A DNA stretch of 43,825 nt, taken from the NCBI RefSeq assembly GCF_027587195.1, contig NZ_JAPDDP010000068.1, forward strand, positions 1 through 43,825. The letters run 5' to 3'. A program made the position numbers and the translations under genes. Source of the stretch: Solirubrobacter phytolaccae. Lineage in GTDB: Bacteria; Actinomycetota; Thermoleophilia; Solirubrobacterales; Solirubrobacteraceae. The notes beneath the pieces were generated by a model. It was given only the letters and a program-made list of their open reading frames with translations. It did no database searches and was not told the DNA's origin. This document shows, one piece after another, positions 1 through 43,825 of this stretch. Numbering within the stretch: position 1 is the first letter of the stretch; every line of letters starts with the position of its first letter.

Positions 1-28
1 CCTCCCGCACACCGGCCGCGTCGTCGAG

Positions 29-844
29 GTGGCCGGCGAGGGCGCGGCGCGCTCCGGGGTGGCGCCGGCTGGCGCGGCCGGGGCGGCGCGCACCGACGTG
101 GCGGCCGTATTGCGGCTCGTCGAGGTCGTCAAGACCTATCCGGGCGGCGTCGAGGCGCTGCGCGGCGTGTCGCTCACGGTCGCGGCGGGGGAGGCGGTCG
201 CCGTGGTCGGGCCGTCCGGCTCGGGCAAGTCGACGCTGCTGCACGTGATGGGCACGCTCGAGCGGCCGACGTCCGGGGACGTGTTCGTCGCGGGACACGA
301 CACGGCGCGGTTGGGTGAACGCGCGCTCGCGGCGCTCCGGGCGCGCGAGATCGGGTTCGTGTTCCAGCAGTTCTTCCTGCTGGATGGGATGACCGCGCTC
401 GACAACGTCGCCACCGGCCTGCTGTACGCGGACGTGGCGCCGGGCGAGCGGCGGGTGCGGGCGCGGGAGGCGTTGACGGCGGTCGGCCTGGAGCACCGGC
501 TCAGCCATCCGCCGTCCAAGCTCTCGGGCGGCGAGCGCCAGCGGGTCGCGATCGCGCGGGCGCTCGTCGGGCGGCCGGCGATCCTGTTCGCCGACGAGCC
601 GACCGGCAACCTGGACAGCCGCACCGGGGCGGGCATCCTCGCGCTGCTGCGGGAGCTGCACGCGGCCGGTTCGACGATCGTGACGATCACGCACGACCCC
701 GCGGTCGCCGACGCGTTCCCGCGCCGGGTGTCAATCACCGATGGGGTCGCATCAGCTCGCGCTGCGCGCTCGGATGCTTCGGTGGGAACTCGCCCAGGGG
801 CTCGTTCCCACGCCGCGGCTGTCGAACGGACGGTGTCGTCATGA
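29..844 (+). CDS. ABC transporter ATP-binding protein (MacB/LolD type)
   Basis: This is the ATPase subunit of a MacB/LolD-type exporter and powers the FtsX-like permease encoded next. The nucleotide-binding domain begins near residue 28. Walker A (GPSGSGKST) lies near residue 62, the Q-loop in the VFQQFF stretch, the signature LSGGERQR near 165, Walker [11 protein letters not shown] near 190 and the H-loop TITHD near 220. The first residues are low-complexity Ala/Gly and the frame stays open to the window edge, so the true start is uncertain; GTG at 98, just before the domain, is an alternative. The last 35 or so residues do not look like the family and cover a small inverted repeat at 782-811. 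The stop overlaps the permease start (ATGA, 841-844), which implies coupled translation. Confidence 0.9.
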
Positions 845-2007
845 CCGCCGGCGACGTGCTCCGCACCGGCGCACTGGGGCTGCGCACGCGGCGGGCCCGC
901 GCGGCGCTGTCGGCGCTGGGGATCGCGATCGGCGTGGCGGCGATGGTCGCCGTGCTCGGCATCAGCGAGTCCTCCAAGGCCGACCTGCTGGCCGAGCTCG
1001 ACAAGCTCGGGACGAACCTGCTGCAGGTCGCGCCCGGCGAGTCGTTCATGGGGGAGGCGTCCGTGCTGCCGGAGTCGGCGGCCGCGATGCTGCGGCGGGT
1101 GGGCGGCGTCGAGTCCGTGGCGGCGATCGCCGGCGTGGGGGAGGCCACCGTGCGCCGGAATCCGTACGTGGACGAGGCCGAGACGGGCGGGATCGGCGTC
1201 GCCGCGGCCGACCCGGCGCTGCAGGAGGCCGTCGGCGCGACCCTGCGCCGCGGGCGCTTCCTCGACGCGGCGACCGGCCGCTACCCGACCGTCGTGCTGG
1301 GCGCGGAGGCCGCGGCCACGCTCGGCCTCGACGACGCGGGTGGCCGCGTCTGGATCGGTGGCCGCTGGTTCACGGTCATCGGCATCCTCGACCCGGTCGC
1401 GCTGGCCTCGAACCTCGACACGGCCGCGCTGATCGGCTTCGCGGCCGCCAAGACGATCTTCGACCTCGACCCGAACCCGTCGACGGTGTTCGTGCGCGCC
1501 GACCAGGAGCAGGTCAGCACGGTGCGCGAGCTGCTCGGCGCGAGCGCCAACCCGGAGCACCCGGAGGAGGTCAGCGTCGAGCGCCCGTCCGACGCGCTCG
1601 AGGCCCGCGCCGCCGCCAAGACCGCGTTCACGTCGCTGTTCCTCGGCCTCGGCGCGGTCGCGCTGCTGGTCGGCGGCGTCGGGATCGCGAACGTGATGGT
1701 GATCTCGGTGCTGGAACGCCGCTCGGAGATCGGCCTGCGCCGCGCCCTCGGCGCGACCAAGCGCCACGTCGGCGTGCAGTTCCTGTCCGAGTCGCTGATC
1801 CTCGCCACGATCGGCGGCGTGGTCGGCACGGCGCTCGGCGCGCTGGTCACGTTCGGCTACGCCACCCACGAGGGCTGGCTCGTCGCGGTCCCGCTGATCG
1901 CCCTGGCGGGCGGCGTCCTCGTCTCGGTCGTCGCGGGCGGCGTCGCGGGCCTCTACCCCGCGCTGAGAGCCGCCCGCCTCTCCCCGACGGAGGCGTTGCG
2001 AAGTTAA
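841..2007 (+). CDS. ABC transporter permease, MacB/FtsX family
   Basis: This is the membrane subunit of the exporter whose ATPase lies just upstream. It has the MacB layout: one N-terminal membrane helix (about residues 22-42, with the typical [19 protein letters not shown] start), a large extracytoplasmic domain (about 45-260), then three C-terminal helices in an FtsX domain. The family signature [20 protein letters not shown] is present, followed by GLRRALGAT. MacB-like permeases move peptides, lipids or lipoproteins out of the membrane, but the substrate cannot be read from this sequence. The ATGA overlap with the ATPase gene indicates an operon. Any adaptor gene would lie to the left of the window. 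Confidence 0.9.
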
Positions 2008-2033
2008 AGGACCTGGGGCTTTATGTTCGGGGA

Positions 2034-3182
2034 GTGCTTCCGCCCGGACCGAAGGCGCCCGCCGCCGTGCAGACCGTCGAGTGGATCGTGCGGCCGACCA
2101 AGCTGCTGCGGGACGCCGAGGCGCGGTACGGCGACGCGTTCACGTTGCGCACCGCGTACTGGGACGCGCCGATGGTGCTCACGAGCGACCCCGACGCCAT
2201 CAAGCGGGTGTACGCCGCGCCGCCCGACGTGCTCCAAGGCGGCGACGCCGCGGCGTTCATGGAGCCGTTCGTGGGCGCGAAGTCGTTGCTGATCCTGCAT
2301 GGGGACGAGCACCTGCGGCAACGGCGGCTCGTCCTGCCGCCCTTCCACGGGCAGGCGCTCAAGCGCTGGACCGAGCAGATCCGCGCGATCACCCACGAGC
2401 AGCTCGACACGTGGCCCGTCAACACGCCGTTCAAAGCGCTGCCGAAGATGCAGGAGCTCACGCTCGACGTGATCGAGCGCGTGATCTTCGGCACCCGCGA
2501 CCCCGAGCTCAAGCAGGCGCTGCGGGCCGCGCTCGACCTCACCGGCAGCACCACGAACCTGATCGCGATGTCGCTGATCCAACGCGACATCGGCCCGTAC
2601 GGCCGCTTCCTCAAAGCCGTCGAGCGGATCGACGAGCTCGTCTACGCGCGCATCGACCAGCCCTCCACCGGCGACTCGATCCTCGACCTCCTCAGAGACT
2701 CCGGAGCGACCCGCGCAGAGCTCCGCGACCAGCTCGTCACCCTGCTCGCCGCCGGCCACGAGACCACCGCGACCGCGCTGGCCTGGGCGCTCGAACGCCT
2801 CGCGCGTCACCCCACGGACCTCACGCAGGACCCGGACCCGTTCATCGACGAGGTCCTGCGCACCCGCCCGGTGCTCTCCATCACCGCCCGCAAGACGCTC
2901 CAGCCCTACGAGCTCGGCGGCTACACGCTCCCGGAAGGCGTCTATGTCGCGCCCTGCATCTACCTCGCCAACCGCCGCGGGCGGCCGATCCCGTGGGGCG
3001 GCGGCACCCGACGGTGCGTCGGCGCCGCGTTCGCCCAACTCGAGCTCCGCGAGGTGTTACGAGCCGTGAGCGAGCGGTTCAGCCTCAGACCCGTGAGCGC
3101 AGAAGGCGAGCGGATGCGCCGCCGCAGCATCACCCTCGCTCCCGCACGCGGAGCGGAGATCATCGCGAACCCGCTAGCGTGA
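2034..3182 (+). CDS. Cytochrome P450, short form lacking the PERF region
   Basis: This is a haem-thiolate monooxygenase of about 382 residues from GTG 2034, a start that gives the usual proline-rich LPPGPKAP beginning. The I-helix motif AAGHETT (239-245) and the K-helix ExxR (E273, R276) are present, as is the haem loop WGGGTRRCVG with the axial cysteine at C328. Normally about 25 residues separate the beta-strand after the K helix from the haem loop and carry the PERF motif, whose Arg completes the E-R-R triad. Here IYLANRR runs straight into GRPIPWGGG, so that segment is absent in frame. The stretch between the I and K helices is also short. It could be a functional minimal P450 or a decaying one. 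It lies 26 nt after the ABC permease stop. Confidence 0.88.
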   Translation: MLPPGPKAPAAVQTVEWIVRPTKLLRDAEARYGDAFTLRTAYWDAPMVLTSDPDAIKRVYAAPPDVLQGGDAAAFMEPFVGAKSLLILHGDEHLRQRRLVLPPFHGQALKRWTEQIRAITHEQLDTWPVNTPFKALPKMQELTLDVIERVIFGTRDPELKQALRAALDLTGSTTNLIAMSLIQRDIGPYGRFLKAVERIDELVYARIDQPSTGDSILDLLRDSGATRAELRDQLVTLLAAGHETTATALAWALERLARHPTDLTQDPDPFIDEVLRTRPVLSITARKTLQPYELGGYTLPEGVYVAPCIYLANRRGRPIPWGGGTRRCVGAAFAQLELREVLRAVSERFSLRPVSAEGERMRRRSITLAPARGAEIIANPLA

Positions 3183-3191
3183 GTCGGCGCG

Positions 3192-4118
3192 ATGTCCGGG
3201 TCTTTCTGCCGTCATAACCGGCCTACCTCCAAGTGTTCGATCTGCTCGCGTGAGCTCGACGAGAAGCTCCGCAACCAGGCGCCCATCAAGTACGTCACCG
3301 TGCGCAAGCCCGGGACGAAGCCGGAGCCACGCTCGCGCGCCGCTTCCGGCTCGAGCTCGAGCAGCTCGTCCTCGCGGGGCTCCAGCAGCACGAACCGCGT
3401 CGTCACGCGCAAGCTCGTGCGCGCCGCGGATGACGGCTACCGCAACCCGCTCGTCCAGGGGATGAAGGCCACGGCCGATGCGGAGCGCCTCGCGGGCGCG
3501 CTGACCCAGGCCGTGCAGCGGCTGCAGCCGCCCGGCCCGCACCCCGTGATCGCGGAGATCGCCGATCTCAACGACGCCACCTGGCTGGCGTTCCTGATCG
3601 CGCTCGCGCCGGAGCTCGAGGAGGCCCTGACCGCGGCGCAACCGCGCTGGGCGGACAAGGACATCTCCGCGCTCCCCGAGGCCAAGCAGAAGGCCGCGAA
3701 CGCCTACCTCGCGTGGGTGGAGCGCGCCGGCTCGCAGGAGGCCGCGATCATGGGCGAGGACAGCTGGACGCCGGCCCGTCGCTTCGACCGGGTGTTCGAG
3801 CGGCTCGCGCTGTCCGGCTTCGGTCGCACCGCGCGCTACGAGCTGCTGACCACGCTCGGCTCCGCGGGCCGCTACCCGCTCGACGCGCAGTCGCCGCAGT
3901 TCGTCGAGGACGACGCGACGACGCTCGCGGCCAAGCGCCTGTTCGTCTCGGGCGACCGCACGCTGCTCGAGCGGCGCGCCCGCGAGTTCGCCGAGGCCGC
4001 CGACCTGCCGATCGCCGCGCTCGACCACGGCCTGAAGGTCTGGGCCACGCCCGGCGAGCACGTCGATCTCACCGCGGACCCGCTCCCTGGAGTCGCGTCC
4101 GCCCTGCGCATCGGTTAA
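3192..4118 (+). CDS. Conserved hypothetical with N-terminal Cys/His cluster and serine linker
   Basis: I do not recognise the family with certainty. The protein has about 308 residues. Its N terminus carries a compact Cys/His cluster (CRHNRPTSKCSIC, residues 6-18) that could bind zinc. A serine-rich linker follows at about residues 52-67. The C-terminal 230 residues are an alpha-rich domain with motifs such as NDATWLAFLIALAP and FGRTARYELL. The ATG at 3192 lies 9 nt after the P450 stop, and the next gene begins at the base after this stop, so it belongs to the same transcription unit. No signal peptide or membrane helix is visible, which suggests a cytoplasmic protein. A nucleic-acid or small-molecule role is possible but is only a guess. 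Confidence 0.75.
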   Translation: MSGSFCRHNRPTSKCSICSRELDEKLRNQAPIKYVTVRKPGTKPEPRSRAASGSSSSSSSSRGSSSTNRVVTRKLVRAADDGYRNPLVQGMKATADAERLAGALTQAVQRLQPPGPHPVIAEIADLNDATWLAFLIALAPELEEALTAAQPRWADKDISALPEAKQKAANAYLAWVERAGSQEAAIMGEDSWTPARRFDRVFERLALSGFGRTARYELLTTLGSAGRYPLDAQSPQFVEDDATTLAAKRLFVSGDRTLLERRAREFAEAADLPIAALDHGLKVWATPGEHVDLTADPLPGVASALRIG

Positions 4119-5552
4119 TTGGCCCTGACGCCGCTCTCAGCTCTCGCGCCAAGCGCCTCGCGTGTGCTGGAGCGGCTCGCCCCGCCGCCGCAACCGGTCG
4201 ACGCGCCGCCGCCCAAGGCGCGTCCGTGGAAGCTGCTCCTGCTCGCGTGCTTCGCGCTCGCGGGCTTGAGCCTGCTCCTGCCGAGCGTTCCCACCTACGA
4301 CCCGTGGGCGTGGATCATCTGGGGCCGCGAGGTCGCCCAGGGCGACCTGGTGACGACGACCGGCCCGAGTTGGAAGCCGCTGCCGGTCATCTTCACCACG
4401 CCGTTCAGCTTCGCGGGTGACGACGGCGCGCCGCTGCTGTGGCTCACCGTCGCGCGGGCGGGCGGCATCCTCGCGTTCGCGATGGCCTACCGGCTCGGTG
4501 CGAGGCTCGCGGGCCCGTTCGCGGGCATCATCGCCGCGAGCTCGCTGTTCCTCGCCGACGAGTTCATCCGCAACTTCTTCCGCGGCAACTCCGAGGGCAT
4601 CCTCGTCGCGCTGTGCCTGTGGGCGCTCGAGCGCCACCTCGACGGCCGCCGGCGCGACGCGTTCCTGCTCGGCCTCGGCGCCGCGCTGCTGCGCCCCGAG
4701 GTGTGGCCGTTCATCGCGCTCTACGGCCTCTACCTGCTGATCGCGGACCGCAAGCTCAGCACGCTGCTGCTGGTCGGCGGCGGTGGCCTGTCGCTGCTGG
4801 TCCTGTGGTTCGTCCCCGAGTACATCGGCTCCGGCGACTTCCTGCGCGCCGCCAACCGCGCCCGCCAGCCCAACCCGGACTCGGCCGCGTTCGCCGCGCA
4901 CCCGTTCATCGAGGTCTTCAACCGCAGCGCGTCCGTGCTCTCGCTGCCCGTGTACGTCGGCGGCGTGATCGCCTTCCTCGTCGCGATCTTCCGAAGAGAC
5001 GGGCTCTACCTCGCGATGGCCGCGATCGGCACGGTGCTGATGGTCGCGGTCGCGGGCATGACCCAGGCCGGGTTCGCCGGCAACCTGCGCTACGTCGCGC
5101 TGCCCGCCGCGCTCGTGTGCGTGCTCGCCGGTGCGGGATGGGTGTGGCTGGTCCGCACCACCAACAAGCGCGCGGGCACGGTCGCCGCGGCCGCGCTGGC
5201 GGTCGTGATCGCCGCCGCGTCCGCGCCGTACGTGATCGCCGACGTGCGCGAGCTCGACGAGGCCGCGTGGCGGATCGACCAGGAGGCCCAGCTGTACGGC
5301 ACGGTCCCGGAGGCGATCGAGGCGGCCGGCGGGCGCGAGAAGCTCATGGCCTGCGGCACGGTCTACACCGGGGCCTTCCAGACGCAGGCCGTCGCGTGGT
5401 ACATGCATCTGCACGAGATGGAGTCGGAGATCTTCGCCTTCCCGCCCGGCACGACGATCGCCCCGTCCTACTCGGCCCTGTCCAAAGACCCCCGCTTCCC
5501 GCGGATCGCCAAGACCCGAAAGTGGGTCATCGGCTCCTCCTGCGCCCGCTGA
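4119..5552 (+). CDS. Polytopic membrane protein, GT-C glycosyltransferase-like
   Basis: This is an integral membrane protein of 477 residues with about ten hydrophobic helices after a proline-rich cytoplasmic N terminus (1-37). The first extracytoplasmic loop holds an acidic motif (TYDPWAWIIWGREV, Asp at 61 and Glu at 71), as in lipid-linked-sugar GT-C transferases, where an acidic residue in this loop is catalytic. The start is TTG at 4119, directly after the stop of the upstream gene. The next gene starts 3 nt after this stop and encodes a second protein of the same type, so the two probably act together on cell-envelope glycans. Donor and acceptor cannot be deduced. Confidence 0.78.
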   Translation: MALTPLSALAPSASRVLERLAPPPQPVDAPPPKARPWKLLLLACFALAGLSLLLPSVPTYDPWAWIIWGREVAQGDLVTTTGPSWKPLPVIFTTPFSFAGDDGAPLLWLTVARAGGILAFAMAYRLGARLAGPFAGIIAASSLFLADEFIRNFFRGNSEGILVALCLWALERHLDGRRRDAFLLGLGAALLRPEVWPFIALYGLYLLIADRKLSTLLLVGGGGLSLLVLWFVPEYIGSGDFLRAANRARQPNPDSAAFAAHPFIEVFNRSASVLSLPVYVGGVIAFLVAIFRRDGLYLAMAAIGTVLMVAVAGMTQAGFAGNLRYVALPAALVCVLAGAGWVWLVRTTNKRAGTVAAAALAVVIAAASAPYVIADVRELDEAAWRIDQEAQLYGTVPEAIEAAGGREKLMACGTVYTGAFQTQAVAWYMHLHEMESEIFAFPPGTTIAPSYSALSKDPRFPRIAKTRKWVIGSSCAR

Positions 5553-5555
5553 TCG

Positions 5556-7136
5556 ATGGCCACCTTCGCCGCCCACCGCCGCCCGCTCGCCCTCGCGCGC
5601 CACGCCCGCGCGCTCAGCACGAGCTGGTTCGCCGTGCCGATCGGCCTCGCGGTCCTGATCGCGCTCTCCCTGACGGTCCGCACGGCGGAGCTCAAGATCG
5701 GCTTCTGGATCGACGAGGGCCTGTCCGTCGGCATCGCCGACCGCCCGCTCGGGGACATCCCGGCGGCGCTGCGCAAGGACGGCTCGCCGCCCCTGTACTA
5801 CATGCTGCTGCACTTCTGGCTCGGCATCGCGGGCGACTCCGAAGAGGGCGTCCGCTCGTTCAGCCTGATGTGCGCGCTGCTCGCGATCCCGGTCGCGTGG
5901 TGGGCGGGCCTGAAGATCTGGGGCACGCAGAAGGCGGGCTGGATCGCGGCCATCCTGATGGCCTTCAACCCGTTCCTGAGCCAGTACGCCCAGGAAGCGC
6001 GCATGTACGCGATGGTCGCGCTGCTGGCGATCCCGGTCACGGTCTGCTTCCTGCGGGCCTACGCGCTGGACACCTCCAGCCGGCGCCCGTGGGTGATCGG
6101 CTTCGCGGTCTCGGAGGCGGTCGCGCTCTACACCCACAACTGGCCGATCTTCTTCGGCGCCGCGGCTGGAGCGGCCTGGATCGTGCTGTTCGCGATCGCC
6201 GAGCGCCCGCGCCGGAAGGAGCTCTTCCGCGACGCGCTGCTCGGCTTCGGCGGCGCGGCCGTCCTGTACCTGCCGTGGGTGCCGACGACGCTCTACCAGG
6301 CCCAGCACACCGGCGCCCCGTGGGCCGACGCGCCCGCGTTCAGCTCGCTGCTCGGCGTGCCGGGCGTGATCCTCGGCCGGCTGCCGGAGATCGTCTTCCT
6401 GATCTGCGCGGGCGCGGGGATCATCGCGCTGCTGCGCACGCGGCCTTTGAGTCAGCACGGCCGCGCCGCGATCGCGCTGCTGATCATCTGCGTGCTCACC
6501 CCGACGCTCGCCTGGGCGCTCTCGCAGAGCTCACCCGCCTGGGCCAACCGCTACCTCGCGGTGGCCGTCGCGCCGTTCCTGCTGCTGGCCACGGGCGGCC
6601 TCGCCCACGCGCGCCGGCTCGGCGTCTTCGGGCTCGTGCTCGTCGTGGTCATGTGGGCGCAGGACAGCGCGCCGGTCGAGAAGAGCAACGTGCGCTCGAT
6701 CGCGCACACGATCGGCCCGAGCCTCGCGCCCGGCGACCTCGTGATCTCCACCCAGCCCGAGACGATCCCGCTGCTGCACTACTACCTGCCGGACGGGCTG
6801 CGCTACGCGACGCTGACCGGCGAGGAGACCGACTTCGGCGTCTGGGACTGGCGCGACGGCGTCGAGCGGCTGGAGGCGACGAGCGCCGAGACGGACCTCG
6901 CGCCGCTGATCGCCTCGCTCGAGCCGGGCACCCGCGTCGTGCTCGTGGAGCCGATCGTGTGGACGCTCAACCGCTGGCGCGCGCCGTGGACGAAGCTGAT
7001 CCGGATCCGCTCGAAGGAGTGGTCGCAGGCGCTCTCGAACGACCCCACGATGGAGGTCGCCTCGATCCAGCCGACGAACTTCACGCCGCCGCGGCCGAAC
7101 CCGGTGCAGGCGACGGTCTACGTGAAGACGCGCTAG
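5556..7136 (+). CDS. Glycosyltransferase family 39-like membrane protein
   Basis: This polytopic membrane protein of 526 residues fits the PMT/ArnT-like GT39 fold. The first loop contains the catalytic-type acidic pair WIDEG (D53, E54), followed by SPPLYYMLLHFW and then YAQEARMYAM, a hallmark of bacterial family members. These enzymes transfer sugars from polyprenyl phosphate carriers to envelope proteins or lipids on the outer face of the membrane. It is in tandem with the GT-C-like gene 3 nt upstream. The 3' end overlaps the 3' end of the convergent histidine kinase by 56 bp, so both C-terminal tails are encoded by the same DNA. Confidence 0.85.
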   Translation: MATFAAHRRPLALARHARALSTSWFAVPIGLAVLIALSLTVRTAELKIGFWIDEGLSVGIADRPLGDIPAALRKDGSPPLYYMLLHFWLGIAGDSEEGVRSFSLMCALLAIPVAWWAGLKIWGTQKAGWIAAILMAFNPFLSQYAQEARMYAMVALLAIPVTVCFLRAYALDTSSRRPWVIGFAVSEAVALYTHNWPIFFGAAAGAAWIVLFAIAERPRRKELFRDALLGFGGAAVLYLPWVPTTLYQAQHTGAPWADAPAFSSLLGVPGVILGRLPEIVFLICAGAGIIALLRTRPLSQHGRAAIALLIICVLTPTLAWALSQSSPAWANRYLAVAVAPFLLLATGGLAHARRLGVFGLVLVVVMWAQDSAPVEKSNVRSIAHTIGPSLAPGDLVISTQPETIPLLHYYLPDGLRYATLTGEETDFGVWDWRDGVERLEATSAETDLAPLIASLEPGTRVVLVEPIVWTLNRWRAPWTKLIRIRSKEWSQALSNDPTMEVASIQPTNFTPPRPNPVQATVYVKTR

Positions 7137-8586
7137 CCGGCAGCGTCAGCGCGAACTGCGCGCCCTGGTCGGCGTCTTCGAGGCCCAGCGTGCCGTCCAT
7201 GCGCTCGGCCAGCTCGCGGCCGATCGCCAGGCCGAGCCCGAACCCGGAGACCTCGCTCGTGGCCTTGCCGCGGTGGAAGCGCTCGAAGATCCGGTCGCGC
7301 TCCTCGGCCGGCACGCCCGGCCCGCGGTCGGCGACGCGCAGGATCACCGTGTCGTGGCGGTGGCTGGTGGAGATCAGGATCGGCTCGCCGGCCGGCGCGT
7401 AGCGCAGCGCGTTGTCGATCAGGATGCGCACCACCCGCGCGCAGGCGGCGGGATCGCCGAGCGCCCAGCACGGCCCCGGCGACTCGACGTCGAGCACCGT
7501 CCCGCGCTCGGACGCGTGCAGCTCGAACTCGGCCGCGACCGCCCGTGCGATCTCGCCCAGCTCGACCGGCTCGGAGCGCAGCAGCACCGCGGCGTCGAGC
7601 CGGCTGAGGTCGAGCAGCTCGCTCGCCAGCACGGACAGGCGCCGCAGCTCGCGCCGGGCGCTGGCGACCTGCTCCTGCGCGTCTGTGAGGTCCCCACCCT
7701 CGCGCAGGTCCTCGTCGAGCAGCTCCATCGTGCCCTGGAGCATCGTCAGTGGCGTGCGCAGCTCGTGCGAGGCGGTGGAGACGAACGAGCGCCGGGCCGC
7801 CTCCTGGCGGCGTAGCTCGTCCTGCATGCGGTTGATCGCGCGGGCGAGGTCACCGACCTCGTCGCGGCCGCGGTCGATCGGCGGCGGCGCCTCCGGGCCC
7901 TCGGCCGTGATCCGCAAGGCGGCGCGCTGCAGGCGCTTGAGCCGGCGCGTCAGCGTGCCGGAGAGCGCGAGCCCGAGCCCGATCGCCACCGCGAGCCCGA
8001 CGGCCGCGGAGATCAAGAAGCGGTTGCGCACGAGCGCGACCGTGCTCGCGACGTCGGCCAGGCTGCGCTGGGCGACCGCGACGCCGACGATCTCGTCGTC
8101 GTCGAAGAGCGGCATCGCGAACGTGAGCGTGTCGTCGCGCAGGACCGTCTGCGAGAGGCCTTCGCGGCGGGCACGGAGGGCGATCGCGAGCGCCGCGGAC
8201 TCGTCGACGGTCGGGTCGGTGTCGAACAGGAACAGGGACTTGCCGTTCGTGCTCGTGAGCTGGTTGTCGGTGACGAGCACGCGCGCGCCGGTCCGCTCAC
8301 GCAGGTCGTAGCCCGGCTCGACGAGCTCGGTGTAGCGGTTCTCGAGCCGGCTCGTGACGAGGTTCCCGCGCTTGGTGCCCTTGTCGGCGCCGGCGCGCAC
8401 CGCGTCGCCGAACTTCATGCGGAGGTTCTCCGTCGCGGTCTGCAGCTGCTTGCGGTTCTGGTCGCGCAGCTGGTCCTGGAGCGGGCCGAGCGTGATCGCG
8501 ACCGCGATCGCGAGCGTCACGGCACTCGTGGCCACGAAGGCCAGCAGCAGCCGGCCTCGGAGCCCACGCAGTGCCGTCCGGATCAT
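7081..8586 (-). CDS. Sensor histidine kinase
   Basis: This is the membrane sensor of a two-component system, 501 residues. Transmembrane helices at about 13-35 and 188-210 flank an extracytoplasmic sensor domain of about 150 residues. A HAMP domain follows (about 211-262), then a HisKA domain with phospho-acceptor H274 (ASHELRTPL) and an HATPase domain with the N box (N392), DRGPGV and GFGLGLAI. Its start overlaps the regulator stop (ATGA, 8583-8586), so kinase and regulator are co-translated, regulator first. The Ala/Ser/Pro-rich C-terminal tail overlaps the end of the convergent glycosyltransferase gene. The signal sensed is unknown; the neighbouring envelope genes hint at cell-envelope control. 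Confidence 0.93.
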   Translation of the reverse strand: MIRTALRGLRGRLLLAFVATSAVTLAIAVAITLGPLQDQLRDQNRKQLQTATENLRMKFGDAVRAGADKGTKRGNLVTSRLENRYTELVEPGYDLRERTGARVLVTDNQLTSTNGKSLFLFDTDPTVDESAALAIALRARREGLSQTVLRDDTLTFAMPLFDDDEIVGVAVAQRSLADVASTVALVRNRFLISAAVGLAVAIGLGLALSGTLTRRLKRLQRAALRITAEGPEAPPPIDRGRDEVGDLARAINRMQDELRRQEAARRSFVSTASHELRTPLTMLQGTMELLDEDLREGGDLTDAQEQVASARRELRRLSVLASELLDLSRLDAAVLLRSEPVELGEIARAVAAEFELHASERGTVLDVESPGPCWALGDPAACARVVRILIDNALRYAPAGEPILISTSHRHDTVILRVADRGPGVPAEERDRIFERFHRGKATSEVSGFGLGLAIGRELAERMDGTLGLEDADQGAQFALTLPASASSRRPSPAPGSAAAA

Positions 8587-9281
8587 GCCTCGCGGAAGCG
8601 GTAGCCCTGCCCGGGGACGGTCAGGATGAGGCTCGGCTCCTCCGGCTTGGCCTCGAGCTTCTCGCGCAGATGGCGGATGTGCACGTCGATCGCGCGCGGG
8701 TCGCGGTACGCGGAGTCGCCCCAGATGGCGCGCAGCAGCTCCTGGCGGTTGAACGCGTAGCCCGGACGGCTCATCAGGCAGCCGAGCAGCTCGAACTCGC
8801 TGAACGTCAGCCGCACGGGATCGTCGCCGACCGTGACGCGGCGCAGATCGCGGTCCAGCGTGATCGGGCCGACGCGCACGTTGCCCTCGACGACGCGGCC
8901 CTGCGCGCGCCGCAGCACCGCGCGGATGCGCGAGCGCAGCTCGGCCAGGCCGAACGGCTTGGTCACGTAGTCGTCCGCGCCGGCCTCCAGGCCCTGGACG
9001 GCGTCCGCCTCGCTGTCCAGCGCGGTCAGCATGATGATCGGGACCACATCGCGCCGGGAACGCAGCGCGCGAGCGACGTCGTATCCGGTGGGGCCCGCGC
9101 CGAGCGCGACGTCGAGCAGGACGACGTCGTACGCGCGCTCCGCGGCGGCGTCGAGCGCGGTGTCGCCGTCGCCGACGGCGGTCACGCGGTGACCTTCGCG
9201 CTCGAACGAGCGCGTGAGCATCTCCCGCAACGGGCGGTCGTCGTCGACCAGCAGGATGTCCAAAGCACTGCTCGGCTGCAC
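8583..9281 (-). CDS. OmpR/PhoB-family response regulator
   Basis: This DNA-binding response regulator has 232 residues and pairs with the adjacent histidine kinase. The receiver domain (7-120) has the acidic pocket D13/D14, phospho-acceptor D57, switch T86 and conserved K108. A winged-helix effector domain of the OmpR class fills residues about 135-230 (FSEFELLGCLM, ELLRAIWGD, VDVHIRHLREKL-type motifs). The start is GTG at 9281. The 78-bp gap to the divergent FAD oxidoreductase gene contains an inverted repeat (9308-9326) that may be a binding site for this or another regulator. Confidence 0.93.
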   Translation of the reverse strand: MQPSSALDILLVDDDRPLREMLTRSFEREGHRVTAVGDGDTALDAAAERAYDVVLLDVALGAGPTGYDVARALRSRRDVVPIIMLTALDSEADAVQGLEAGADDYVTKPFGLAELRSRIRAVLRRAQGRVVEGNVRVGPITLDRDLRRVTVGDDPVRLTFSEFELLGCLMSRPGYAFNRQELLRAIWGDSAYRDPRAIDVHIRHLREKLEAKPEEPSLILTVPGQGYRFREA

Positions 9282-9307
9282 GGCCGGAGAGGTTAGAGCC
9301 TGGGCTT

Positions 9308-9326
9308 AAGGCCTGTTAGCGGCCTT
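9308..9326. promoter_or_regulatory. Inverted repeat in divergent intergenic region
   Basis: AAGGCC and GGCCTT arms are separated by 7 nt between the divergent response-regulator and FAD-oxidoreductase genes. The position suits an operator or a short hairpin. No convincing -10/-35 pair could be assigned. Confidence 0.35.
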
Positions 9327-9359
9327 TAGCATCCGCCGTGAAATCGATGAGGCGCGGGC

Positions 9360-10898
9360 ATGGTGAGGGGCATGTCCACCGTTGACATCACGCCGGCTGA
9401 CGCTCCGCGTCAGTCCCGGCCCGAGAAGCCGGTCGCCGTCCTCGGCGGCGGCCCCGCCGGACTCACGGCCGGGTACCTCCTGGCGAAGGAGGGGCGTCCC
9501 GTCATCGTGTTCGAGGCGGAGGACCAGGTCGGCGGCATCGCCAAGACCGAGGTTCGTGACGGCTACCGGTTCGATCTGGGCGGCCACCGCTTCTTCACCA
9601 AGGTCAAAGAGGTCGACGACCTCTGGCACGAGGTGATGAAGGAGGAGTTCCTCAAGCGCCCGCGCATGTCGCGCATCTACTGGCGCGGGAAGTTCCTCGA
9701 CTACCCGCTGAACGGGCAGGACGTCATCAAGAAGCTCGGCCCGGTCGAGCTGACGCGTTGTCTTCTCTCCTACATGTGGGCGGCCATCACGCCCAAGGGC
9801 CGTGAGGACAACCTCGAGCAGTGGGTATCGAACCGCTTCGGCAAGCGGCTCTACCAGCACTTCTTCATGTCCTACACCGAGAAGGTGTGGGGCGTCCCGG
9901 CCTCCGAGGTGCGCGCCGAGTGGGCCGCGCAGCGGATCAAGGGCCTGTCGTTCTTCTCGGCCGCCAAGGCCGCGTTCTTCGGCAACAAAGGCAACAAGAT
10001 CAAGTCGCTGATCAACGAGTTCCACTACCCGCGCTTCGGCCCGGGGCAGATGTGGGAGACGATGGCCGACGAGATCATCGCCAACGGCGGCGAGGTCCGG
10101 ATGAACACGCCGATCACGGCGATCGAGGTCAAGGACGGCAACGTCGTCGCCCTCGAGGCCGGTGGCGAGCGCATCGAGCCGTCGCAGGTCATCTCGTCGC
10201 TGCCGCTGCGCGCGACGGTCGGCATGGCCGGCGCCGCCGCTCCGGGCTCGGTCCAGGCCGCTGCCCAGGGCCTGCGCTACCGCGACTTCCTGACGGTCGC
10301 CCTGATCATCGACGGCGACGACCTGTTCCCGGACAACTGGATCTACATCCACGAGCCCGGCGTCGAGGTCGGTCGCATCCAGAACTTCCGCTCGTGGTCG
10401 CCGTGGATGGTCCCGGACCAGTCCAAGGCCTCGATCGGCATGGAGTACTTCTGCTTCAAGGGCGACGAGCTCTGGGAGTCCTCGGACGAGGAGCTGGTCG
10501 AGCTCGCCAAGCGCGAGATCGAGAAGCTCGGCCTGGCGAAGGCCTCCAAGGTCGAGCGCGGCTTCGTCACGCGCGTCCCGAAGGCGTACCCGATGTACGA
10601 CGCCGACTACTCCGATCGCGTCGACTCCATCAAGGGCTGGCTCGAGGGCATCTCCAACCTCCAGCAGGTCGGTCGCAACGGCCTGCATCGGTACAACAAC
10701 TCGGACCACTCGATGCTCACCGCCATGCGCGCGGTCGACAACATCATGACCGGTTCGAAGCATGACCTGTGGGCGATCAACGCCGAGTCGGCGTACCACG
10801 AGGAGCAGCAGGAGCCCTCGCAGCCGTACAAGCGCGTTCCGAAGACCCAGTACGTCGACGAGCCCCTCGTCGAGACCAAGGAAGAGGCCGCCGCCTAG
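9360..10898 (+). CDS. FAD-dependent oxidoreductase, UDP-galactopyranose mutase-like
   Basis: This flavoprotein of 512 residues has an N-terminal Rossmann dinucleotide-binding motif (LGGGPAGLTAGYLL, about residues 28-42) and the acidic ribose-binding FEAEDQVGG after it. It then carries the FDLGGHRFF and GVPASEVRAEWAAQRIKG motifs seen in protoporphyrinogen-oxidase and UDP-galactopyranose-mutase-like proteins. Such proteins often act in cell-wall or capsule sugar metabolism, but the substrate here cannot be fixed. ATG 9360 has a GAGG about 8 nt upstream; ATG 9372 is a near alternative. The C-terminal 40 residues are hydrophilic. The gene is divergent from the two-component system. Confidence 0.82.
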   Translation: MVRGMSTVDITPADAPRQSRPEKPVAVLGGGPAGLTAGYLLAKEGRPVIVFEAEDQVGGIAKTEVRDGYRFDLGGHRFFTKVKEVDDLWHEVMKEEFLKRPRMSRIYWRGKFLDYPLNGQDVIKKLGPVELTRCLLSYMWAAITPKGREDNLEQWVSNRFGKRLYQHFFMSYTEKVWGVPASEVRAEWAAQRIKGLSFFSAAKAAFFGNKGNKIKSLINEFHYPRFGPGQMWETMADEIIANGGEVRMNTPITAIEVKDGNVVALEAGGERIEPSQVISSLPLRATVGMAGAAAPGSVQAAAQGLRYRDFLTVALIIDGDDLFPDNWIYIHEPGVEVGRIQNFRSWSPWMVPDQSKASIGMEYFCFKGDELWESSDEELVELAKREIEKLGLAKASKVERGFVTRVPKAYPMYDADYSDRVDSIKGWLEGISNLQQVGRNGLHRYNNSDHSMLTAMRAVDNIMTGSKHDLWAINAESAYHEEQQEPSQPYKRVPKTQYVDEPLVETKEEAAA

Positions 10899-11012
10899 AC
10901 GCATGTCCGATTGGCCCCTTCCGGGTGCGATGCCATTCTGATCCCACGCTTTGGAGGGCGTTCGGACGGAAGAGTTGCACCTCACGGAGGGGGAGCGGAC
11001 GGATTCGCCGAG

Positions 11013-11040
11013 AACGGCCGTGTCTTACGACACGGCCGTT
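11013..11040 (+). terminator. Strong hairpin, probable terminator
   Basis: A perfect 12-bp stem (AACGGCCGTGTC / GACACGGCCGTT) with a TTAC loop follows the FAD oxidoreductase gene and lies 25 nt before the DUF2252 gene. The right arm ends in TTT followed by a GT-rich stretch. It may end the upstream transcript or act as a 5' leader hairpin for the next gene. Confidence 0.55.
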
Positions 11041-11065
11041 TGTCGTTAAGGGACGATTCGTCGCG

Positions 11066-12400
11066 ATGCCTTCCATCGCAGACCTTGCCGCATCCGACTC
11101 CGAGCGCCAGACGCACATCGTCGACGTCCTCGTCGACGCCTTCGCGGACCTGATCGAACGCGACCCGCGCGCCTTCCGCGGCAAGTTCCGCAAGATGGCC
11201 GCGGACCCGTTCGCGTTCTACCGCGGCAGCGCGCCGCTGTTCTACTCCGACATGGCGCAGCTGGACGACCCGTGGGTGGACGAGGCGACCTCGCGCGTGT
11301 GGATCCAGGGCGACCTGCACGCGGAGAACTACGGCACGTACATGGACTCGGCGGGCGTGCTCGTGTTCGACGTCAACGACTTCGACGAGGCCTACCTCGG
11401 CCACTACACCTGGGACCTGCAGCGGATGGCGGCGTCGCTCGCGCTGCTCGGGTTCCGCAAGGCGCTCAGCGACGGCTCGATCACGGCGCTGATCGAGACC
11501 TACGGCAAGGCCTACGTGGAGACCGTCCGGCTGTTCGCGACCTCCGAGGTCGACCGCGACTTCCGGCTCACGCTCGACAACACCGAGGGCCCGCTGCTGG
11601 GCGTGCTGCAGGTGGCGCGGGCCGAGACCCGCGTGCGGCTGCTGGACGCGCTGACAGCCTTCGACGGTGTGGACCGGCGGCTCGCGAGCGGCGGGGGCGC
11701 GCGTGACCTCGACGACGCCGAGCGCGACGCGGTGCTCGCCGCGTACCAGCAGTACCTGGACACGATCCCGGAGGCCAAGCGCCAGCAGTCGCTCTCGTAC
11801 GCCGTCAAGGACGTCAAGGGCCGCGCGGGCGTGGGGATCGGCTCGGCCGGGCTGAAGGTCTACACGCTGCTCGTCGAGGGCCGGACGCAGGCGCTGGAGA
11901 ACGACGTCGTGCTGTCCATGAAGCAGGCGGGCACGCCGGCCGTCTCACGCGTGGTGACCGACGAGAAGATCCGCGCCTACTTCGAGCACGAGGGGCACCG
12001 CACCGCGGTCTCCCAGCAGGCGCTGCAGGCGCACGCCGACCCGTGGGTGGGCTGGTGCGAGCTCGACGGCGTCGGCCAGATCATCAAGGAGGTCTCGCCC
12101 TACGAGGCCGACCTCGACTGGGACGTCGTGACCGAGGTCGACGAGATGCTGCCGCTCGTGCACGACCTCGGCCGCGCGACCGCCAAGGTCCACTGCGTGT
12201 CCGACTCCGGCTCCGAGCACCCGCTCGTGGACATCGAGGTCGAGGCCAAGATCACCGACGTCATCGGCGGCCGCCACGACGAGTTCGCCCAGGACCTCGC
12301 GCGCTTCGGCGCCGAGTACGGCGCGCTCACGCGCGAGGACCACCGGCGGTTCGTCGACGCCTTCCGCAACGGGATGATCCCGGGCGTCGAGGCCGACTAG
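11066..12400 (+). CDS. DUF2252 family protein
   Basis: The protein has 444 residues and belongs to DUF2252, a kinase-like fold family of unknown function common in actinobacteria. The family core is clear: a GDLHAENYG motif (D83, H85, N88) followed by VFDVNDFDEAYLGHYTWDLQRM (acidic residues at D102, D105 and D107), which resembles the catalytic and metal-binding loops of aminoglycoside-phosphotransferase-like kinases. A later KVYTLLVEGR region and a GRATAKVH stretch complete the domain. ATG 11066 has AAGGGA upstream at a somewhat long distance. The stop shares a CTAG tetranucleotide with the stop of the convergent PQQ dehydrogenase gene. Confidence 0.85.
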   Translation: MPSIADLAASDSERQTHIVDVLVDAFADLIERDPRAFRGKFRKMAADPFAFYRGSAPLFYSDMAQLDDPWVDEATSRVWIQGDLHAENYGTYMDSAGVLVFDVNDFDEAYLGHYTWDLQRMAASLALLGFRKALSDGSITALIETYGKAYVETVRLFATSEVDRDFRLTLDNTEGPLLGVLQVARAETRVRLLDALTAFDGVDRRLASGGGARDLDDAERDAVLAAYQQYLDTIPEAKRQQSLSYAVKDVKGRAGVGIGSAGLKVYTLLVEGRTQALENDVVLSMKQAGTPAVSRVVTDEKIRAYFEHEGHRTAVSQQALQAHADPWVGWCELDGVGQIIKEVSPYEADLDWDVVTEVDEMLPLVHDLGRATAKVHCVSDSGSEHPLVDIEVEAKITDVIGGRHDEFAQDLARFGAEYGALTREDHRRFVDAFRNGMIPGVEAD

Positions 12401-13926
12401 CGGACGCGGGTCGTGGCGCGCTCGCTGCCCGCCCGGACCGTGACCGTGAAGCGCTTCGCCGTGCCCCGGGTGCGGCGGAGCTTCAGGACCGCGCGCTCGC
12501 CGGCCGTCATCGACCGCGTCAGCGTCTTGAAGCCCGGCGCGGACACGGTGACGCGGCAGGCCTTGTTCGTCCGGATCGCGACCGAGACGTAGCCGCGCCG
12601 CGCGAGCGAGCGCTCGCCCGTCACGCGGTGGCCGGCCAGGCACGGGCGCGCGTCGGGCGCGAAGACCGGCGTGGGGGTGGGCGTGGCCACGGCGGCGATC
12701 ACGGGCGGGGTCGGGGTCGGGGAGGCGGTCTCGGTGGCCGTCGGCGTGGTCGTCACGGTCGGTGTGGCGGTGGCGGTGGCGGTGGCGGTGGCGGTAGCGG
12801 TGGCCGTGGCGGTGGCGGTCGCCGTCGCCGTGACGGTGGGGGTGACGGTCGGCGTGGGGGTCGGCTCCACCGCGTCGCACGGCGTCGCCGTGCCGTCCAC
12901 GAGCCGCGAGACCGGCCCGTTCTGGCTCACGACGAGCACCCGCCCGCAGGCGTCCTCGCCGAACGACGCCAGCGCGCTCACGTTGATGCCGAGCGCGGCG
13001 TCGGTCGACGGGTTCGCGAGGTCGACCGAGCGCAGCGCCGAGTTGCAGAAGTCGCCGTAGACGTAGCGTCCGGCGAGCGTCGGCAGGCCGGGGTCGCGCA
13101 CGACGTAGCCGCCGGTGATCGAGCAGAAGTTGTCGGGGGCGCCATGCGTCTTCTCGAGCACGGGCACGTGGGTGCCGGTGGCGCAGCGCGTGTCGCCCGA
13201 CCGGGGACCGTTGATCGTCCCCTCCTTGCACGGCCAGCCGTAGTTGCCCGCGAGGCCGACGTTGATCTCCTCGCGCGCGTTCTGGCCGACGTCGGCGATC
13301 ACGATCTGCCCGTCGGGCGCGAACGAGAACCGCCACGGGTTGCGCAGGCCGACGCTCACCTGCTCGATCGCGCCGCTGCCGACGTTGATCCGCAGCAGCT
13401 TCCCGAGCTGCGAGCCGGGGTCCTGGGCGTGGTGGTACTCGTCATTGGAACCGCCGCCGTCGCCCGTCCCCGCGTACAGCAGGCCGTCGGCCCCGAACTG
13501 GAGCTGGCCGCCGTTGTGGTTGGAGTTGTCGGTGTGCGGGATCGACGCCAGCACCGTCACGCTCGCGGGGTCGCCGTCGGTGTACTCGCGCACCTCGAGC
13601 GCGCCGGCGGGCTGCGCGGTCACGTACACGTAGAGCTTCTTCGACGTCGCGTGGTCGGCCGGGAACGCGACCGACAGCAGGCCGCGCTCGCTGCCCTGCG
13701 ACAGCACGGTGCCCGTGATGTCCATGTACGTCGTCGTGCCGGCGGACGTGACGGTGCTGATCCGGCCGGAGCGCTCGGCGACGAACACGCGGCCCTTGTC
13801 ACCCGGCGCGGCACCCGCCCAGGTGGGCTGGATGAACGTGCCGACGGGCTCCAGCGTCGGTGCCGCCGCGGCGGGTGCGGCGAACGCCAGGCCGAGGACG
13901 AACGCAGCCGCCGCGAACCGGATCAT
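12397..13926 (-). CDS. Secreted PQQ-type sugar dehydrogenase with Thr-rich linker
   Basis: This extracytoplasmic six-bladed beta-propeller of 509 residues belongs to the soluble glucose/sorbosone dehydrogenase family, which oxidises sugars with PQQ. A signal peptide covers residues 1-22. Family motifs include SERGLLSVAF, HNGGQLQFG, GTGDGG, GLRNPWRFSF, ADVGQNAREEIN and YGWPCKEG. After the propeller (to about residue 345) comes a Thr/Ala/Pro linker encoded by a GGTGGC-type hexanucleotide repeat, then an Ig-like C-terminal domain of about 80 residues that may anchor the enzyme to the wall. Its start overlaps the stop of the upstream paralogue (ATGA, 13923-13926). Activity on glucose is not established. 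Confidence 0.88.
   Translation of the reverse strand: MIRFAAAAFVLGLAFAAPAAAAPTLEPVGTFIQPTWAGAAPGDKGRVFVAERSGRISTVTSAGTTTYMDITGTVLSQGSERGLLSVAFPADHATSKKLYVYVTAQPAGALEVREYTDGDPASVTVLASIPHTDNSNHNGGQLQFGADGLLYAGTGDGGGSNDEYHHAQDPGSQLGKLLRINVGSGAIEQVSVGLRNPWRFSFAPDGQIVIADVGQNAREEINVGLAGNYGWPCKEGTINGPRSGDTRCATGTHVPVLEKTHGAPDNFCSITGGYVVRDPGLPTLAGRYVYGDFCNSALRSVDLANPSTDAALGINVSALASFGEDACGRVLVVSQNGPVSRLVDGTATPCDAVEPTPTPTVTPTVTATATATATATATATATATATATPTVTTTPTATETASPTPTPPVIAAVATPTPTPVFAPDARPCLAGHRVTGERSLARRGYVSVAIRTNKACRVTVSAPGFKTLTRSMTAGERAVLKLRRTRGTAKRFTVTVRAGSERATTRVR
12764..12832. repeat. GGTGGC-type hexanucleotide repeat encoding Thr-Ala linker
   Basis: A run of nearly identical hexamers (GGTGGC on the plus strand, GCCACC on the coding strand) codes alternating Thr-Ala in the linker of the first PQQ dehydrogenase. 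The boundaries are approximate because imperfect units continue on both sides. Tracts of this kind can expand or contract by slippage in frame. Confidence 0.75.
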
Positions 13927-15380
13927 CCGCGAATCTTGACAGCGCGACTGAGTGTGCGGACGTTGCCGACCGCGTCGACCGCGGTGACGCGAACGGCGAC
14001 GCGCAGCGAGGCCTTGCGGCGCAGCGCGCTCCGGACCGCGCGCACGCCCCGCGCCGTCAGCTTCACGCGCACGACCGCGCGCTTGCCCGCCGTCAAAGAC
14101 GTCTTGGTCGAGCGGAACTGCGCGATGCCCTTGATCGACGCCTTCACCGTCGCGCGACAACCCTCGTCGGTGCGCAGCGCGACCGTCAGCCGCCTGTACT
14201 TGCGCACGCTGCGGACGCCCGTCGCGCGCAGCGCCAGCGAGCACGCGCGCGTGTCCGGCACCACCGTCGCGGGCGGCGAGCCGAGGTCGCAGGCCGACGG
14301 GGCGCCGTCGACGAGCCGCCACACGGGGCCGTTGAGCGAGACCACGAAGATCCGCCCGCACGCGTCCTCGCCGAACGAGCTCAGGCCCTGCACCGAGAGC
14401 CCGAGCGCGGCGTCCGAGCGGGGGTTGCCCAGGTCGACCGAGCGAAGGCCGGTGGCGCAGTAGTCGCCGTAGATGTACCGCCCGTTCAGGGTCGGCAGGC
14501 CGGGGTCGCGGACGACGTAGCCGCCGGTGATCGAGCAGAACCCGTCGCCGTCGTGCGTCTTGTCGAGCACGGGACCGGCGGTGCCGGACGCGCAGGTCGC
14601 GTCCTGGCGCGGACCCGCGATCGCGCCCTCGCGGCACGGCCACCCGTAGTTCGACGCCAGCCCGACGTTGATCTCCTCGCGCGCGCCCTGCCCGACGTCG
14701 GCGATCACGATCTGACCGTTGGCGCGGTCGAACGAGAACCGCCACGGGTTGCGCAGCCCGACCGACGCGATCGTCGCCGCGCCCGTGTTGACGTCGAGCT
14801 TGATCAGCTTGCCGAGCAGCGAAGCCGGGTCCTGGGCATGCCGGAACGCGTCGTCCCCGCTGCCCCCGTCACCCGTGCCGAGCCACAGCAGCCCGTCCGG
14901 GCCCCACTGCAGCTGGCCGCCGTTGTGGTTCTCGGCCTCCCGGTGCGGGACCGTCAGCAGCACGCGTCCACTGGCCGGGTCGGCGACGTCCGGGGACCCG
15001 CCCCGCCGGTACTCGCGCACCTGGATGTCCCCGCCCGCGACCGTCAGGTAGACGAAGAAGCGTCCGGAGGTCGCGTAGTCGGGCGAGAAGGCGAGGGACA
15101 GCAGCCCACGCTCGGAGCCCTCGGAGAACGTCTCCGAGGTGAGGTCGAGGAACGTCTGCGTCGCGGCGCCGTTGGCGACGAGGATCTTGCCCTTGCGCTC
15201 GACGACGAACACACGCGCGCCGTCGCCGGGCGCGCCGGCGGCGAACACGGGCTCGGCGAAGTCGCCGAGCTTGGACAGCGACGGTGCGGCCTCAGCGGTG
15301 CCGCAGACCGCGAGCGCCGCGATCAGTGATCCGCCACATGCCCACCGTCGGGTTCGAGCGGCAAGCCCTGTGCGTCCCAT
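13923..15380 (-). CDS. Secreted PQQ-type sugar dehydrogenase, paralogue 2
   Basis: This protein of 485 residues is close to the downstream gene product over the whole propeller: GSERGLLSLAFSPDYATSG, NHNGGQLQWG, GTGDGGSGDDAF, GLRNPWRFSF and DVGQGAREEIN are all present. The start at ATG 15380 is chosen because it gives a signal peptide ending near AEAAPS and has a GGAGG about 9 nt upstream; longer forms lack a sensible N terminus. The C terminus is a lysine/arginine-rich Ig-like domain without the Thr-rich linker seen in the paralogue. The start lies inside the rhodanese gene (58-bp overlap on the same strand), so rhodanese and both dehydrogenases may be one operon. Confidence 0.88.
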   Translation of the reverse strand: MGRTGLAARTRRWACGGSLIAALAVCGTAEAAPSLSKLGDFAEPVFAAGAPGDGARVFVVERKGKILVANGAATQTFLDLTSETFSEGSERGLLSLAFSPDYATSGRFFVYLTVAGGDIQVREYRRGGSPDVADPASGRVLLTVPHREAENHNGGQLQWGPDGLLWLGTGDGGSGDDAFRHAQDPASLLGKLIKLDVNTGAATIASVGLRNPWRFSFDRANGQIVIADVGQGAREEINVGLASNYGWPCREGAIAGPRQDATCASGTAGPVLDKTHDGDGFCSITGGYVVRDPGLPTLNGRYIYGDYCATGLRSVDLGNPRSDAALGLSVQGLSSFGEDACGRIFVVSLNGPVWRLVDGAPSACDLGSPPATVVPDTRACSLALRATGVRSVRKYRRLTVALRTDEGCRATVKASIKGIAQFRSTKTSLTAGKRAVVRVKLTARGVRAVRSALRRKASLRVAVRVTAVDAVGNVRTLSRAVKIRG

Positions 15381-15676
15381 TCCAGCAGTCCTCCGGTCAT
15401 CGTGTACGCGTCGTAGCCCGCCTGCCGAAACGCGTTCGCGGCCATGGCCGACCGTCCACCTACCCGGCAATAGAAGACGACAGGCGTCTCACGGTGGATC
15501 GTGTCCGCTTGCGCGGTCACCTGACCAAGTTCGAGGTGGCGCGCACCAGGTATGCGGCCCTCGTCCCACTCGTAGGACTCACGGACGTCGATGAGCTGGA
15601 CCTTGCCCTCGCGCACGAGCTCCGCGACCTTCCCAGCTTCGATCTCCATCACCTGGACGGTACCGTCCGCGGGCAT
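15323..15676 (-). CDS. Rhodanese-like domain protein
   Basis: This single-domain rhodanese of about 117 residues transfers sulfane sulfur through a cysteine persulfide or serves as a sulfur carrier. The LIDVRE signature opens the domain, and the active-site loop VFYCRVGGRS carries the catalytic cysteine. The C terminus ends in the EPDGGHVADH tail. Possible starts are TTG 15688, ATG 15676 and ATG 15649. ATG 15676 forms a CATG with the start of the divergent lactone oxidase, whereas ATG 15649 would leave a small gap between the two genes. The 3' end overlaps the start of the PQQ dehydrogenase gene. The domain call is firm; the start is not. Confidence 0.88.
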   Translation of the reverse strand: MPADGTVQVMEIEAGKVAELVREGKVQLIDVRESYEWDEGRIPGARHLELGQVTAQADTIHRETPVVFYCRVGGRSAMAANAFRQAGYDAYTMTGGLLEWDAQGLPLEPDGGHVADH

Positions 15677-16940
15677 GGAGTGGGTCAACTGGTCGGGCTC
15701 TCAGCGCTGCGCGCCGGCGCGCTACCTCGCGCCCCGCACCCGGCGGGAGCTGGCACAGGCGATCGTCGACGGCCCCGCCCCGGTGCGCGTCGTCGGCGCC
15801 GGGCATTCGTTCAGCGGCGGCGTCCCCACCGAGGGCACGCTGATCAGCCTCGACCACCTGTCGCGCGTGCTCGACGCCGACGCCGCCACGGGGCTCGTCC
15901 GCGTCGAGACCGGCATCCGCCTGAAGGCGCTCTCCGCCGAGCTGCACGCGCGCGGGCTGGCGATGCCCAACCTCGGCGACATCGACGCGCAGTCGCTCGC
16001 GGGCGCGCTGTCGACCGGCACGCACGGCACCGGCACGCGCTTCCCGAACCTCGCGGGCCAGGTCGTCGAGCTCGAGCTGGTCCTGGCCGACGGGAGCGAG
16101 CGGACGATCGCCGGCGGGGAGGCGCTCAGGGCCGCGCGGGTGTCGCTGGGAGCGCTCGGCGTGATCGTGGCCGCGACGATCCGCTGCGTGCCCGCCTTCC
16201 GGCTGCGGATCGTGGATCGCCCGGAGCCGCTCGGGGAGGTCCTCGACACGCTGCAGGTGCGCGCCGACGAGCACGACCACTTCGAGTTCTGGTCGTTCCC
16301 GCACAGCGAGATCGCCCTCGTGCGCACGCTCGACGAGACCGAGGACGCGCGCAGCGTCCCGGGCCGTGCGCGCCGGTACGCGAGCGACGTGCTGATGGAC
16401 AACCACGCCTTCCGCGCCCTGAGCGAGGTCGCCAGGCGCTTCCCGGGCCAGATCCCGCGCCTGAACCGGGTCATGGCCGGCGCCGCCTCCCAGCGCGAGC
16501 GCGTCGACTGGTCCTACCGGATCTTCGCCTCGCCGCGGCTCGTGCGCTTCGAGGAGATGGAGTACGCGCTGCCACGCGAAACGGCCGTGGACGCGGTGCG
16601 CGCCGCGAAGGCCGCGCTCGAGCGCCACCCGGTGAGCTTCCCGATCGAGCTGCGCTTCAGCGCCGGCGACGATGCGCTGCTCTCTCCCGCGCACGACCGC
16701 GCGTCCACGTTCGTCGCCGTACACGTGTTCCGTTCGATGGCGTACGAGCCGGCGTTCCGGGACGTCGAGGCCGCGCTGAGCGCGTTCGGCGGGCGCCCGC
16801 ACTGGGGCAAGCGCTCCTTCCTCACCGCAACCGATCTGGCCGCTCTCTACCCGCGCTGGGACGCGTTCCAGGCCTTCCGCCGCGAGCTCGACCCCGACGG
16901 CCGGTTCGCGAACGCGTGGCTGCGAAACGTGCTGGGATGA
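15675..16940 (+). CDS. D-arabinono-1,4-lactone oxidase / L-gulonolactone oxidase family
   Basis: This FAD-linked oxidase of 421 residues belongs to the aldonolactone oxidase family (vanillyl-alcohol-oxidase fold). It opens with the family signature WVNWSGSQRCAP. The PCMH FAD-binding domain contains VVGAGHSFSG, where the His in GHSF is the usual covalent FAD site, then LGDIDAQSLAGALSTGTHGTG. The C-terminal cap ends with PHWGKRSF, the HWxK motif required for catalysis. ATG 15675 is chosen because it starts directly before the signature. The gene is divergent from rhodanese with essentially no intergenic space, so promoters must lie within coding DNA. The cupin gene follows after 4 nt. Confidence 0.9.
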   Translation: MEWVNWSGSQRCAPARYLAPRTRRELAQAIVDGPAPVRVVGAGHSFSGGVPTEGTLISLDHLSRVLDADAATGLVRVETGIRLKALSAELHARGLAMPNLGDIDAQSLAGALSTGTHGTGTRFPNLAGQVVELELVLADGSERTIAGGEALRAARVSLGALGVIVAATIRCVPAFRLRIVDRPEPLGEVLDTLQVRADEHDHFEFWSFPHSEIALVRTLDETEDARSVPGRARRYASDVLMDNHAFRALSEVARRFPGQIPRLNRVMAGAASQRERVDWSYRIFASPRLVRFEEMEYALPRETAVDAVRAAKAALERHPVSFPIELRFSAGDDALLSPAHDRASTFVAVHVFRSMAYEPAFRDVEAALSAFGGRPHWGKRSFLTATDLAALYPRWDAFQAFRRELDPDGRFANAWLRNVLG

Positions 16941-16944
16941 CGCG

Positions 16945-17409
16945 ATGAAGTCCTTCAACATCTTCGAAGACGTCAAGCTCCAGCACGACGAAGAGGACCC
17001 CGAGGGCTACAAGGGCGGATACCACCGCCTCGGGCCGGAGCTCGACGGCCGGCGCATGGGCGCGACCGTCTACGAGCTCCCGCCGGGCCAGGCGCTGTGC
17101 CCGTACCACTGGGAGACCGAGGAGGAGTGGCTGCTCGTGCTCTCCGGCGAGATCACGCTGCGCCACCCCGACGGCGAGACCGTGCTGAAGGCTGGCGACG
17201 TCGTCGCCTTCCCGGACAACCCGTCCGGCGCGCACAAGACCTCCAACCAGGGCTCAGAGCCCGCGCGGATGTTGATGTGGTCCACCAAGGACCGCGCGGG
17301 CTACTGCATCTACCCCGACTCGGACAAGGTCCTGCTCTTCGCGGAGGGTGCGGAGAGCAGGCGCCACGAGCTGGGCCCCGAGGTCGACTACTACCTCGGC
17401 GAGGTCTGA
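16945..17409 (+). CDS. Cupin domain protein
   Basis: This is a small single-domain cupin of 154 residues. The first cupin motif is PYHWETEEEWLLVLSGE (H55 and the following glutamates as likely metal ligands), and the second ends in the GDVVAFPDNPSGAHKTSN region (H97). Proteins of this type bind a metal and often sugars or small acids; I cannot assign a reaction. It starts 4 nt after the lactone oxidase stop, so co-transcription and a role in the same carbohydrate chemistry are plausible. It is convergent with the GDPD gene, with only one base between the two stops. Confidence 0.85.
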   Translation: MKSFNIFEDVKLQHDEEDPEGYKGGYHRLGPELDGRRMGATVYELPPGQALCPYHWETEEEWLLVLSGEITLRHPDGETVLKAGDVVAFPDNPSGAHKTSNQGSEPARMLMWSTKDRAGYCIYPDSDKVLLFAEGAESRRHELGPEVDYYLGEV

Positions 17410-17410
17410 G

Positions 17411-19207
17411 CTACGGCTGGGTGGTGCTGAGGGTGAAGGTCAGCGTCGTCGCGTAGGTGCCGGTCGCGAGCGGGTCGTTGGCGGCGATCGACTGGCGGAC
17501 CGCGATCGGCGTCACCTCCCGGCTGACCGGGCCCGTCCAGGACTGCAGGGCGAGCGTGCCGTCGAGCGGGGTCAGCGGCATCGTCGCGCCGGCCTTGACC
17601 TGCAGCGGCGAGGCGAGCGTGCGGCTGCCGTTGGCGAGCTTGCCGCCCGTGACGGTGAGCGCCGCGTCCTGCGCGCTGGAGGTGATCGTGGCCTCCGTGG
17701 CGGCGTCGTAGTCCCGCGCGACGCCGGGCACGAACGTGCCGAAGCTCAGGTTGCCGGCGAGCGTGAGGCCGAGCGTCGCCGGGACGGTGCCGCCGACCGG
17801 CGTCGGGAACGTCATCGTCGGGCCGTCGGCGGTGCGGTCGAAGCGCAGGTAGTCGAGGTTGAAGTTCTGCGTGCCGGTGCCGTCCATGCGGAACCAGATC
17901 GACTGCTTGCCGGCGCTCAGCTTGCGCTCGGAGTCGAGCAGCTGCAGGTTGAACGCGTCGTGCGAGGTCGTGTTCCGGATGTTCACCGGCGTGGAGGTGA
18001 CGCCGTTGCCGTAGTCGAGGAAGACGCGGCCGGTGGGGGCGTTGACGGCGATCCGGCCGTAGACCTTGTAGGTGCCGGACTGCGGCACGTCGATGTCGTA
18101 GCGCAGCCACTCGCCCTGCCGCGTGTAACACACGACCAGCGCGCCCTGCTGGTCGCACACGTCGACGCCCTCGTACGGGCGGTACTGGCCGGGGATGTTG
18201 TTGTCGTCGCTGTCCCAGTAGCCCGTGCCCTTGCCGGCCGCGTAGTCCTCGGCCTGCACGCGGAACTGCGTGGCGGGATCGGGAAGCGCCGTCACGTCGG
18301 CGCCGGCCAGATAGCGCTGGAGCTCGGGGATGTTGTCGGTCTGGATGATCGTCGCCGAGTGGTCCTGGATCACGGCCTTCCAGCCGAAGCGCGGGTTGCG
18401 CAGCGAGGCCTCGTCGGTGTAGCCGGCGGCCAGGCCCTTCCACATCGTGTTGATGAACACGCGGCTCGTCTTGGCCAGGTTGGCGGCGTAGGGCGGCTGC
18501 GCCTGCGCGTCGAGGAGGTTGTCGAAGATCAGCTCGTACGCCTCCGGCTGGTCGTCGCCGAACTGCGCGGGGCTGCCGTTGTTGCCGTCCTCGACGATGT
18601 GCGAGTAGATGATCCGCGGGTCCTTGGCGCGGAAGGCCTGCACCTCGGCGACCGGCGCGTTGCTCTTGAACATGCCGTACTCGACCGTGTCGGTCGCGAC
18701 CAGCACGTCGTAGACCTGGTCGCGGTAGCCCCAGGCCTTGTCGAGGTTGATCAGCGCCTTGCCCTTGACGGCGCGCATGACCTCCTCGAGCGTCGGCACG
18801 CGCTCGTCGGTCAGCGCCGCGGAGCCGTTGCCCAGGCCTTCGCGCAGACGCAGCCCGCGGACCTGCTCGAACGTGAGGTCCGAGACGTTGCCGGTGCCGC
18901 TGGTCGTGCGGTTGACGGAGTCGTCGTGCATGATCACGAGCTGGCCGTCTTTGGTGCGCTTGACGTCGATCTCGATGACCTCGACGCCGGCCTTGATCGC
19001 GGCTTCGACGGCCGGCAGCGAGTTCTCGGGCGCGGAGCGCCAGTCGGCGCGGTGCGCGGCGACCATGATCGGGGCGTCCGGGCCGTGCTGGGCGAACAGC
19101 GAGCGGACGTCGGCCGACGCGGAAGGCGCCGCGGCGAGCGCGGTCGTCGCGCCGGCGAGCAGCGCGAGGAGGACGGCCGGAGTGCGGCCGCCGGGGAGAC
19201 GCGACAT
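17411..19207 (-). CDS. Secreted glycerophosphodiester phosphodiesterase with CBM6-like module
   Basis: This protein of 598 residues has a Sec-type signal peptide (1 to about 32). The GDPD TIM barrel (about 45-310) holds AHRADW (H52, R53), PEN (E61), EIDVKRTKDG (E79, D81) and MHD (H94), all expected catalytic or calcium ligands, so it probably hydrolyses glycerophosphodiesters or teichoic-acid-like polymers. A carbohydrate-binding module of the CBM6 type follows (about 315-455: RVQAEDYAAGKGTGYWD, WLRYDIDVPQSGTYKVYGR). The last 140 residues form a beta-rich domain of unknown type. The fusion suggests a wall- or polysaccharide-bound enzyme. A palindrome lies just upstream of the start. Confidence 0.88.
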   Translation of the reverse strand: MSRLPGGRTPAVLLALLAGATTALAAAPSASADVRSLFAQHGPDAPIMVAAHRADWRSAPENSLPAVEAAIKAGVEVIEIDVKRTKDGQLVIMHDDSVNRTTSGTGNVSDLTFEQVRGLRLREGLGNGSAALTDERVPTLEEVMRAVKGKALINLDKAWGYRDQVYDVLVATDTVEYGMFKSNAPVAEVQAFRAKDPRIIYSHIVEDGNNGSPAQFGDDQPEAYELIFDNLLDAQAQPPYAANLAKTSRVFINTMWKGLAAGYTDEASLRNPRFGWKAVIQDHSATIIQTDNIPELQRYLAGADVTALPDPATQFRVQAEDYAAGKGTGYWDSDDNNIPGQYRPYEGVDVCDQQGALVVCYTRQGEWLRYDIDVPQSGTYKVYGRIAVNAPTGRVFLDYGNGVTSTPVNIRNTTSHDAFNLQLLDSERKLSAGKQSIWFRMDGTGTQNFNLDYLRFDRTADGPTMTFPTPVGGTVPATLGLTLAGNLSFGTFVPGVARDYDAATEATITSSAQDAALTVTGGKLANGSRTLASPLQVKAGATMPLTPLDGTLALQSWTGPVSREVTPIAVRQSIAANDPLATGTYATTLTFTLSTTQP

Positions 19208-19223
19208 GGGACCCTTTCTCTGT

Positions 19224-19247
19224 GGACCAAAGTGGGGACTTCGGTCC
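19224..19247 (-). promoter_or_regulatory. Imperfect palindrome upstream of GDPD gene
   Basis: Ten-base arms (GGACCAAAGT / ACTTCGGTCC, one mismatch) flank GGGG, 16-40 bp upstream of the GDPD start. The position suits an operator or an attenuating hairpin in the 5' leader. The regulator is unknown. Confidence 0.45.
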
Positions 19248-19318
19248 GGTTTGCCGCGCCGGTATATCGGGAGCGCCGCCGCGCCAGGTCGCCTCGTAAC
19301 GGCCTGTTCACGCGGCGT

Positions 19319-20512
19319 CTACAAGAACGTCTTGCCTTCCCCGCGGTAGGTCGGGACGGTGTCGACGACCTTGTCGCCCTGCACGAGGTGGACCTCGTCG
19401 AAGCGCTCGCACAGCTCGCCGGCCTTGGCGTGGCGGAACCACACCTGGTCGCCGACCTGGAGCTCCGTCGCCGCACGGCCCAGCAGCGGCGTCTGGACCT
19501 CGCCGGCGGCCTCGAGCGCGTCGAGCTTCAGTCCGGCCGGGAGCACCGGGCGGGGGAGACGGTCCTTCCCGGGCGCGCCGGACGCGATGTAGCCGCCGCC
19601 GAGCGCCGTGGCCAGCTTCGGCGTGGTCTTGCGCACGACCGGGAGCACGAAGAACGCCGCCGGCGTGGGCCGGAACGCGCGGTAGGTGTCGAACAGCGTC
19701 GGCCCGTAGAGCCCGGAGCCCGCGGCGACCTCGGTCACGGCCGGCTCGGCGGCGGTGCGCTCGATCGAGCCCGTGCCGCCGCCGTTGACGAACCGCAGCG
19801 GCGCGACGGAGCGCACGGCGTCGACGACCTCCGCGCGCCGGCGCGCGAGCTCACGCGCCGACAGGGCCTGCAGCACCGGCAGCGCGAGCCGCATCAGCGG
19901 GCGGCCCGGCGGCCGGTCGCCGACACCGGCGATCTGGCCCTCGTAGGCCATCAGCCCGTCGAGCTCGAGGTCCTCGCGGGCGACGATCGTCCGCGCGAAC
20001 GCCTCGACCTGGGACGGATCGTGCAGCGGCGAGCGCTTCGGCCCGAGCGTCATAAGACCGCCGGGAACCCGCCAGCCGGCGTCCACGTCGATGCAGACCT
20101 TGACGGGGCCGCCCGGCTTGGCGGCCGTGATCAGGTCCAGGTGCTCGGCGCAGTCGACCATGACCGTGATCCGGGCTCGCGCCTCGGGATCCTCGGCCAG
20201 CCTGCGGAGCGCACCGCGGTCCACGGTGGGGTATCCGACCACGAGGTCGTCCCATCCCAGTGATGCGAGCCACAGTGCTTCGGGCAATGTGAAGCACAGC
20301 TGCCCGCGAAACCCGGCTTTCAACGCCCTGGCTTGCAGTGTGCGCACACGCAGGGATTTCGAGGCCAGGCGCAGCGGAACACCCCGCGCTCTTCTCATGA
20401 AATCGGTGGTGTTGGCGTCGAACGCGTCGAGGTCGATGACCGCAAACGGCGCGTCCAAGCCAAATGTGGCGTTTTGCAACACGCTTTGGATTGGTCTCTG
20501 GAGCAAGTTCAC
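19319..20512 (-). CDS. PLP-dependent amino acid deaminase/aldolase (D-threonine aldolase-like)
   Basis: This fold-type III PLP enzyme of 397 residues has the alanine-racemase N-terminal barrel. The PLP lysine is K52 in LRLASKSLRVR, after the FAVIDLDAFDANT strand. The C-terminal domain carries H361 and C368 in the RHAKAGELCERF motif; related D-threonine aldolases and D-serine dehydratases bind a metal through comparable His/Cys residues. It probably cleaves or deaminates a D-amino acid or a beta-hydroxy amino acid, but the exact substrate is open. The start is GTG 20512. It is divergent from the c-di-AMP riboswitch and NlpC/P60 unit, so any peptidoglycan D-amino acid link is circumstantial. 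Confidence 0.85.
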   Translation of the reverse strand: MNLLQRPIQSVLQNATFGLDAPFAVIDLDAFDANTTDFMRRARGVPLRLASKSLRVRTLQARALKAGFRGQLCFTLPEALWLASLGWDDLVVGYPTVDRGALRRLAEDPEARARITVMVDCAEHLDLITAAKPGGPVKVCIDVDAGWRVPGGLMTLGPKRSPLHDPSQVEAFARTIVAREDLELDGLMAYEGQIAGVGDRPPGRPLMRLALPVLQALSARELARRRAEVVDAVRSVAPLRFVNGGGTGSIERTAAEPAVTEVAAGSGLYGPTLFDTYRAFRPTPAAFFVLPVVRKTTPKLATALGGGYIASGAPGKDRLPRPVLPAGLKLDALEAAGEVQTPLLGRAATELQVGDQVWFRHAKAGELCERFDEVHLVQGDKVVDTVPTYRGEGKTFL

Positions 20513-20567
20513 CCGAATCGGGGACGCTATCCGCTCCGAGATGAGCTAGAGTGCCCGCCGGAACACG

Positions 20568-20722
20568 GGACATAACGCCGAACCCGAATTGGCTCAGGCT
20601 GATTCGGGACGGGGGAACCAAGGTTTGGAGCAGGGGTCACTGCTCCGGGGGCGAATCACCGCACGATGCGGTGTAGCGCGACGCTTTCCGCGCGAGCCCG
20701 ACAGCTAACCCCGTAGGCGATT
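20568..20722 (+). ncRNA. c-di-AMP riboswitch (ydaO/yuaA leader)
   Basis: The leader carries the conserved blocks of the ydaO/yuaA class in order: ATAACGCCGAACCCG near 20573, GACGGGGGAACCAA near 20608, a variable GGAGCA/TGCTCC hairpin (20627-20646), GGGGGCGAATC near 20649, GTAGCG near 20672, then CCCGACAGCTAACC and CCGTAGGCG near 20697-20719. It stands directly before a peptidoglycan hydrolase gene, the usual target of this riboswitch in actinobacteria, where c-di-AMP binding lowers expression. The boundaries are estimates from the conserved blocks. Confidence 0.95.
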
Positions 20723-20739
20723 AGAAAGAGGAGATCGTC

Positions 20740-21498
20740 TTGTCACGCTGTCGCACGCTGTGCGTGGGCTTGCTCTTAGCTGTTTTTGCACTGCCGGTAT
20801 CCGCGGCAGATGCTCGTCGGGTCACTTTTGGTGAGCGAGATCTGCGTCAGGGCATGCGCGGGACCGACGTTCGGGTCCTGCAGGACTTCCTTACGAAGGC
20901 CGGCGTAAAGACGAAGGTCGACGGCCAGTACGGCCCGGCGACCACGTCGAACGTCAAGCGCTGGGAGCGCAAGTCCAAGCTCCCCGTCGACGGCAAGGTG
21001 CCGAAGACCGACGCGTCGACGCTGCGCATGCAGGTCGCGCAGGGGACTGCGGGCACGCAGTCCATTCCCGCCCCCGCACCTACTGCCAACGCCACGCTGG
21101 GGGCCGACGGAAAGGCGATCGCGCCGGTGGGCGCGCCGCCCGAGGTGGTCGCGGTCATCGCGGCCGCCAACGAGATCGTGGGCAAGCCGTACAAGTACGG
21201 CGGCGGCCACGGGGATTGGGAAGATTCCGGCTACGACTGCTCGGGCTCTGAGTCCTATGCTCTACACGGCGCCGACCTGGTCAGTCGGCCCCTGAACTCC
21301 TCCGAGTTCATGTCGTGGGGCGAGCCTGGCGAGGGCCAGTGGATCACCAGCTATGCCCACGGCGGGCATTCCTTCCTCGTGGTCGCCGGCCTGCGTTTCG
21401 ACACGGGCTACAACGACTCGTCCTCCTCCGGCCCGAAGTGGTCGGAGAAGATGCGGCCGACGGACGGGTTCACCGTCCGCCACCCCGAAGGTCTCTAA
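20740..21498 (+). CDS. NlpC/P60 cell-wall hydrolase with peptidoglycan-binding domain
   Basis: This secreted endopeptidase of 252 residues probably cuts peptide stems of peptidoglycan. A signal peptide covers 1-23. A PG_binding_1 domain (about 34-95: LRQGMRGTDVRVLQDFL) is followed by a linker and an NlpC/P60 domain (about 135-250) with catalytic C167 in YDCSGS and H210 in GGHSFLVV. The start is TTG at 20740, supported by AAAGAGGAG 6 nt upstream. The c-di-AMP riboswitch immediately before it links its expression to osmotic or wall-stress signalling, as for Rpf and NlpC/P60 genes elsewhere in actinobacteria. Confidence 0.93.
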   Translation: MSRCRTLCVGLLLAVFALPVSAADARRVTFGERDLRQGMRGTDVRVLQDFLTKAGVKTKVDGQYGPATTSNVKRWERKSKLPVDGKVPKTDASTLRMQVAQGTAGTQSIPAPAPTANATLGADGKAIAPVGAPPEVVAVIAAANEIVGKPYKYGGGHGDWEDSGYDCSGSESYALHGADLVSRPLNSSEFMSWGEPGEGQWITSYAHGGHSFLVVAGLRFDTGYNDSSSSGPKWSEKMRPTDGFTVRHPEGL

Positions 21499-21504
21499 CT
21501 CGGC

Positions 21505-21726
21505 TTAGTAGTACTCGCGGCCTCTCGCGACCGGACGTTCTTCGACGACCGTCCGGTTGCGACGCCAACCGCCGAGGAAGAAGAGCGTGATCACGAGGCC
21601 GATGATCCCGATGATCATCAGGATGATTCCGACGGTCGAGATCTCGAGGCCCGAGACATCAGCGTCGACGGCGAAGTAGAGGATCGCGCCAACGGCGATC
21701 AGAAAAAGTGAGGATCCGATTCCCAT
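21505..21726 (-). CDS. Small two-helix membrane protein, DUF6458-like
   Basis: The protein has 73 residues and starts MGIGSSLFLIAVGAILYFAV, a beginning typical of a small actinobacterial membrane family that I recall as DUF6458; that label is from memory. Two hydrophobic helices (about 4-20 and 31-53) are followed by a basic tail (WRRNRTVVEERPVARGREYY). ATG 21726 is preferred over upstream in-frame starts because it begins directly at the helix. Function unknown. It is convergent with the NlpC/P60 gene and divergent from the acyl-CoA dehydrogenase gene. Confidence 0.75.
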   Translation of the reverse strand: MGIGSSLFLIAVGAILYFAVDADVSGLEISTVGIILMIIGIIGLVITLFFLGGWRRNRTVVEERPVARGREYY

Positions 21727-21773
21727 GTCGGAATGTGGATCCCCAAGGCCTCCGCGCGCCAAACTAGGTGGCT

Positions 21774-22934
<1,161 letters not shown>

Positions 22935-22944
22935 CCTGGATCTC

Positions 22945-23583
22945 ATGCTCTCGCGCTTGCCGGCCGGGCGACGGATCGCCTTCTCCTTCGTCATCTGCAT
23001 CGCGGTGGCGCTCACCGTCACCGTGTTCGTCCAGGACGGGCTCTCGAACAAGGGCTGGCTGCGCGCGCTCGAGGTGCTCGGCGTCGTCATCACCGCCGGC
23101 GGCGTCGCGGCCCTGATCATCGGCCTGATCGTCTCGCGGATGGCCAACTACCAGGACCCCGAGAGCGAGGCCGAGTTCGAGCAGATCGTCATCCGCTCGG
23201 AGCGGCTGGCGCGCGAGAACCTGGCGGCCGAGCCGGACGAGGGCGAGTTCATGGAACTGGACCCGTTCAACCCGGTGGACTTCGAGACGCTCGTCCAGGA
23301 GGCCCTGGACGATCTCCCGGACCTGCTGATCAAGGCGCTCGAGCGCGTCCCGGTCGTCATCTCCGACAAGGGCCACAAGGCCCGCGCGTACGGGCTCTAC
23401 CAGGGCGACACCGTGGCGCGCGACAACTACCACGACCGCATCATCATCTTCCGCGACACGCTGCTGCGGGACTTCGGGCACGACCCGGACCTCCTGCGCG
23501 ACCAGGTCACCCGCACGGTGCGTCACGAGCTGGCGCACCACCTCGGCGCGGACGAGCTCGGCGTTCGTGAAATGGGCCTTTAG
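22945..23583 (+). CDS. Membrane-anchored metallopeptidase (zincin, HExxH)
   Basis: This protein of 212 residues has two N-terminal membrane helices (about 11-29 and 42-63), a linker, and a C-terminal minimal zincin domain (about 105-212). The domain has the Zincin_1 pattern: FETLVQEALDDLPDLL, then VRHELAHHLGADE with H194, E195 and H198. Most members of this family are soluble proteins of about 120 residues, so the membrane anchor is unusual. Substrate unknown. It probably shares a transcript with the acyl-CoA dehydrogenase gene. Confidence 0.85.
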   Translation: MLSRLPAGRRIAFSFVICIAVALTVTVFVQDGLSNKGWLRALEVLGVVITAGGVAALIIGLIVSRMANYQDPESEAEFEQIVIRSERLARENLAAEPDEGEFMELDPFNPVDFETLVQEALDDLPDLLIKALERVPVVISDKGHKARAYGLYQGDTVARDNYHDRIIIFRDTLLRDFGHDPDLLRDQVTRTVRHELAHHLGADELGVREMGL

Positions 23584-23611
23584 GTAGTCCGAGGTACGAT
23601 GGACGTCGAAC

Positions 23612-23941
23612 ATGCACTTCGAAGAGCCTGATCTCGAAGCCGTTTCCCTCGCCGCCATCATGGCCGCGCTCAGCGACCCGGTGCGGGTCGCGATCGTGCG
23701 CGAGCTGGCGGTGCGCGGGGAATCGAGCTGCGGCGCGTGTGACGTGGGCGTGTCGAAGGCGACGCGCTCGCATCACTTCAAGGTGCTGCGCGAGGCGGGC
23801 CTCACCCGCACGCGCGCCGAGGGCACGCACCGGCTCGTGGCGCTGCGGCGCGACGAGGTCGAGTCGCGGTTCCCGGGTCTACTCGTGGCCGTGCTGGCCG
23901 CCGCCGAGGCCGAAGCCGGCCTCACCGCGGTCCCCGCCTAG
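23612..23941 (+). CDS. ArsR-family HTH regulator
   Basis: This small winged-helix repressor-type protein has 109 residues. The sequence MAALSDPVRVAIVREL and the recognition region KATRSHHFKVLREAGLTRTRAEGTHRLVALR are typical of the ArsR family. A cysteine pair (SSCGAC, about residues 38-43) lies just before the recognition helix and could sense metal or redox state; this is inference. Upstream, TACGAT at 23595-23600 could be a -10 element. The stop shares CTAG with the stop of the convergent ABC1 kinase gene. Confidence 0.88.
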   Translation: MHFEEPDLEAVSLAAIMAALSDPVRVAIVRELAVRGESSCGACDVGVSKATRSHHFKVLREAGLTRTRAEGTHRLVALRRDEVESRFPGLLVAVLAAAEAEAGLTAVPA

Positions 23942-25308
23942 CGCGCCCAGAACGCGGCGTCCTGCTCGCCCAGCGGCGTGCTGGGCGCGGCGTCGCCCCA
24001 GAACTCGGAACCGAGCGCGTGCCAGTCGGCGCCCGCGCGCACGTCGCCGAGCGTCGCGAACACGAGGCTCTCCATCCGCCGGATCAACAGCGCCTGCGGC
24101 GGGATCGTCTGGCGCCGCATCTGCGCGAAGTACGGCGAGCGCGGGGATGAGCCCTCCTCGATGATCGCCGCGACGTCGGCCGAGGTGAGCCGCCGGAAGC
24201 CTGGCTCCAGGTACCAGGACGCGGCCATCCGCAGTTGGCCGAGCAGCAGGTCGGGCTCGAACTCCTCAGGGTTGGGGAGGTACCCGAGCCGGGCCAGTCC
24301 GGCCTTGACCTCCGCGGCGTCGCCGCGCGTGATGGCCTGCGCCAGCGCGCGCTCGCCCGCGAGGTAGTCGGCGTCGACGACGCGCATCAGGCCGAAGTCG
24401 AGGAAGCCGACGCGGCCGTCCTCGAGGAAGAGGTAGTTGCCGGGGTGCGGGTCGCCGGCGGCGCGGCGCAGGTGGTTGAGCGTGCCGAAGAAGAAGCGGA
24501 AGACGATCTCGCCGAAGCGGTCGCGGTCGGCGTCCGGGAGCGTCTTGACGACGTCGAAGCGGCGGCCGGCCATGAACTCGGTGACGAGGATGCGGCGGCG
24601 GCTCAGGGCCGTGTCGACGGGCGGGATGAACACGAGCGGGTGACCGCGCCAGCCGCGCTCCATCGCGCGGTGGTGCTGGGCCTCGACCTCGTAGTCGAGC
24701 TCGTCGGCGATCCGCTCCCGCAGCTCGCCCGCGAGCGCGTTCACGTCCAGGCCGGGCGCGAGCCGCCGGATCAGCGGGAACAGCATCTGCATGTTGCGCA
24801 GGTCGGTCTCGACCGCCTCCGCGATGCCCGGGTACTGGACCTTGACCGCGACCAGCCGGCCGTCCTTGGTCGTCGCGCGGTGGACCTGGCCGATCGAGGC
24901 CGCCGCGAACGCCTCGGGCTCGAAGTCGGCGAAGGCCTGCGCGACCGGCATCTCGAGCTCTTCCTGCATGAGCTTCTCGATCGCCTTGAACGGCAGCGGC
25001 GGGACGTCGTCGCGCAGGGAGGCGAGCGTCGCCTTGAACTCCTCGCGCTCGGACTCGGGAATCGCGGTGAACTCGACGGTGGAGAGCACCTGGCCGATCT
25101 TCATCGCCGCGCCGCGCATCTGGCCGAGCTGCTTGACGAGCTCGCGCGCGGTCGCGGCGGCGCGGTCGCCGGTCGCCGCGTCGGCCGCTTCGTCGCTGCG
25201 GAGCGCGTTGGCGGCGCGCGTGCCCGCCCAGCGGATGCCCTGACCCGCGACGAGGCCGCCGAAGCGGCGCGTGCGGGCGATGCGGGAGGTGGGTGGGTTC
25301 TCAGCCAT
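23938..25308 (-). CDS. ABC1/UbiB-family atypical kinase
   Basis: This protein of 456 residues belongs to the ABC1 (ADCK/UbiB/AarF) atypical kinase family, which supports quinone or lipid metabolism. The diagnostic motifs are all present: KIGQVLS (KxGQ), [10 protein letters not shown] (Ala-rich nucleotide loop), VAVKVQYPG with the ATP-site lysine, the catalytic-loop equivalent [10 protein letters not shown] and the metal-binding LDFGLM. No C-terminal membrane helices are seen, unlike classic UbiB. The start is ATG 25308. It is divergent from the PadR gene across a short region that contains the PadR promoter. Confidence 0.9.
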
Positions 25309-25351
25309 GGGGTCTCAACAGCCTACGGACGCGCTGGTCCGCTCAGACCAC

Positions 25352-25380
25352 TTGACAGAATGACTATCGCGATATATCTT
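25352..25380 (+). promoter_or_regulatory. PadR gene promoter with overlapping operator palindrome
   Basis: A consensus -35 TTGACA (25352-25357) and a -10 TATCTT (25375-25380) are separated by 17 bp. The perfect palindrome TATCGCGATA (25365-25374) fills the spacer up to the -10, followed by TATC. This layout implies repression by a dimer, most simply autorepression by the PadR protein. Confidence 0.72.
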
Positions 25381-25419
25381 TGATGCATCGGAACACATCG
25401 AAGAAGGGAATGAGAACCC

Positions 25420-26100
25420 ATGTACGCAGCATCTGCTTCCGACATCTGCGGTCCTCGGGACCGCCATCACCACCACCGTGGCCGTGGGCCGCGTGGGCTC
25501 GACGAGTTCATCGCGTTCATGACCGGCGGTGGCCGCGGAGGTCCCCCGTGGGGCGATCCGCGCCTGTTCAAGGCGATGTTCTTCGGGCCGGGCGGCCCGG
25601 GTGGGCATCGCGGTGGCCCGCACGGCGGCCGTCGCGGCGGGCGTGCCCGTCGCGGCGACGTGCGCGCGGCGCTGCTGCTCCTGATCGAGGGTGGCCCGCA
25701 GAACGGCTACCAGCTCATCCAGGAGATCGAGCGGCGCACGGAAGGCCTGTGGAAGCCGAGCCCCGGCTCGGTCTACCCGGCCCTCCAGCAGCTCGAGGAC
25801 GAGGGCCTGGTCCGCGCCGTCGAGTTCGAGGGCAAGCGCGCCTTCGAGCTCACCGACGAGGGCCGCGCCTACGTGGAGGGCAACCGCGAGGAGCTCGGCG
25901 ATCCGTTCGAGGCCGCCACGGGCGGCGTCGACGAGAACGTCATGGACCTCCGCGGCGTGCTCTTCCAGGTCGGCGCCGCGGCCATGCAGGTCGCCGCCGC
26001 CGGCCACACCGACGAGGCCAAGAAGATCCTCGCCGACGCTCGCCGGGCGCTCTACAAGATCCTCGCCGAGGACGACCCGAACGAGGACCGCGACAGCTAG
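25420..26100 (+). CDS. PadR-family transcriptional regulator with His/Gly-rich N terminus
   Basis: This protein of 226 residues has a standard PadR winged helix (about 78-150: RGDVRAALLLLIEGGPQNGYQLIQEI, SPGSVYPALQQLEDEGLV, FELTDEGRAYV) and a C-terminal dimerisation helix region. The first 75 residues are rich in Gly, Arg and His, including an HHHH run, and could bind metal or nucleic acid. AGAAGGGA lies upstream of ATG 25420. Its promoter carries an operator-like palindrome, so autoregulation is likely. It has no obvious target gene in the operon except psuG downstream, which begins after 37 nt and a hairpin. Confidence 0.88.
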   Translation: MYAASASDICGPRDRHHHHRGRGPRGLDEFIAFMTGGGRGGPPWGDPRLFKAMFFGPGGPGGHRGGPHGGRRGGRARRGDVRAALLLLIEGGPQNGYQLIQEIERRTEGLWKPSPGSVYPALQQLEDEGLVRAVEFEGKRAFELTDEGRAYVEGNREELGDPFEAATGGVDENVMDLRGVLFQVGAAAMQVAAAGHTDEAKKILADARRALYKILAEDDPNEDRDS

Positions 26101-26120
26101 ATCCTCCCCGGGAGGGGGAC

Positions 26121-26149
26121 GCGCACGGGCTAACGTCTTGCCCGTGCGC
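26121..26149 (+). promoter_or_regulatory. Perfect 10-bp hairpin enclosing the psuG start codon
   Basis: GCGCACGGGC and GCCCGTGCGC arms enclose a 9-nt loop. The TTG 26138 candidate start straddles the loop end and the other candidate, GTG 26144, lies in the right arm, so folding would hide the start region. It might instead be part of a PadR-gene terminator, although no T-run follows. Confidence 0.5.
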
Positions 26150-27028
26150 GTCCATCCCGAAGTCCAGGAGGCGCTCGCGGCCGGCAAGCCGGTCGTGGCG
26201 CTCGAGAGCACGATCATCGCCCACGGCCTGCCGCGGCCGGACAACCTGCGCGTCGCGCGCGAGATCGAGGCGACCGTGCGCGAGCACGGCGCCGTCCCCG
26301 CGACGATCGCGATCCTCGCCGGCGAGGTCCACATCGGTCTCGGGGAGGACGCGCTCGAGGCCCTCGCCGCTTCGGGTGAGGTCGCCAAGTGCGGCGTGCG
26401 CGACCTGCCCGCCGTGCTCGCGCGCGGGGAGGACGGGGCGACCACCGTCGCCGCCACCTCGCACCTGGCCGAGCGCGCCGGCATCCGCGTATTCGCCACC
26501 GGCGGGCTCGGCGGTGTGCATCGCGGCGCGGCTTCGACGTTCGACGAGTCGGCCGACCTCGGCACGCTCGCGCGCGTCGGTATCTGCGTCGTCTGCGCGG
26601 GCGTGAAGTCGATCCTCGACATCCCGGCCACGCTCGAGCGGCTGGAGACGCTCAACGTGACCGTGCTCGGCTACGGCACGGACACCTTCCCGGCCTTCTA
26701 CCTGCAGTCGAGCGGCGTGCCGATCACCTGGCGCGTGGACTCCCCGGCCGAGGTCGCCGCGGTGCTGGTCGCGCGGGACGAGGTCGGCGCGCCCGGCTCC
26801 GTCGTCGTCGCCAACCCGCTGGACGAGCCGATGGACGCGGCGCTGCACGACCGCGTCCTGCAGGAAGGCCTGGCGGCCGCCGCGGAGCAGGGCATCCTCG
26901 GCCGCGACGTGACCCCGTTCCTGCTCGAGCGCTTCCACTCGCAGACCGAGGGCGAGAGCCTGCGCGCGAACGTCCGCCTCGTGCTGCGCAACGCCGCGCT
27001 CGCCGCGGAGATCGCGGCGGCGCTGTGA
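26138..27028 (+). CDS. psuG: Pseudouridine-5'-phosphate glycosidase
   Basis: This enzyme of about 296 residues splits pseudouridine 5'-phosphate into uracil and ribose 5-phosphate (and the reverse). Family motifs are present throughout: PVVALESTIIAHGLPRP with the catalytic-type glutamate, GEVHIGL, FATGGLGGVHRGA, VVCAGVKSILDIPATLE with the active-site lysine, LGYGTDTFPAFY and VVANPLDEPM. The start is TTG 26138 or GTG 26144, both within the hairpin at 26121-26149. The stop overlaps the GTG start of the kinase gene, the classic psuG-psuK pairing that salvages pseudouridine from RNA turnover. Confidence 0.94.
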   Translation: MPVRVHPEVQEALAAGKPVVALESTIIAHGLPRPDNLRVAREIEATVREHGAVPATIAILAGEVHIGLGEDALEALAASGEVAKCGVRDLPAVLARGEDGATTVAATSHLAERAGIRVFATGGLGGVHRGAASTFDESADLGTLARVGICVVCAGVKSILDIPATLERLETLNVTVLGYGTDTFPAFYLQSSGVPITWRVDSPAEVAAVLVARDEVGAPGSVVVANPLDEPMDAALHDRVLQEGLAAAAEQGILGRDVTPFLLERFHSQTEGESLRANVRLVLRNAALAAEIAAAL

Positions 27029-27852
27029 CCAGGGTCGTCGTCCTCGGCGACCTCAACGTCGACGTCGTCGCCGTCCAGGAGACGTCGCTCGCGCTCGGCA
27101 GCGACACCACCGCGCGCGTGTCCCTGCGGCCCGGCGGCGGCGGCGCGAACGTCGCCGCGTGGCTGGCCCGGGCGGGGGTGGACGTGACGCTGATCGGCCG
27201 CGTCGGCAAGGACGCGCTCGCGCCCGTCGCGTTGAGCGGCCTGGACGGCGTGAACCTCCAGGTCGTCCACGACCCGCTGCACGCCACCGGCACCTGCGTC
27301 GTGCTCGTCGCACCCGGCGGTGAGCGCACGATGCTCCCCGACCCCGGCGCCAACGACGCGCTGGCGGTGAGCGACCTGCCCCTCCTGGAGGGCGACGTCC
27401 TCCACGTCTCCGGCTACGCGCTCCTGCGCTCGGGCTCACGCGCGGCGGCGCTGACCGCGATCGAGCGCGCGCGGGAAGCGGGCATGAAGATCAGCGTCGA
27501 CCCGGCCTCGGCCGCCCCGCTCAGCAACGACCCCGTCTTCCTCCAGCGGATCGCGCCGATCGACCTGCTGCTCCCGAACGCCGACGAGGCCGCCGTGCTC
27601 GGCCCGCAGATCGACGTCCCGGAGCTCGTCGTCAAGTTCGGCGCCAACGGCGCCCGCTGGACGAACGGGGTGGAGACCGTCGTCGGCCGTGCGGTGCGCG
27701 TGGACCAGGTCGTCGACACCACCGGCGCGGGTGATGCGTTCGCCGCCGGCTTCCTCTCCGTCTGGCCGCACGGCATGGCCGCCGACGCGCTCGCGGCGGG
27801 CGCCAAGTGCGCGGCCAAAGCGGTGTCCCGCATAGGATCGCGCGATGCCTGA
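27025..27852 (+). CDS. psuK: PfkB-family carbohydrate kinase, probable pseudouridine kinase
   Basis: This ribokinase-family enzyme of 275 residues starts at GTG 27025, which overlaps the psuG stop (GTGA). The N-terminal motif LGDLNVDV and the GGGGANVAAWLARAG signature mark the PfkB fold, and DTTGAGDAFAAGF near the C terminus carries the catalytic aspartate and anion hole. Because it directly follows psuG, it most likely phosphorylates pseudouridine to feed the glycosidase. The stop overlaps the original ATG of the phosphatase gene (27845), showing that psuK and the phosphatase were once translationally coupled. Confidence 0.88.
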   Translation: MTRVVVLGDLNVDVVAVQETSLALGSDTTARVSLRPGGGGANVAAWLARAGVDVTLIGRVGKDALAPVALSGLDGVNLQVVHDPLHATGTCVVLVAPGGERTMLPDPGANDALAVSDLPLLEGDVLHVSGYALLRSGSRAAALTAIERAREAGMKISVDPASAAPLSNDPVFLQRIAPIDLLLPNADEAAVLGPQIDVPELVVKFGANGARWTNGVETVVGRAVRVDQVVDTTGAGDAFAAGFLSVWPHGMAADALAAGAKCAAKAVSRIGSRDA

Positions 27853-27858
27853 GGCCCG

Positions 27859-27891
27859 GATCCTGTTCGTCTGCATGGGCAACATCTGCCG
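27859..27891 (+). repeat. attL core, 33-bp direct repeat
   Basis: These 33 bases are identical to 42990-43022 and encode the phosphatase segment ILFVCMGNICR. The sequences diverge immediately on both sides. This is the left attachment site of the element. Confidence 0.95.
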
Positions 27892-27991
27892 GGGACCACG
27901 CTGGGCAGGCGCTTTCGGCTCTAGGGCACCGATGCAACTCCGCTGGGGTCCGGCTGGGTCCGGGGGAGTCGAGGGGTTGTTGCCCCGTGAT

Positions 27992-28005
27992 TGTCCCGCG
28001 GGACA
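27992..28005. promoter_or_regulatory. Perfect palindrome TGTCCCGCGGGACA near attL
   Basis: This 14-bp perfect palindrome lies about 100 bp inside attL and 39 bp before the RelA/SpoT-domain gene. Two TGTCCCGT copies occur near attR (42926-42945) and a TGCCCCGT lies 11 bp to its left. It may be an integrase or excisionase arm site, or an operator over a weak promoter (TTAGAC at 28026-28031 as -10). Confidence 0.5.
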
Positions 28006-28044
28006 GCACGTCGCGTAGCGATCTCTTAGACTCGCGACCCTTCC

Positions 28045-28797
28045 GTGCCACCCGAGCTACTGAGAGCCCACGAGATCTCCAATGCGCGGATGGATCGCGC
28101 GGGGAAGGCGATGCGTCAGTGGTTGGCGGACGGGTCTGGCCCGATCGAGGATGAGGTTCTCATCCAGGGCCTGTGGGATCTGTTCGGATGGCGTGAGGGC
28201 TTCCAGCGTCCTCTCTCGAAGGTGGCCAACGGCCTGCGCTCGTTCGTGAAGTCTGAGTGCGGACTTGTGGCAGGCGAGCGTCCGCCGGTGGGACAACGGC
28301 TCAAGCGCGTGCCTCAGATCATCACAAAGCTGGGCCGTTACCCGGGAATGAAGCTCAGTCGTATGCAGGACATCGGCGGGTGTCGAGCGATCTTGTCGAA
28401 CTCCGCTGAAGTCGCTGGCGTGCGCGCTCGCATTGAGCATCGATGGCAAGTCCTAGGAGAGGTCCACGACTACACCGTCAATCCCCAGCCTTCGGGATAT
28501 CGGGCGGTGCACATCAACGTGATGCGCGACAATCATCGGATCGAGATCCAGTTGCGCACCCCTCGGCAGCACGAGTGGGCGACGGTCGTCGAACGTACAG
28601 GCTTGCGGCTGCGGATGCCCCTCAAAGAGGGAGGGGGCGATGCCAACCTACTCCGGTACTTTGAGCTGGCGGCTCGCGGCCTTGCGCTTGAGGAATCAGG
28701 GCAGCAGCCCGATAAAGGGTTCTTAGATGATTTTGCCGAAGCCCGCGAGCGCGTGCGACACTTCTTCAGGTACCCGACCGGCGAGGCCACAGAATGA
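28045..28797 (+). CDS. RelA/SpoT-domain alarmone synthetase-like protein (candidate toxSAS)
   Basis: This stand-alone (p)ppGpp-synthetase-type domain protein has 250 residues and no HD hydrolase domain and no TGS or ACT domain. Synthetase motifs are intact: KRVPQIITKL, RMQDIGGCRA (D109, R114), the G-loop SGYRAVHINV (Y152, H156) and IEIQLRT with catalytic-type E167. An N-terminal helical extension of about 80 residues precedes the domain. Toxic small alarmone synthetases (toxSAS, including CapRel types) in prophages use this architecture to make alarmones or modify tRNA and stop growth on phage infection. It begins with GTG 28045, is the first gene inside attL, and is followed after 19 nt by an 80-residue protein that could be its antitoxin. 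Toxicity is inferred. Confidence 0.85.
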   Translation: MPPELLRAHEISNARMDRAGKAMRQWLADGSGPIEDEVLIQGLWDLFGWREGFQRPLSKVANGLRSFVKSECGLVAGERPPVGQRLKRVPQIITKLGRYPGMKLSRMQDIGGCRAILSNSAEVAGVRARIEHRWQVLGEVHDYTVNPQPSGYRAVHINVMRDNHRIEIQLRTPRQHEWATVVERTGLRLRMPLKEGGGDANLLRYFELAARGLALEESGQQPDKGFLDDFAEARERVRHFFRYPTGEATE

Positions 28798-28816
28798 TGC
28801 GCAAGGTCACCAACCC

Positions 28817-29059
28817 ATGAAGCACTTCTTGCTCACGTTCAACCTGGTGGAGGGCCGGGTGACGGAGCTCAAGACCTTCGCGGACAGCGCTGCTGCTGGC
28901 CGCGCGTACGTGCACGCCGAGCGAAAGAACGCTGGCGATCCCGATCGTGAGATCGTCCTCGTAGGGGCCGACTCGCTCGCGACCCTGAAGATGACTCACG
29001 CGCACTACTTCGGTGACGAGGCCGGAGAGTCGACGTCGCCGTACCTCGCCGGCGTCTAA
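28817..29059 (+). CDS. Small protein downstream of RelA/SpoT gene, candidate antitoxin
   Basis: The protein has 80 residues (MKHFLLTFNLVEGRV...) with alternating beta/alpha character and a conserved-looking LVGADSLATLKMTHAHYF segment. I do not recognise a named family. It sits 19 nt after the alarmone synthetase-like gene and the pair is closed by a strong hairpin at 29091-29119, so the two form a bicistronic unit. The size and position suit an antitoxin or an accessory subunit. That role rests on context only. Confidence 0.7.
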   Translation: MKHFLLTFNLVEGRVTELKTFADSAAAGRAYVHAERKNAGDPDREIVLVGADSLATLKMTHAHYFGDEAGESTSPYLAGV

Positions 29060-29090
29060 GCAGCTAACCCAAGCCCTACGCCCGAGTTCA

Positions 29091-29119
29091 GGGGCCCGTG
29101 ACCCTTGGTCGCGGGCCCC
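29091..29119 (+). terminator. GC-rich hairpin closing the RelA/SpoT operon
   Basis: A 13-bp stem (GGGGCCCGTGACC / GGTCGCGGGCCCC, one T-G wobble) with a CTT loop lies between two convergent units. No long T-run follows. It may work in both directions. Confidence 0.65.
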
Positions 29120-29142
29120 GGTCGTTCGTCGCAGACCCTCCG

Positions 29143-29475
29143 CTAGGCGTGAGCAAGGGCGGAGAATTCCGATGTGGCCTGCGTATCGTTGGCACGTTGC
29201 AGCGCCCATGCGATCAGCGCAAGCCGCTCAACAAGCTCTGGAGAGTCGTCCAACGGCTCGGTACGGTACGGCTCGAGTTCGTCGGCGAGCTGCTCTAGCT
29301 CTCCGCGGATGTTGGCGAACACCTCGGGAACTACGCGCGCGACCGCGCTTGGCAGCTCCGGGTCGCTGGCAAGTTCTCGCAGCATCTCGATCACCTCAGG
29401 TCTCCGGGCGATCACGTCCGGTTCTCCGACCGCCTCAGCGGCCGCGGTGCTGAGAATGCGCGCATGGTGATCCAT
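29143..29475 (-). CDS. Hypothetical protein, alpha-helical
   Basis: The protein has 110 residues, is acidic and is predicted mostly helical (RRPEVIEMLRELASDPELPSAVARVV, FANIRGELEQLADELEP). Family not recognised. ATG 29475 is chosen because it is preceded by AGGA about 10 nt upstream and the upstream extension of the frame is unlike protein. It runs opposite to the main element operon and may be co-transcribed with the gene ending at 29535. No membrane segment or known catalytic motif is seen. Confidence 0.6.
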   Translation of the reverse strand: MDHHARILSTAAAEAVGEPDVIARRPEVIEMLRELASDPELPSAVARVVPEVFANIRGELEQLADELEPYRTEPLDDSPELVERLALIAWALQRANDTQATSEFSALAHA

Positions 29476-29534
29476 GCTCAGGAATCCTAACCCGTAGGCC
29501 AAGACTTTACGCCCCCAGAAAGTCGTGGATCGGT

Positions 29535-30134
29535 CTAAATGCGCGCAAAGAGGGCGCGGATGTCCGTCAGGCGACCGCGGGCGTGGGTAGGCGCGACCGG
29601 AAAGGGCTGGTTCTGAGTTACCTGCCACACGTTGACCAGGGTCGTGCTGCCCGAGCCGTAGCGCGCGTCCGCTGCTTCAAGGATCGGGAGAGCGATCATC
29701 TCGGCAGACGACTGCCTCAGTCGAAGCTCGTCCCACAGGACAATCCTGGCCTCTGAGCCGCCGGCGCCATCATCGACGACGGCGTGCGAGATCGCGCGGA
29801 CACCATGCCCCGGGCCGAATGGCACGGTGAGCTTGACGTCGATTCCGTCGACTCGTGGGGGCATCCCCGCGGCGGCGTCCCAAGCTATGTAGCGCTCAAG
29901 TGCTTTCCGGAGCGCTCTGGCTACGGGCCACGCTGGCCCGCCCGCATACTTGGCGACCTTGCGGTCGAAGTACACCAGCGCGTGCCCCGGCGGATCGCGG
30001 TGAACCTTCCTGAGGGCGCAGTGAGCGACGGACGACAGCCCCATGATCACCGGCTCGACGTTGGGCGCGACGCCCGGCGTGATGTGGGCCCCCCGGGCGG
30101 CCCGCGTGAACTCGGCCTGCGATAGCTCCGGCAT
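29535..30134 (-). CDS. Hypothetical protein, mixed alpha/beta
   Basis: The protein has 199 residues with no recognised family. The sequence has clear protein character: VYFDRKVAKYAGG, VDGIDVKLTVPFGPGHGVRAISHAVVDDG, and a C-terminal TTLVNVWQVTQNQPF segment. No signal peptide or membrane helix is seen. It starts with ATG 30134 on the minus strand and is followed after 59 nt by another unknown gene, so the two may form cargo transcribed against the phage-type genes. Genes in this position of phage satellites often serve phage interference, but nothing in the sequence proves this. Confidence 0.62.
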   Translation of the reverse strand: MPELSQAEFTRAARGAHITPGVAPNVEPVIMGLSSVAHCALRKVHRDPPGHALVYFDRKVAKYAGGPAWPVARALRKALERYIAWDAAAGMPPRVDGIDVKLTVPFGPGHGVRAISHAVVDDGAGGSEARIVLWDELRLRQSSAEMIALPILEAADARYGSGSTTLVNVWQVTQNQPFPVAPTHARGRLTDIRALFARI

Positions 30135-30339
30135 ACGGGATCAAATATCAGACCTCGACTGGGAAGTCATTGCGTACTAGACGATGCGGTGGCGTGCCGA
30201 ACGGTACGCGTAAGTGTGACGCCCGGGTTGACGGCCGCGTGATGCTGGGAAAGCGGCTCGAGTGATGACGCCGGGTCCCCTAGCGAATCCCCTACTTGCA
30301 GGATGCCGGCGGCGAGGTTGGCGGGTGATCATCGCCGGC

Positions 30340-30516
30340 ATGGAACTCGACGATGTTGTGGATGCAGCGGTGGCGGTTGCGAGACGACACCCTGACTGGC
30401 CCTTGGACATCATCGGCGCCGCGGCGGCAGCGCTAGATGAGCTTGGCCCCCGAGAGGATGTGGAGGGCACGATTGAGCGTGTCGCCGCATTTCTTGCGAG
30501 AGGCGACCTCGGTTAG
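30340..30516 (+). CDS. Small hypothetical protein
   Basis: This short acidic helical protein has 58 residues (MELDDVVDAAVAVARRHPDWPL...). GTG 30325 would give five more residues and has a GAGG upstream, so the start is uncertain. No family recognised. It is isolated between minus-strand genes and ends just before a convergent-terminator-like inverted repeat. Coding is supported only by composition and length, so this is a moderate call. Confidence 0.45.
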   Translation: MELDDVVDAAVAVARRHPDWPLDIIGAAAAALDELGPREDVEGTIERVAAFLARGDLG

Positions 30517-30538
30517 CGTTCGCGGCGGGGGGCGCGAT

Positions 30539-30567
30539 TAGCTGCCTAGGTTCCCAAGGTACAGCTA
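30539..30567. terminator. Imperfect inverted repeat between convergent genes
   Basis: TAGCTG and CAGCTA ends enclose a partly complementary core between the stops of the small plus-strand gene and the minus-strand gene ending at 30565. The place fits a two-way terminator; the fold is modest. Confidence 0.35.
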
Positions 30568-31110
30568 GCCCGGCGCGTAGTTAGCCAGGGCAGGCAGGCG
30601 TTCCACCAGCTTCCGGATGTATGCCCATGAGTAGCCGAGATCGTCGGCCACTAGGGTGCTCGCGGGCTCACCGCGGCGCGCCGAACCCAGTCGGTGAGCG
30701 AGCGCCTCGACAGCGAGCGAGACCGTCGCAGGGTTTGGACCGCGCGCTCGCTCCCCGCGCCGGCCATACCGGGGATTCCCGCCGACCGGGGCCATGACGC
30801 CCCAGAGCCCGTTCTCCAGGCGTTGGCGGATGATGGAGGCGAAGAAGTCGATCTCGTCGAATGTGAAGACCTTCAGGGACTCTGCCGTCATCAGCACGCA
30901 TCGTCCGTAGCGAAGCTGGTCATCCGCGAGCCGCAGGTCGGCGAGCGCGAGCAGGGCGTCACGCACGACGACGTGCCGTAGCAGTCCGACGCGAAGGTCG
31001 CTGATCGCGCTCTCGAGCGGCACGTCGATGAGGTTCGGAGTCGGCGGCAGCGGCGGCCCGACGTTAAGTGTCACACCGCGCTGCGCGCTCGTCTCCAGGC
31101 TCCGGCCCAT
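30565..31110 (-). CDS. Hypothetical protein with possible C-terminal HTH
   Basis: This protein of 181 residues has no recognised family. The C-terminal part (ATVSLAVEALAHRL, LVADDLGYSWAYIRKLVERL) resembles a helix-turn-helix, while the N-terminal half is alpha/beta. GTG 31131 is an alternative start. ATG 31110 overlaps the ATG of the divergent XRE gene within one CATG, so the pair shares its start point and the promoters must lie in coding DNA. It may be the partner regulator in a divergent switch with the XRE protein, but this is speculative. Confidence 0.58.
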   Translation of the reverse strand: MGRSLETSAQRGVTLNVGPPLPPTPNLIDVPLESAISDLRVGLLRHVVVRDALLALADLRLADDQLRYGRCVLMTAESLKVFTFDEIDFFASIIRQRLENGLWGVMAPVGGNPRYGRRGERARGPNPATVSLAVEALAHRLGSARRGEPASTLVADDLGYSWAYIRKLVERLPALANYAPG

Positions 31111-31330
31111 GAGCGCTAACGATACGTCCACCAGCGGCGTTCGAGAGCAGCGTCGGGCCGCAGGGCTTTCTCAGCAGCAACTCGCAACTCGTGCTGGGTG
31201 CTCGGTCAGCATGGTTCGACTCGTCGAGTCGGGCTACCGACCTGAAGGCCCGAGCGCCGTTCTTGGACGTATCGAGGCCGCCTTGACGGCCGACGGCTCG
31301 GAGGGCGCCGCGCATGGCCACGATCACTGA
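31109..31330 (+). CDS. XRE-family HTH regulator
   Basis: This is a minimal Cro/CI-type DNA-binding protein of 73 residues. The HTH is clear: VREQRRAAGLSQQQLATRAGCSVSMVRLVESG. No effector or protease domain is attached, so it resembles Cro or a satellite repressor rather than CI. It starts the main plus-strand operon, overlaps the next gene by 17 nt, and is divergent from the unknown gene at 30565-31110. The TTGCGT/ACGCAA palindromes near 39805 are possible binding sites. Confidence 0.85.
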   Translation: MSANDTSTSGVREQRRAAGLSQQQLATRAGCSVSMVRLVESGYRPEGPSAVLGRIEAALTADGSEGAAHGHDH

Positions 31331-31529
31331 TCGGACGGCCAGAGTTCCTCGGCTCGCCCTGTCCGTCAGTGAGGCGTGCGAGGCGATCGGCTGCGGGTGG
31401 GACTTCTTCAACGCGCACGTAGCGCCGGATCTGAGGATCGTCCGACGCGGGAGTAAGAAGCTCATCGCCATAACCGAGCTGCAGCGCTGGCTGGACGAGA
31501 ACGCCGAGCGCGTGCTGGAGGGCGCGTGA
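31314..31529 (+). CDS. Excisionase-like HTH protein (copy 1)
   Basis: This MerR/excisionase-type winged helix has 71 residues. LALSVSEACEAIGCGWDFFNAHVAPDLRIVRRGSKKLIAITELQRWLDEN has the usual layout of a helix-turn-helix, a wing with RIVRRG, and the terminal ELxRWLDE. It is a clear paralogue of the protein encoded beside the integrase (41489-41725), with more than half of the aligned residues the same by eye. This copy overlaps the replication-type gene (GTGA, 31526-31529), so it probably regulates or aids replication rather than excision. Confidence 0.8.
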   Translation: MATITDRTARVPRLALSVSEACEAIGCGWDFFNAHVAPDLRIVRRGSKKLIAITELQRWLDENAERVLEGA

Positions 31530-32653
31530 GTCGCTATCAACGCGTTCCGGTAGCGCTTTGGCGTGAGGCATGGTTTCGCGTGGCCAGTGACGACGCGCGC
31601 GTCGCGGCCTTCTACCTGATGACGTGTACGCACCGAACGTCGGAGGGTTTGTTCTTCCTGCCGGGTGCCTACGCGAGCGCTGATCTCGGGTGGACGCCTG
31701 AACGCTTTGGCGAAGCCTTGTCGGAGCTGTTGCGGCATGGCTTTGTCGAGTACGACCGGACAGCCGACGTCTGCCTGCTTGTCGACGCTCTGGTGTGGCA
31801 AGCGCCAGCCCACGGCAACGCCGTGAAGGCGGCCGTCAAGGCGCTCCGTGAACTGCCGCAAACCCCACTACTGGGGCGGCTGTATCGGCGATGCGTGGAA
31901 ATCGGTGGCGACGGCTGCGAACGCTTCCGGCAAGGCTTGATTGAAGGCTTCGCCGAGTCGTTGGGGGAAGGAATTGCGGAACCACCCTCCCCTTCACTAG
32001 CACTTCCACGAGCACCATCTCCCTCTCCGGGCGCAGCCGATTCTGAGAGAGAGGATGCATCCCGGATCTGCACACTGCTCGCGGATCAGCTCCTACGAGC
32101 GGACATGAAGGCTCGCCCTGCGAAGGCGAGCGCGGAGTGGATCGCGGCGGCGACGGCGCTGCTCGACGAGGACGACCGGACGGTGGAGGAGGTCGAGACG
32201 GCGTTGAGCTTCGTCGAGGGCGACGACTTCTGGCGTCCGCGTATTCAGTCGCCGGCCCTGCTGCGGAAGCACTTCGCGCAGTTGCTGGCTCGTGCGATGG
32301 CGACCCCGGAGGTTGCGGACATCGCAGAGAAGCGAGCTGCGGTCGAGCGAGCGCAAGTCGCGGCTGGGGCGCTGAGTGATCCCGGTGACGTGGAGCGTTC
32401 CGACTGGGCAAGGCTGCACCCAGCACTCGAAGGGGCTTGCCAGGAGGCGCAGGCTGCGGCTCACGTCTCGGAGATGGCGCTCGTCGGCGTGGACGCTGAC
32501 GGCGTTCTTGTGGTTGACGCTCCGGACGCGGCTTGGCGGTGGGCCTCTCGGCGGTTCACCGGTCCGATGCTGGAGTGGGCGAAGAGCGTGGGGGTGCGGG
32601 CTCGTCTTGCGTCGAAGGACGAGCACGATGGCCGTCGGGGGGCAGCGGCGTGA
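31526..32653 (+). CDS. Probable replication initiator / replisome organiser
   Basis: The protein has 375 residues. The N-terminal 110 residues resemble a replisome-organiser winged helix (FYLMTCTHRTSEGLFFLPGAYASADLGWTPERFGEALSELLRHGFVEYD), as in phage replication proteins with DnaD-like partners. A proline/serine linker (about 152-173) follows. The C-terminal segment ALVGVDADGVLVVDAPDAAWRWASRRF resembles the DnaA N-terminal domain found at the end of some phage and plasmid initiators. It is translationally coupled on both sides (GTGA overlaps). Autonomous replication of the excised element is therefore plausible. The family call is by layout, not by search. Confidence 0.65.
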   Translation: MSRYQRVPVALWREAWFRVASDDARVAAFYLMTCTHRTSEGLFFLPGAYASADLGWTPERFGEALSELLRHGFVEYDRTADVCLLVDALVWQAPAHGNAVKAAVKALRELPQTPLLGRLYRRCVEIGGDGCERFRQGLIEGFAESLGEGIAEPPSPSLALPRAPSPSPGAADSEREDASRICTLLADQLLRADMKARPAKASAEWIAAATALLDEDDRTVEEVETALSFVEGDDFWRPRIQSPALLRKHFAQLLARAMATPEVADIAEKRAAVERAQVAAGALSDPGDVERSDWARLHPALEGACQEAQAAAHVSEMALVGVDADGVLVVDAPDAAWRWASRRFTGPMLEWAKSVGVRARLASKDEHDGRRGAAA

Positions 32654-32907
32654 CCGTGATCGAAGGTGCGCACCGCGTGGCACGCCGTGTGAACACGTAC
32701 GGTCGGCTGGACCTCGAGCATGAAGTGAGCGAGCTCGTGCGCTTCGGGATGCACGAGGAGGATGCTCGACGCGCCGTAGACCTGTGCGCGGTGCGCGGGA
32801 CGGTTCTCAAGCGCACCGACAACAGCTGCGTGTTCTTGCTGCGGCCGCCTGACTGGCGCGCCGAGCTCGCCGCCATCGACGAGATCGAAACCGGAGAGCC
32901 GGCATGA
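32650..32907 (+). CDS. Hypothetical protein in replication cluster
   Basis: This basic-to-acidic small protein has 85 residues (VTVIEGAHRVARRVNTYGRLDLEHEV...). GTG 32650 overlaps the stop of the replication-type gene, and its own stop overlaps the 27-residue microprotein start (ATGA, 32904-32907). No family recognised. The segment VRFGMHEEDARRAVDLCAV has helical character. Its tight coupling suggests a replication accessory role, which is inference only. Confidence 0.65.
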   Translation: MTVIEGAHRVARRVNTYGRLDLEHEVSELVRFGMHEEDARRAVDLCAVRGTVLKRTDNSCVFLLRPPDWRAELAAIDEIETGEPA

Positions 32908-32987
32908 CCCTTTTCTCCGCTCGGCTCTTCGACGCCGCGAGGCTGCGCGGCAGAGCCAATGAGAGTTCTTCTTGGGAGGCGACATGA
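32904..32987 (+). CDS. 27-residue microprotein or translational coupler
   Basis: An open frame of 28 codons including stop fits exactly between two genes: its ATG overlaps the previous stop (ATGA 32904-32907) and its stop overlaps the next start (ATGA 32984-32987). The peptide begins MTLFSARLFDAARLRGR and is amphipathic and basic. A GGGAGG before 32984 shows that the next gene also has its own ribosome-binding site. It could be a real peptide or a means to carry ribosomes along the operon. Confidence 0.45.
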   Translation: MTLFSARLFDAARLRGRANESSSWEAT

Positions 32988-33886
32988 TCACCGTTACGGC
33001 CACTTACGGCCCCACTGGCGACTTCGGCACGAGCCAGACGATCACACAGCTCGCCGTGACGGCGGCGGCCGGTGACGTTCTCGTTGCCGCTATCTCGCGC
33101 AGTTCCTACACCGCCGGAGCGTCCTTTTCGGATGCAGGCGGCAATTCGTGGACGACGGTGCTCGACATCGACCACTCCGCCGCTTCGACCGGCTTCGCCG
33201 TCGGCATCTGCCTAGTGACGAGCGGGTTCACCGGCAACGTCGTCGGCACCTTCTTTGACAGTGCCTTCAGCAACCGGCAGATCGTCGTGCACCGGCTCAA
33301 CGGACTTGCTACGTCCGCTGTCGTCGACGCGGCGCCAGCTCCGACCCAGCACTCCGGCGGCGTGAACGTCAACGCGGCCTCGAACTCGACGGGCACGCTC
33401 GGTCAAGCCGACGAGATTGCAATCGGGATCGTGGCCGGCGCGGCCACGGCGACATACGTGCCAGGTGCTGGCTGGACCGAGCTGTCCGACTTCGCGCAAG
33501 GCTCCGTGACGCTGCAGACGGCGTACCAGATCGTGAGCGCAACAACCGCGTTGCAGTACACGGCAACCGCGTCCGCGGCTGACGCGTGGACGTGCGGGGT
33601 CCTCACGCTGAACGGGCGCGGATCCGGGCGTAGTCTTGCCGCTTCGAGCCACGCTGATCGGTCCGTCTTACGCCGCCCAGCGAGCGTCCCGAGCGATGAG
33701 ACTGAGCCGACGAAGTTTTGTCGTCCATGCGGTGCCACCAAGCCCGTCGACGACTTCGGGATCGACCGGAGCCGCCGAGACGGCCGGATGAATCGATGCA
33801 AGGTGTGCGATCGCGCCCGGGGTCGGGCCTACTACTCCCGTGTGACCCAGGGGACGCAGGTCACGGCGACGGCGGAAGACGCATGA
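32984..33886 (+). CDS. Beta-rich phage-type protein with C-terminal zinc ribbon
   Basis: This protein of 300 residues starts at ATG 32984 with GGGAGG upstream. Residues 1 to about 220 are Thr/Ser/Ala/Gly-rich with beta-strand periodicity, like phage fibre or decoration proteins (FSDAGGNSWTTV, DEIAIGIVAGAATATYVPGAGWT). After an Arg/Ser linker the C terminus carries a Cys4 module (C246, C249, C272, C275) in FCRPCGATKPVDDFGIDRSRRDGR, a zinc-ribbon type seen in small phage proteins and HNH-like endonucleases. No internal start fits the zinc part, so this looks like a true fusion. Next to the prohead protease, a structural role is likely. Confidence 0.68.
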   Translation: MITVTATYGPTGDFGTSQTITQLAVTAAAGDVLVAAISRSSYTAGASFSDAGGNSWTTVLDIDHSAASTGFAVGICLVTSGFTGNVVGTFFDSAFSNRQIVVHRLNGLATSAVVDAAPAPTQHSGGVNVNAASNSTGTLGQADEIAIGIVAGAATATYVPGAGWTELSDFAQGSVTLQTAYQIVSATTALQYTATASAADAWTCGVLTLNGRGSGRSLAASSHADRSVLRRPASVPSDETEPTKFCRPCGATKPVDDFGIDRSRRDGRMNRCKVCDRARGRAYYSRVTQGTQVTATAEDA

Positions 33887-34176
33887 GCCGAGACCCACGT
33901 GAGAGCGGAGGACTCATGGTCCAGGACTTAGGGGGCGTGCCCTTCAAAAGTCTGACGGAACTCAGAAGGCGCGGCACTGTCACGGCATTTCCCTCTCCGG
34001 TCCATTTCAAGGCGATTTGCAGGCCTTTCACGGTGATCGGGCCCACAGTGGCCCTGGGCGCCGTTCGAACCGCCTCAGAGGCCCGACGGTCGGTCGTCGC
34101 GACAGGCCAGGCCACCCCCCTTGCGACCACATCAGGCCCGCCTGGCGGCGGGACGACGAACGGAGTTCGACAATGA
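33883..34176 (+). CDS. Hypothetical protein upstream of prohead protease
   Basis: The protein has 97 residues and ATGA overlaps at both ends (33883-33886 and 34173-34176), which is the main evidence that it is translated. Family not recognised. The middle contains KSLTELRRRGTVTAFPSPVHFKAICRPFTVIGPTVALGAV and the end is Gly/Thr-rich. In complete phages the portal or terminase usually lies here, yet this protein is far too small for either. Confidence 0.5.
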   Translation: MSRDPRESGGLMVQDLGGVPFKSLTELRRRGTVTAFPSPVHFKAICRPFTVIGPTVALGAVRTASEARRSVVATGQATPLATTSGPPGGGTTNGVRQ

Positions 34177-34877
34177 GCGGAACCACGGCATGGCGGCGCA
34201 GCAAGGCGCACGAACTCGGATCAACGGTCGAGCACCGCGAGTTCGCGGCCGGCGACCTGGAGATCCGGGAGACCGGCGACGGCACATGGCTCTTGACCGG
34301 ATACGCGTCGATCGTCGAGCGCTGGTACACCGTCGGCTGGTACCGCGAGCGCATCGCTCGCGGTGCATTCCGCGACACCCTCAGCGCGGACCCGGACGTC
34401 CAGCTGCTCATCAACCACAGCGGCATGCCGCTCGCCAGAACACGCTCCAACACGCTCACTCTCGAAGAGCGCCAGCGAGGCCTGTGGATCGAGGCGCGCC
34501 TCGATCCCGAAGACCCGGACGCACGCTCGCTGAGGGGCAAGATGAAGCGCGGCGACATCGACCAGATGAGCTTCGCGTTCCGTGTTCCGTCCGGCGGTGA
34601 CGCCTGGAACGACGACTACAGCGAACGCGTCGTGAAAACGGTCGACCTGCACCGCGGTGACGTGAGCGTGGTCAATCAGGGCGCCAATCCGGCGGCCACC
34701 GCAGAGATGCGCGCGCAGAACGCACGTCGCGCTGGGGAGATCCCGGACTTCACGACCCGCGCACGGCAGGAACTCGACCTGCTCCGACTGGGCGGCCGCA
34801 CGCGTCCGGCGGCGCCGTCGAGCGACCCGCTCGTGCGAGCCCGGCTCGAGATCGAGGCCCTGAGGGGGGCACGATGA
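34173..34877 (+). CDS. HK97-family prohead protease
   Basis: This protein of 234 residues has the caudovirus prohead-protease fold. It shows FAAGDLEIRETGDGTWLLTGYASIVERW, then GAFRDTL, the catalytic-type His in LLINHSGMPLART and the nucleophile-type Ser in IDQMSFAFRV, followed by the VSVVNQGANPAA stretch that ends the domain. In phages it trims capsid and scaffold during head maturation. No capsid or portal gene is recognisable beside it, so it may act on proteins of a helper phage, or on a capsid too diverged to see. ATGA overlaps join it to both neighbours. Confidence 0.88.
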   Translation: MSGTTAWRRSKAHELGSTVEHREFAAGDLEIRETGDGTWLLTGYASIVERWYTVGWYRERIARGAFRDTLSADPDVQLLINHSGMPLARTRSNTLTLEERQRGLWIEARLDPEDPDARSLRGKMKRGDIDQMSFAFRVPSGGDAWNDDYSERVVKTVDLHRGDVSVVNQGANPAATAEMRAQNARRAGEIPDFTTRARQELDLLRLGGRTRPAAPSSDPLVRARLEIEALRGAR

Positions 34878-35191
34878 GCGAGCCGTTCGACCTTCGCGAG
34901 CGCGTCGCGCAGTTCCCAACCGACGATCCCGCTCGCAGCGCGTTTCGCGAACAAGCGAAGCGGATGGTCGACGACGAGACGCTCCCGATCGTGGCCCGTG
35001 CGCAAGCCGGCCAGATGCTCGCGGTCGTCGTCTTGATCGACGACGAGGGCATGTCGGTCGACGCGGCACTCGCGTACTTCGAGGACCTGCTGGCGACGGA
35101 CCGGCAGTTCAACGCGATCCACGACCTACCCGAATACGACCCCGACCCGCCCGCGGACGCGTCCGCCACCAACACCGGAAGGAACACATGA
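34874..35191 (+). CDS. Hypothetical phage-type protein
   Basis: This acidic protein of 105 residues (MSEPFDLRERVAQFPTDDPARSAFREQ...) is helical for the first 80 residues and ends in a Pro/Asp/Ala-rich tail. Family not recognised. ATGA overlaps on both sides place it in the structural operon directly after the protease. Size and charge would suit a scaffold-like or head-completion protein, but there is no direct evidence. Confidence 0.65.
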   Translation: MSEPFDLRERVAQFPTDDPARSAFREQAKRMVDDETLPIVARAQAGQMLAVVVLIDDEGMSVDAALAYFEDLLATDRQFNAIHDLPEYDPDPPADASATNTGRNT

Positions 35192-35568
35192 GCGTTCAAG
35201 ACGCCGAGTCCGAGCGGGTGCTCGATCTGGTGCGGCAGGAGATCGCGCGCGATCGCGCCGAGCGACTCCAGCCGCGGCCCGTACCCACCTGGCGGGAACT
35301 CGCCGAGCAGCAGGACCTCAAGCGTGCGGCGCGCCAGCAGGCGACCGAACAGGCCGAGCAGGCTCGACTCCAGCGAGTCAAGCAACTCGCGCCCAAAGCG
35401 AAGCGGATGCGACGCGAGCTGGAGGAGGCCGAGCGCGCCTACGCGGACGCTGACGCGGCGTTCGAACAGATCAGAGACGCCCGTCAGCAGATCGACGACA
35501 CCCGACGGCAACTCAGCAACAAGCTGGCTCACCTCGAACAAGGCACGGACCTCGATGTCAGTGCTTGA
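35188..35568 (+). CDS. Coiled-coil protein, possible scaffold
   Basis: This protein of 126 residues is almost entirely charged helix with heptad-like spacing (about 40-120: AEQQDLKRAARQQATEQAEQ, RMRRELEEAERAYADADAAF). Such coiled coils occur in phage scaffold and tail-chaperone proteins. It follows the prohead protease by one gene, where scaffold genes often lie. The 3' end overlaps the next gene by 14 nt. Confidence 0.65.
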   Translation: MSVQDAESERVLDLVRQEIARDRAERLQPRPVPTWRELAEQQDLKRAARQQATEQAEQARLQRVKQLAPKAKRMRRELEEAERAYADADAAFEQIRDARQQIDDTRRQLSNKLAHLEQGTDLDVSA

Positions 35569-35956
35569 CCACCTGCGACCGATCGGGGACCAGGCGCCCT
35601 CCGAGATCGCTGACACGATCTACCACGCCGGTCCGAAGATGCGTCACGACACCAAAGTCGCGGCCTCCAGCTTGCTCTACGTCATCGCCCAGTGGGCGGC
35701 CACGGATCTGCAGCAGTTCGCCGAGGGCATCCTGCGCGAGGTCAACGAAGGCGCGCCGGCCGTGTTGGACGAGCTGTTCGCGACGATGGGCCCTGCCCTC
35801 GCCGAGATGGAAGCGCTCGTCAACGCGTACCGGCTCGCGAACCCGGTCGACGACACGGCTCAGCAGATGAGCCGGGCGATCGGCGCGGTCCGGCAGGCGT
35901 TCGACGGTGCCGTCGCGGCCCGGCGTTCCTTCTCCGCCGACCCCGGGACCGTGTGA
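35555..35956 (+). CDS. Hypothetical phage-type helical protein
   Basis: This helical protein of 133 residues has no recognised family. Segments such as KVAASSLLYVIAQWAATDLQQFAEGILREV and MGPALAEMEALVNAYRLANP suggest a bundled structure. ATG 35555 overlaps the upstream gene, and the stop overlaps the next start (TGATG, 35954-35958). It lies between the coiled-coil gene and the ten-residue-repeat gene in the structural operon. Confidence 0.62.
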   Translation: MSVLDHLRPIGDQAPSEIADTIYHAGPKMRHDTKVAASSLLYVIAQWAATDLQQFAEGILREVNEGAPAVLDELFATMGPALAEMEALVNAYRLANPVDDTAQQMSRAIGAVRQAFDGAVAARRSFSADPGTV

Positions 35957-36171
35957 TGGGCGCCGACAAGCCAACGCGAACGTGCGCGGACGTGCTCGCT
36001 GAGCACGCCACGTGTGCGGACGTCGCAGGGAGCGTGGAGTCGTGCGAACAGCTTGCCGGCGGGCCGGTCGAGGCCTATGCCGATGTGCTTGCGCGGCACG
36101 GCAATTACGGCGACCTCGCCGCGACGCACAGTTCCTACGCCGACCTTCTCGAAGAGGAAGGAACCGGGTGA
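35956..36171 (+). CDS. Ten-residue tandem-repeat protein
   Basis: The protein has 71 residues, of which 9-69 form six tandem units of about ten: TCADVLAEHA, TCADVAGSVE, SCEQLAGGPVE, AYADVLARHG, NYGDLAATHS and SYADLLEEEG. The consensus is small residue, Tyr or Cys, any, Asp, Leu/Val, then Ala two places on, and often His. The repeats differ at DNA level, so they are old or under selection. The product lies just before the gpI-like tail gene and overlaps both neighbours. A short solenoid, a rod or a metal-binding peptide is conceivable. No known family comes to mind. Confidence 0.72.
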   Translation: MGADKPTRTCADVLAEHATCADVAGSVESCEQLAGGPVEAYADVLARHGNYGDLAATHSSYADLLEEEGTG

Positions 36172-36809
36172 CCGCGGGCGCCCGGTTCTACGCGCGGCTA
36201 GCGCCGCTGGAAGGTGACGACGGGGACGGCACCCTCGAGAACCTCAGCGTCGCGTTCATGCACCCGGTCGAGATCGCGGAGATCTCCCGCGACCAAGGCG
36301 AACTGATCGCGTGGGAAGCGCTCTGGGACCCCGACACGTGCCCCGAAGACCTCCTCGATTGGCTCGCCATCGCGAACGGCATCGTGCTCCCACCAAGCGC
36401 GATCACCCCAGCGGACAAGCGCTACCGGATCAAGCAAGCCGCCGGCCGCTACCGAGGCACGCCACGCGCGCTCGTCGAGGAGGTCCAGCTCGAGCTCACG
36501 GGCACGAAGACCGTGATCATGGCGTTCCAGTCCCCGGACCGGTGGTCCTACGCCGTCGGCACGATCGACGCCGAGACTTCTGACACGGCCGCGATTGACG
36601 CCGCGATCGAACGGCAGAACCCCGCGTTCACGCTCTGGTCCCGCGCGCTCACCTCCGAATGGTCCTACCTCGTGCTCGGCCCGACGCTGATCGCTACGCG
36701 CGTCGGTGACGAGTACACGATCGGCACTCCGACCTACCCGGACTACGCGTCCATCGTCGCCGCGTTCAGCGACTACCAGCACCTCGAAGACAACGACCCT
36801 GACCTCTAG
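36168..36809 (+). CDS. Phage tail protein, P2 gpI-like
   Basis: This protein of 213 residues resembles the P2 gpI/baseplate tail-protein family. Support comes from CPEDLLDWLAIANGIVLP, the spacing to KRYRIKQAAGRYRGTPRALVEEVQLEL (the usual region leading into an R/K-GT motif), and the position just before a fibre gene. The C-terminal half is beta-rich. GTG 36168 overlaps the upstream stop (GTGA). In contractile-tail phages gpI links baseplate and fibres. No other baseplate protein is recognisable here, so this element may use or alter a helper's tail. Confidence 0.75.
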   Translation: MTAGARFYARLAPLEGDDGDGTLENLSVAFMHPVEIAEISRDQGELIAWEALWDPDTCPEDLLDWLAIANGIVLPPSAITPADKRYRIKQAAGRYRGTPRALVEEVQLELTGTKTVIMAFQSPDRWSYAVGTIDAETSDTAAIDAAIERQNPAFTLWSRALTSEWSYLVLGPTLIATRVGDEYTIGTPTYPDYASIVAAFSDYQHLEDNDPDL

Positions 36810-36817
36810 GAGGCCGA

Positions 36818-37804
36818 ATGCCAGCCACCACACCACTCGGGTTGCGCATCCCGCCCATGACAGGTGTCACGCCGAACCCCCCACGCGACATCGGCTACCT
36901 CGCCGAGGATGCGCAGCGAGAGATCGCCAGCACCGCGGCGCCACTTCAAGAAGGCGTCATCGACGCCGGCAGCTTCGCGGTCACGCAGGCTTCTGGCGGA
37001 GCCGGCATGATCCTCGACGTCGCGAGCAACGTTGGCGGCGGCGCGTTCGTCGACGACGACGGACTCAGTCCCGCGCGGATCGCCCGCTACTACGTCCCGC
37101 CGACCGCCGCGAAGACCACCGTCACGGTCGCGACTGCGCATGCCACGCTCCCGCGCGTTGACGCCGTCGTTGTGAGCATGGCCGGCGTGGTGAGCATCAT
37201 CACCGGCACGGCAACTTCGGGCGCGACGATCGACAACGCGCGTGACGGCTCCCACGGCGGCGCGGCGATTCCTTCGGACGCGCTGCACCTCGCAGACGTG
37301 CACGTGCCCGCGATCGATACGACCATCGCGAACGCGCAGATTCGAGACCGGCGCAAGTGGGCGCGCGGCGCCCACTTCAGCGGGGTCCGGACTGCCGGCA
37401 GCGTCACCCCGTCGGGGAGCGTGTTCGGGCTTCTCGACTCCGCGCTGACCCCACGGATCGAGTGCTCCGGCGCCCCGGTGCGGATGCGGGTGTCCGGGAC
37501 GTGGCGCGTGCTCTCGGGGAGCTTCCTCTACGTCTCCGCGGTGGTCGATGGTGTCGGTGTGAACGGCATGCCCAGCGTTGGCGACGCGACGGTCGCCGGG
37601 CAGACCGAGCAAACGACGGGCAGCACCATCCTCAACTTCGAGATGACGTTCACGCCCTCGGCAGGGAGCCATGTGCTCGGCTTCGCCGTCGCCCAAGCCT
37701 CGGGCTCGACCTCGTTCATCTACGGGAGCAGCGACAAGCCGCTCTTCGTCTCGATAGAAGAAGACCTCCGGCCCAGCGCGCAGAACAATGCTACGAGCGC
37801 GTAG
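36818..37804 (+). CDS. Tail fibre / receptor-binding-like protein
   Basis: This protein of 328 residues follows the gpI-like gene after 8 nt with a strong AGGAGG site. The N-terminal 130 residues (MPATTPLGLRIPPMTGVTPNPPRDI) look like a baseplate-attachment region. The remainder is Ser/Thr/Gly/Ala-rich and beta-stranded, as in receptor-binding tips (IECSGAPVRMRVSGTWRVLSGSF, TILNFEMTFTPSAGSHVLGFAV). The binding target is unknown. The 3' end overlaps the convergent metallopeptidase gene by 14 nt. Confidence 0.72.
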   Translation: MPATTPLGLRIPPMTGVTPNPPRDIGYLAEDAQREIASTAAPLQEGVIDAGSFAVTQASGGAGMILDVASNVGGGAFVDDDGLSPARIARYYVPPTAAKTTVTVATAHATLPRVDAVVVSMAGVVSIITGTATSGATIDNARDGSHGGAAIPSDALHLADVHVPAIDTTIANAQIRDRRKWARGAHFSGVRTAGSVTPSGSVFGLLDSALTPRIECSGAPVRMRVSGTWRVLSGSFLYVSAVVDGVGVNGMPSVGDATVAGQTEQTTGSTILNFEMTFTPSAGSHVLGFAVAQASGSTSFIYGSSDKPLFVSIEEDLRPSAQNNATSA

Positions 37805-38321
37805 AGGTGGCGAGCCCGATCATGCGGATCGCGGTGCACACGCGTCGAAGGCGCCGCGGCGACGGGTCCTCCGTGAGGTACGCCATGTGCGCCTCGTTGC
37901 GTGGCCGGCGGTCGAACCCCATGGCGCAGAGGGCGTAGAAGTCGGCGAACCACTCGTTCGGACCCTTCTCGCGAAACCACTCGCCGCGACCGTCCGCGCG
38001 CATGAGCCCGCGCAGCCACCAACGGAGGTCCTCGGTGAGGACCTGCCGGTCGAACTGGTGGCCAATCTCGTGCCCGAGCGTGAACCAGTCCGTCGCGTCC
38101 TCGCGCGGAATCCAGACCTGATCGGACACGGGCGACGAGCAGGCGAGCTGCTCCGCGCCCGCCTCCGGGCATCCGCCCAGGTGGATGTAGACCGACGGCG
38201 GGAGCGGCACATCAAGAGCAGCCGCCGCTGCAGCGTGGCCGCCCCAGTCAGCACGGACGGACGCGCTCGCCGTGCCGGTCAACGACAGCACTACGGACAC
38301 AACAAGGGTCGCTCGAACCAT
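37791..38321 (-). CDS. Secreted HExxH zinc metallopeptidase-like protein
   Basis: This protein of 176 residues has a signal peptide (1 to about 21). The zinc motif LGHEIGHQFD (H84, E85, H88) is followed after 35 residues by NEWFADFYAL, where E123 may be the third ligand, a gluzincin-like layout. Several cysteines (C51, C61, C132) could form disulfides outside the cell. It stands on the minus strand between two fibre-like genes, with its own likely promoter region at 38322-38419. It may help the host or the element at the cell surface as a lysogenic-conversion gene, or help lysis or entry. Substrate unknown. Confidence 0.75.
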   Translation of the reverse strand: MVRATLVVSVVLSLTGTASASVRADWGGHAAAAAALDVPLPPSVYIHLGGCPEAGAEQLACSSPVSDQVWIPREDATDWFTLGHEIGHQFDRQVLTEDLRWWLRGLMRADGRGEWFREKGPNEWFADFYALCAMGFDRRPRNEAHMAYLTEDPSPRRLRRVCTAIRMIGLATSTRS

Positions 38322-38419
38322 GAGCGAACCATAAACACTCTACTTTGGAGAAATCTTGATCATCCACGTAGAACTAAACCTGTGGCACGGTACGTGCTGC
38401 ACGACGACGAGGTGACCTA

Positions 38420-39115
38420 ATGGCTCGACGACACAATCCAGGAGGCGGAACCGGCGACCACAGTGCGGCCCCCGTCGCCAACATGGCGCAGTTTTCGCTC
38501 GGGTTCACCATGCGCGCCCCGGCGCTCCCCTCGAGCGGCCCTTTTCGCGAAGTCGTCACGTTCGCCGAAGATCCCGGCTCAGGCACCCAGGACCACTCCG
38601 TGAGGCTCTATCCGAGCTCGGGCACGACCGGCATGGTCTACATCGGTTCCGAGGTGGAGACGGGCTCTCTCGCGGCCACCGTGAACACGTACGAACGGTG
38701 GCTTCTCGTCGGTGACGGCACGAACCTCACGCTCTACCGGGACGGAACAGCTAGCACGCCCGTCGCCGTAACGACCGCTCACCTCGGGTACGGCACGCCG
38801 GAGCTTGTGCTCGGTCGCGGCGCGACCGGCACCGGCTACGCCGAGGTCGACGTCGAAGGCCTCGCGCTCTGGGATGCGCCACTCTCCTCTGGGGAGCGCT
38901 CCGACTTCTTCGCCGGCGTCGGCCCAGCGACGATCCGCACCGCGGACCTGTACGACTTCTGGGCGCTCATCTCCAACGGGAACGGCGTCAACGGCAACAC
39001 GATGACGTTCACGGGCGGCTCGTTCGTCCCCGGCCCAGGGGGGGCGCCTCCGATCTTGTCCCCGCTCCAGACATTCGGTCCGTCCTACGCCGTCAATCGC
39101 GCGGCGAACTACTAG
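38420..39115 (+). CDS. LamG/concanavalin-like adhesin protein
   Basis: This protein of 231 residues has a LamG-like jelly-roll: FSLGFTMRAP, the WLLVGDGTNLTLYRDGTA segment and VEGLALWDAPLSSGERSDFF are typical of this lectin-like fold found in phage minor tail proteins. There is no signal peptide, so assembly into a virion or tail is more likely than secretion. GAGG lies upstream of ATG 38420. It is separated from the fibre gene by the reverse-strand peptidase and a relatively AT-rich gap that should contain its promoter. Confidence 0.7.
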   Translation: MARRHNPGGGTGDHSAAPVANMAQFSLGFTMRAPALPSSGPFREVVTFAEDPGSGTQDHSVRLYPSSGTTGMVYIGSEVETGSLAATVNTYERWLLVGDGTNLTLYRDGTASTPVAVTTAHLGYGTPELVLGRGATGTGYAEVDVEGLALWDAPLSSGERSDFFAGVGPATIRTADLYDFWALISNGNGVNGNTMTFTGGSFVPGPGGAPPILSPLQTFGPSYAVNRAANY

Positions 39116-39133
39116 GCGAAGGCAATGGACGGC

Positions 39134-39709
39134 TTACTGCTCGAATGCCGGGCCAGTCGTGCCCGTCTGCAGCCAACGGAACGTGCCGTCGCGTTGGTAC
39201 TCCGAGACCGTGACGTATACGGCTCCTGCTTGATGTTCCGCCCCGTCGGTGATGTCGAGGTTCACGACGCATCGCGCCGAGCCCGTCGCGATGTCACCGC
39301 AGTGCGCGCCGGTCGCGGCCAGGGTGGTGCCGAGCGGGAGTGCGGCCTCGAGATTGGCCACGACCTCGGTGCTCACGGATGCGGCGAGAGATCCAGCATC
39401 CGGGGGGATCGCAGCCGAGTCGATCGTTGCGAACACGCCGGCCGCGGCTCCAACAACCAGGAACGCGACAAGGACGCCGATTCCGTTCGCTTTGAGCGCC
39501 GTCCATCGGCGCCGACGGCCGACGAGTCGCGCCAGCGCCCACGGCCAGCAGATGAGCCACAGCACGACGTCGAACGCGGTGGCGTGAGGGCCGGAACCGG
39601 AGTACTTGGCCGTGAAGCACGGGGTGTGCCATTCGCGCTCGCGGTCATCGCGGGTCACCGCATCGAACGCGGGATCTATCGGTCGGAGACAGCCGTTGCA
39701 GACACCCAT
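39134..39709 (-). CDS. Membrane protein with N-terminal zinc finger
   Basis: The protein has 191 residues. It opens with a Cys/His module (VCNGCLRPIDP ... WHTPCF) of the short LIM/treble-clef type, then has hydrophobic helices at about 46-62 and 76-97, and a C-terminal extracytoplasmic domain (about 100-191) with two cysteines that resembles DUF4333-like domains; the last label is tentative. ATG 39727 is an alternative start. The gene is divergent from the small genes at 39860-40817 across a region with repeated operator-like sites. It could be a lysogeny-expressed surface or exclusion protein. Confidence 0.65.
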   Translation of the reverse strand: MGVCNGCLRPIDPAFDAVTRDDREREWHTPCFTAKYSGSGPHATAFDVVLWLICWPWALARLVGRRRRWTALKANGIGVLVAFLVVGAAAGVFATIDSAAIPPDAGSLAASVSTEVVANLEAALPLGTTLAATGAHCGDIATGSARCVVNLDITDGAEHQAGAVYVTVSEYQRDGTFRWLQTGTTGPAFEQ

Positions 39710-39789
39710 GACGCGAGCTTCACGCACCGCTTCAGGATCGTCAATCGATCCCTGATCGAATGGGGAGGGGCGCCCGGGGGAGGTCCGGT

Positions 39790-39844
39790 TTGCGTGTTCA
39801 GGATTTGCGTAACGCGAAGTAGCGCGTCATGTTGCGTAACGCAA
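39790..39844. promoter_or_regulatory. Repeated TTGCGT/ACGCAA operator- or iteron-like sites
   Basis: TTGCGTAACGCAA (39832-39844) is a perfect 6+1+6 palindrome. TTGCGTAACGCGA (39805-39817) is a copy with one mismatch 27 bp to its left, and another TTGCGT half-site starts at 39790. A further half-site ACGCAA occurs at 40817-40822. They fill the 150-bp divergent gap between the zinc-finger membrane gene and the gene at 39860. They are probable operators for an element regulator or short iterons. Confidence 0.68.
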
Positions 39845-39859
39845 AGGAAAGTCTCCTCA

Positions 39860-40051
39860 ATGGGCTTGCAACCCGCGGACTTCGGCGGTAACAATGCGAG
39901 CGACAAGCCAAAGAAAGCGGGCCCGGCAGCGCTCCAACGCCCCCGGGCCCAGACCAGGAGGTACAGCTCCATGGCCAGTAGCGATCGTAACCGCGACGCG
40001 GTGCTGAAAGCAATCAAGGACGGGCGCCGTGCCACCGGGGCGACGTCATGA
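39860..40051 (+). CDS. Small basic hypothetical protein
   Basis: The protein has 63 residues, is rich in Lys, Arg and Ala, and has a helical end (SSDRNRDAVLKAIKDGRRATGATS). ATG 39860 has AAGGAAA upstream. An internal ATG at 39971 has an even better AGGAGG 9 nt upstream and would give a 26-residue peptide, so two products are possible. The stop overlaps the next start (ATGA, 40048-40051). It is the first gene after the TTGCGT operator cluster. Confidence 0.55.
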   Translation: MGLQPADFGGNNASDKPKKAGPAALQRPRAQTRRYSSMASSDRNRDAVLKAIKDGRRATGATS

Positions 40052-40629
40052 GCCTCACATACGTCTGCGACTACTGTGGCGAACCGCTCGATGACCTGAG
40101 GGCCACGGTCCGCGTCCATGGCCGCTTCCCGGACGAGTCCCGCCGCGATGGCGCCGGAACGTTCGACTGGGTGGATGGTCACTACCACACTGACGACGAG
40201 CACGGCTGCTACGACAAGGTCGCCGGCGCGGTCAAGCTGGCCAGGGGAGCAGGCCCCTCGCTGGCGAAGATTCGCACCGCGACGGACGCTGAGATCGAGG
40301 CCCTGCGGCCGGTCAACGCCAGCGCACCCACGCTGGCTCCGATGTCCTCCACCTCTCCACCGCGAGGCGGTCTCGTCGGTGTCGTTAAGAGCACGACTCT
40401 CGCAACGTTGCGATACGCGCAGCTGACACAGGCCCTCGGCTCCCTCGACGTTGGCCGCCCGAAGCTCGAGGACGCACGCGACGGAGGTGACGAGCTGGAC
40501 GAGATTCAGCGCGCAGACCTCAGGGGCTACATCGAAACGATGCGCGCGGACCTCGACGCCGTCGACGCACTCCTTAGGGAAGGGCGTCCTGAGCTGTTCG
40601 AACAGCGGCACGCAGGCGAAGCCCCGTGA
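40048..40629 (+). CDS. Hypothetical protein with N-terminal zinc ribbon
   Basis: This protein of 193 residues begins YVCDYCGEPLDDL, a Cys2 knuckle; later HYHTDDEHGCYDK may supply the other ligands. A middle linker rich in Ser/Pro (about 90-107) leads to an acidic helical C terminus (LDEIQRADLRGYIETMRADLDAVDALLREG). No family recognised. It is linked by ATGA and GTGA overlaps to the genes on both sides, forming a three-gene unit under the TTGCGT sites. Confidence 0.65.
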   Translation: MSLTYVCDYCGEPLDDLRATVRVHGRFPDESRRDGAGTFDWVDGHYHTDDEHGCYDKVAGAVKLARGAGPSLAKIRTATDAEIEALRPVNASAPTLAPMSSTSPPRGGLVGVVKSTTLATLRYAQLTQALGSLDVGRPKLEDARDGGDELDEIQRADLRGYIETMRADLDAVDALLREGRPELFEQRHAGEAP

Positions 40630-40817
40630 CTGAGAGACAAGGGCCTGAACCGCGACCGGGTCAGGCAGAGCGGTCCCTCCGACCGTCAATGCGGGACATG
40701 GCGCGCGAGGCAGTGGAGCGCAGTCGCCTTGCCCAAGGGCTTCCGCCGCGCGTCTCGGATTCCACTTGCCTCGACCGGGTGGCCGCCATAGCAGCGGTCG
40801 AGCGGAGTCCGACCTAA
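40626..40817 (+). CDS. Small hypothetical protein
   Basis: The protein has 63 residues and is hydrophilic and helical in the middle (RDMAREAVERSRLAQGLPPRV). GTG 40626 overlaps the upstream stop (GTGA). No family recognised. It is the last gene of the 39860 unit, followed by the long non-coding region 40818-41488. Confidence 0.55.
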   Translation: MTERQGPEPRPGQAERSLRPSMRDMAREAVERSRLAQGLPPRVSDSTCLDRVAAIAAVERSPT

Positions 40818-40886
40818 CGCAATGACATACGAAGAGGCCCTTAGCCGTCGGAGCTTGCGCTGATCCCTCACCTCAAAGGCAGACGT

Positions 40887-40916
40887 CCAACCGCCACGGC
40901 ACTCCGTGGCGGTTGG
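40887..40916. terminator. 13-bp perfect hairpin, probable terminator
   Basis: CCAACCGCCACGG pairs fully with CCGTGGCGGTTGG over a CACT loop, 70 nt after the end of the 39860-40817 unit. No T-run follows, as is common in high-GC actinobacteria. Confidence 0.6.
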
Positions 40917-41122
40917 AGCGGCACTGCCGGGCATGGTCGATCCGCTACGGCCGGACTATCCAATTCGGCTTACGGGCAACCGCCGCCCGCGCAGGGCCGA
41001 CGGCGCTCACAACGACACGTCGTTAGCGAACGGGTTCGCGAGCGGCCTCGCATGGCGTGCGGGCACGGCGCGAACGCTCCACGCTCTGATTTGGCTGTAC
41101 GGCAGGGGTTGGTGGCAGTTCG

Positions 41123-41200
41123 TCTCCGCGCCTCCGTCCTGACCCCACCTTCCCAACGCGAAAAAACCGAGAAGGTGGGGTCAGGACGGAGGCGCGGAGA
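41123..41200. repeat. Perfect 30-bp inverted repeat with 18-nt loop
   Basis: The arms 41123-41152 and 41171-41200 are perfectly complementary over 30 bp and flank an 18-nt loop with an A6 run. No similar arm is seen elsewhere in the window. It lies in non-coding DNA 289 bp before the xis-like gene. Roles to consider are a structured RNA, a replication or packaging site, or a folded recombination site. Confidence 0.9.
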
Positions 41201-41488
41201 GTGGTGGTGGACCAAGACAGGGACGGAATCGAGTGGAGTGTCGGTTGGAGGGAACGGGGCGAGGCGGGAGAGCAGAGAGAGGACTGGGTACGGAGGCGGA
41301 GGCGAGCGCTACGGACGAGGGCTGGCGTGTTGACGAGCATGTGGTGCGGGAGCAGGGGGAGGGGGCGAACTTTGGCGGGGACGGCCTATGGAGGGAAGTG
41401 GCCGTTGCGGAGCGGAGGAGCAGCATGCGGAGGGCATGGCAATTGCCAGCGCGGGGAGAGCGAGCGTTGGCGTCGATCTCGTCGTCGG
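41201..41488 (+). other. Purine-rich, G-rich non-coding tract
   Basis: The roughly 290 nt after the inverted repeat are overwhelmingly G and A on the plus strand, with G-runs such as GGGGGAGGGGG near 41355-41365. Open frames run through it but give Arg/Gly-rich low-complexity peptides without family features, so I read it as non-coding. It ends at the xis-like gene. Confidence 0.55.
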
Positions 41489-41725
41489 ATGGCGTCTAGC
41501 GGCCGTGCAGTCGGCGGAGGGCGCCTGGCGCTCAACGTCGAGGAGGCCTGTGCAGCTCTCGGGGTCAGCTGGGACTTCTGGTCTGAGCACATCGCTCCCG
41601 AGATCAAGATCGTCCGCCGGGGCCGGCGCAGGATCGTCTCGATCCGCGAACTCGAGCGCTGGCTCGACGAGAACTCAAGCGCGATGGCAGACGCAATCCC
41701 ATCTAGCCGTAGGAGAATGAACTGA
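41489..41725 (+). CDS. Excisionase-like HTH protein (copy 2)
   Basis: This protein of 78 residues is paralogous to the one at 31314-31529: LALNVEEACAALGVSWDFWSEHIAPEIKIVRRGRRRIVSIRELERWLDEN. It is a MerR/excisionase-type winged helix. The stop overlaps the integrase start (TGATG, 41723-41727), the usual xis-int coupling, so this copy is the better candidate for the recombination directionality factor. The ATG at 41489 is chosen because the frame upstream is low-complexity. Confidence 0.8.
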   Translation: MASSGRAVGGGRLALNVEEACAALGVSWDFWSEHIAPEIKIVRRGRRRIVSIRELERWLDENSSAMADAIPSSRRRMN

Positions 41726-42897
41726 TGGCCGACGAAGGGATCGAAGTCCGCCACGAGAAGGCGTGCCGCTCGCACGACGGCGGACGGTGCAACTGCAAGC
41801 CGACGTACCGCGCGAGCGTGTGGAGCAACCGAGATCGCCGACGACTTCGCAAGTCGTTCCCGACACGCGCCGCGGCGAAGTCCTGGCGACAGGACGCGCT
41901 CGTCGCCCTCCGGCAGGGCGAGCTCCGCGCGGTCAAGACCGTCACGGTCAAGGAGGCAGCCGCGGCGTGGCTAGAGGGCGCGCGCGAGGGATCGATCCGC
42001 AACCGGTCCGGAAGTCCATACAAGCCCAGCGCGATCCGCGCGTACGAGAAGGAGCTCCGGCTGCGGGTCTTGCCCGCGTTCGGGTCGCGGCGCCTGTCTG
42101 ATCTCGCCCGCAACGACGTCCAGGACTTTGTCGACCGCCTCGGGCGGGACGGGCTGAGCGCGAGCAGCGTGCAGTGCTCCCTGCTGCCGCTGCGGGCGAT
42201 CTACCGGCGCGCGATCCAGCGAGGCGAAGTCGCGGTCAACCCGTGCACCGGCCTGGACCTGCCCGCCGTGCGGTCTCGCCGCGACCGGATCGCCGACCCG
42301 ACTGAAGCGGCTGCCCTGCTCGCCGCACTCCCGGCCACCGAGCGCGCGACCTGGGCGACGGCGATGTACGCGGGCCTGCGCCGAGGAGAGTTGCGTGCCT
42401 TGAGGTGGGAGAACGTGAACCTCGCGGCTGGCGTTCTGCGCGTGGAGAGCGGCTGGGATGATGTCGAGGGCGAGATCGCACCCAAGAGCCGCGAGGGCCG
42501 GCGGACGGTCCCTGTGGCGGGGGTCTTGCGCGACGTGCTCGTCGAGCATCGGATGCGCGAGGGCCGCGACCGCGGGTTCGTGTTCGGCCGGACTGCGAGC
42601 GACCCGTTCGTGTCCGACACGCTGAGCAAGCGCGCGGCGAAGGCATGGAAGGCGGCCGGGCTCGCGCCGATCACGCTGCACGAGTGCCGTCACACGTTCG
42701 CGTCGATGATGATCGCCGCAGGCGTGAACGCGAAAGCGCTCAGCCGGTACATGGGGCACCACAGCATCGTCATCACGCTCGACCTGTACGGGCACCTGAT
42801 GCCCGGCAATGAGGACGAAGCGGCGGGGCTGCTCGACGCCTACCTTGCGCGTGCCGACACGGCCGCTCGTGTCGCGCAGCTCGGCGGCGCGGCCTAA
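41725..42897 (+). CDS. int: Tyrosine integrase
   Basis: This site-specific recombinase has 390 residues. The N-terminal arm-binding region starts with a Cys/His cluster (CRSHDGGRCNC, about residues 14-24), followed by a SAM-like core-binding domain (about 72-160) and the catalytic domain with Arg in AGLRRGELRALRW, Lys in the KSREGRRTVPV strand, HECRHTF (HxxR), GHHS and the nucleophile Tyr in LDLYGHLMPG. It lies about 90 bp from attR and is coupled to the xis-like gene. It should catalyse integration at the P-loop region of the phosphatase gene. Confidence 0.95.
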   Translation: MADEGIEVRHEKACRSHDGGRCNCKPTYRASVWSNRDRRRLRKSFPTRAAAKSWRQDALVALRQGELRAVKTVTVKEAAAAWLEGAREGSIRNRSGSPYKPSAIRAYEKELRLRVLPAFGSRRLSDLARNDVQDFVDRLGRDGLSASSVQCSLLPLRAIYRRAIQRGEVAVNPCTGLDLPAVRSRRDRIADPTEAAALLAALPATERATWATAMYAGLRRGELRALRWENVNLAAGVLRVESGWDDVEGEIAPKSREGRRTVPVAGVLRDVLVEHRMREGRDRGFVFGRTASDPFVSDTLSKRAAKAWKAAGLAPITLHECRHTFASMMIAAGVNAKALSRYMGHHSIVITLDLYGHLMPGNEDEAAGLLDAYLARADTAARVAQLGGAA

Positions 42898-42925
42898 TCA
42901 CTGGATACCGTTCTCGCGGGCCTTC

Positions 42926-42945
42926 TGTCCCGTTTAGTGTCCCGT
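42926..42945. promoter_or_regulatory. Two TGTCCCGT direct repeats near attR
   Basis: TGTCCCGT occurs at 42926-42933 and 42938-42945, 12 bp apart, between the integrase stop and the attR core. The same heptamer forms the palindrome near attL (27992-28005). The placement suits arm-type integrase or excisionase sites. Confidence 0.5.
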
Positions 42946-42975
42946 GAGAATCGCGACCCGCCAGGAATCCACGCT

Positions 42976-43455
42976 GTGAAGCCAACCACGATCCTGTTCG
43001 TCTGCATGGGCAACATCTGCCGCTCGCCCACGGCCGAGGGCGTGATGCGCCACCTCGTTGGCGAGGCCGGGCTAGAGGACGAGATCGTCATCGACAGCGC
43101 CGGCACCGGCGACTGGCACGCCGGCGATCCGCCCGACCGGCGCGCGACCCAGGCCGCTCGGGCCCGTGGCGTCGTGCTGGAGGGCGCGGCGCGGCAGATC
43201 ACGGTCGACGACTTCGAGGACTTCGACTACCTGCTGGCGATGGATCGCGACAACCTCGAGGGCATCCGGTCGATCGCGCCCGACGAGGAGGCGGCCGGGA
43301 AGGCGCGGCTGCTGCGCGAGTTCGACCCCGCTTCGGCGGGCGCGCCGGACCTCGACGTGCCCGACCCGTACTACGGCGGCCCGGACGGCTTCGAGACCGT
43401 GCTGGATCAGGTCGAGGCCGCGTGCCGCGGCCTGCTGGATGAGATCCGCGGTTGA
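42976..43455 (+). CDS. Low-molecular-weight protein tyrosine phosphatase, rebuilt at attR
   Basis: This enzyme of 159 residues dephosphorylates tyrosine phosphate. The P-loop VCMGNICRSPTAEG holds the nucleophile Cys and Arg of CX5R, and DVPDPYYGG carries the general-acid Asp. The GTG 42976 start and the next four codons come from the element; from codon 6 on the sequence is host. The original gene began MPEAR before ILFVC and the new one begins MKPTT, so the length is the same. A longer start at GTG 42937 is possible. AGGA lies 10 nt upstream. After integration the gene is no longer coupled to psuK and depends on element-side transcription. Confidence 0.92.
   Translation: MKPTTILFVCMGNICRSPTAEGVMRHLVGEAGLEDEIVIDSAGTGDWHAGDPPDRRATQAARARGVVLEGAARQITVDDFEDFDYLLAMDRDNLEGIRSIAPDEEAAGKARLLREFDPASAGAPDLDVPDPYYGGPDGFETVLDQVEAACRGLLDEIRG
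42990..43022 (+). repeat. attR core, 33-bp direct repeat
   Basis: Identical to 27859-27891. It sits at codons 5-16 of the rebuilt phosphatase gene and marks the right boundary of the element. Confidence 0.95.
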
Positions 43456-43825
43456 GCAGCTGACCGGTCGCGCCGTCCGCGACCTGCGGCGGGTGGGCGG
43501 CGGCGACATCAACGAGGCCTTCAAGGTCCAGTTCGCGGACGAGTCGTTCGCGTTCGTGAAGACGCGGCCGGACGTGCACCCGGGCGAGTACGCCGCCGAG
43601 GCCGCCGGCCTGCGCTGGCTCGCCGAGCCCGGCACGTTGCGCGTCCCGGACGTGCTCGGGGTCTCCGACGAGCTGCTCGTGCTCGACTGGGTCGACGAGG
43701 GGCGCCGCGGTGACGCGGCCGCGTTCGGCGCCGGCCTCGCGGCGATCCACGCGGCGGGTGCCGACGACTGGGGCACGCCGCCGCCGGCGACGGCCGGGGA
43801 AGCCGCGCGGGGCGGCGACGGGTCG
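43439..43825 (+). CDS. Fructosamine kinase family protein (partial)
   Basis: The 5' 129 codons of a fructosamine/ketosamine-3-kinase family gene are cut off by the window end. ATG 43439 overlaps the phosphatase gene by 17 nt. The N-terminal lobe shows VGGGDINEAFKVQF (the glycine loop of the family), FVKTRPDVHPGEYAAEAAGLRWL and VPDVLGVSDELLVLDWVDEG, then GLAAIHAAGADDWG. These kinases phosphorylate Amadori products so that they fall off proteins. Pairing with an LMW phosphatase gene is common, which supports an ancestral psuG-psuK-phosphatase-kinase operon. Confidence 0.88.
   Translation, partial: MRSAVEQLTGRAVRDLRRVGGGDINEAFKVQFADESFAFVKTRPDVHPGEYAAEAAGLRWLAEPGTLRVPDVLGVSDELLVLDWVDEGRRGDAAAFGAGLAAIHAAGADDWGTPPPATAGEAARGGDGS

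What the first reader, a model, noticed from the sequence alone, without database searches (positions are those of the whole stretch)
28045..29119. Candidate toxic alarmone-synthetase / antitoxin pair as element cargo
A stand-alone RelA/SpoT synthetase-domain protein with intact motifs and no hydrolase domain is followed after 19 nt by an 80-residue protein and then a strong hairpin. It is the first unit inside attL, a usual cargo position. The bicistronic layout matches toxSAS systems that block growth or infection, but the small partner is not a family I recognise and could be a new antitoxin type.
Basis: partly seen in the sequence, partly recalled or inferred. Interest (0 to 1): 0.72.

Follow-up and report, generated by a model that had tools for sequence, protein, structure and literature searches.

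The report
Two-gene CapRel-type alarmone-synthetase toxin–antitoxin pair
A small mobile element in an actinobacterial genome carries a toxin gene and its matching antitoxin gene of an already described anti-phage family (CapRel), so the pair is ordinary in kind, though its antitoxin shows a one-residue difference that separates two-gene from one-gene versions of the family.

Summary
In detail: a 250-residue stand-alone RelA/SpoT synthetase (28045-28797), a 19-nt gap, an 80-residue protein (28817-29059) and a strong hairpin (29091-29119) lie just inside attL of a 15.1-kb integrated element. 'toxSAS toxin-antitoxin pair' is supported; 'possibly a new antitoxin type' is not. The small protein is homologous to the antitoxin domain of fused CapRel and to Phrann gp30 and recurs behind the synthetase in its relatives. 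The nearest solved structure by sequence and fold is CapRel(SJ46); published work already says CapRel is usually unfused in Actinobacteria. I file the pair as unfused CapRel:ATcapRel: probably a tRNA-end pyrophosphotransferase held off by an antitoxin plugging its ATP site, probably used against phages. Toxicity, target and trigger were not tested. One lead: the antitoxin's 'YXXY' neutralising motif reads HXXY here. His occupies that position in 49 of 54 distinct two-gene loci sampled (the other five are broken genes), Tyr/Phe in 97 of 97 fused ones. On the tree this is one switch, coinciding with one fusion/fission step: a testable lead, not an independent correlation.

The parts
27859..27891 (+). 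attL core: 33-nt repeat inside the 5' end of a low-molecular-weight phosphatase gene
   Evidence: perfect direct repeat D10; truncated phosphatase ORF 27845-28018 matches PF01451 at E 0.0013, below its cut-off
28045..28797 (+). toxSAS toxin, CapRel type (250 aa)
   Evidence: PF04607; PDC-S33 N-terminal part E 2e-47; best PDB sequence hits CapRel 9erv/7ztb 1.6e-12; AF2 model pLDDT 92.5, best fold 7ztb E 3.9e-13, TMq 0.76
28817..29059 (+). antitoxin, ATcapRel/gp30 type (80 aa)
   Evidence: PDC-S33 C-terminal part E 6.3e-7; phrog_22117 E 2.6e-7; AF2 model pLDDT 85.8, last 11 residues under 50; best VIA-align row ATfaRel2 8pu2 Z 6.0, rmsd 1.9 A, 57 residues
28994..29011 (+). codons of THAHYF (residues 60-65), the HXXY counterpart of the YXXY neutralising motif
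   Evidence: alignments; structural end-points 1..66 on 0..56 of ATfaRel2 place H61/Y64 on Y51/Y54 if the last stretch is ungapped (inference)
29091..29119 (+). strong hairpin behind the antitoxin gene, no T-run
   Evidence: fold of 29060-29130, z -4.1; not called as terminator
41725..42897 (+). tyrosine integrase of the element (390 aa), beside attR
   Evidence: PF00589 E 9.1e-22; phrog_1 integrase 9e-65
42976..43455 (+). phosphatase ORF restored at attR, with start codon and first codons supplied by the element
   Evidence: PF01451 E 4.8e-43; sequence; start codon chosen by me
42990..43022 (+). attR core, second copy of the 33-nt repeat

Best explanation
The two genes are an unfused CapRel toxin-antitoxin module. 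Shown here: gene 1 is a synthetase-only RelA/SpoT-fold protein with the substrate-site residues kept; gene 2 is homologous to the antitoxins of this family; both occur side by side in their relatives in the same order. Inferred from tested relatives: gene 1 alone stops growth by adding pyrophosphate from ATP to the 3'-CCA end of tRNAs; gene 2 binds it and pushes its HXXY motif between R85 and R114 into the ATP pocket; a product of an invading phage pulls the antitoxin away and the cell stops translating before the phage can multiply. The module serves the element and its host as phage defence. The trigger, the exact target and any role of the hairpin are unknown.
For: Family placement: (PDC-S33 = CapRel). 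Homology to named relatives: M. terramassiliense AB308 unfused pair (L039), toxin 38% identity, E 1e-44, antitoxin 41%, E 7e-18; Phrann gp30 E 3e-12; CapRel(SJ46) C-terminal domain E 1.1e-5. Adjacency: of 160 loci fetched with a synthetase profile (best 80 of 446 and best 80 of 98), 159 have the antitoxin domain fused (113) or separately downstream (46); in 299 related genomes 30 of 35 antitoxin places lie beside the synthetase. Structure. Mechanism in relatives: PMC9712102 and PMC11782079 (passages).
Against: No growth, binding or enzymatic test exists for this pair. Foldseek gives the antitoxin model only E 0.45 to CapRel, and VIA-align's Z 6.0 is below the 8 that its own note treats as safe. 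The motif is HXXY, not the YXXY whose Tyr were tested in CapRel(SJ46) and ATfaRel2; a pZFD that lost YXXY (AT2faRel C-terminal domain) does not neutralise (PMC11782079, passage). The window genes are only 38-41% identical to the AB308 pair. Five of 35 antitoxin places in related genomes lack an intact toxin beside them.
Confidence: 0.86

Rival explanations
1. The synthetase is a housekeeping-type small alarmone synthetase making (p)ppGpp, and the small protein is a regulator, not an antitoxin.
For: Same fold class: small alarmone synthetase structures match the model (E 2.4e-9 and worse), and NCBIfam lists YjbM and RelA/SpoT models far below their cut-offs.
Against: CapRel outranks them by nearly four orders of magnitude by fold and by seven by sequence; the partner belongs to the CapRel/gp30 antitoxin family.
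Confidence: 0.05
2. It is a toxin-antitoxin pair but the toxin makes (pp)pApp (FaRel/Tas1 mode) and drains ATP.
For: Some toxSAS enzymes do this (PMC11782079, passages).
Against: Those are reported to be held by Tis1-like antitoxins at the acceptor site; pZFD antitoxins go with tRNA-targeting toxins (PMC11782079, passages). The partner here is related to the pZFD antitoxins. The enzyme was not tested.
Confidence: 0.06
3. The pair is a worn-out remnant and no longer acts.
For: The 15-kb element is small for a complete phage (inference); broken CapRel genes occur in the sample (L004, L052, L062, L065, L067, also L029).
Against: Both frames are open and full length, site residues are kept.
Confidence: 0.08
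4. The small protein is a new antitoxin type unrelated to known ones.
For: No Pfam family covers it and its only PDB sequence hit up to E 10 is an unrelated one at 0.46.
Against: PDC-S33 C-terminal match, profile match to Phrann gp30, alignment with the unfused antitoxin of M. terramassiliense AB308.
Confidence: 0.01

Closest known systems
Unfused CapRel:ATcapRel of Mycobacterium terramassiliense AB308 (locus L039)
   Same: Two genes, toxin first, separate antitoxin with THANYF; toxin 38% and antitoxin 41% identical. PMC9712102 (figure-legend passages) names the M. terramassiliense pair and says the CapRel pair is usually unfused in Actinobacteria.
   Different: Host and about 60% of residues; 19-nt gap in the window, whereas with my choice of start codon the L039 genes overlap by 4 nt, stop codon counted.
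Fused CapRel(SJ46), PDB 7ztb/9erv; PADLOC PDC-S33; phrog_4773
   Same: Same toxin domain and same antitoxin domain in the same order; ATP-site residues conserved.
   Different: One polypeptide; motif AYPNYF against THAHYF.
PhRel gp29 / ATphRel gp30 of Mycobacterium phage Phrann (L005)
   Same: Two genes; gp30 is a homologue (E 3e-12) with THSRYF; the Phrann system inhibits superinfection (PMC9712102, passage).
   Different: gp29 is a more distant toxin, 35% over 43% of the query, in a separate long-branched group in the tree.
FaRel2:ATfaRel2 (8pu1-8pu4)
   Same: Two-gene, tRNA-targeting (PMC11782079, passages); ATfaRel2 is the best structural match of the antitoxin model (Z 6.0).
   Different: Toxin only weakly similar by sequence (E 0.059); motif YXXY; PMC11782079 (passage) says the topologies suggest circular permutation of ATfaRel2 relative to the CapRel domain.

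Membership tests
Unfused CapRel:ATcapRel (toxSAS) | Synthetase domain without hydrolase domain | tested here: met
   Only PF04607 reported in 250 aa
Unfused CapRel:ATcapRel (toxSAS) | Toxin closest to CapRel by sequence and fold | tested here: met
   PDC-S33 E 2e-47, CapRel(SJ46) itself PDC-S33 E 7e-87; PDB best 1.6e-12; fold E 3.9e-13
[quoted passage not shown]
   E 6.3e-7 to PDC-S33 265-330; hhalign to SJ46 C-terminus E 1.1e-5; to the AB308 antitoxin E 7e-18
Unfused CapRel:ATcapRel (toxSAS) | ATP-site residues R79/R116 and Y155 (SJ46 numbers) | tested here: met
   R85, R114, Y152 in the window; R116 and Y155 kept in 142 of 142 aligned toxins, R79 in 141 of 142 with one gap (45 two-gene rows, 97 fused; four PhRel-like rows, the four broken fused copies and toxins of 150 aa or less left out)
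Unfused CapRel:ATcapRel (toxSAS) | Plug motif at the YXXY place, in the THxxYF form of the AB308 and Phrann antitoxins | tested here: met
   THAHYF in the window, THANYF in L039, THSRYF in gp30; His here in 52 of 57 two-gene loci
Unfused CapRel:ATcapRel (toxSAS) | pseudo-zinc-finger fold of the antitoxin | tested here: inconclusive
   Best rows ATfaRel2 Z 6.0/5.7, CapRel Z 4.3; Foldseek best is CapRel but E 0.45
Unfused CapRel:ATcapRel (toxSAS) | Toxin inhibits growth alone and is rescued by the partner | not testable with these tools
   needs expression
Unfused CapRel:ATcapRel (toxSAS) | tRNA CCA-end pyrophosphorylation | not testable with these tools
   inferred from relatives (PMC9712102, PMC11782079, passages)
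Fused CapRel (SJ46 type) | Toxin and antitoxin in one polypeptide | tested here: not met
   Two ORFs in different frames, 19 nt apart
Fused CapRel (SJ46 type) | YXXY neutralising motif | tested here: not met
   HAHY in the window
PhRel | Toxin groups with Phrann gp29 | tested here: not met
   Window lies in a starred set of 8 with L008, L023, L024, L037 and others; gp29 groups with L014 and L015, L013 beside them (the tool warns of long branches there)
FaRel/Tas1 type | Tis1-like antitoxin domain | tested here: inconclusive
   No Tis1-like row among those listed; absence there excludes nothing

The most novel reading that the evidence does not exclude
In the CapRel/PhRel antitoxins the first residue of the neutralising motif is a state marker: His when the antitoxin is a separate protein (THxxYF), Tyr or Phe when it is tethered to the toxin (mostly A[YF]PNYF). 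The exchange would set how tightly or how reversibly the ATP pocket is plugged, and so how the system is triggered: free antitoxins must hold on in trans and be removed, tethered ones must let go and return.
Probability: 0.3. Interest if true: 0.5.

Novelty: new member of a known kind. Interest (0 to 1): 0.27.

Why it matters
It settles a flagged 'possible new antitoxin' as a member of a studied anti-phage family, and links the PADLOC candidate PDC-S33 and phrog_4773/22117 to CapRel. The HXXY/YXXY split is the part a specialist could use: in the passages I read YXXY is treated as the conserved neutralising motif, yet the two-gene CapRel and PhRel antitoxins in my sample carry His at its first place (52 of 57 loci, the rest broken genes). 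Two of these are from systems reported as working toxin-antitoxin pairs (Phrann gp30 and, by my recollection of the strain name, the AB308 pair), so HXXY is presumably functional. A one-residue exchange between the two forms would show whether tethering and plug chemistry were tuned together.

Tried and rejected
A new antitoxin family was considered and rejected. A Foldseek search of the antitoxin model gave nothing below E 0.45; the VIA-align second look was needed. tblastn of the antitoxin in phage records and a single-sequence scan of viral contigs found nothing, presumably because the protein is short and diverged. PhRel and FaRel/Tas1 membership were considered (see Membership tests). The 14-nt palindrome at 27992-28005 upstream of the toxin was considered as an operator; copies of its half (TGTCCCG) also lie before attR, so integrase arm sites are as likely; left open. 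I looked for related elements with other cargo at the same place: eight stretches around integrase relatives were fetched, several cut by contig ends; none showed the phosphatase motif and of 25 window genes only the integrase and the small HTH gene matched, so no cargo-swap evidence was obtained. I considered a significance test of the motif/fusion association; the tree needs one motif change only, so a value would mislead and none is given. L004, L052, L062, L065 and L067 were classed as broken after they appeared as exceptions; the same test was not applied to the His-bearing rows, and at least L029 among them also has its toxin in two pieces.

Papers: PMC9712102, PMC11782079, PMC11578894, PMC8832971 and PMC7591505 were seen as passages found by search terms, not whole; figures are not held. 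Other papers were seen as search listings only. Jimmy et al. 2020 (the toxSAS founding paper) is not held; I know it through PMC7591505 and recall. That AB308 is the strain behind 'M. tuberculosis CapRel' in that literature is recalled. A search for 'PDC-S33' found no paper.

Full report
What is there. The window is a whole contig of a 7.74-Mb genome. Two same-family genomes (G043, G019) hold loci on contigs whose lengths equal those of named Solirubrobacteraceae contigs returned for the same family of queries, so the host is most likely of that family (inference). A perfect 33-nt repeat at 27859-27891 and 42990-43022 bounds a 15,131-bp element. The repeat is part of a low-molecular-weight phosphatase gene; the ORF restored at attR (42976-43455, PF01451 E 4.8e-43) begins with a start codon supplied by the element. 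The integrase lies beside attR. The toxin/antitoxin pair is the first unit inside attL. Between them are, among others, a small HTH gene (31314-31529; excisionase-like is my label), a DnaD-like replication gene, a prohead protease (PF04586 E 4.7e-31) and a tail protein (PF09684 E 3.6e-8): the element looks like a reduced prophage or satellite (inference).

The two genes. Gene 1 (28045-28797) has one Pfam family, RelA_SpoT; gene 2 (28817-29059) has none. PADLOC's PDC-S33 covers both: its residues 6-220 match gene 1 (E 2e-47) and its residues 265-330 match gene 2 (E 6.3e-7). PHROGs gives the same picture with phrog_4773 (1.5e-40 and 0.0015) and adds a stand-alone family, phrog_22117, for gene 2 (2.6e-7). 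CapRel(SJ46) itself hits PDC-S33 at 7e-87 over residues 11-370, and gene 2's relative in M. terramassiliense AB308 hits its C-terminal part (1.8e-7); Phrann gp30 shows no PADLOC match up to 0.1. So PDC-S33 is CapRel, and gene 2 is its antitoxin domain as a separate protein.

Comparison with known systems. Best PDB sequence hits of gene 1 are the two CapRel entries (1.6e-12); FaRel2 is weak (0.059). Against the AB308 pair (L039) the toxin is 38% and the antitoxin 41% identical. A profile of 42 two-gene antitoxins (A3) matches Phrann gp30 at E 3e-12 and the CapRel(SJ46) C-terminus at 1.1e-5. The toxin model (pLDDT 92.5) has CapRel as best PDB fold, E 3.9e-13, TM 0.76 by query length. The antitoxin model (pLDDT 85.8, last 11 residues unsure) gives only E 0.45 to CapRel by Foldseek, but the VIA-align second look puts ATfaRel2 first (8pu2 Z 6.0, 8pu3 Z 5.7, rmsd 1.9 A over 57 residues) with CapRel at Z 4.3; Z of this size is not proof by itself.

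Adjacency. A scan of genome contigs gave 446 confirmed relatives, best 80 kept; a scan of viral contigs gave 98, best 80 kept. Of these 160, 113 carry the antitoxin domain fused and 46 have it in a separate frame within 400 nt downstream (three of the 46 are broken fused genes, L062, L065, L067); one (L181) has none and ends 373 nt from the contig end. These are best hits, not a random sample. In 299 related genomes the antitoxin profile has 35 places in 28 genomes, the window included (the first look scores a capped number of candidates, so these are lower bounds). Comparing the printed coordinates by eye with the toxin profile's places, 30 of 35 have a toxin place directly upstream on the same strand or in the same frame. 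Of the other five, G066:C17 and G176:C37 hold stops, G019:C15 has a toxin remnant beside it, G138:C57 has only a toxin fragment about 1.5 kb away, and G039:C32 has none. From the toxin side, 29 of 31 listed places of at least 70 bits, long Rel proteins of over 700 aa left out, have the antitoxin; the exceptions are G159:C343 (contig edge) and G250:C38.

What is published. PMC9712102 (passages) states that most CapRel systems are fused except in Actinobacteria, where the pair is usually unfused; [quoted passage not shown] that a YXXY motif blocks the adenine site between R79 and R116; and that a phage capsid protein releases it. PMC11782079 (passages) shows the pZFD antitoxin ATfaRel2 blocking the ATP donor site and predicts the same for split CapRel and PhRel. 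PMC7591505 (passages) reports five tested toxSAS systems, CapRel and PhRel among them. The window pair is a further member of this kind.

The HXXY point. I read the motif columns on an HMM alignment. Of 181 loci then held, 179 had a toxin score above 40 (L017 and L018 dropped): 119 fused, 57 separate, 3 without antitoxin (L006, L016, L181). Fused: 109 Tyr, 10 Phe. Separate: 52 His, 1 Gln, 4 Tyr. After merging identical toxin domains (153): fused 88 Tyr and 9 Phe; separate 49 His, 1 Gln, 4 Tyr; 2 without. The four Tyr cases (L004, L062, L065, L067) are fused genes interrupted by a stop or a frame change; L062, where a stop falls between two otherwise open domains, is the nearest thing to a counterexample. 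The Gln case (L052) has its toxin in two pieces. I classed them so after seeing them, and did not screen the His rows in the same way (L029 among them also has a toxin in two pieces). No fused system has His. On a toxin-only tree of 116 representatives (75% identity clusters, toxins under 150 aa left out, L039 not a row of its own; quick method, SH-aLRT only) all 69 fused rows, with the broken copies L004 and L067, form one clade at 100, architecture needs three changes (two of them those broken copies) and the His/aromatic state one. So motif and architecture changed together once in this sample; this differs from the published remark that fusion or fission appears to have happened several times, but my sample came from one conserved pattern and is not a full survey. 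I found no mention of HXXY in the passages of PMC9712102, PMC11782079 and PMC11578894 returned for the terms, and no further paper for it in the searches; the published alignments are figures and could not be seen, and the residue should be visible there.

How it most likely works. Resting cell: toxin and antitoxin form a complex and the antitoxin's H61-A-H-Y64 turn fills the ATP pocket beside R85 and R114 (inferred from the CapRel and ATfaRel2 work and from residue conservation). On infection a phage product removes the antitoxin (inferred; the trigger is unknown), the enzyme pyrophosphorylates tRNA ends and translation stops. The hairpin may end the transcript or shield its 3' end (inferred; no T-run).

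Verdict. Interest 0.27.

Noticed in passing
27859-43022: A 15.1-kb element sits inside a low-molecular-weight phosphatase gene and supplies a new start codon and first codons at attR so that the gene is restored.
   Followed up: partly
31314-42897: The element holds a prohead protease, a tail P2_I protein, DnaD-like and endonuclease VII-like genes in about 15 kb; it looks like a reduced prophage or a satellite with capsid-maturation genes.
   Followed up: partly
27992-28005 and 42926-42944: TGTCCCG heptamers lie near both ends of the element (a perfect palindrome TGTCCCGCGGGACA inside attL, two direct copies before attR); candidate integrase arm sites.
   Followed up: no
L248 (unnamed related genome): An integrase about 59% identical to the window's lies in a 15.1-kb stretch bounded by a 69-nt repeat that looks like part of a tRNA gene (my reading, not scanned); only the integrase and the small HTH gene are shared with the window's element.
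   Followed up: partly
toxin position T180 (SJ46 T193), codon 28582-28584: This residue is Thr in 97 of 97 fused toxins but variable in two-gene toxins, one of the two strongest toxin-side differences between the forms; the window happens to have Thr.
   Followed up: no
PADLOC PDLC04999 (PDC-S33): The 'phage defence candidate' PDC-S33 is CapRel: CapRel(SJ46) matches it nearly end to end at 7e-87.
   Followed up: yes
L006 2360-3203 (Nitrososphaera provirus Pro-Nvie1): An archaeal provirus has a RelA/SpoT-like protein followed by a small gene; my antitoxin profile does not match that small protein.
   Followed up: no
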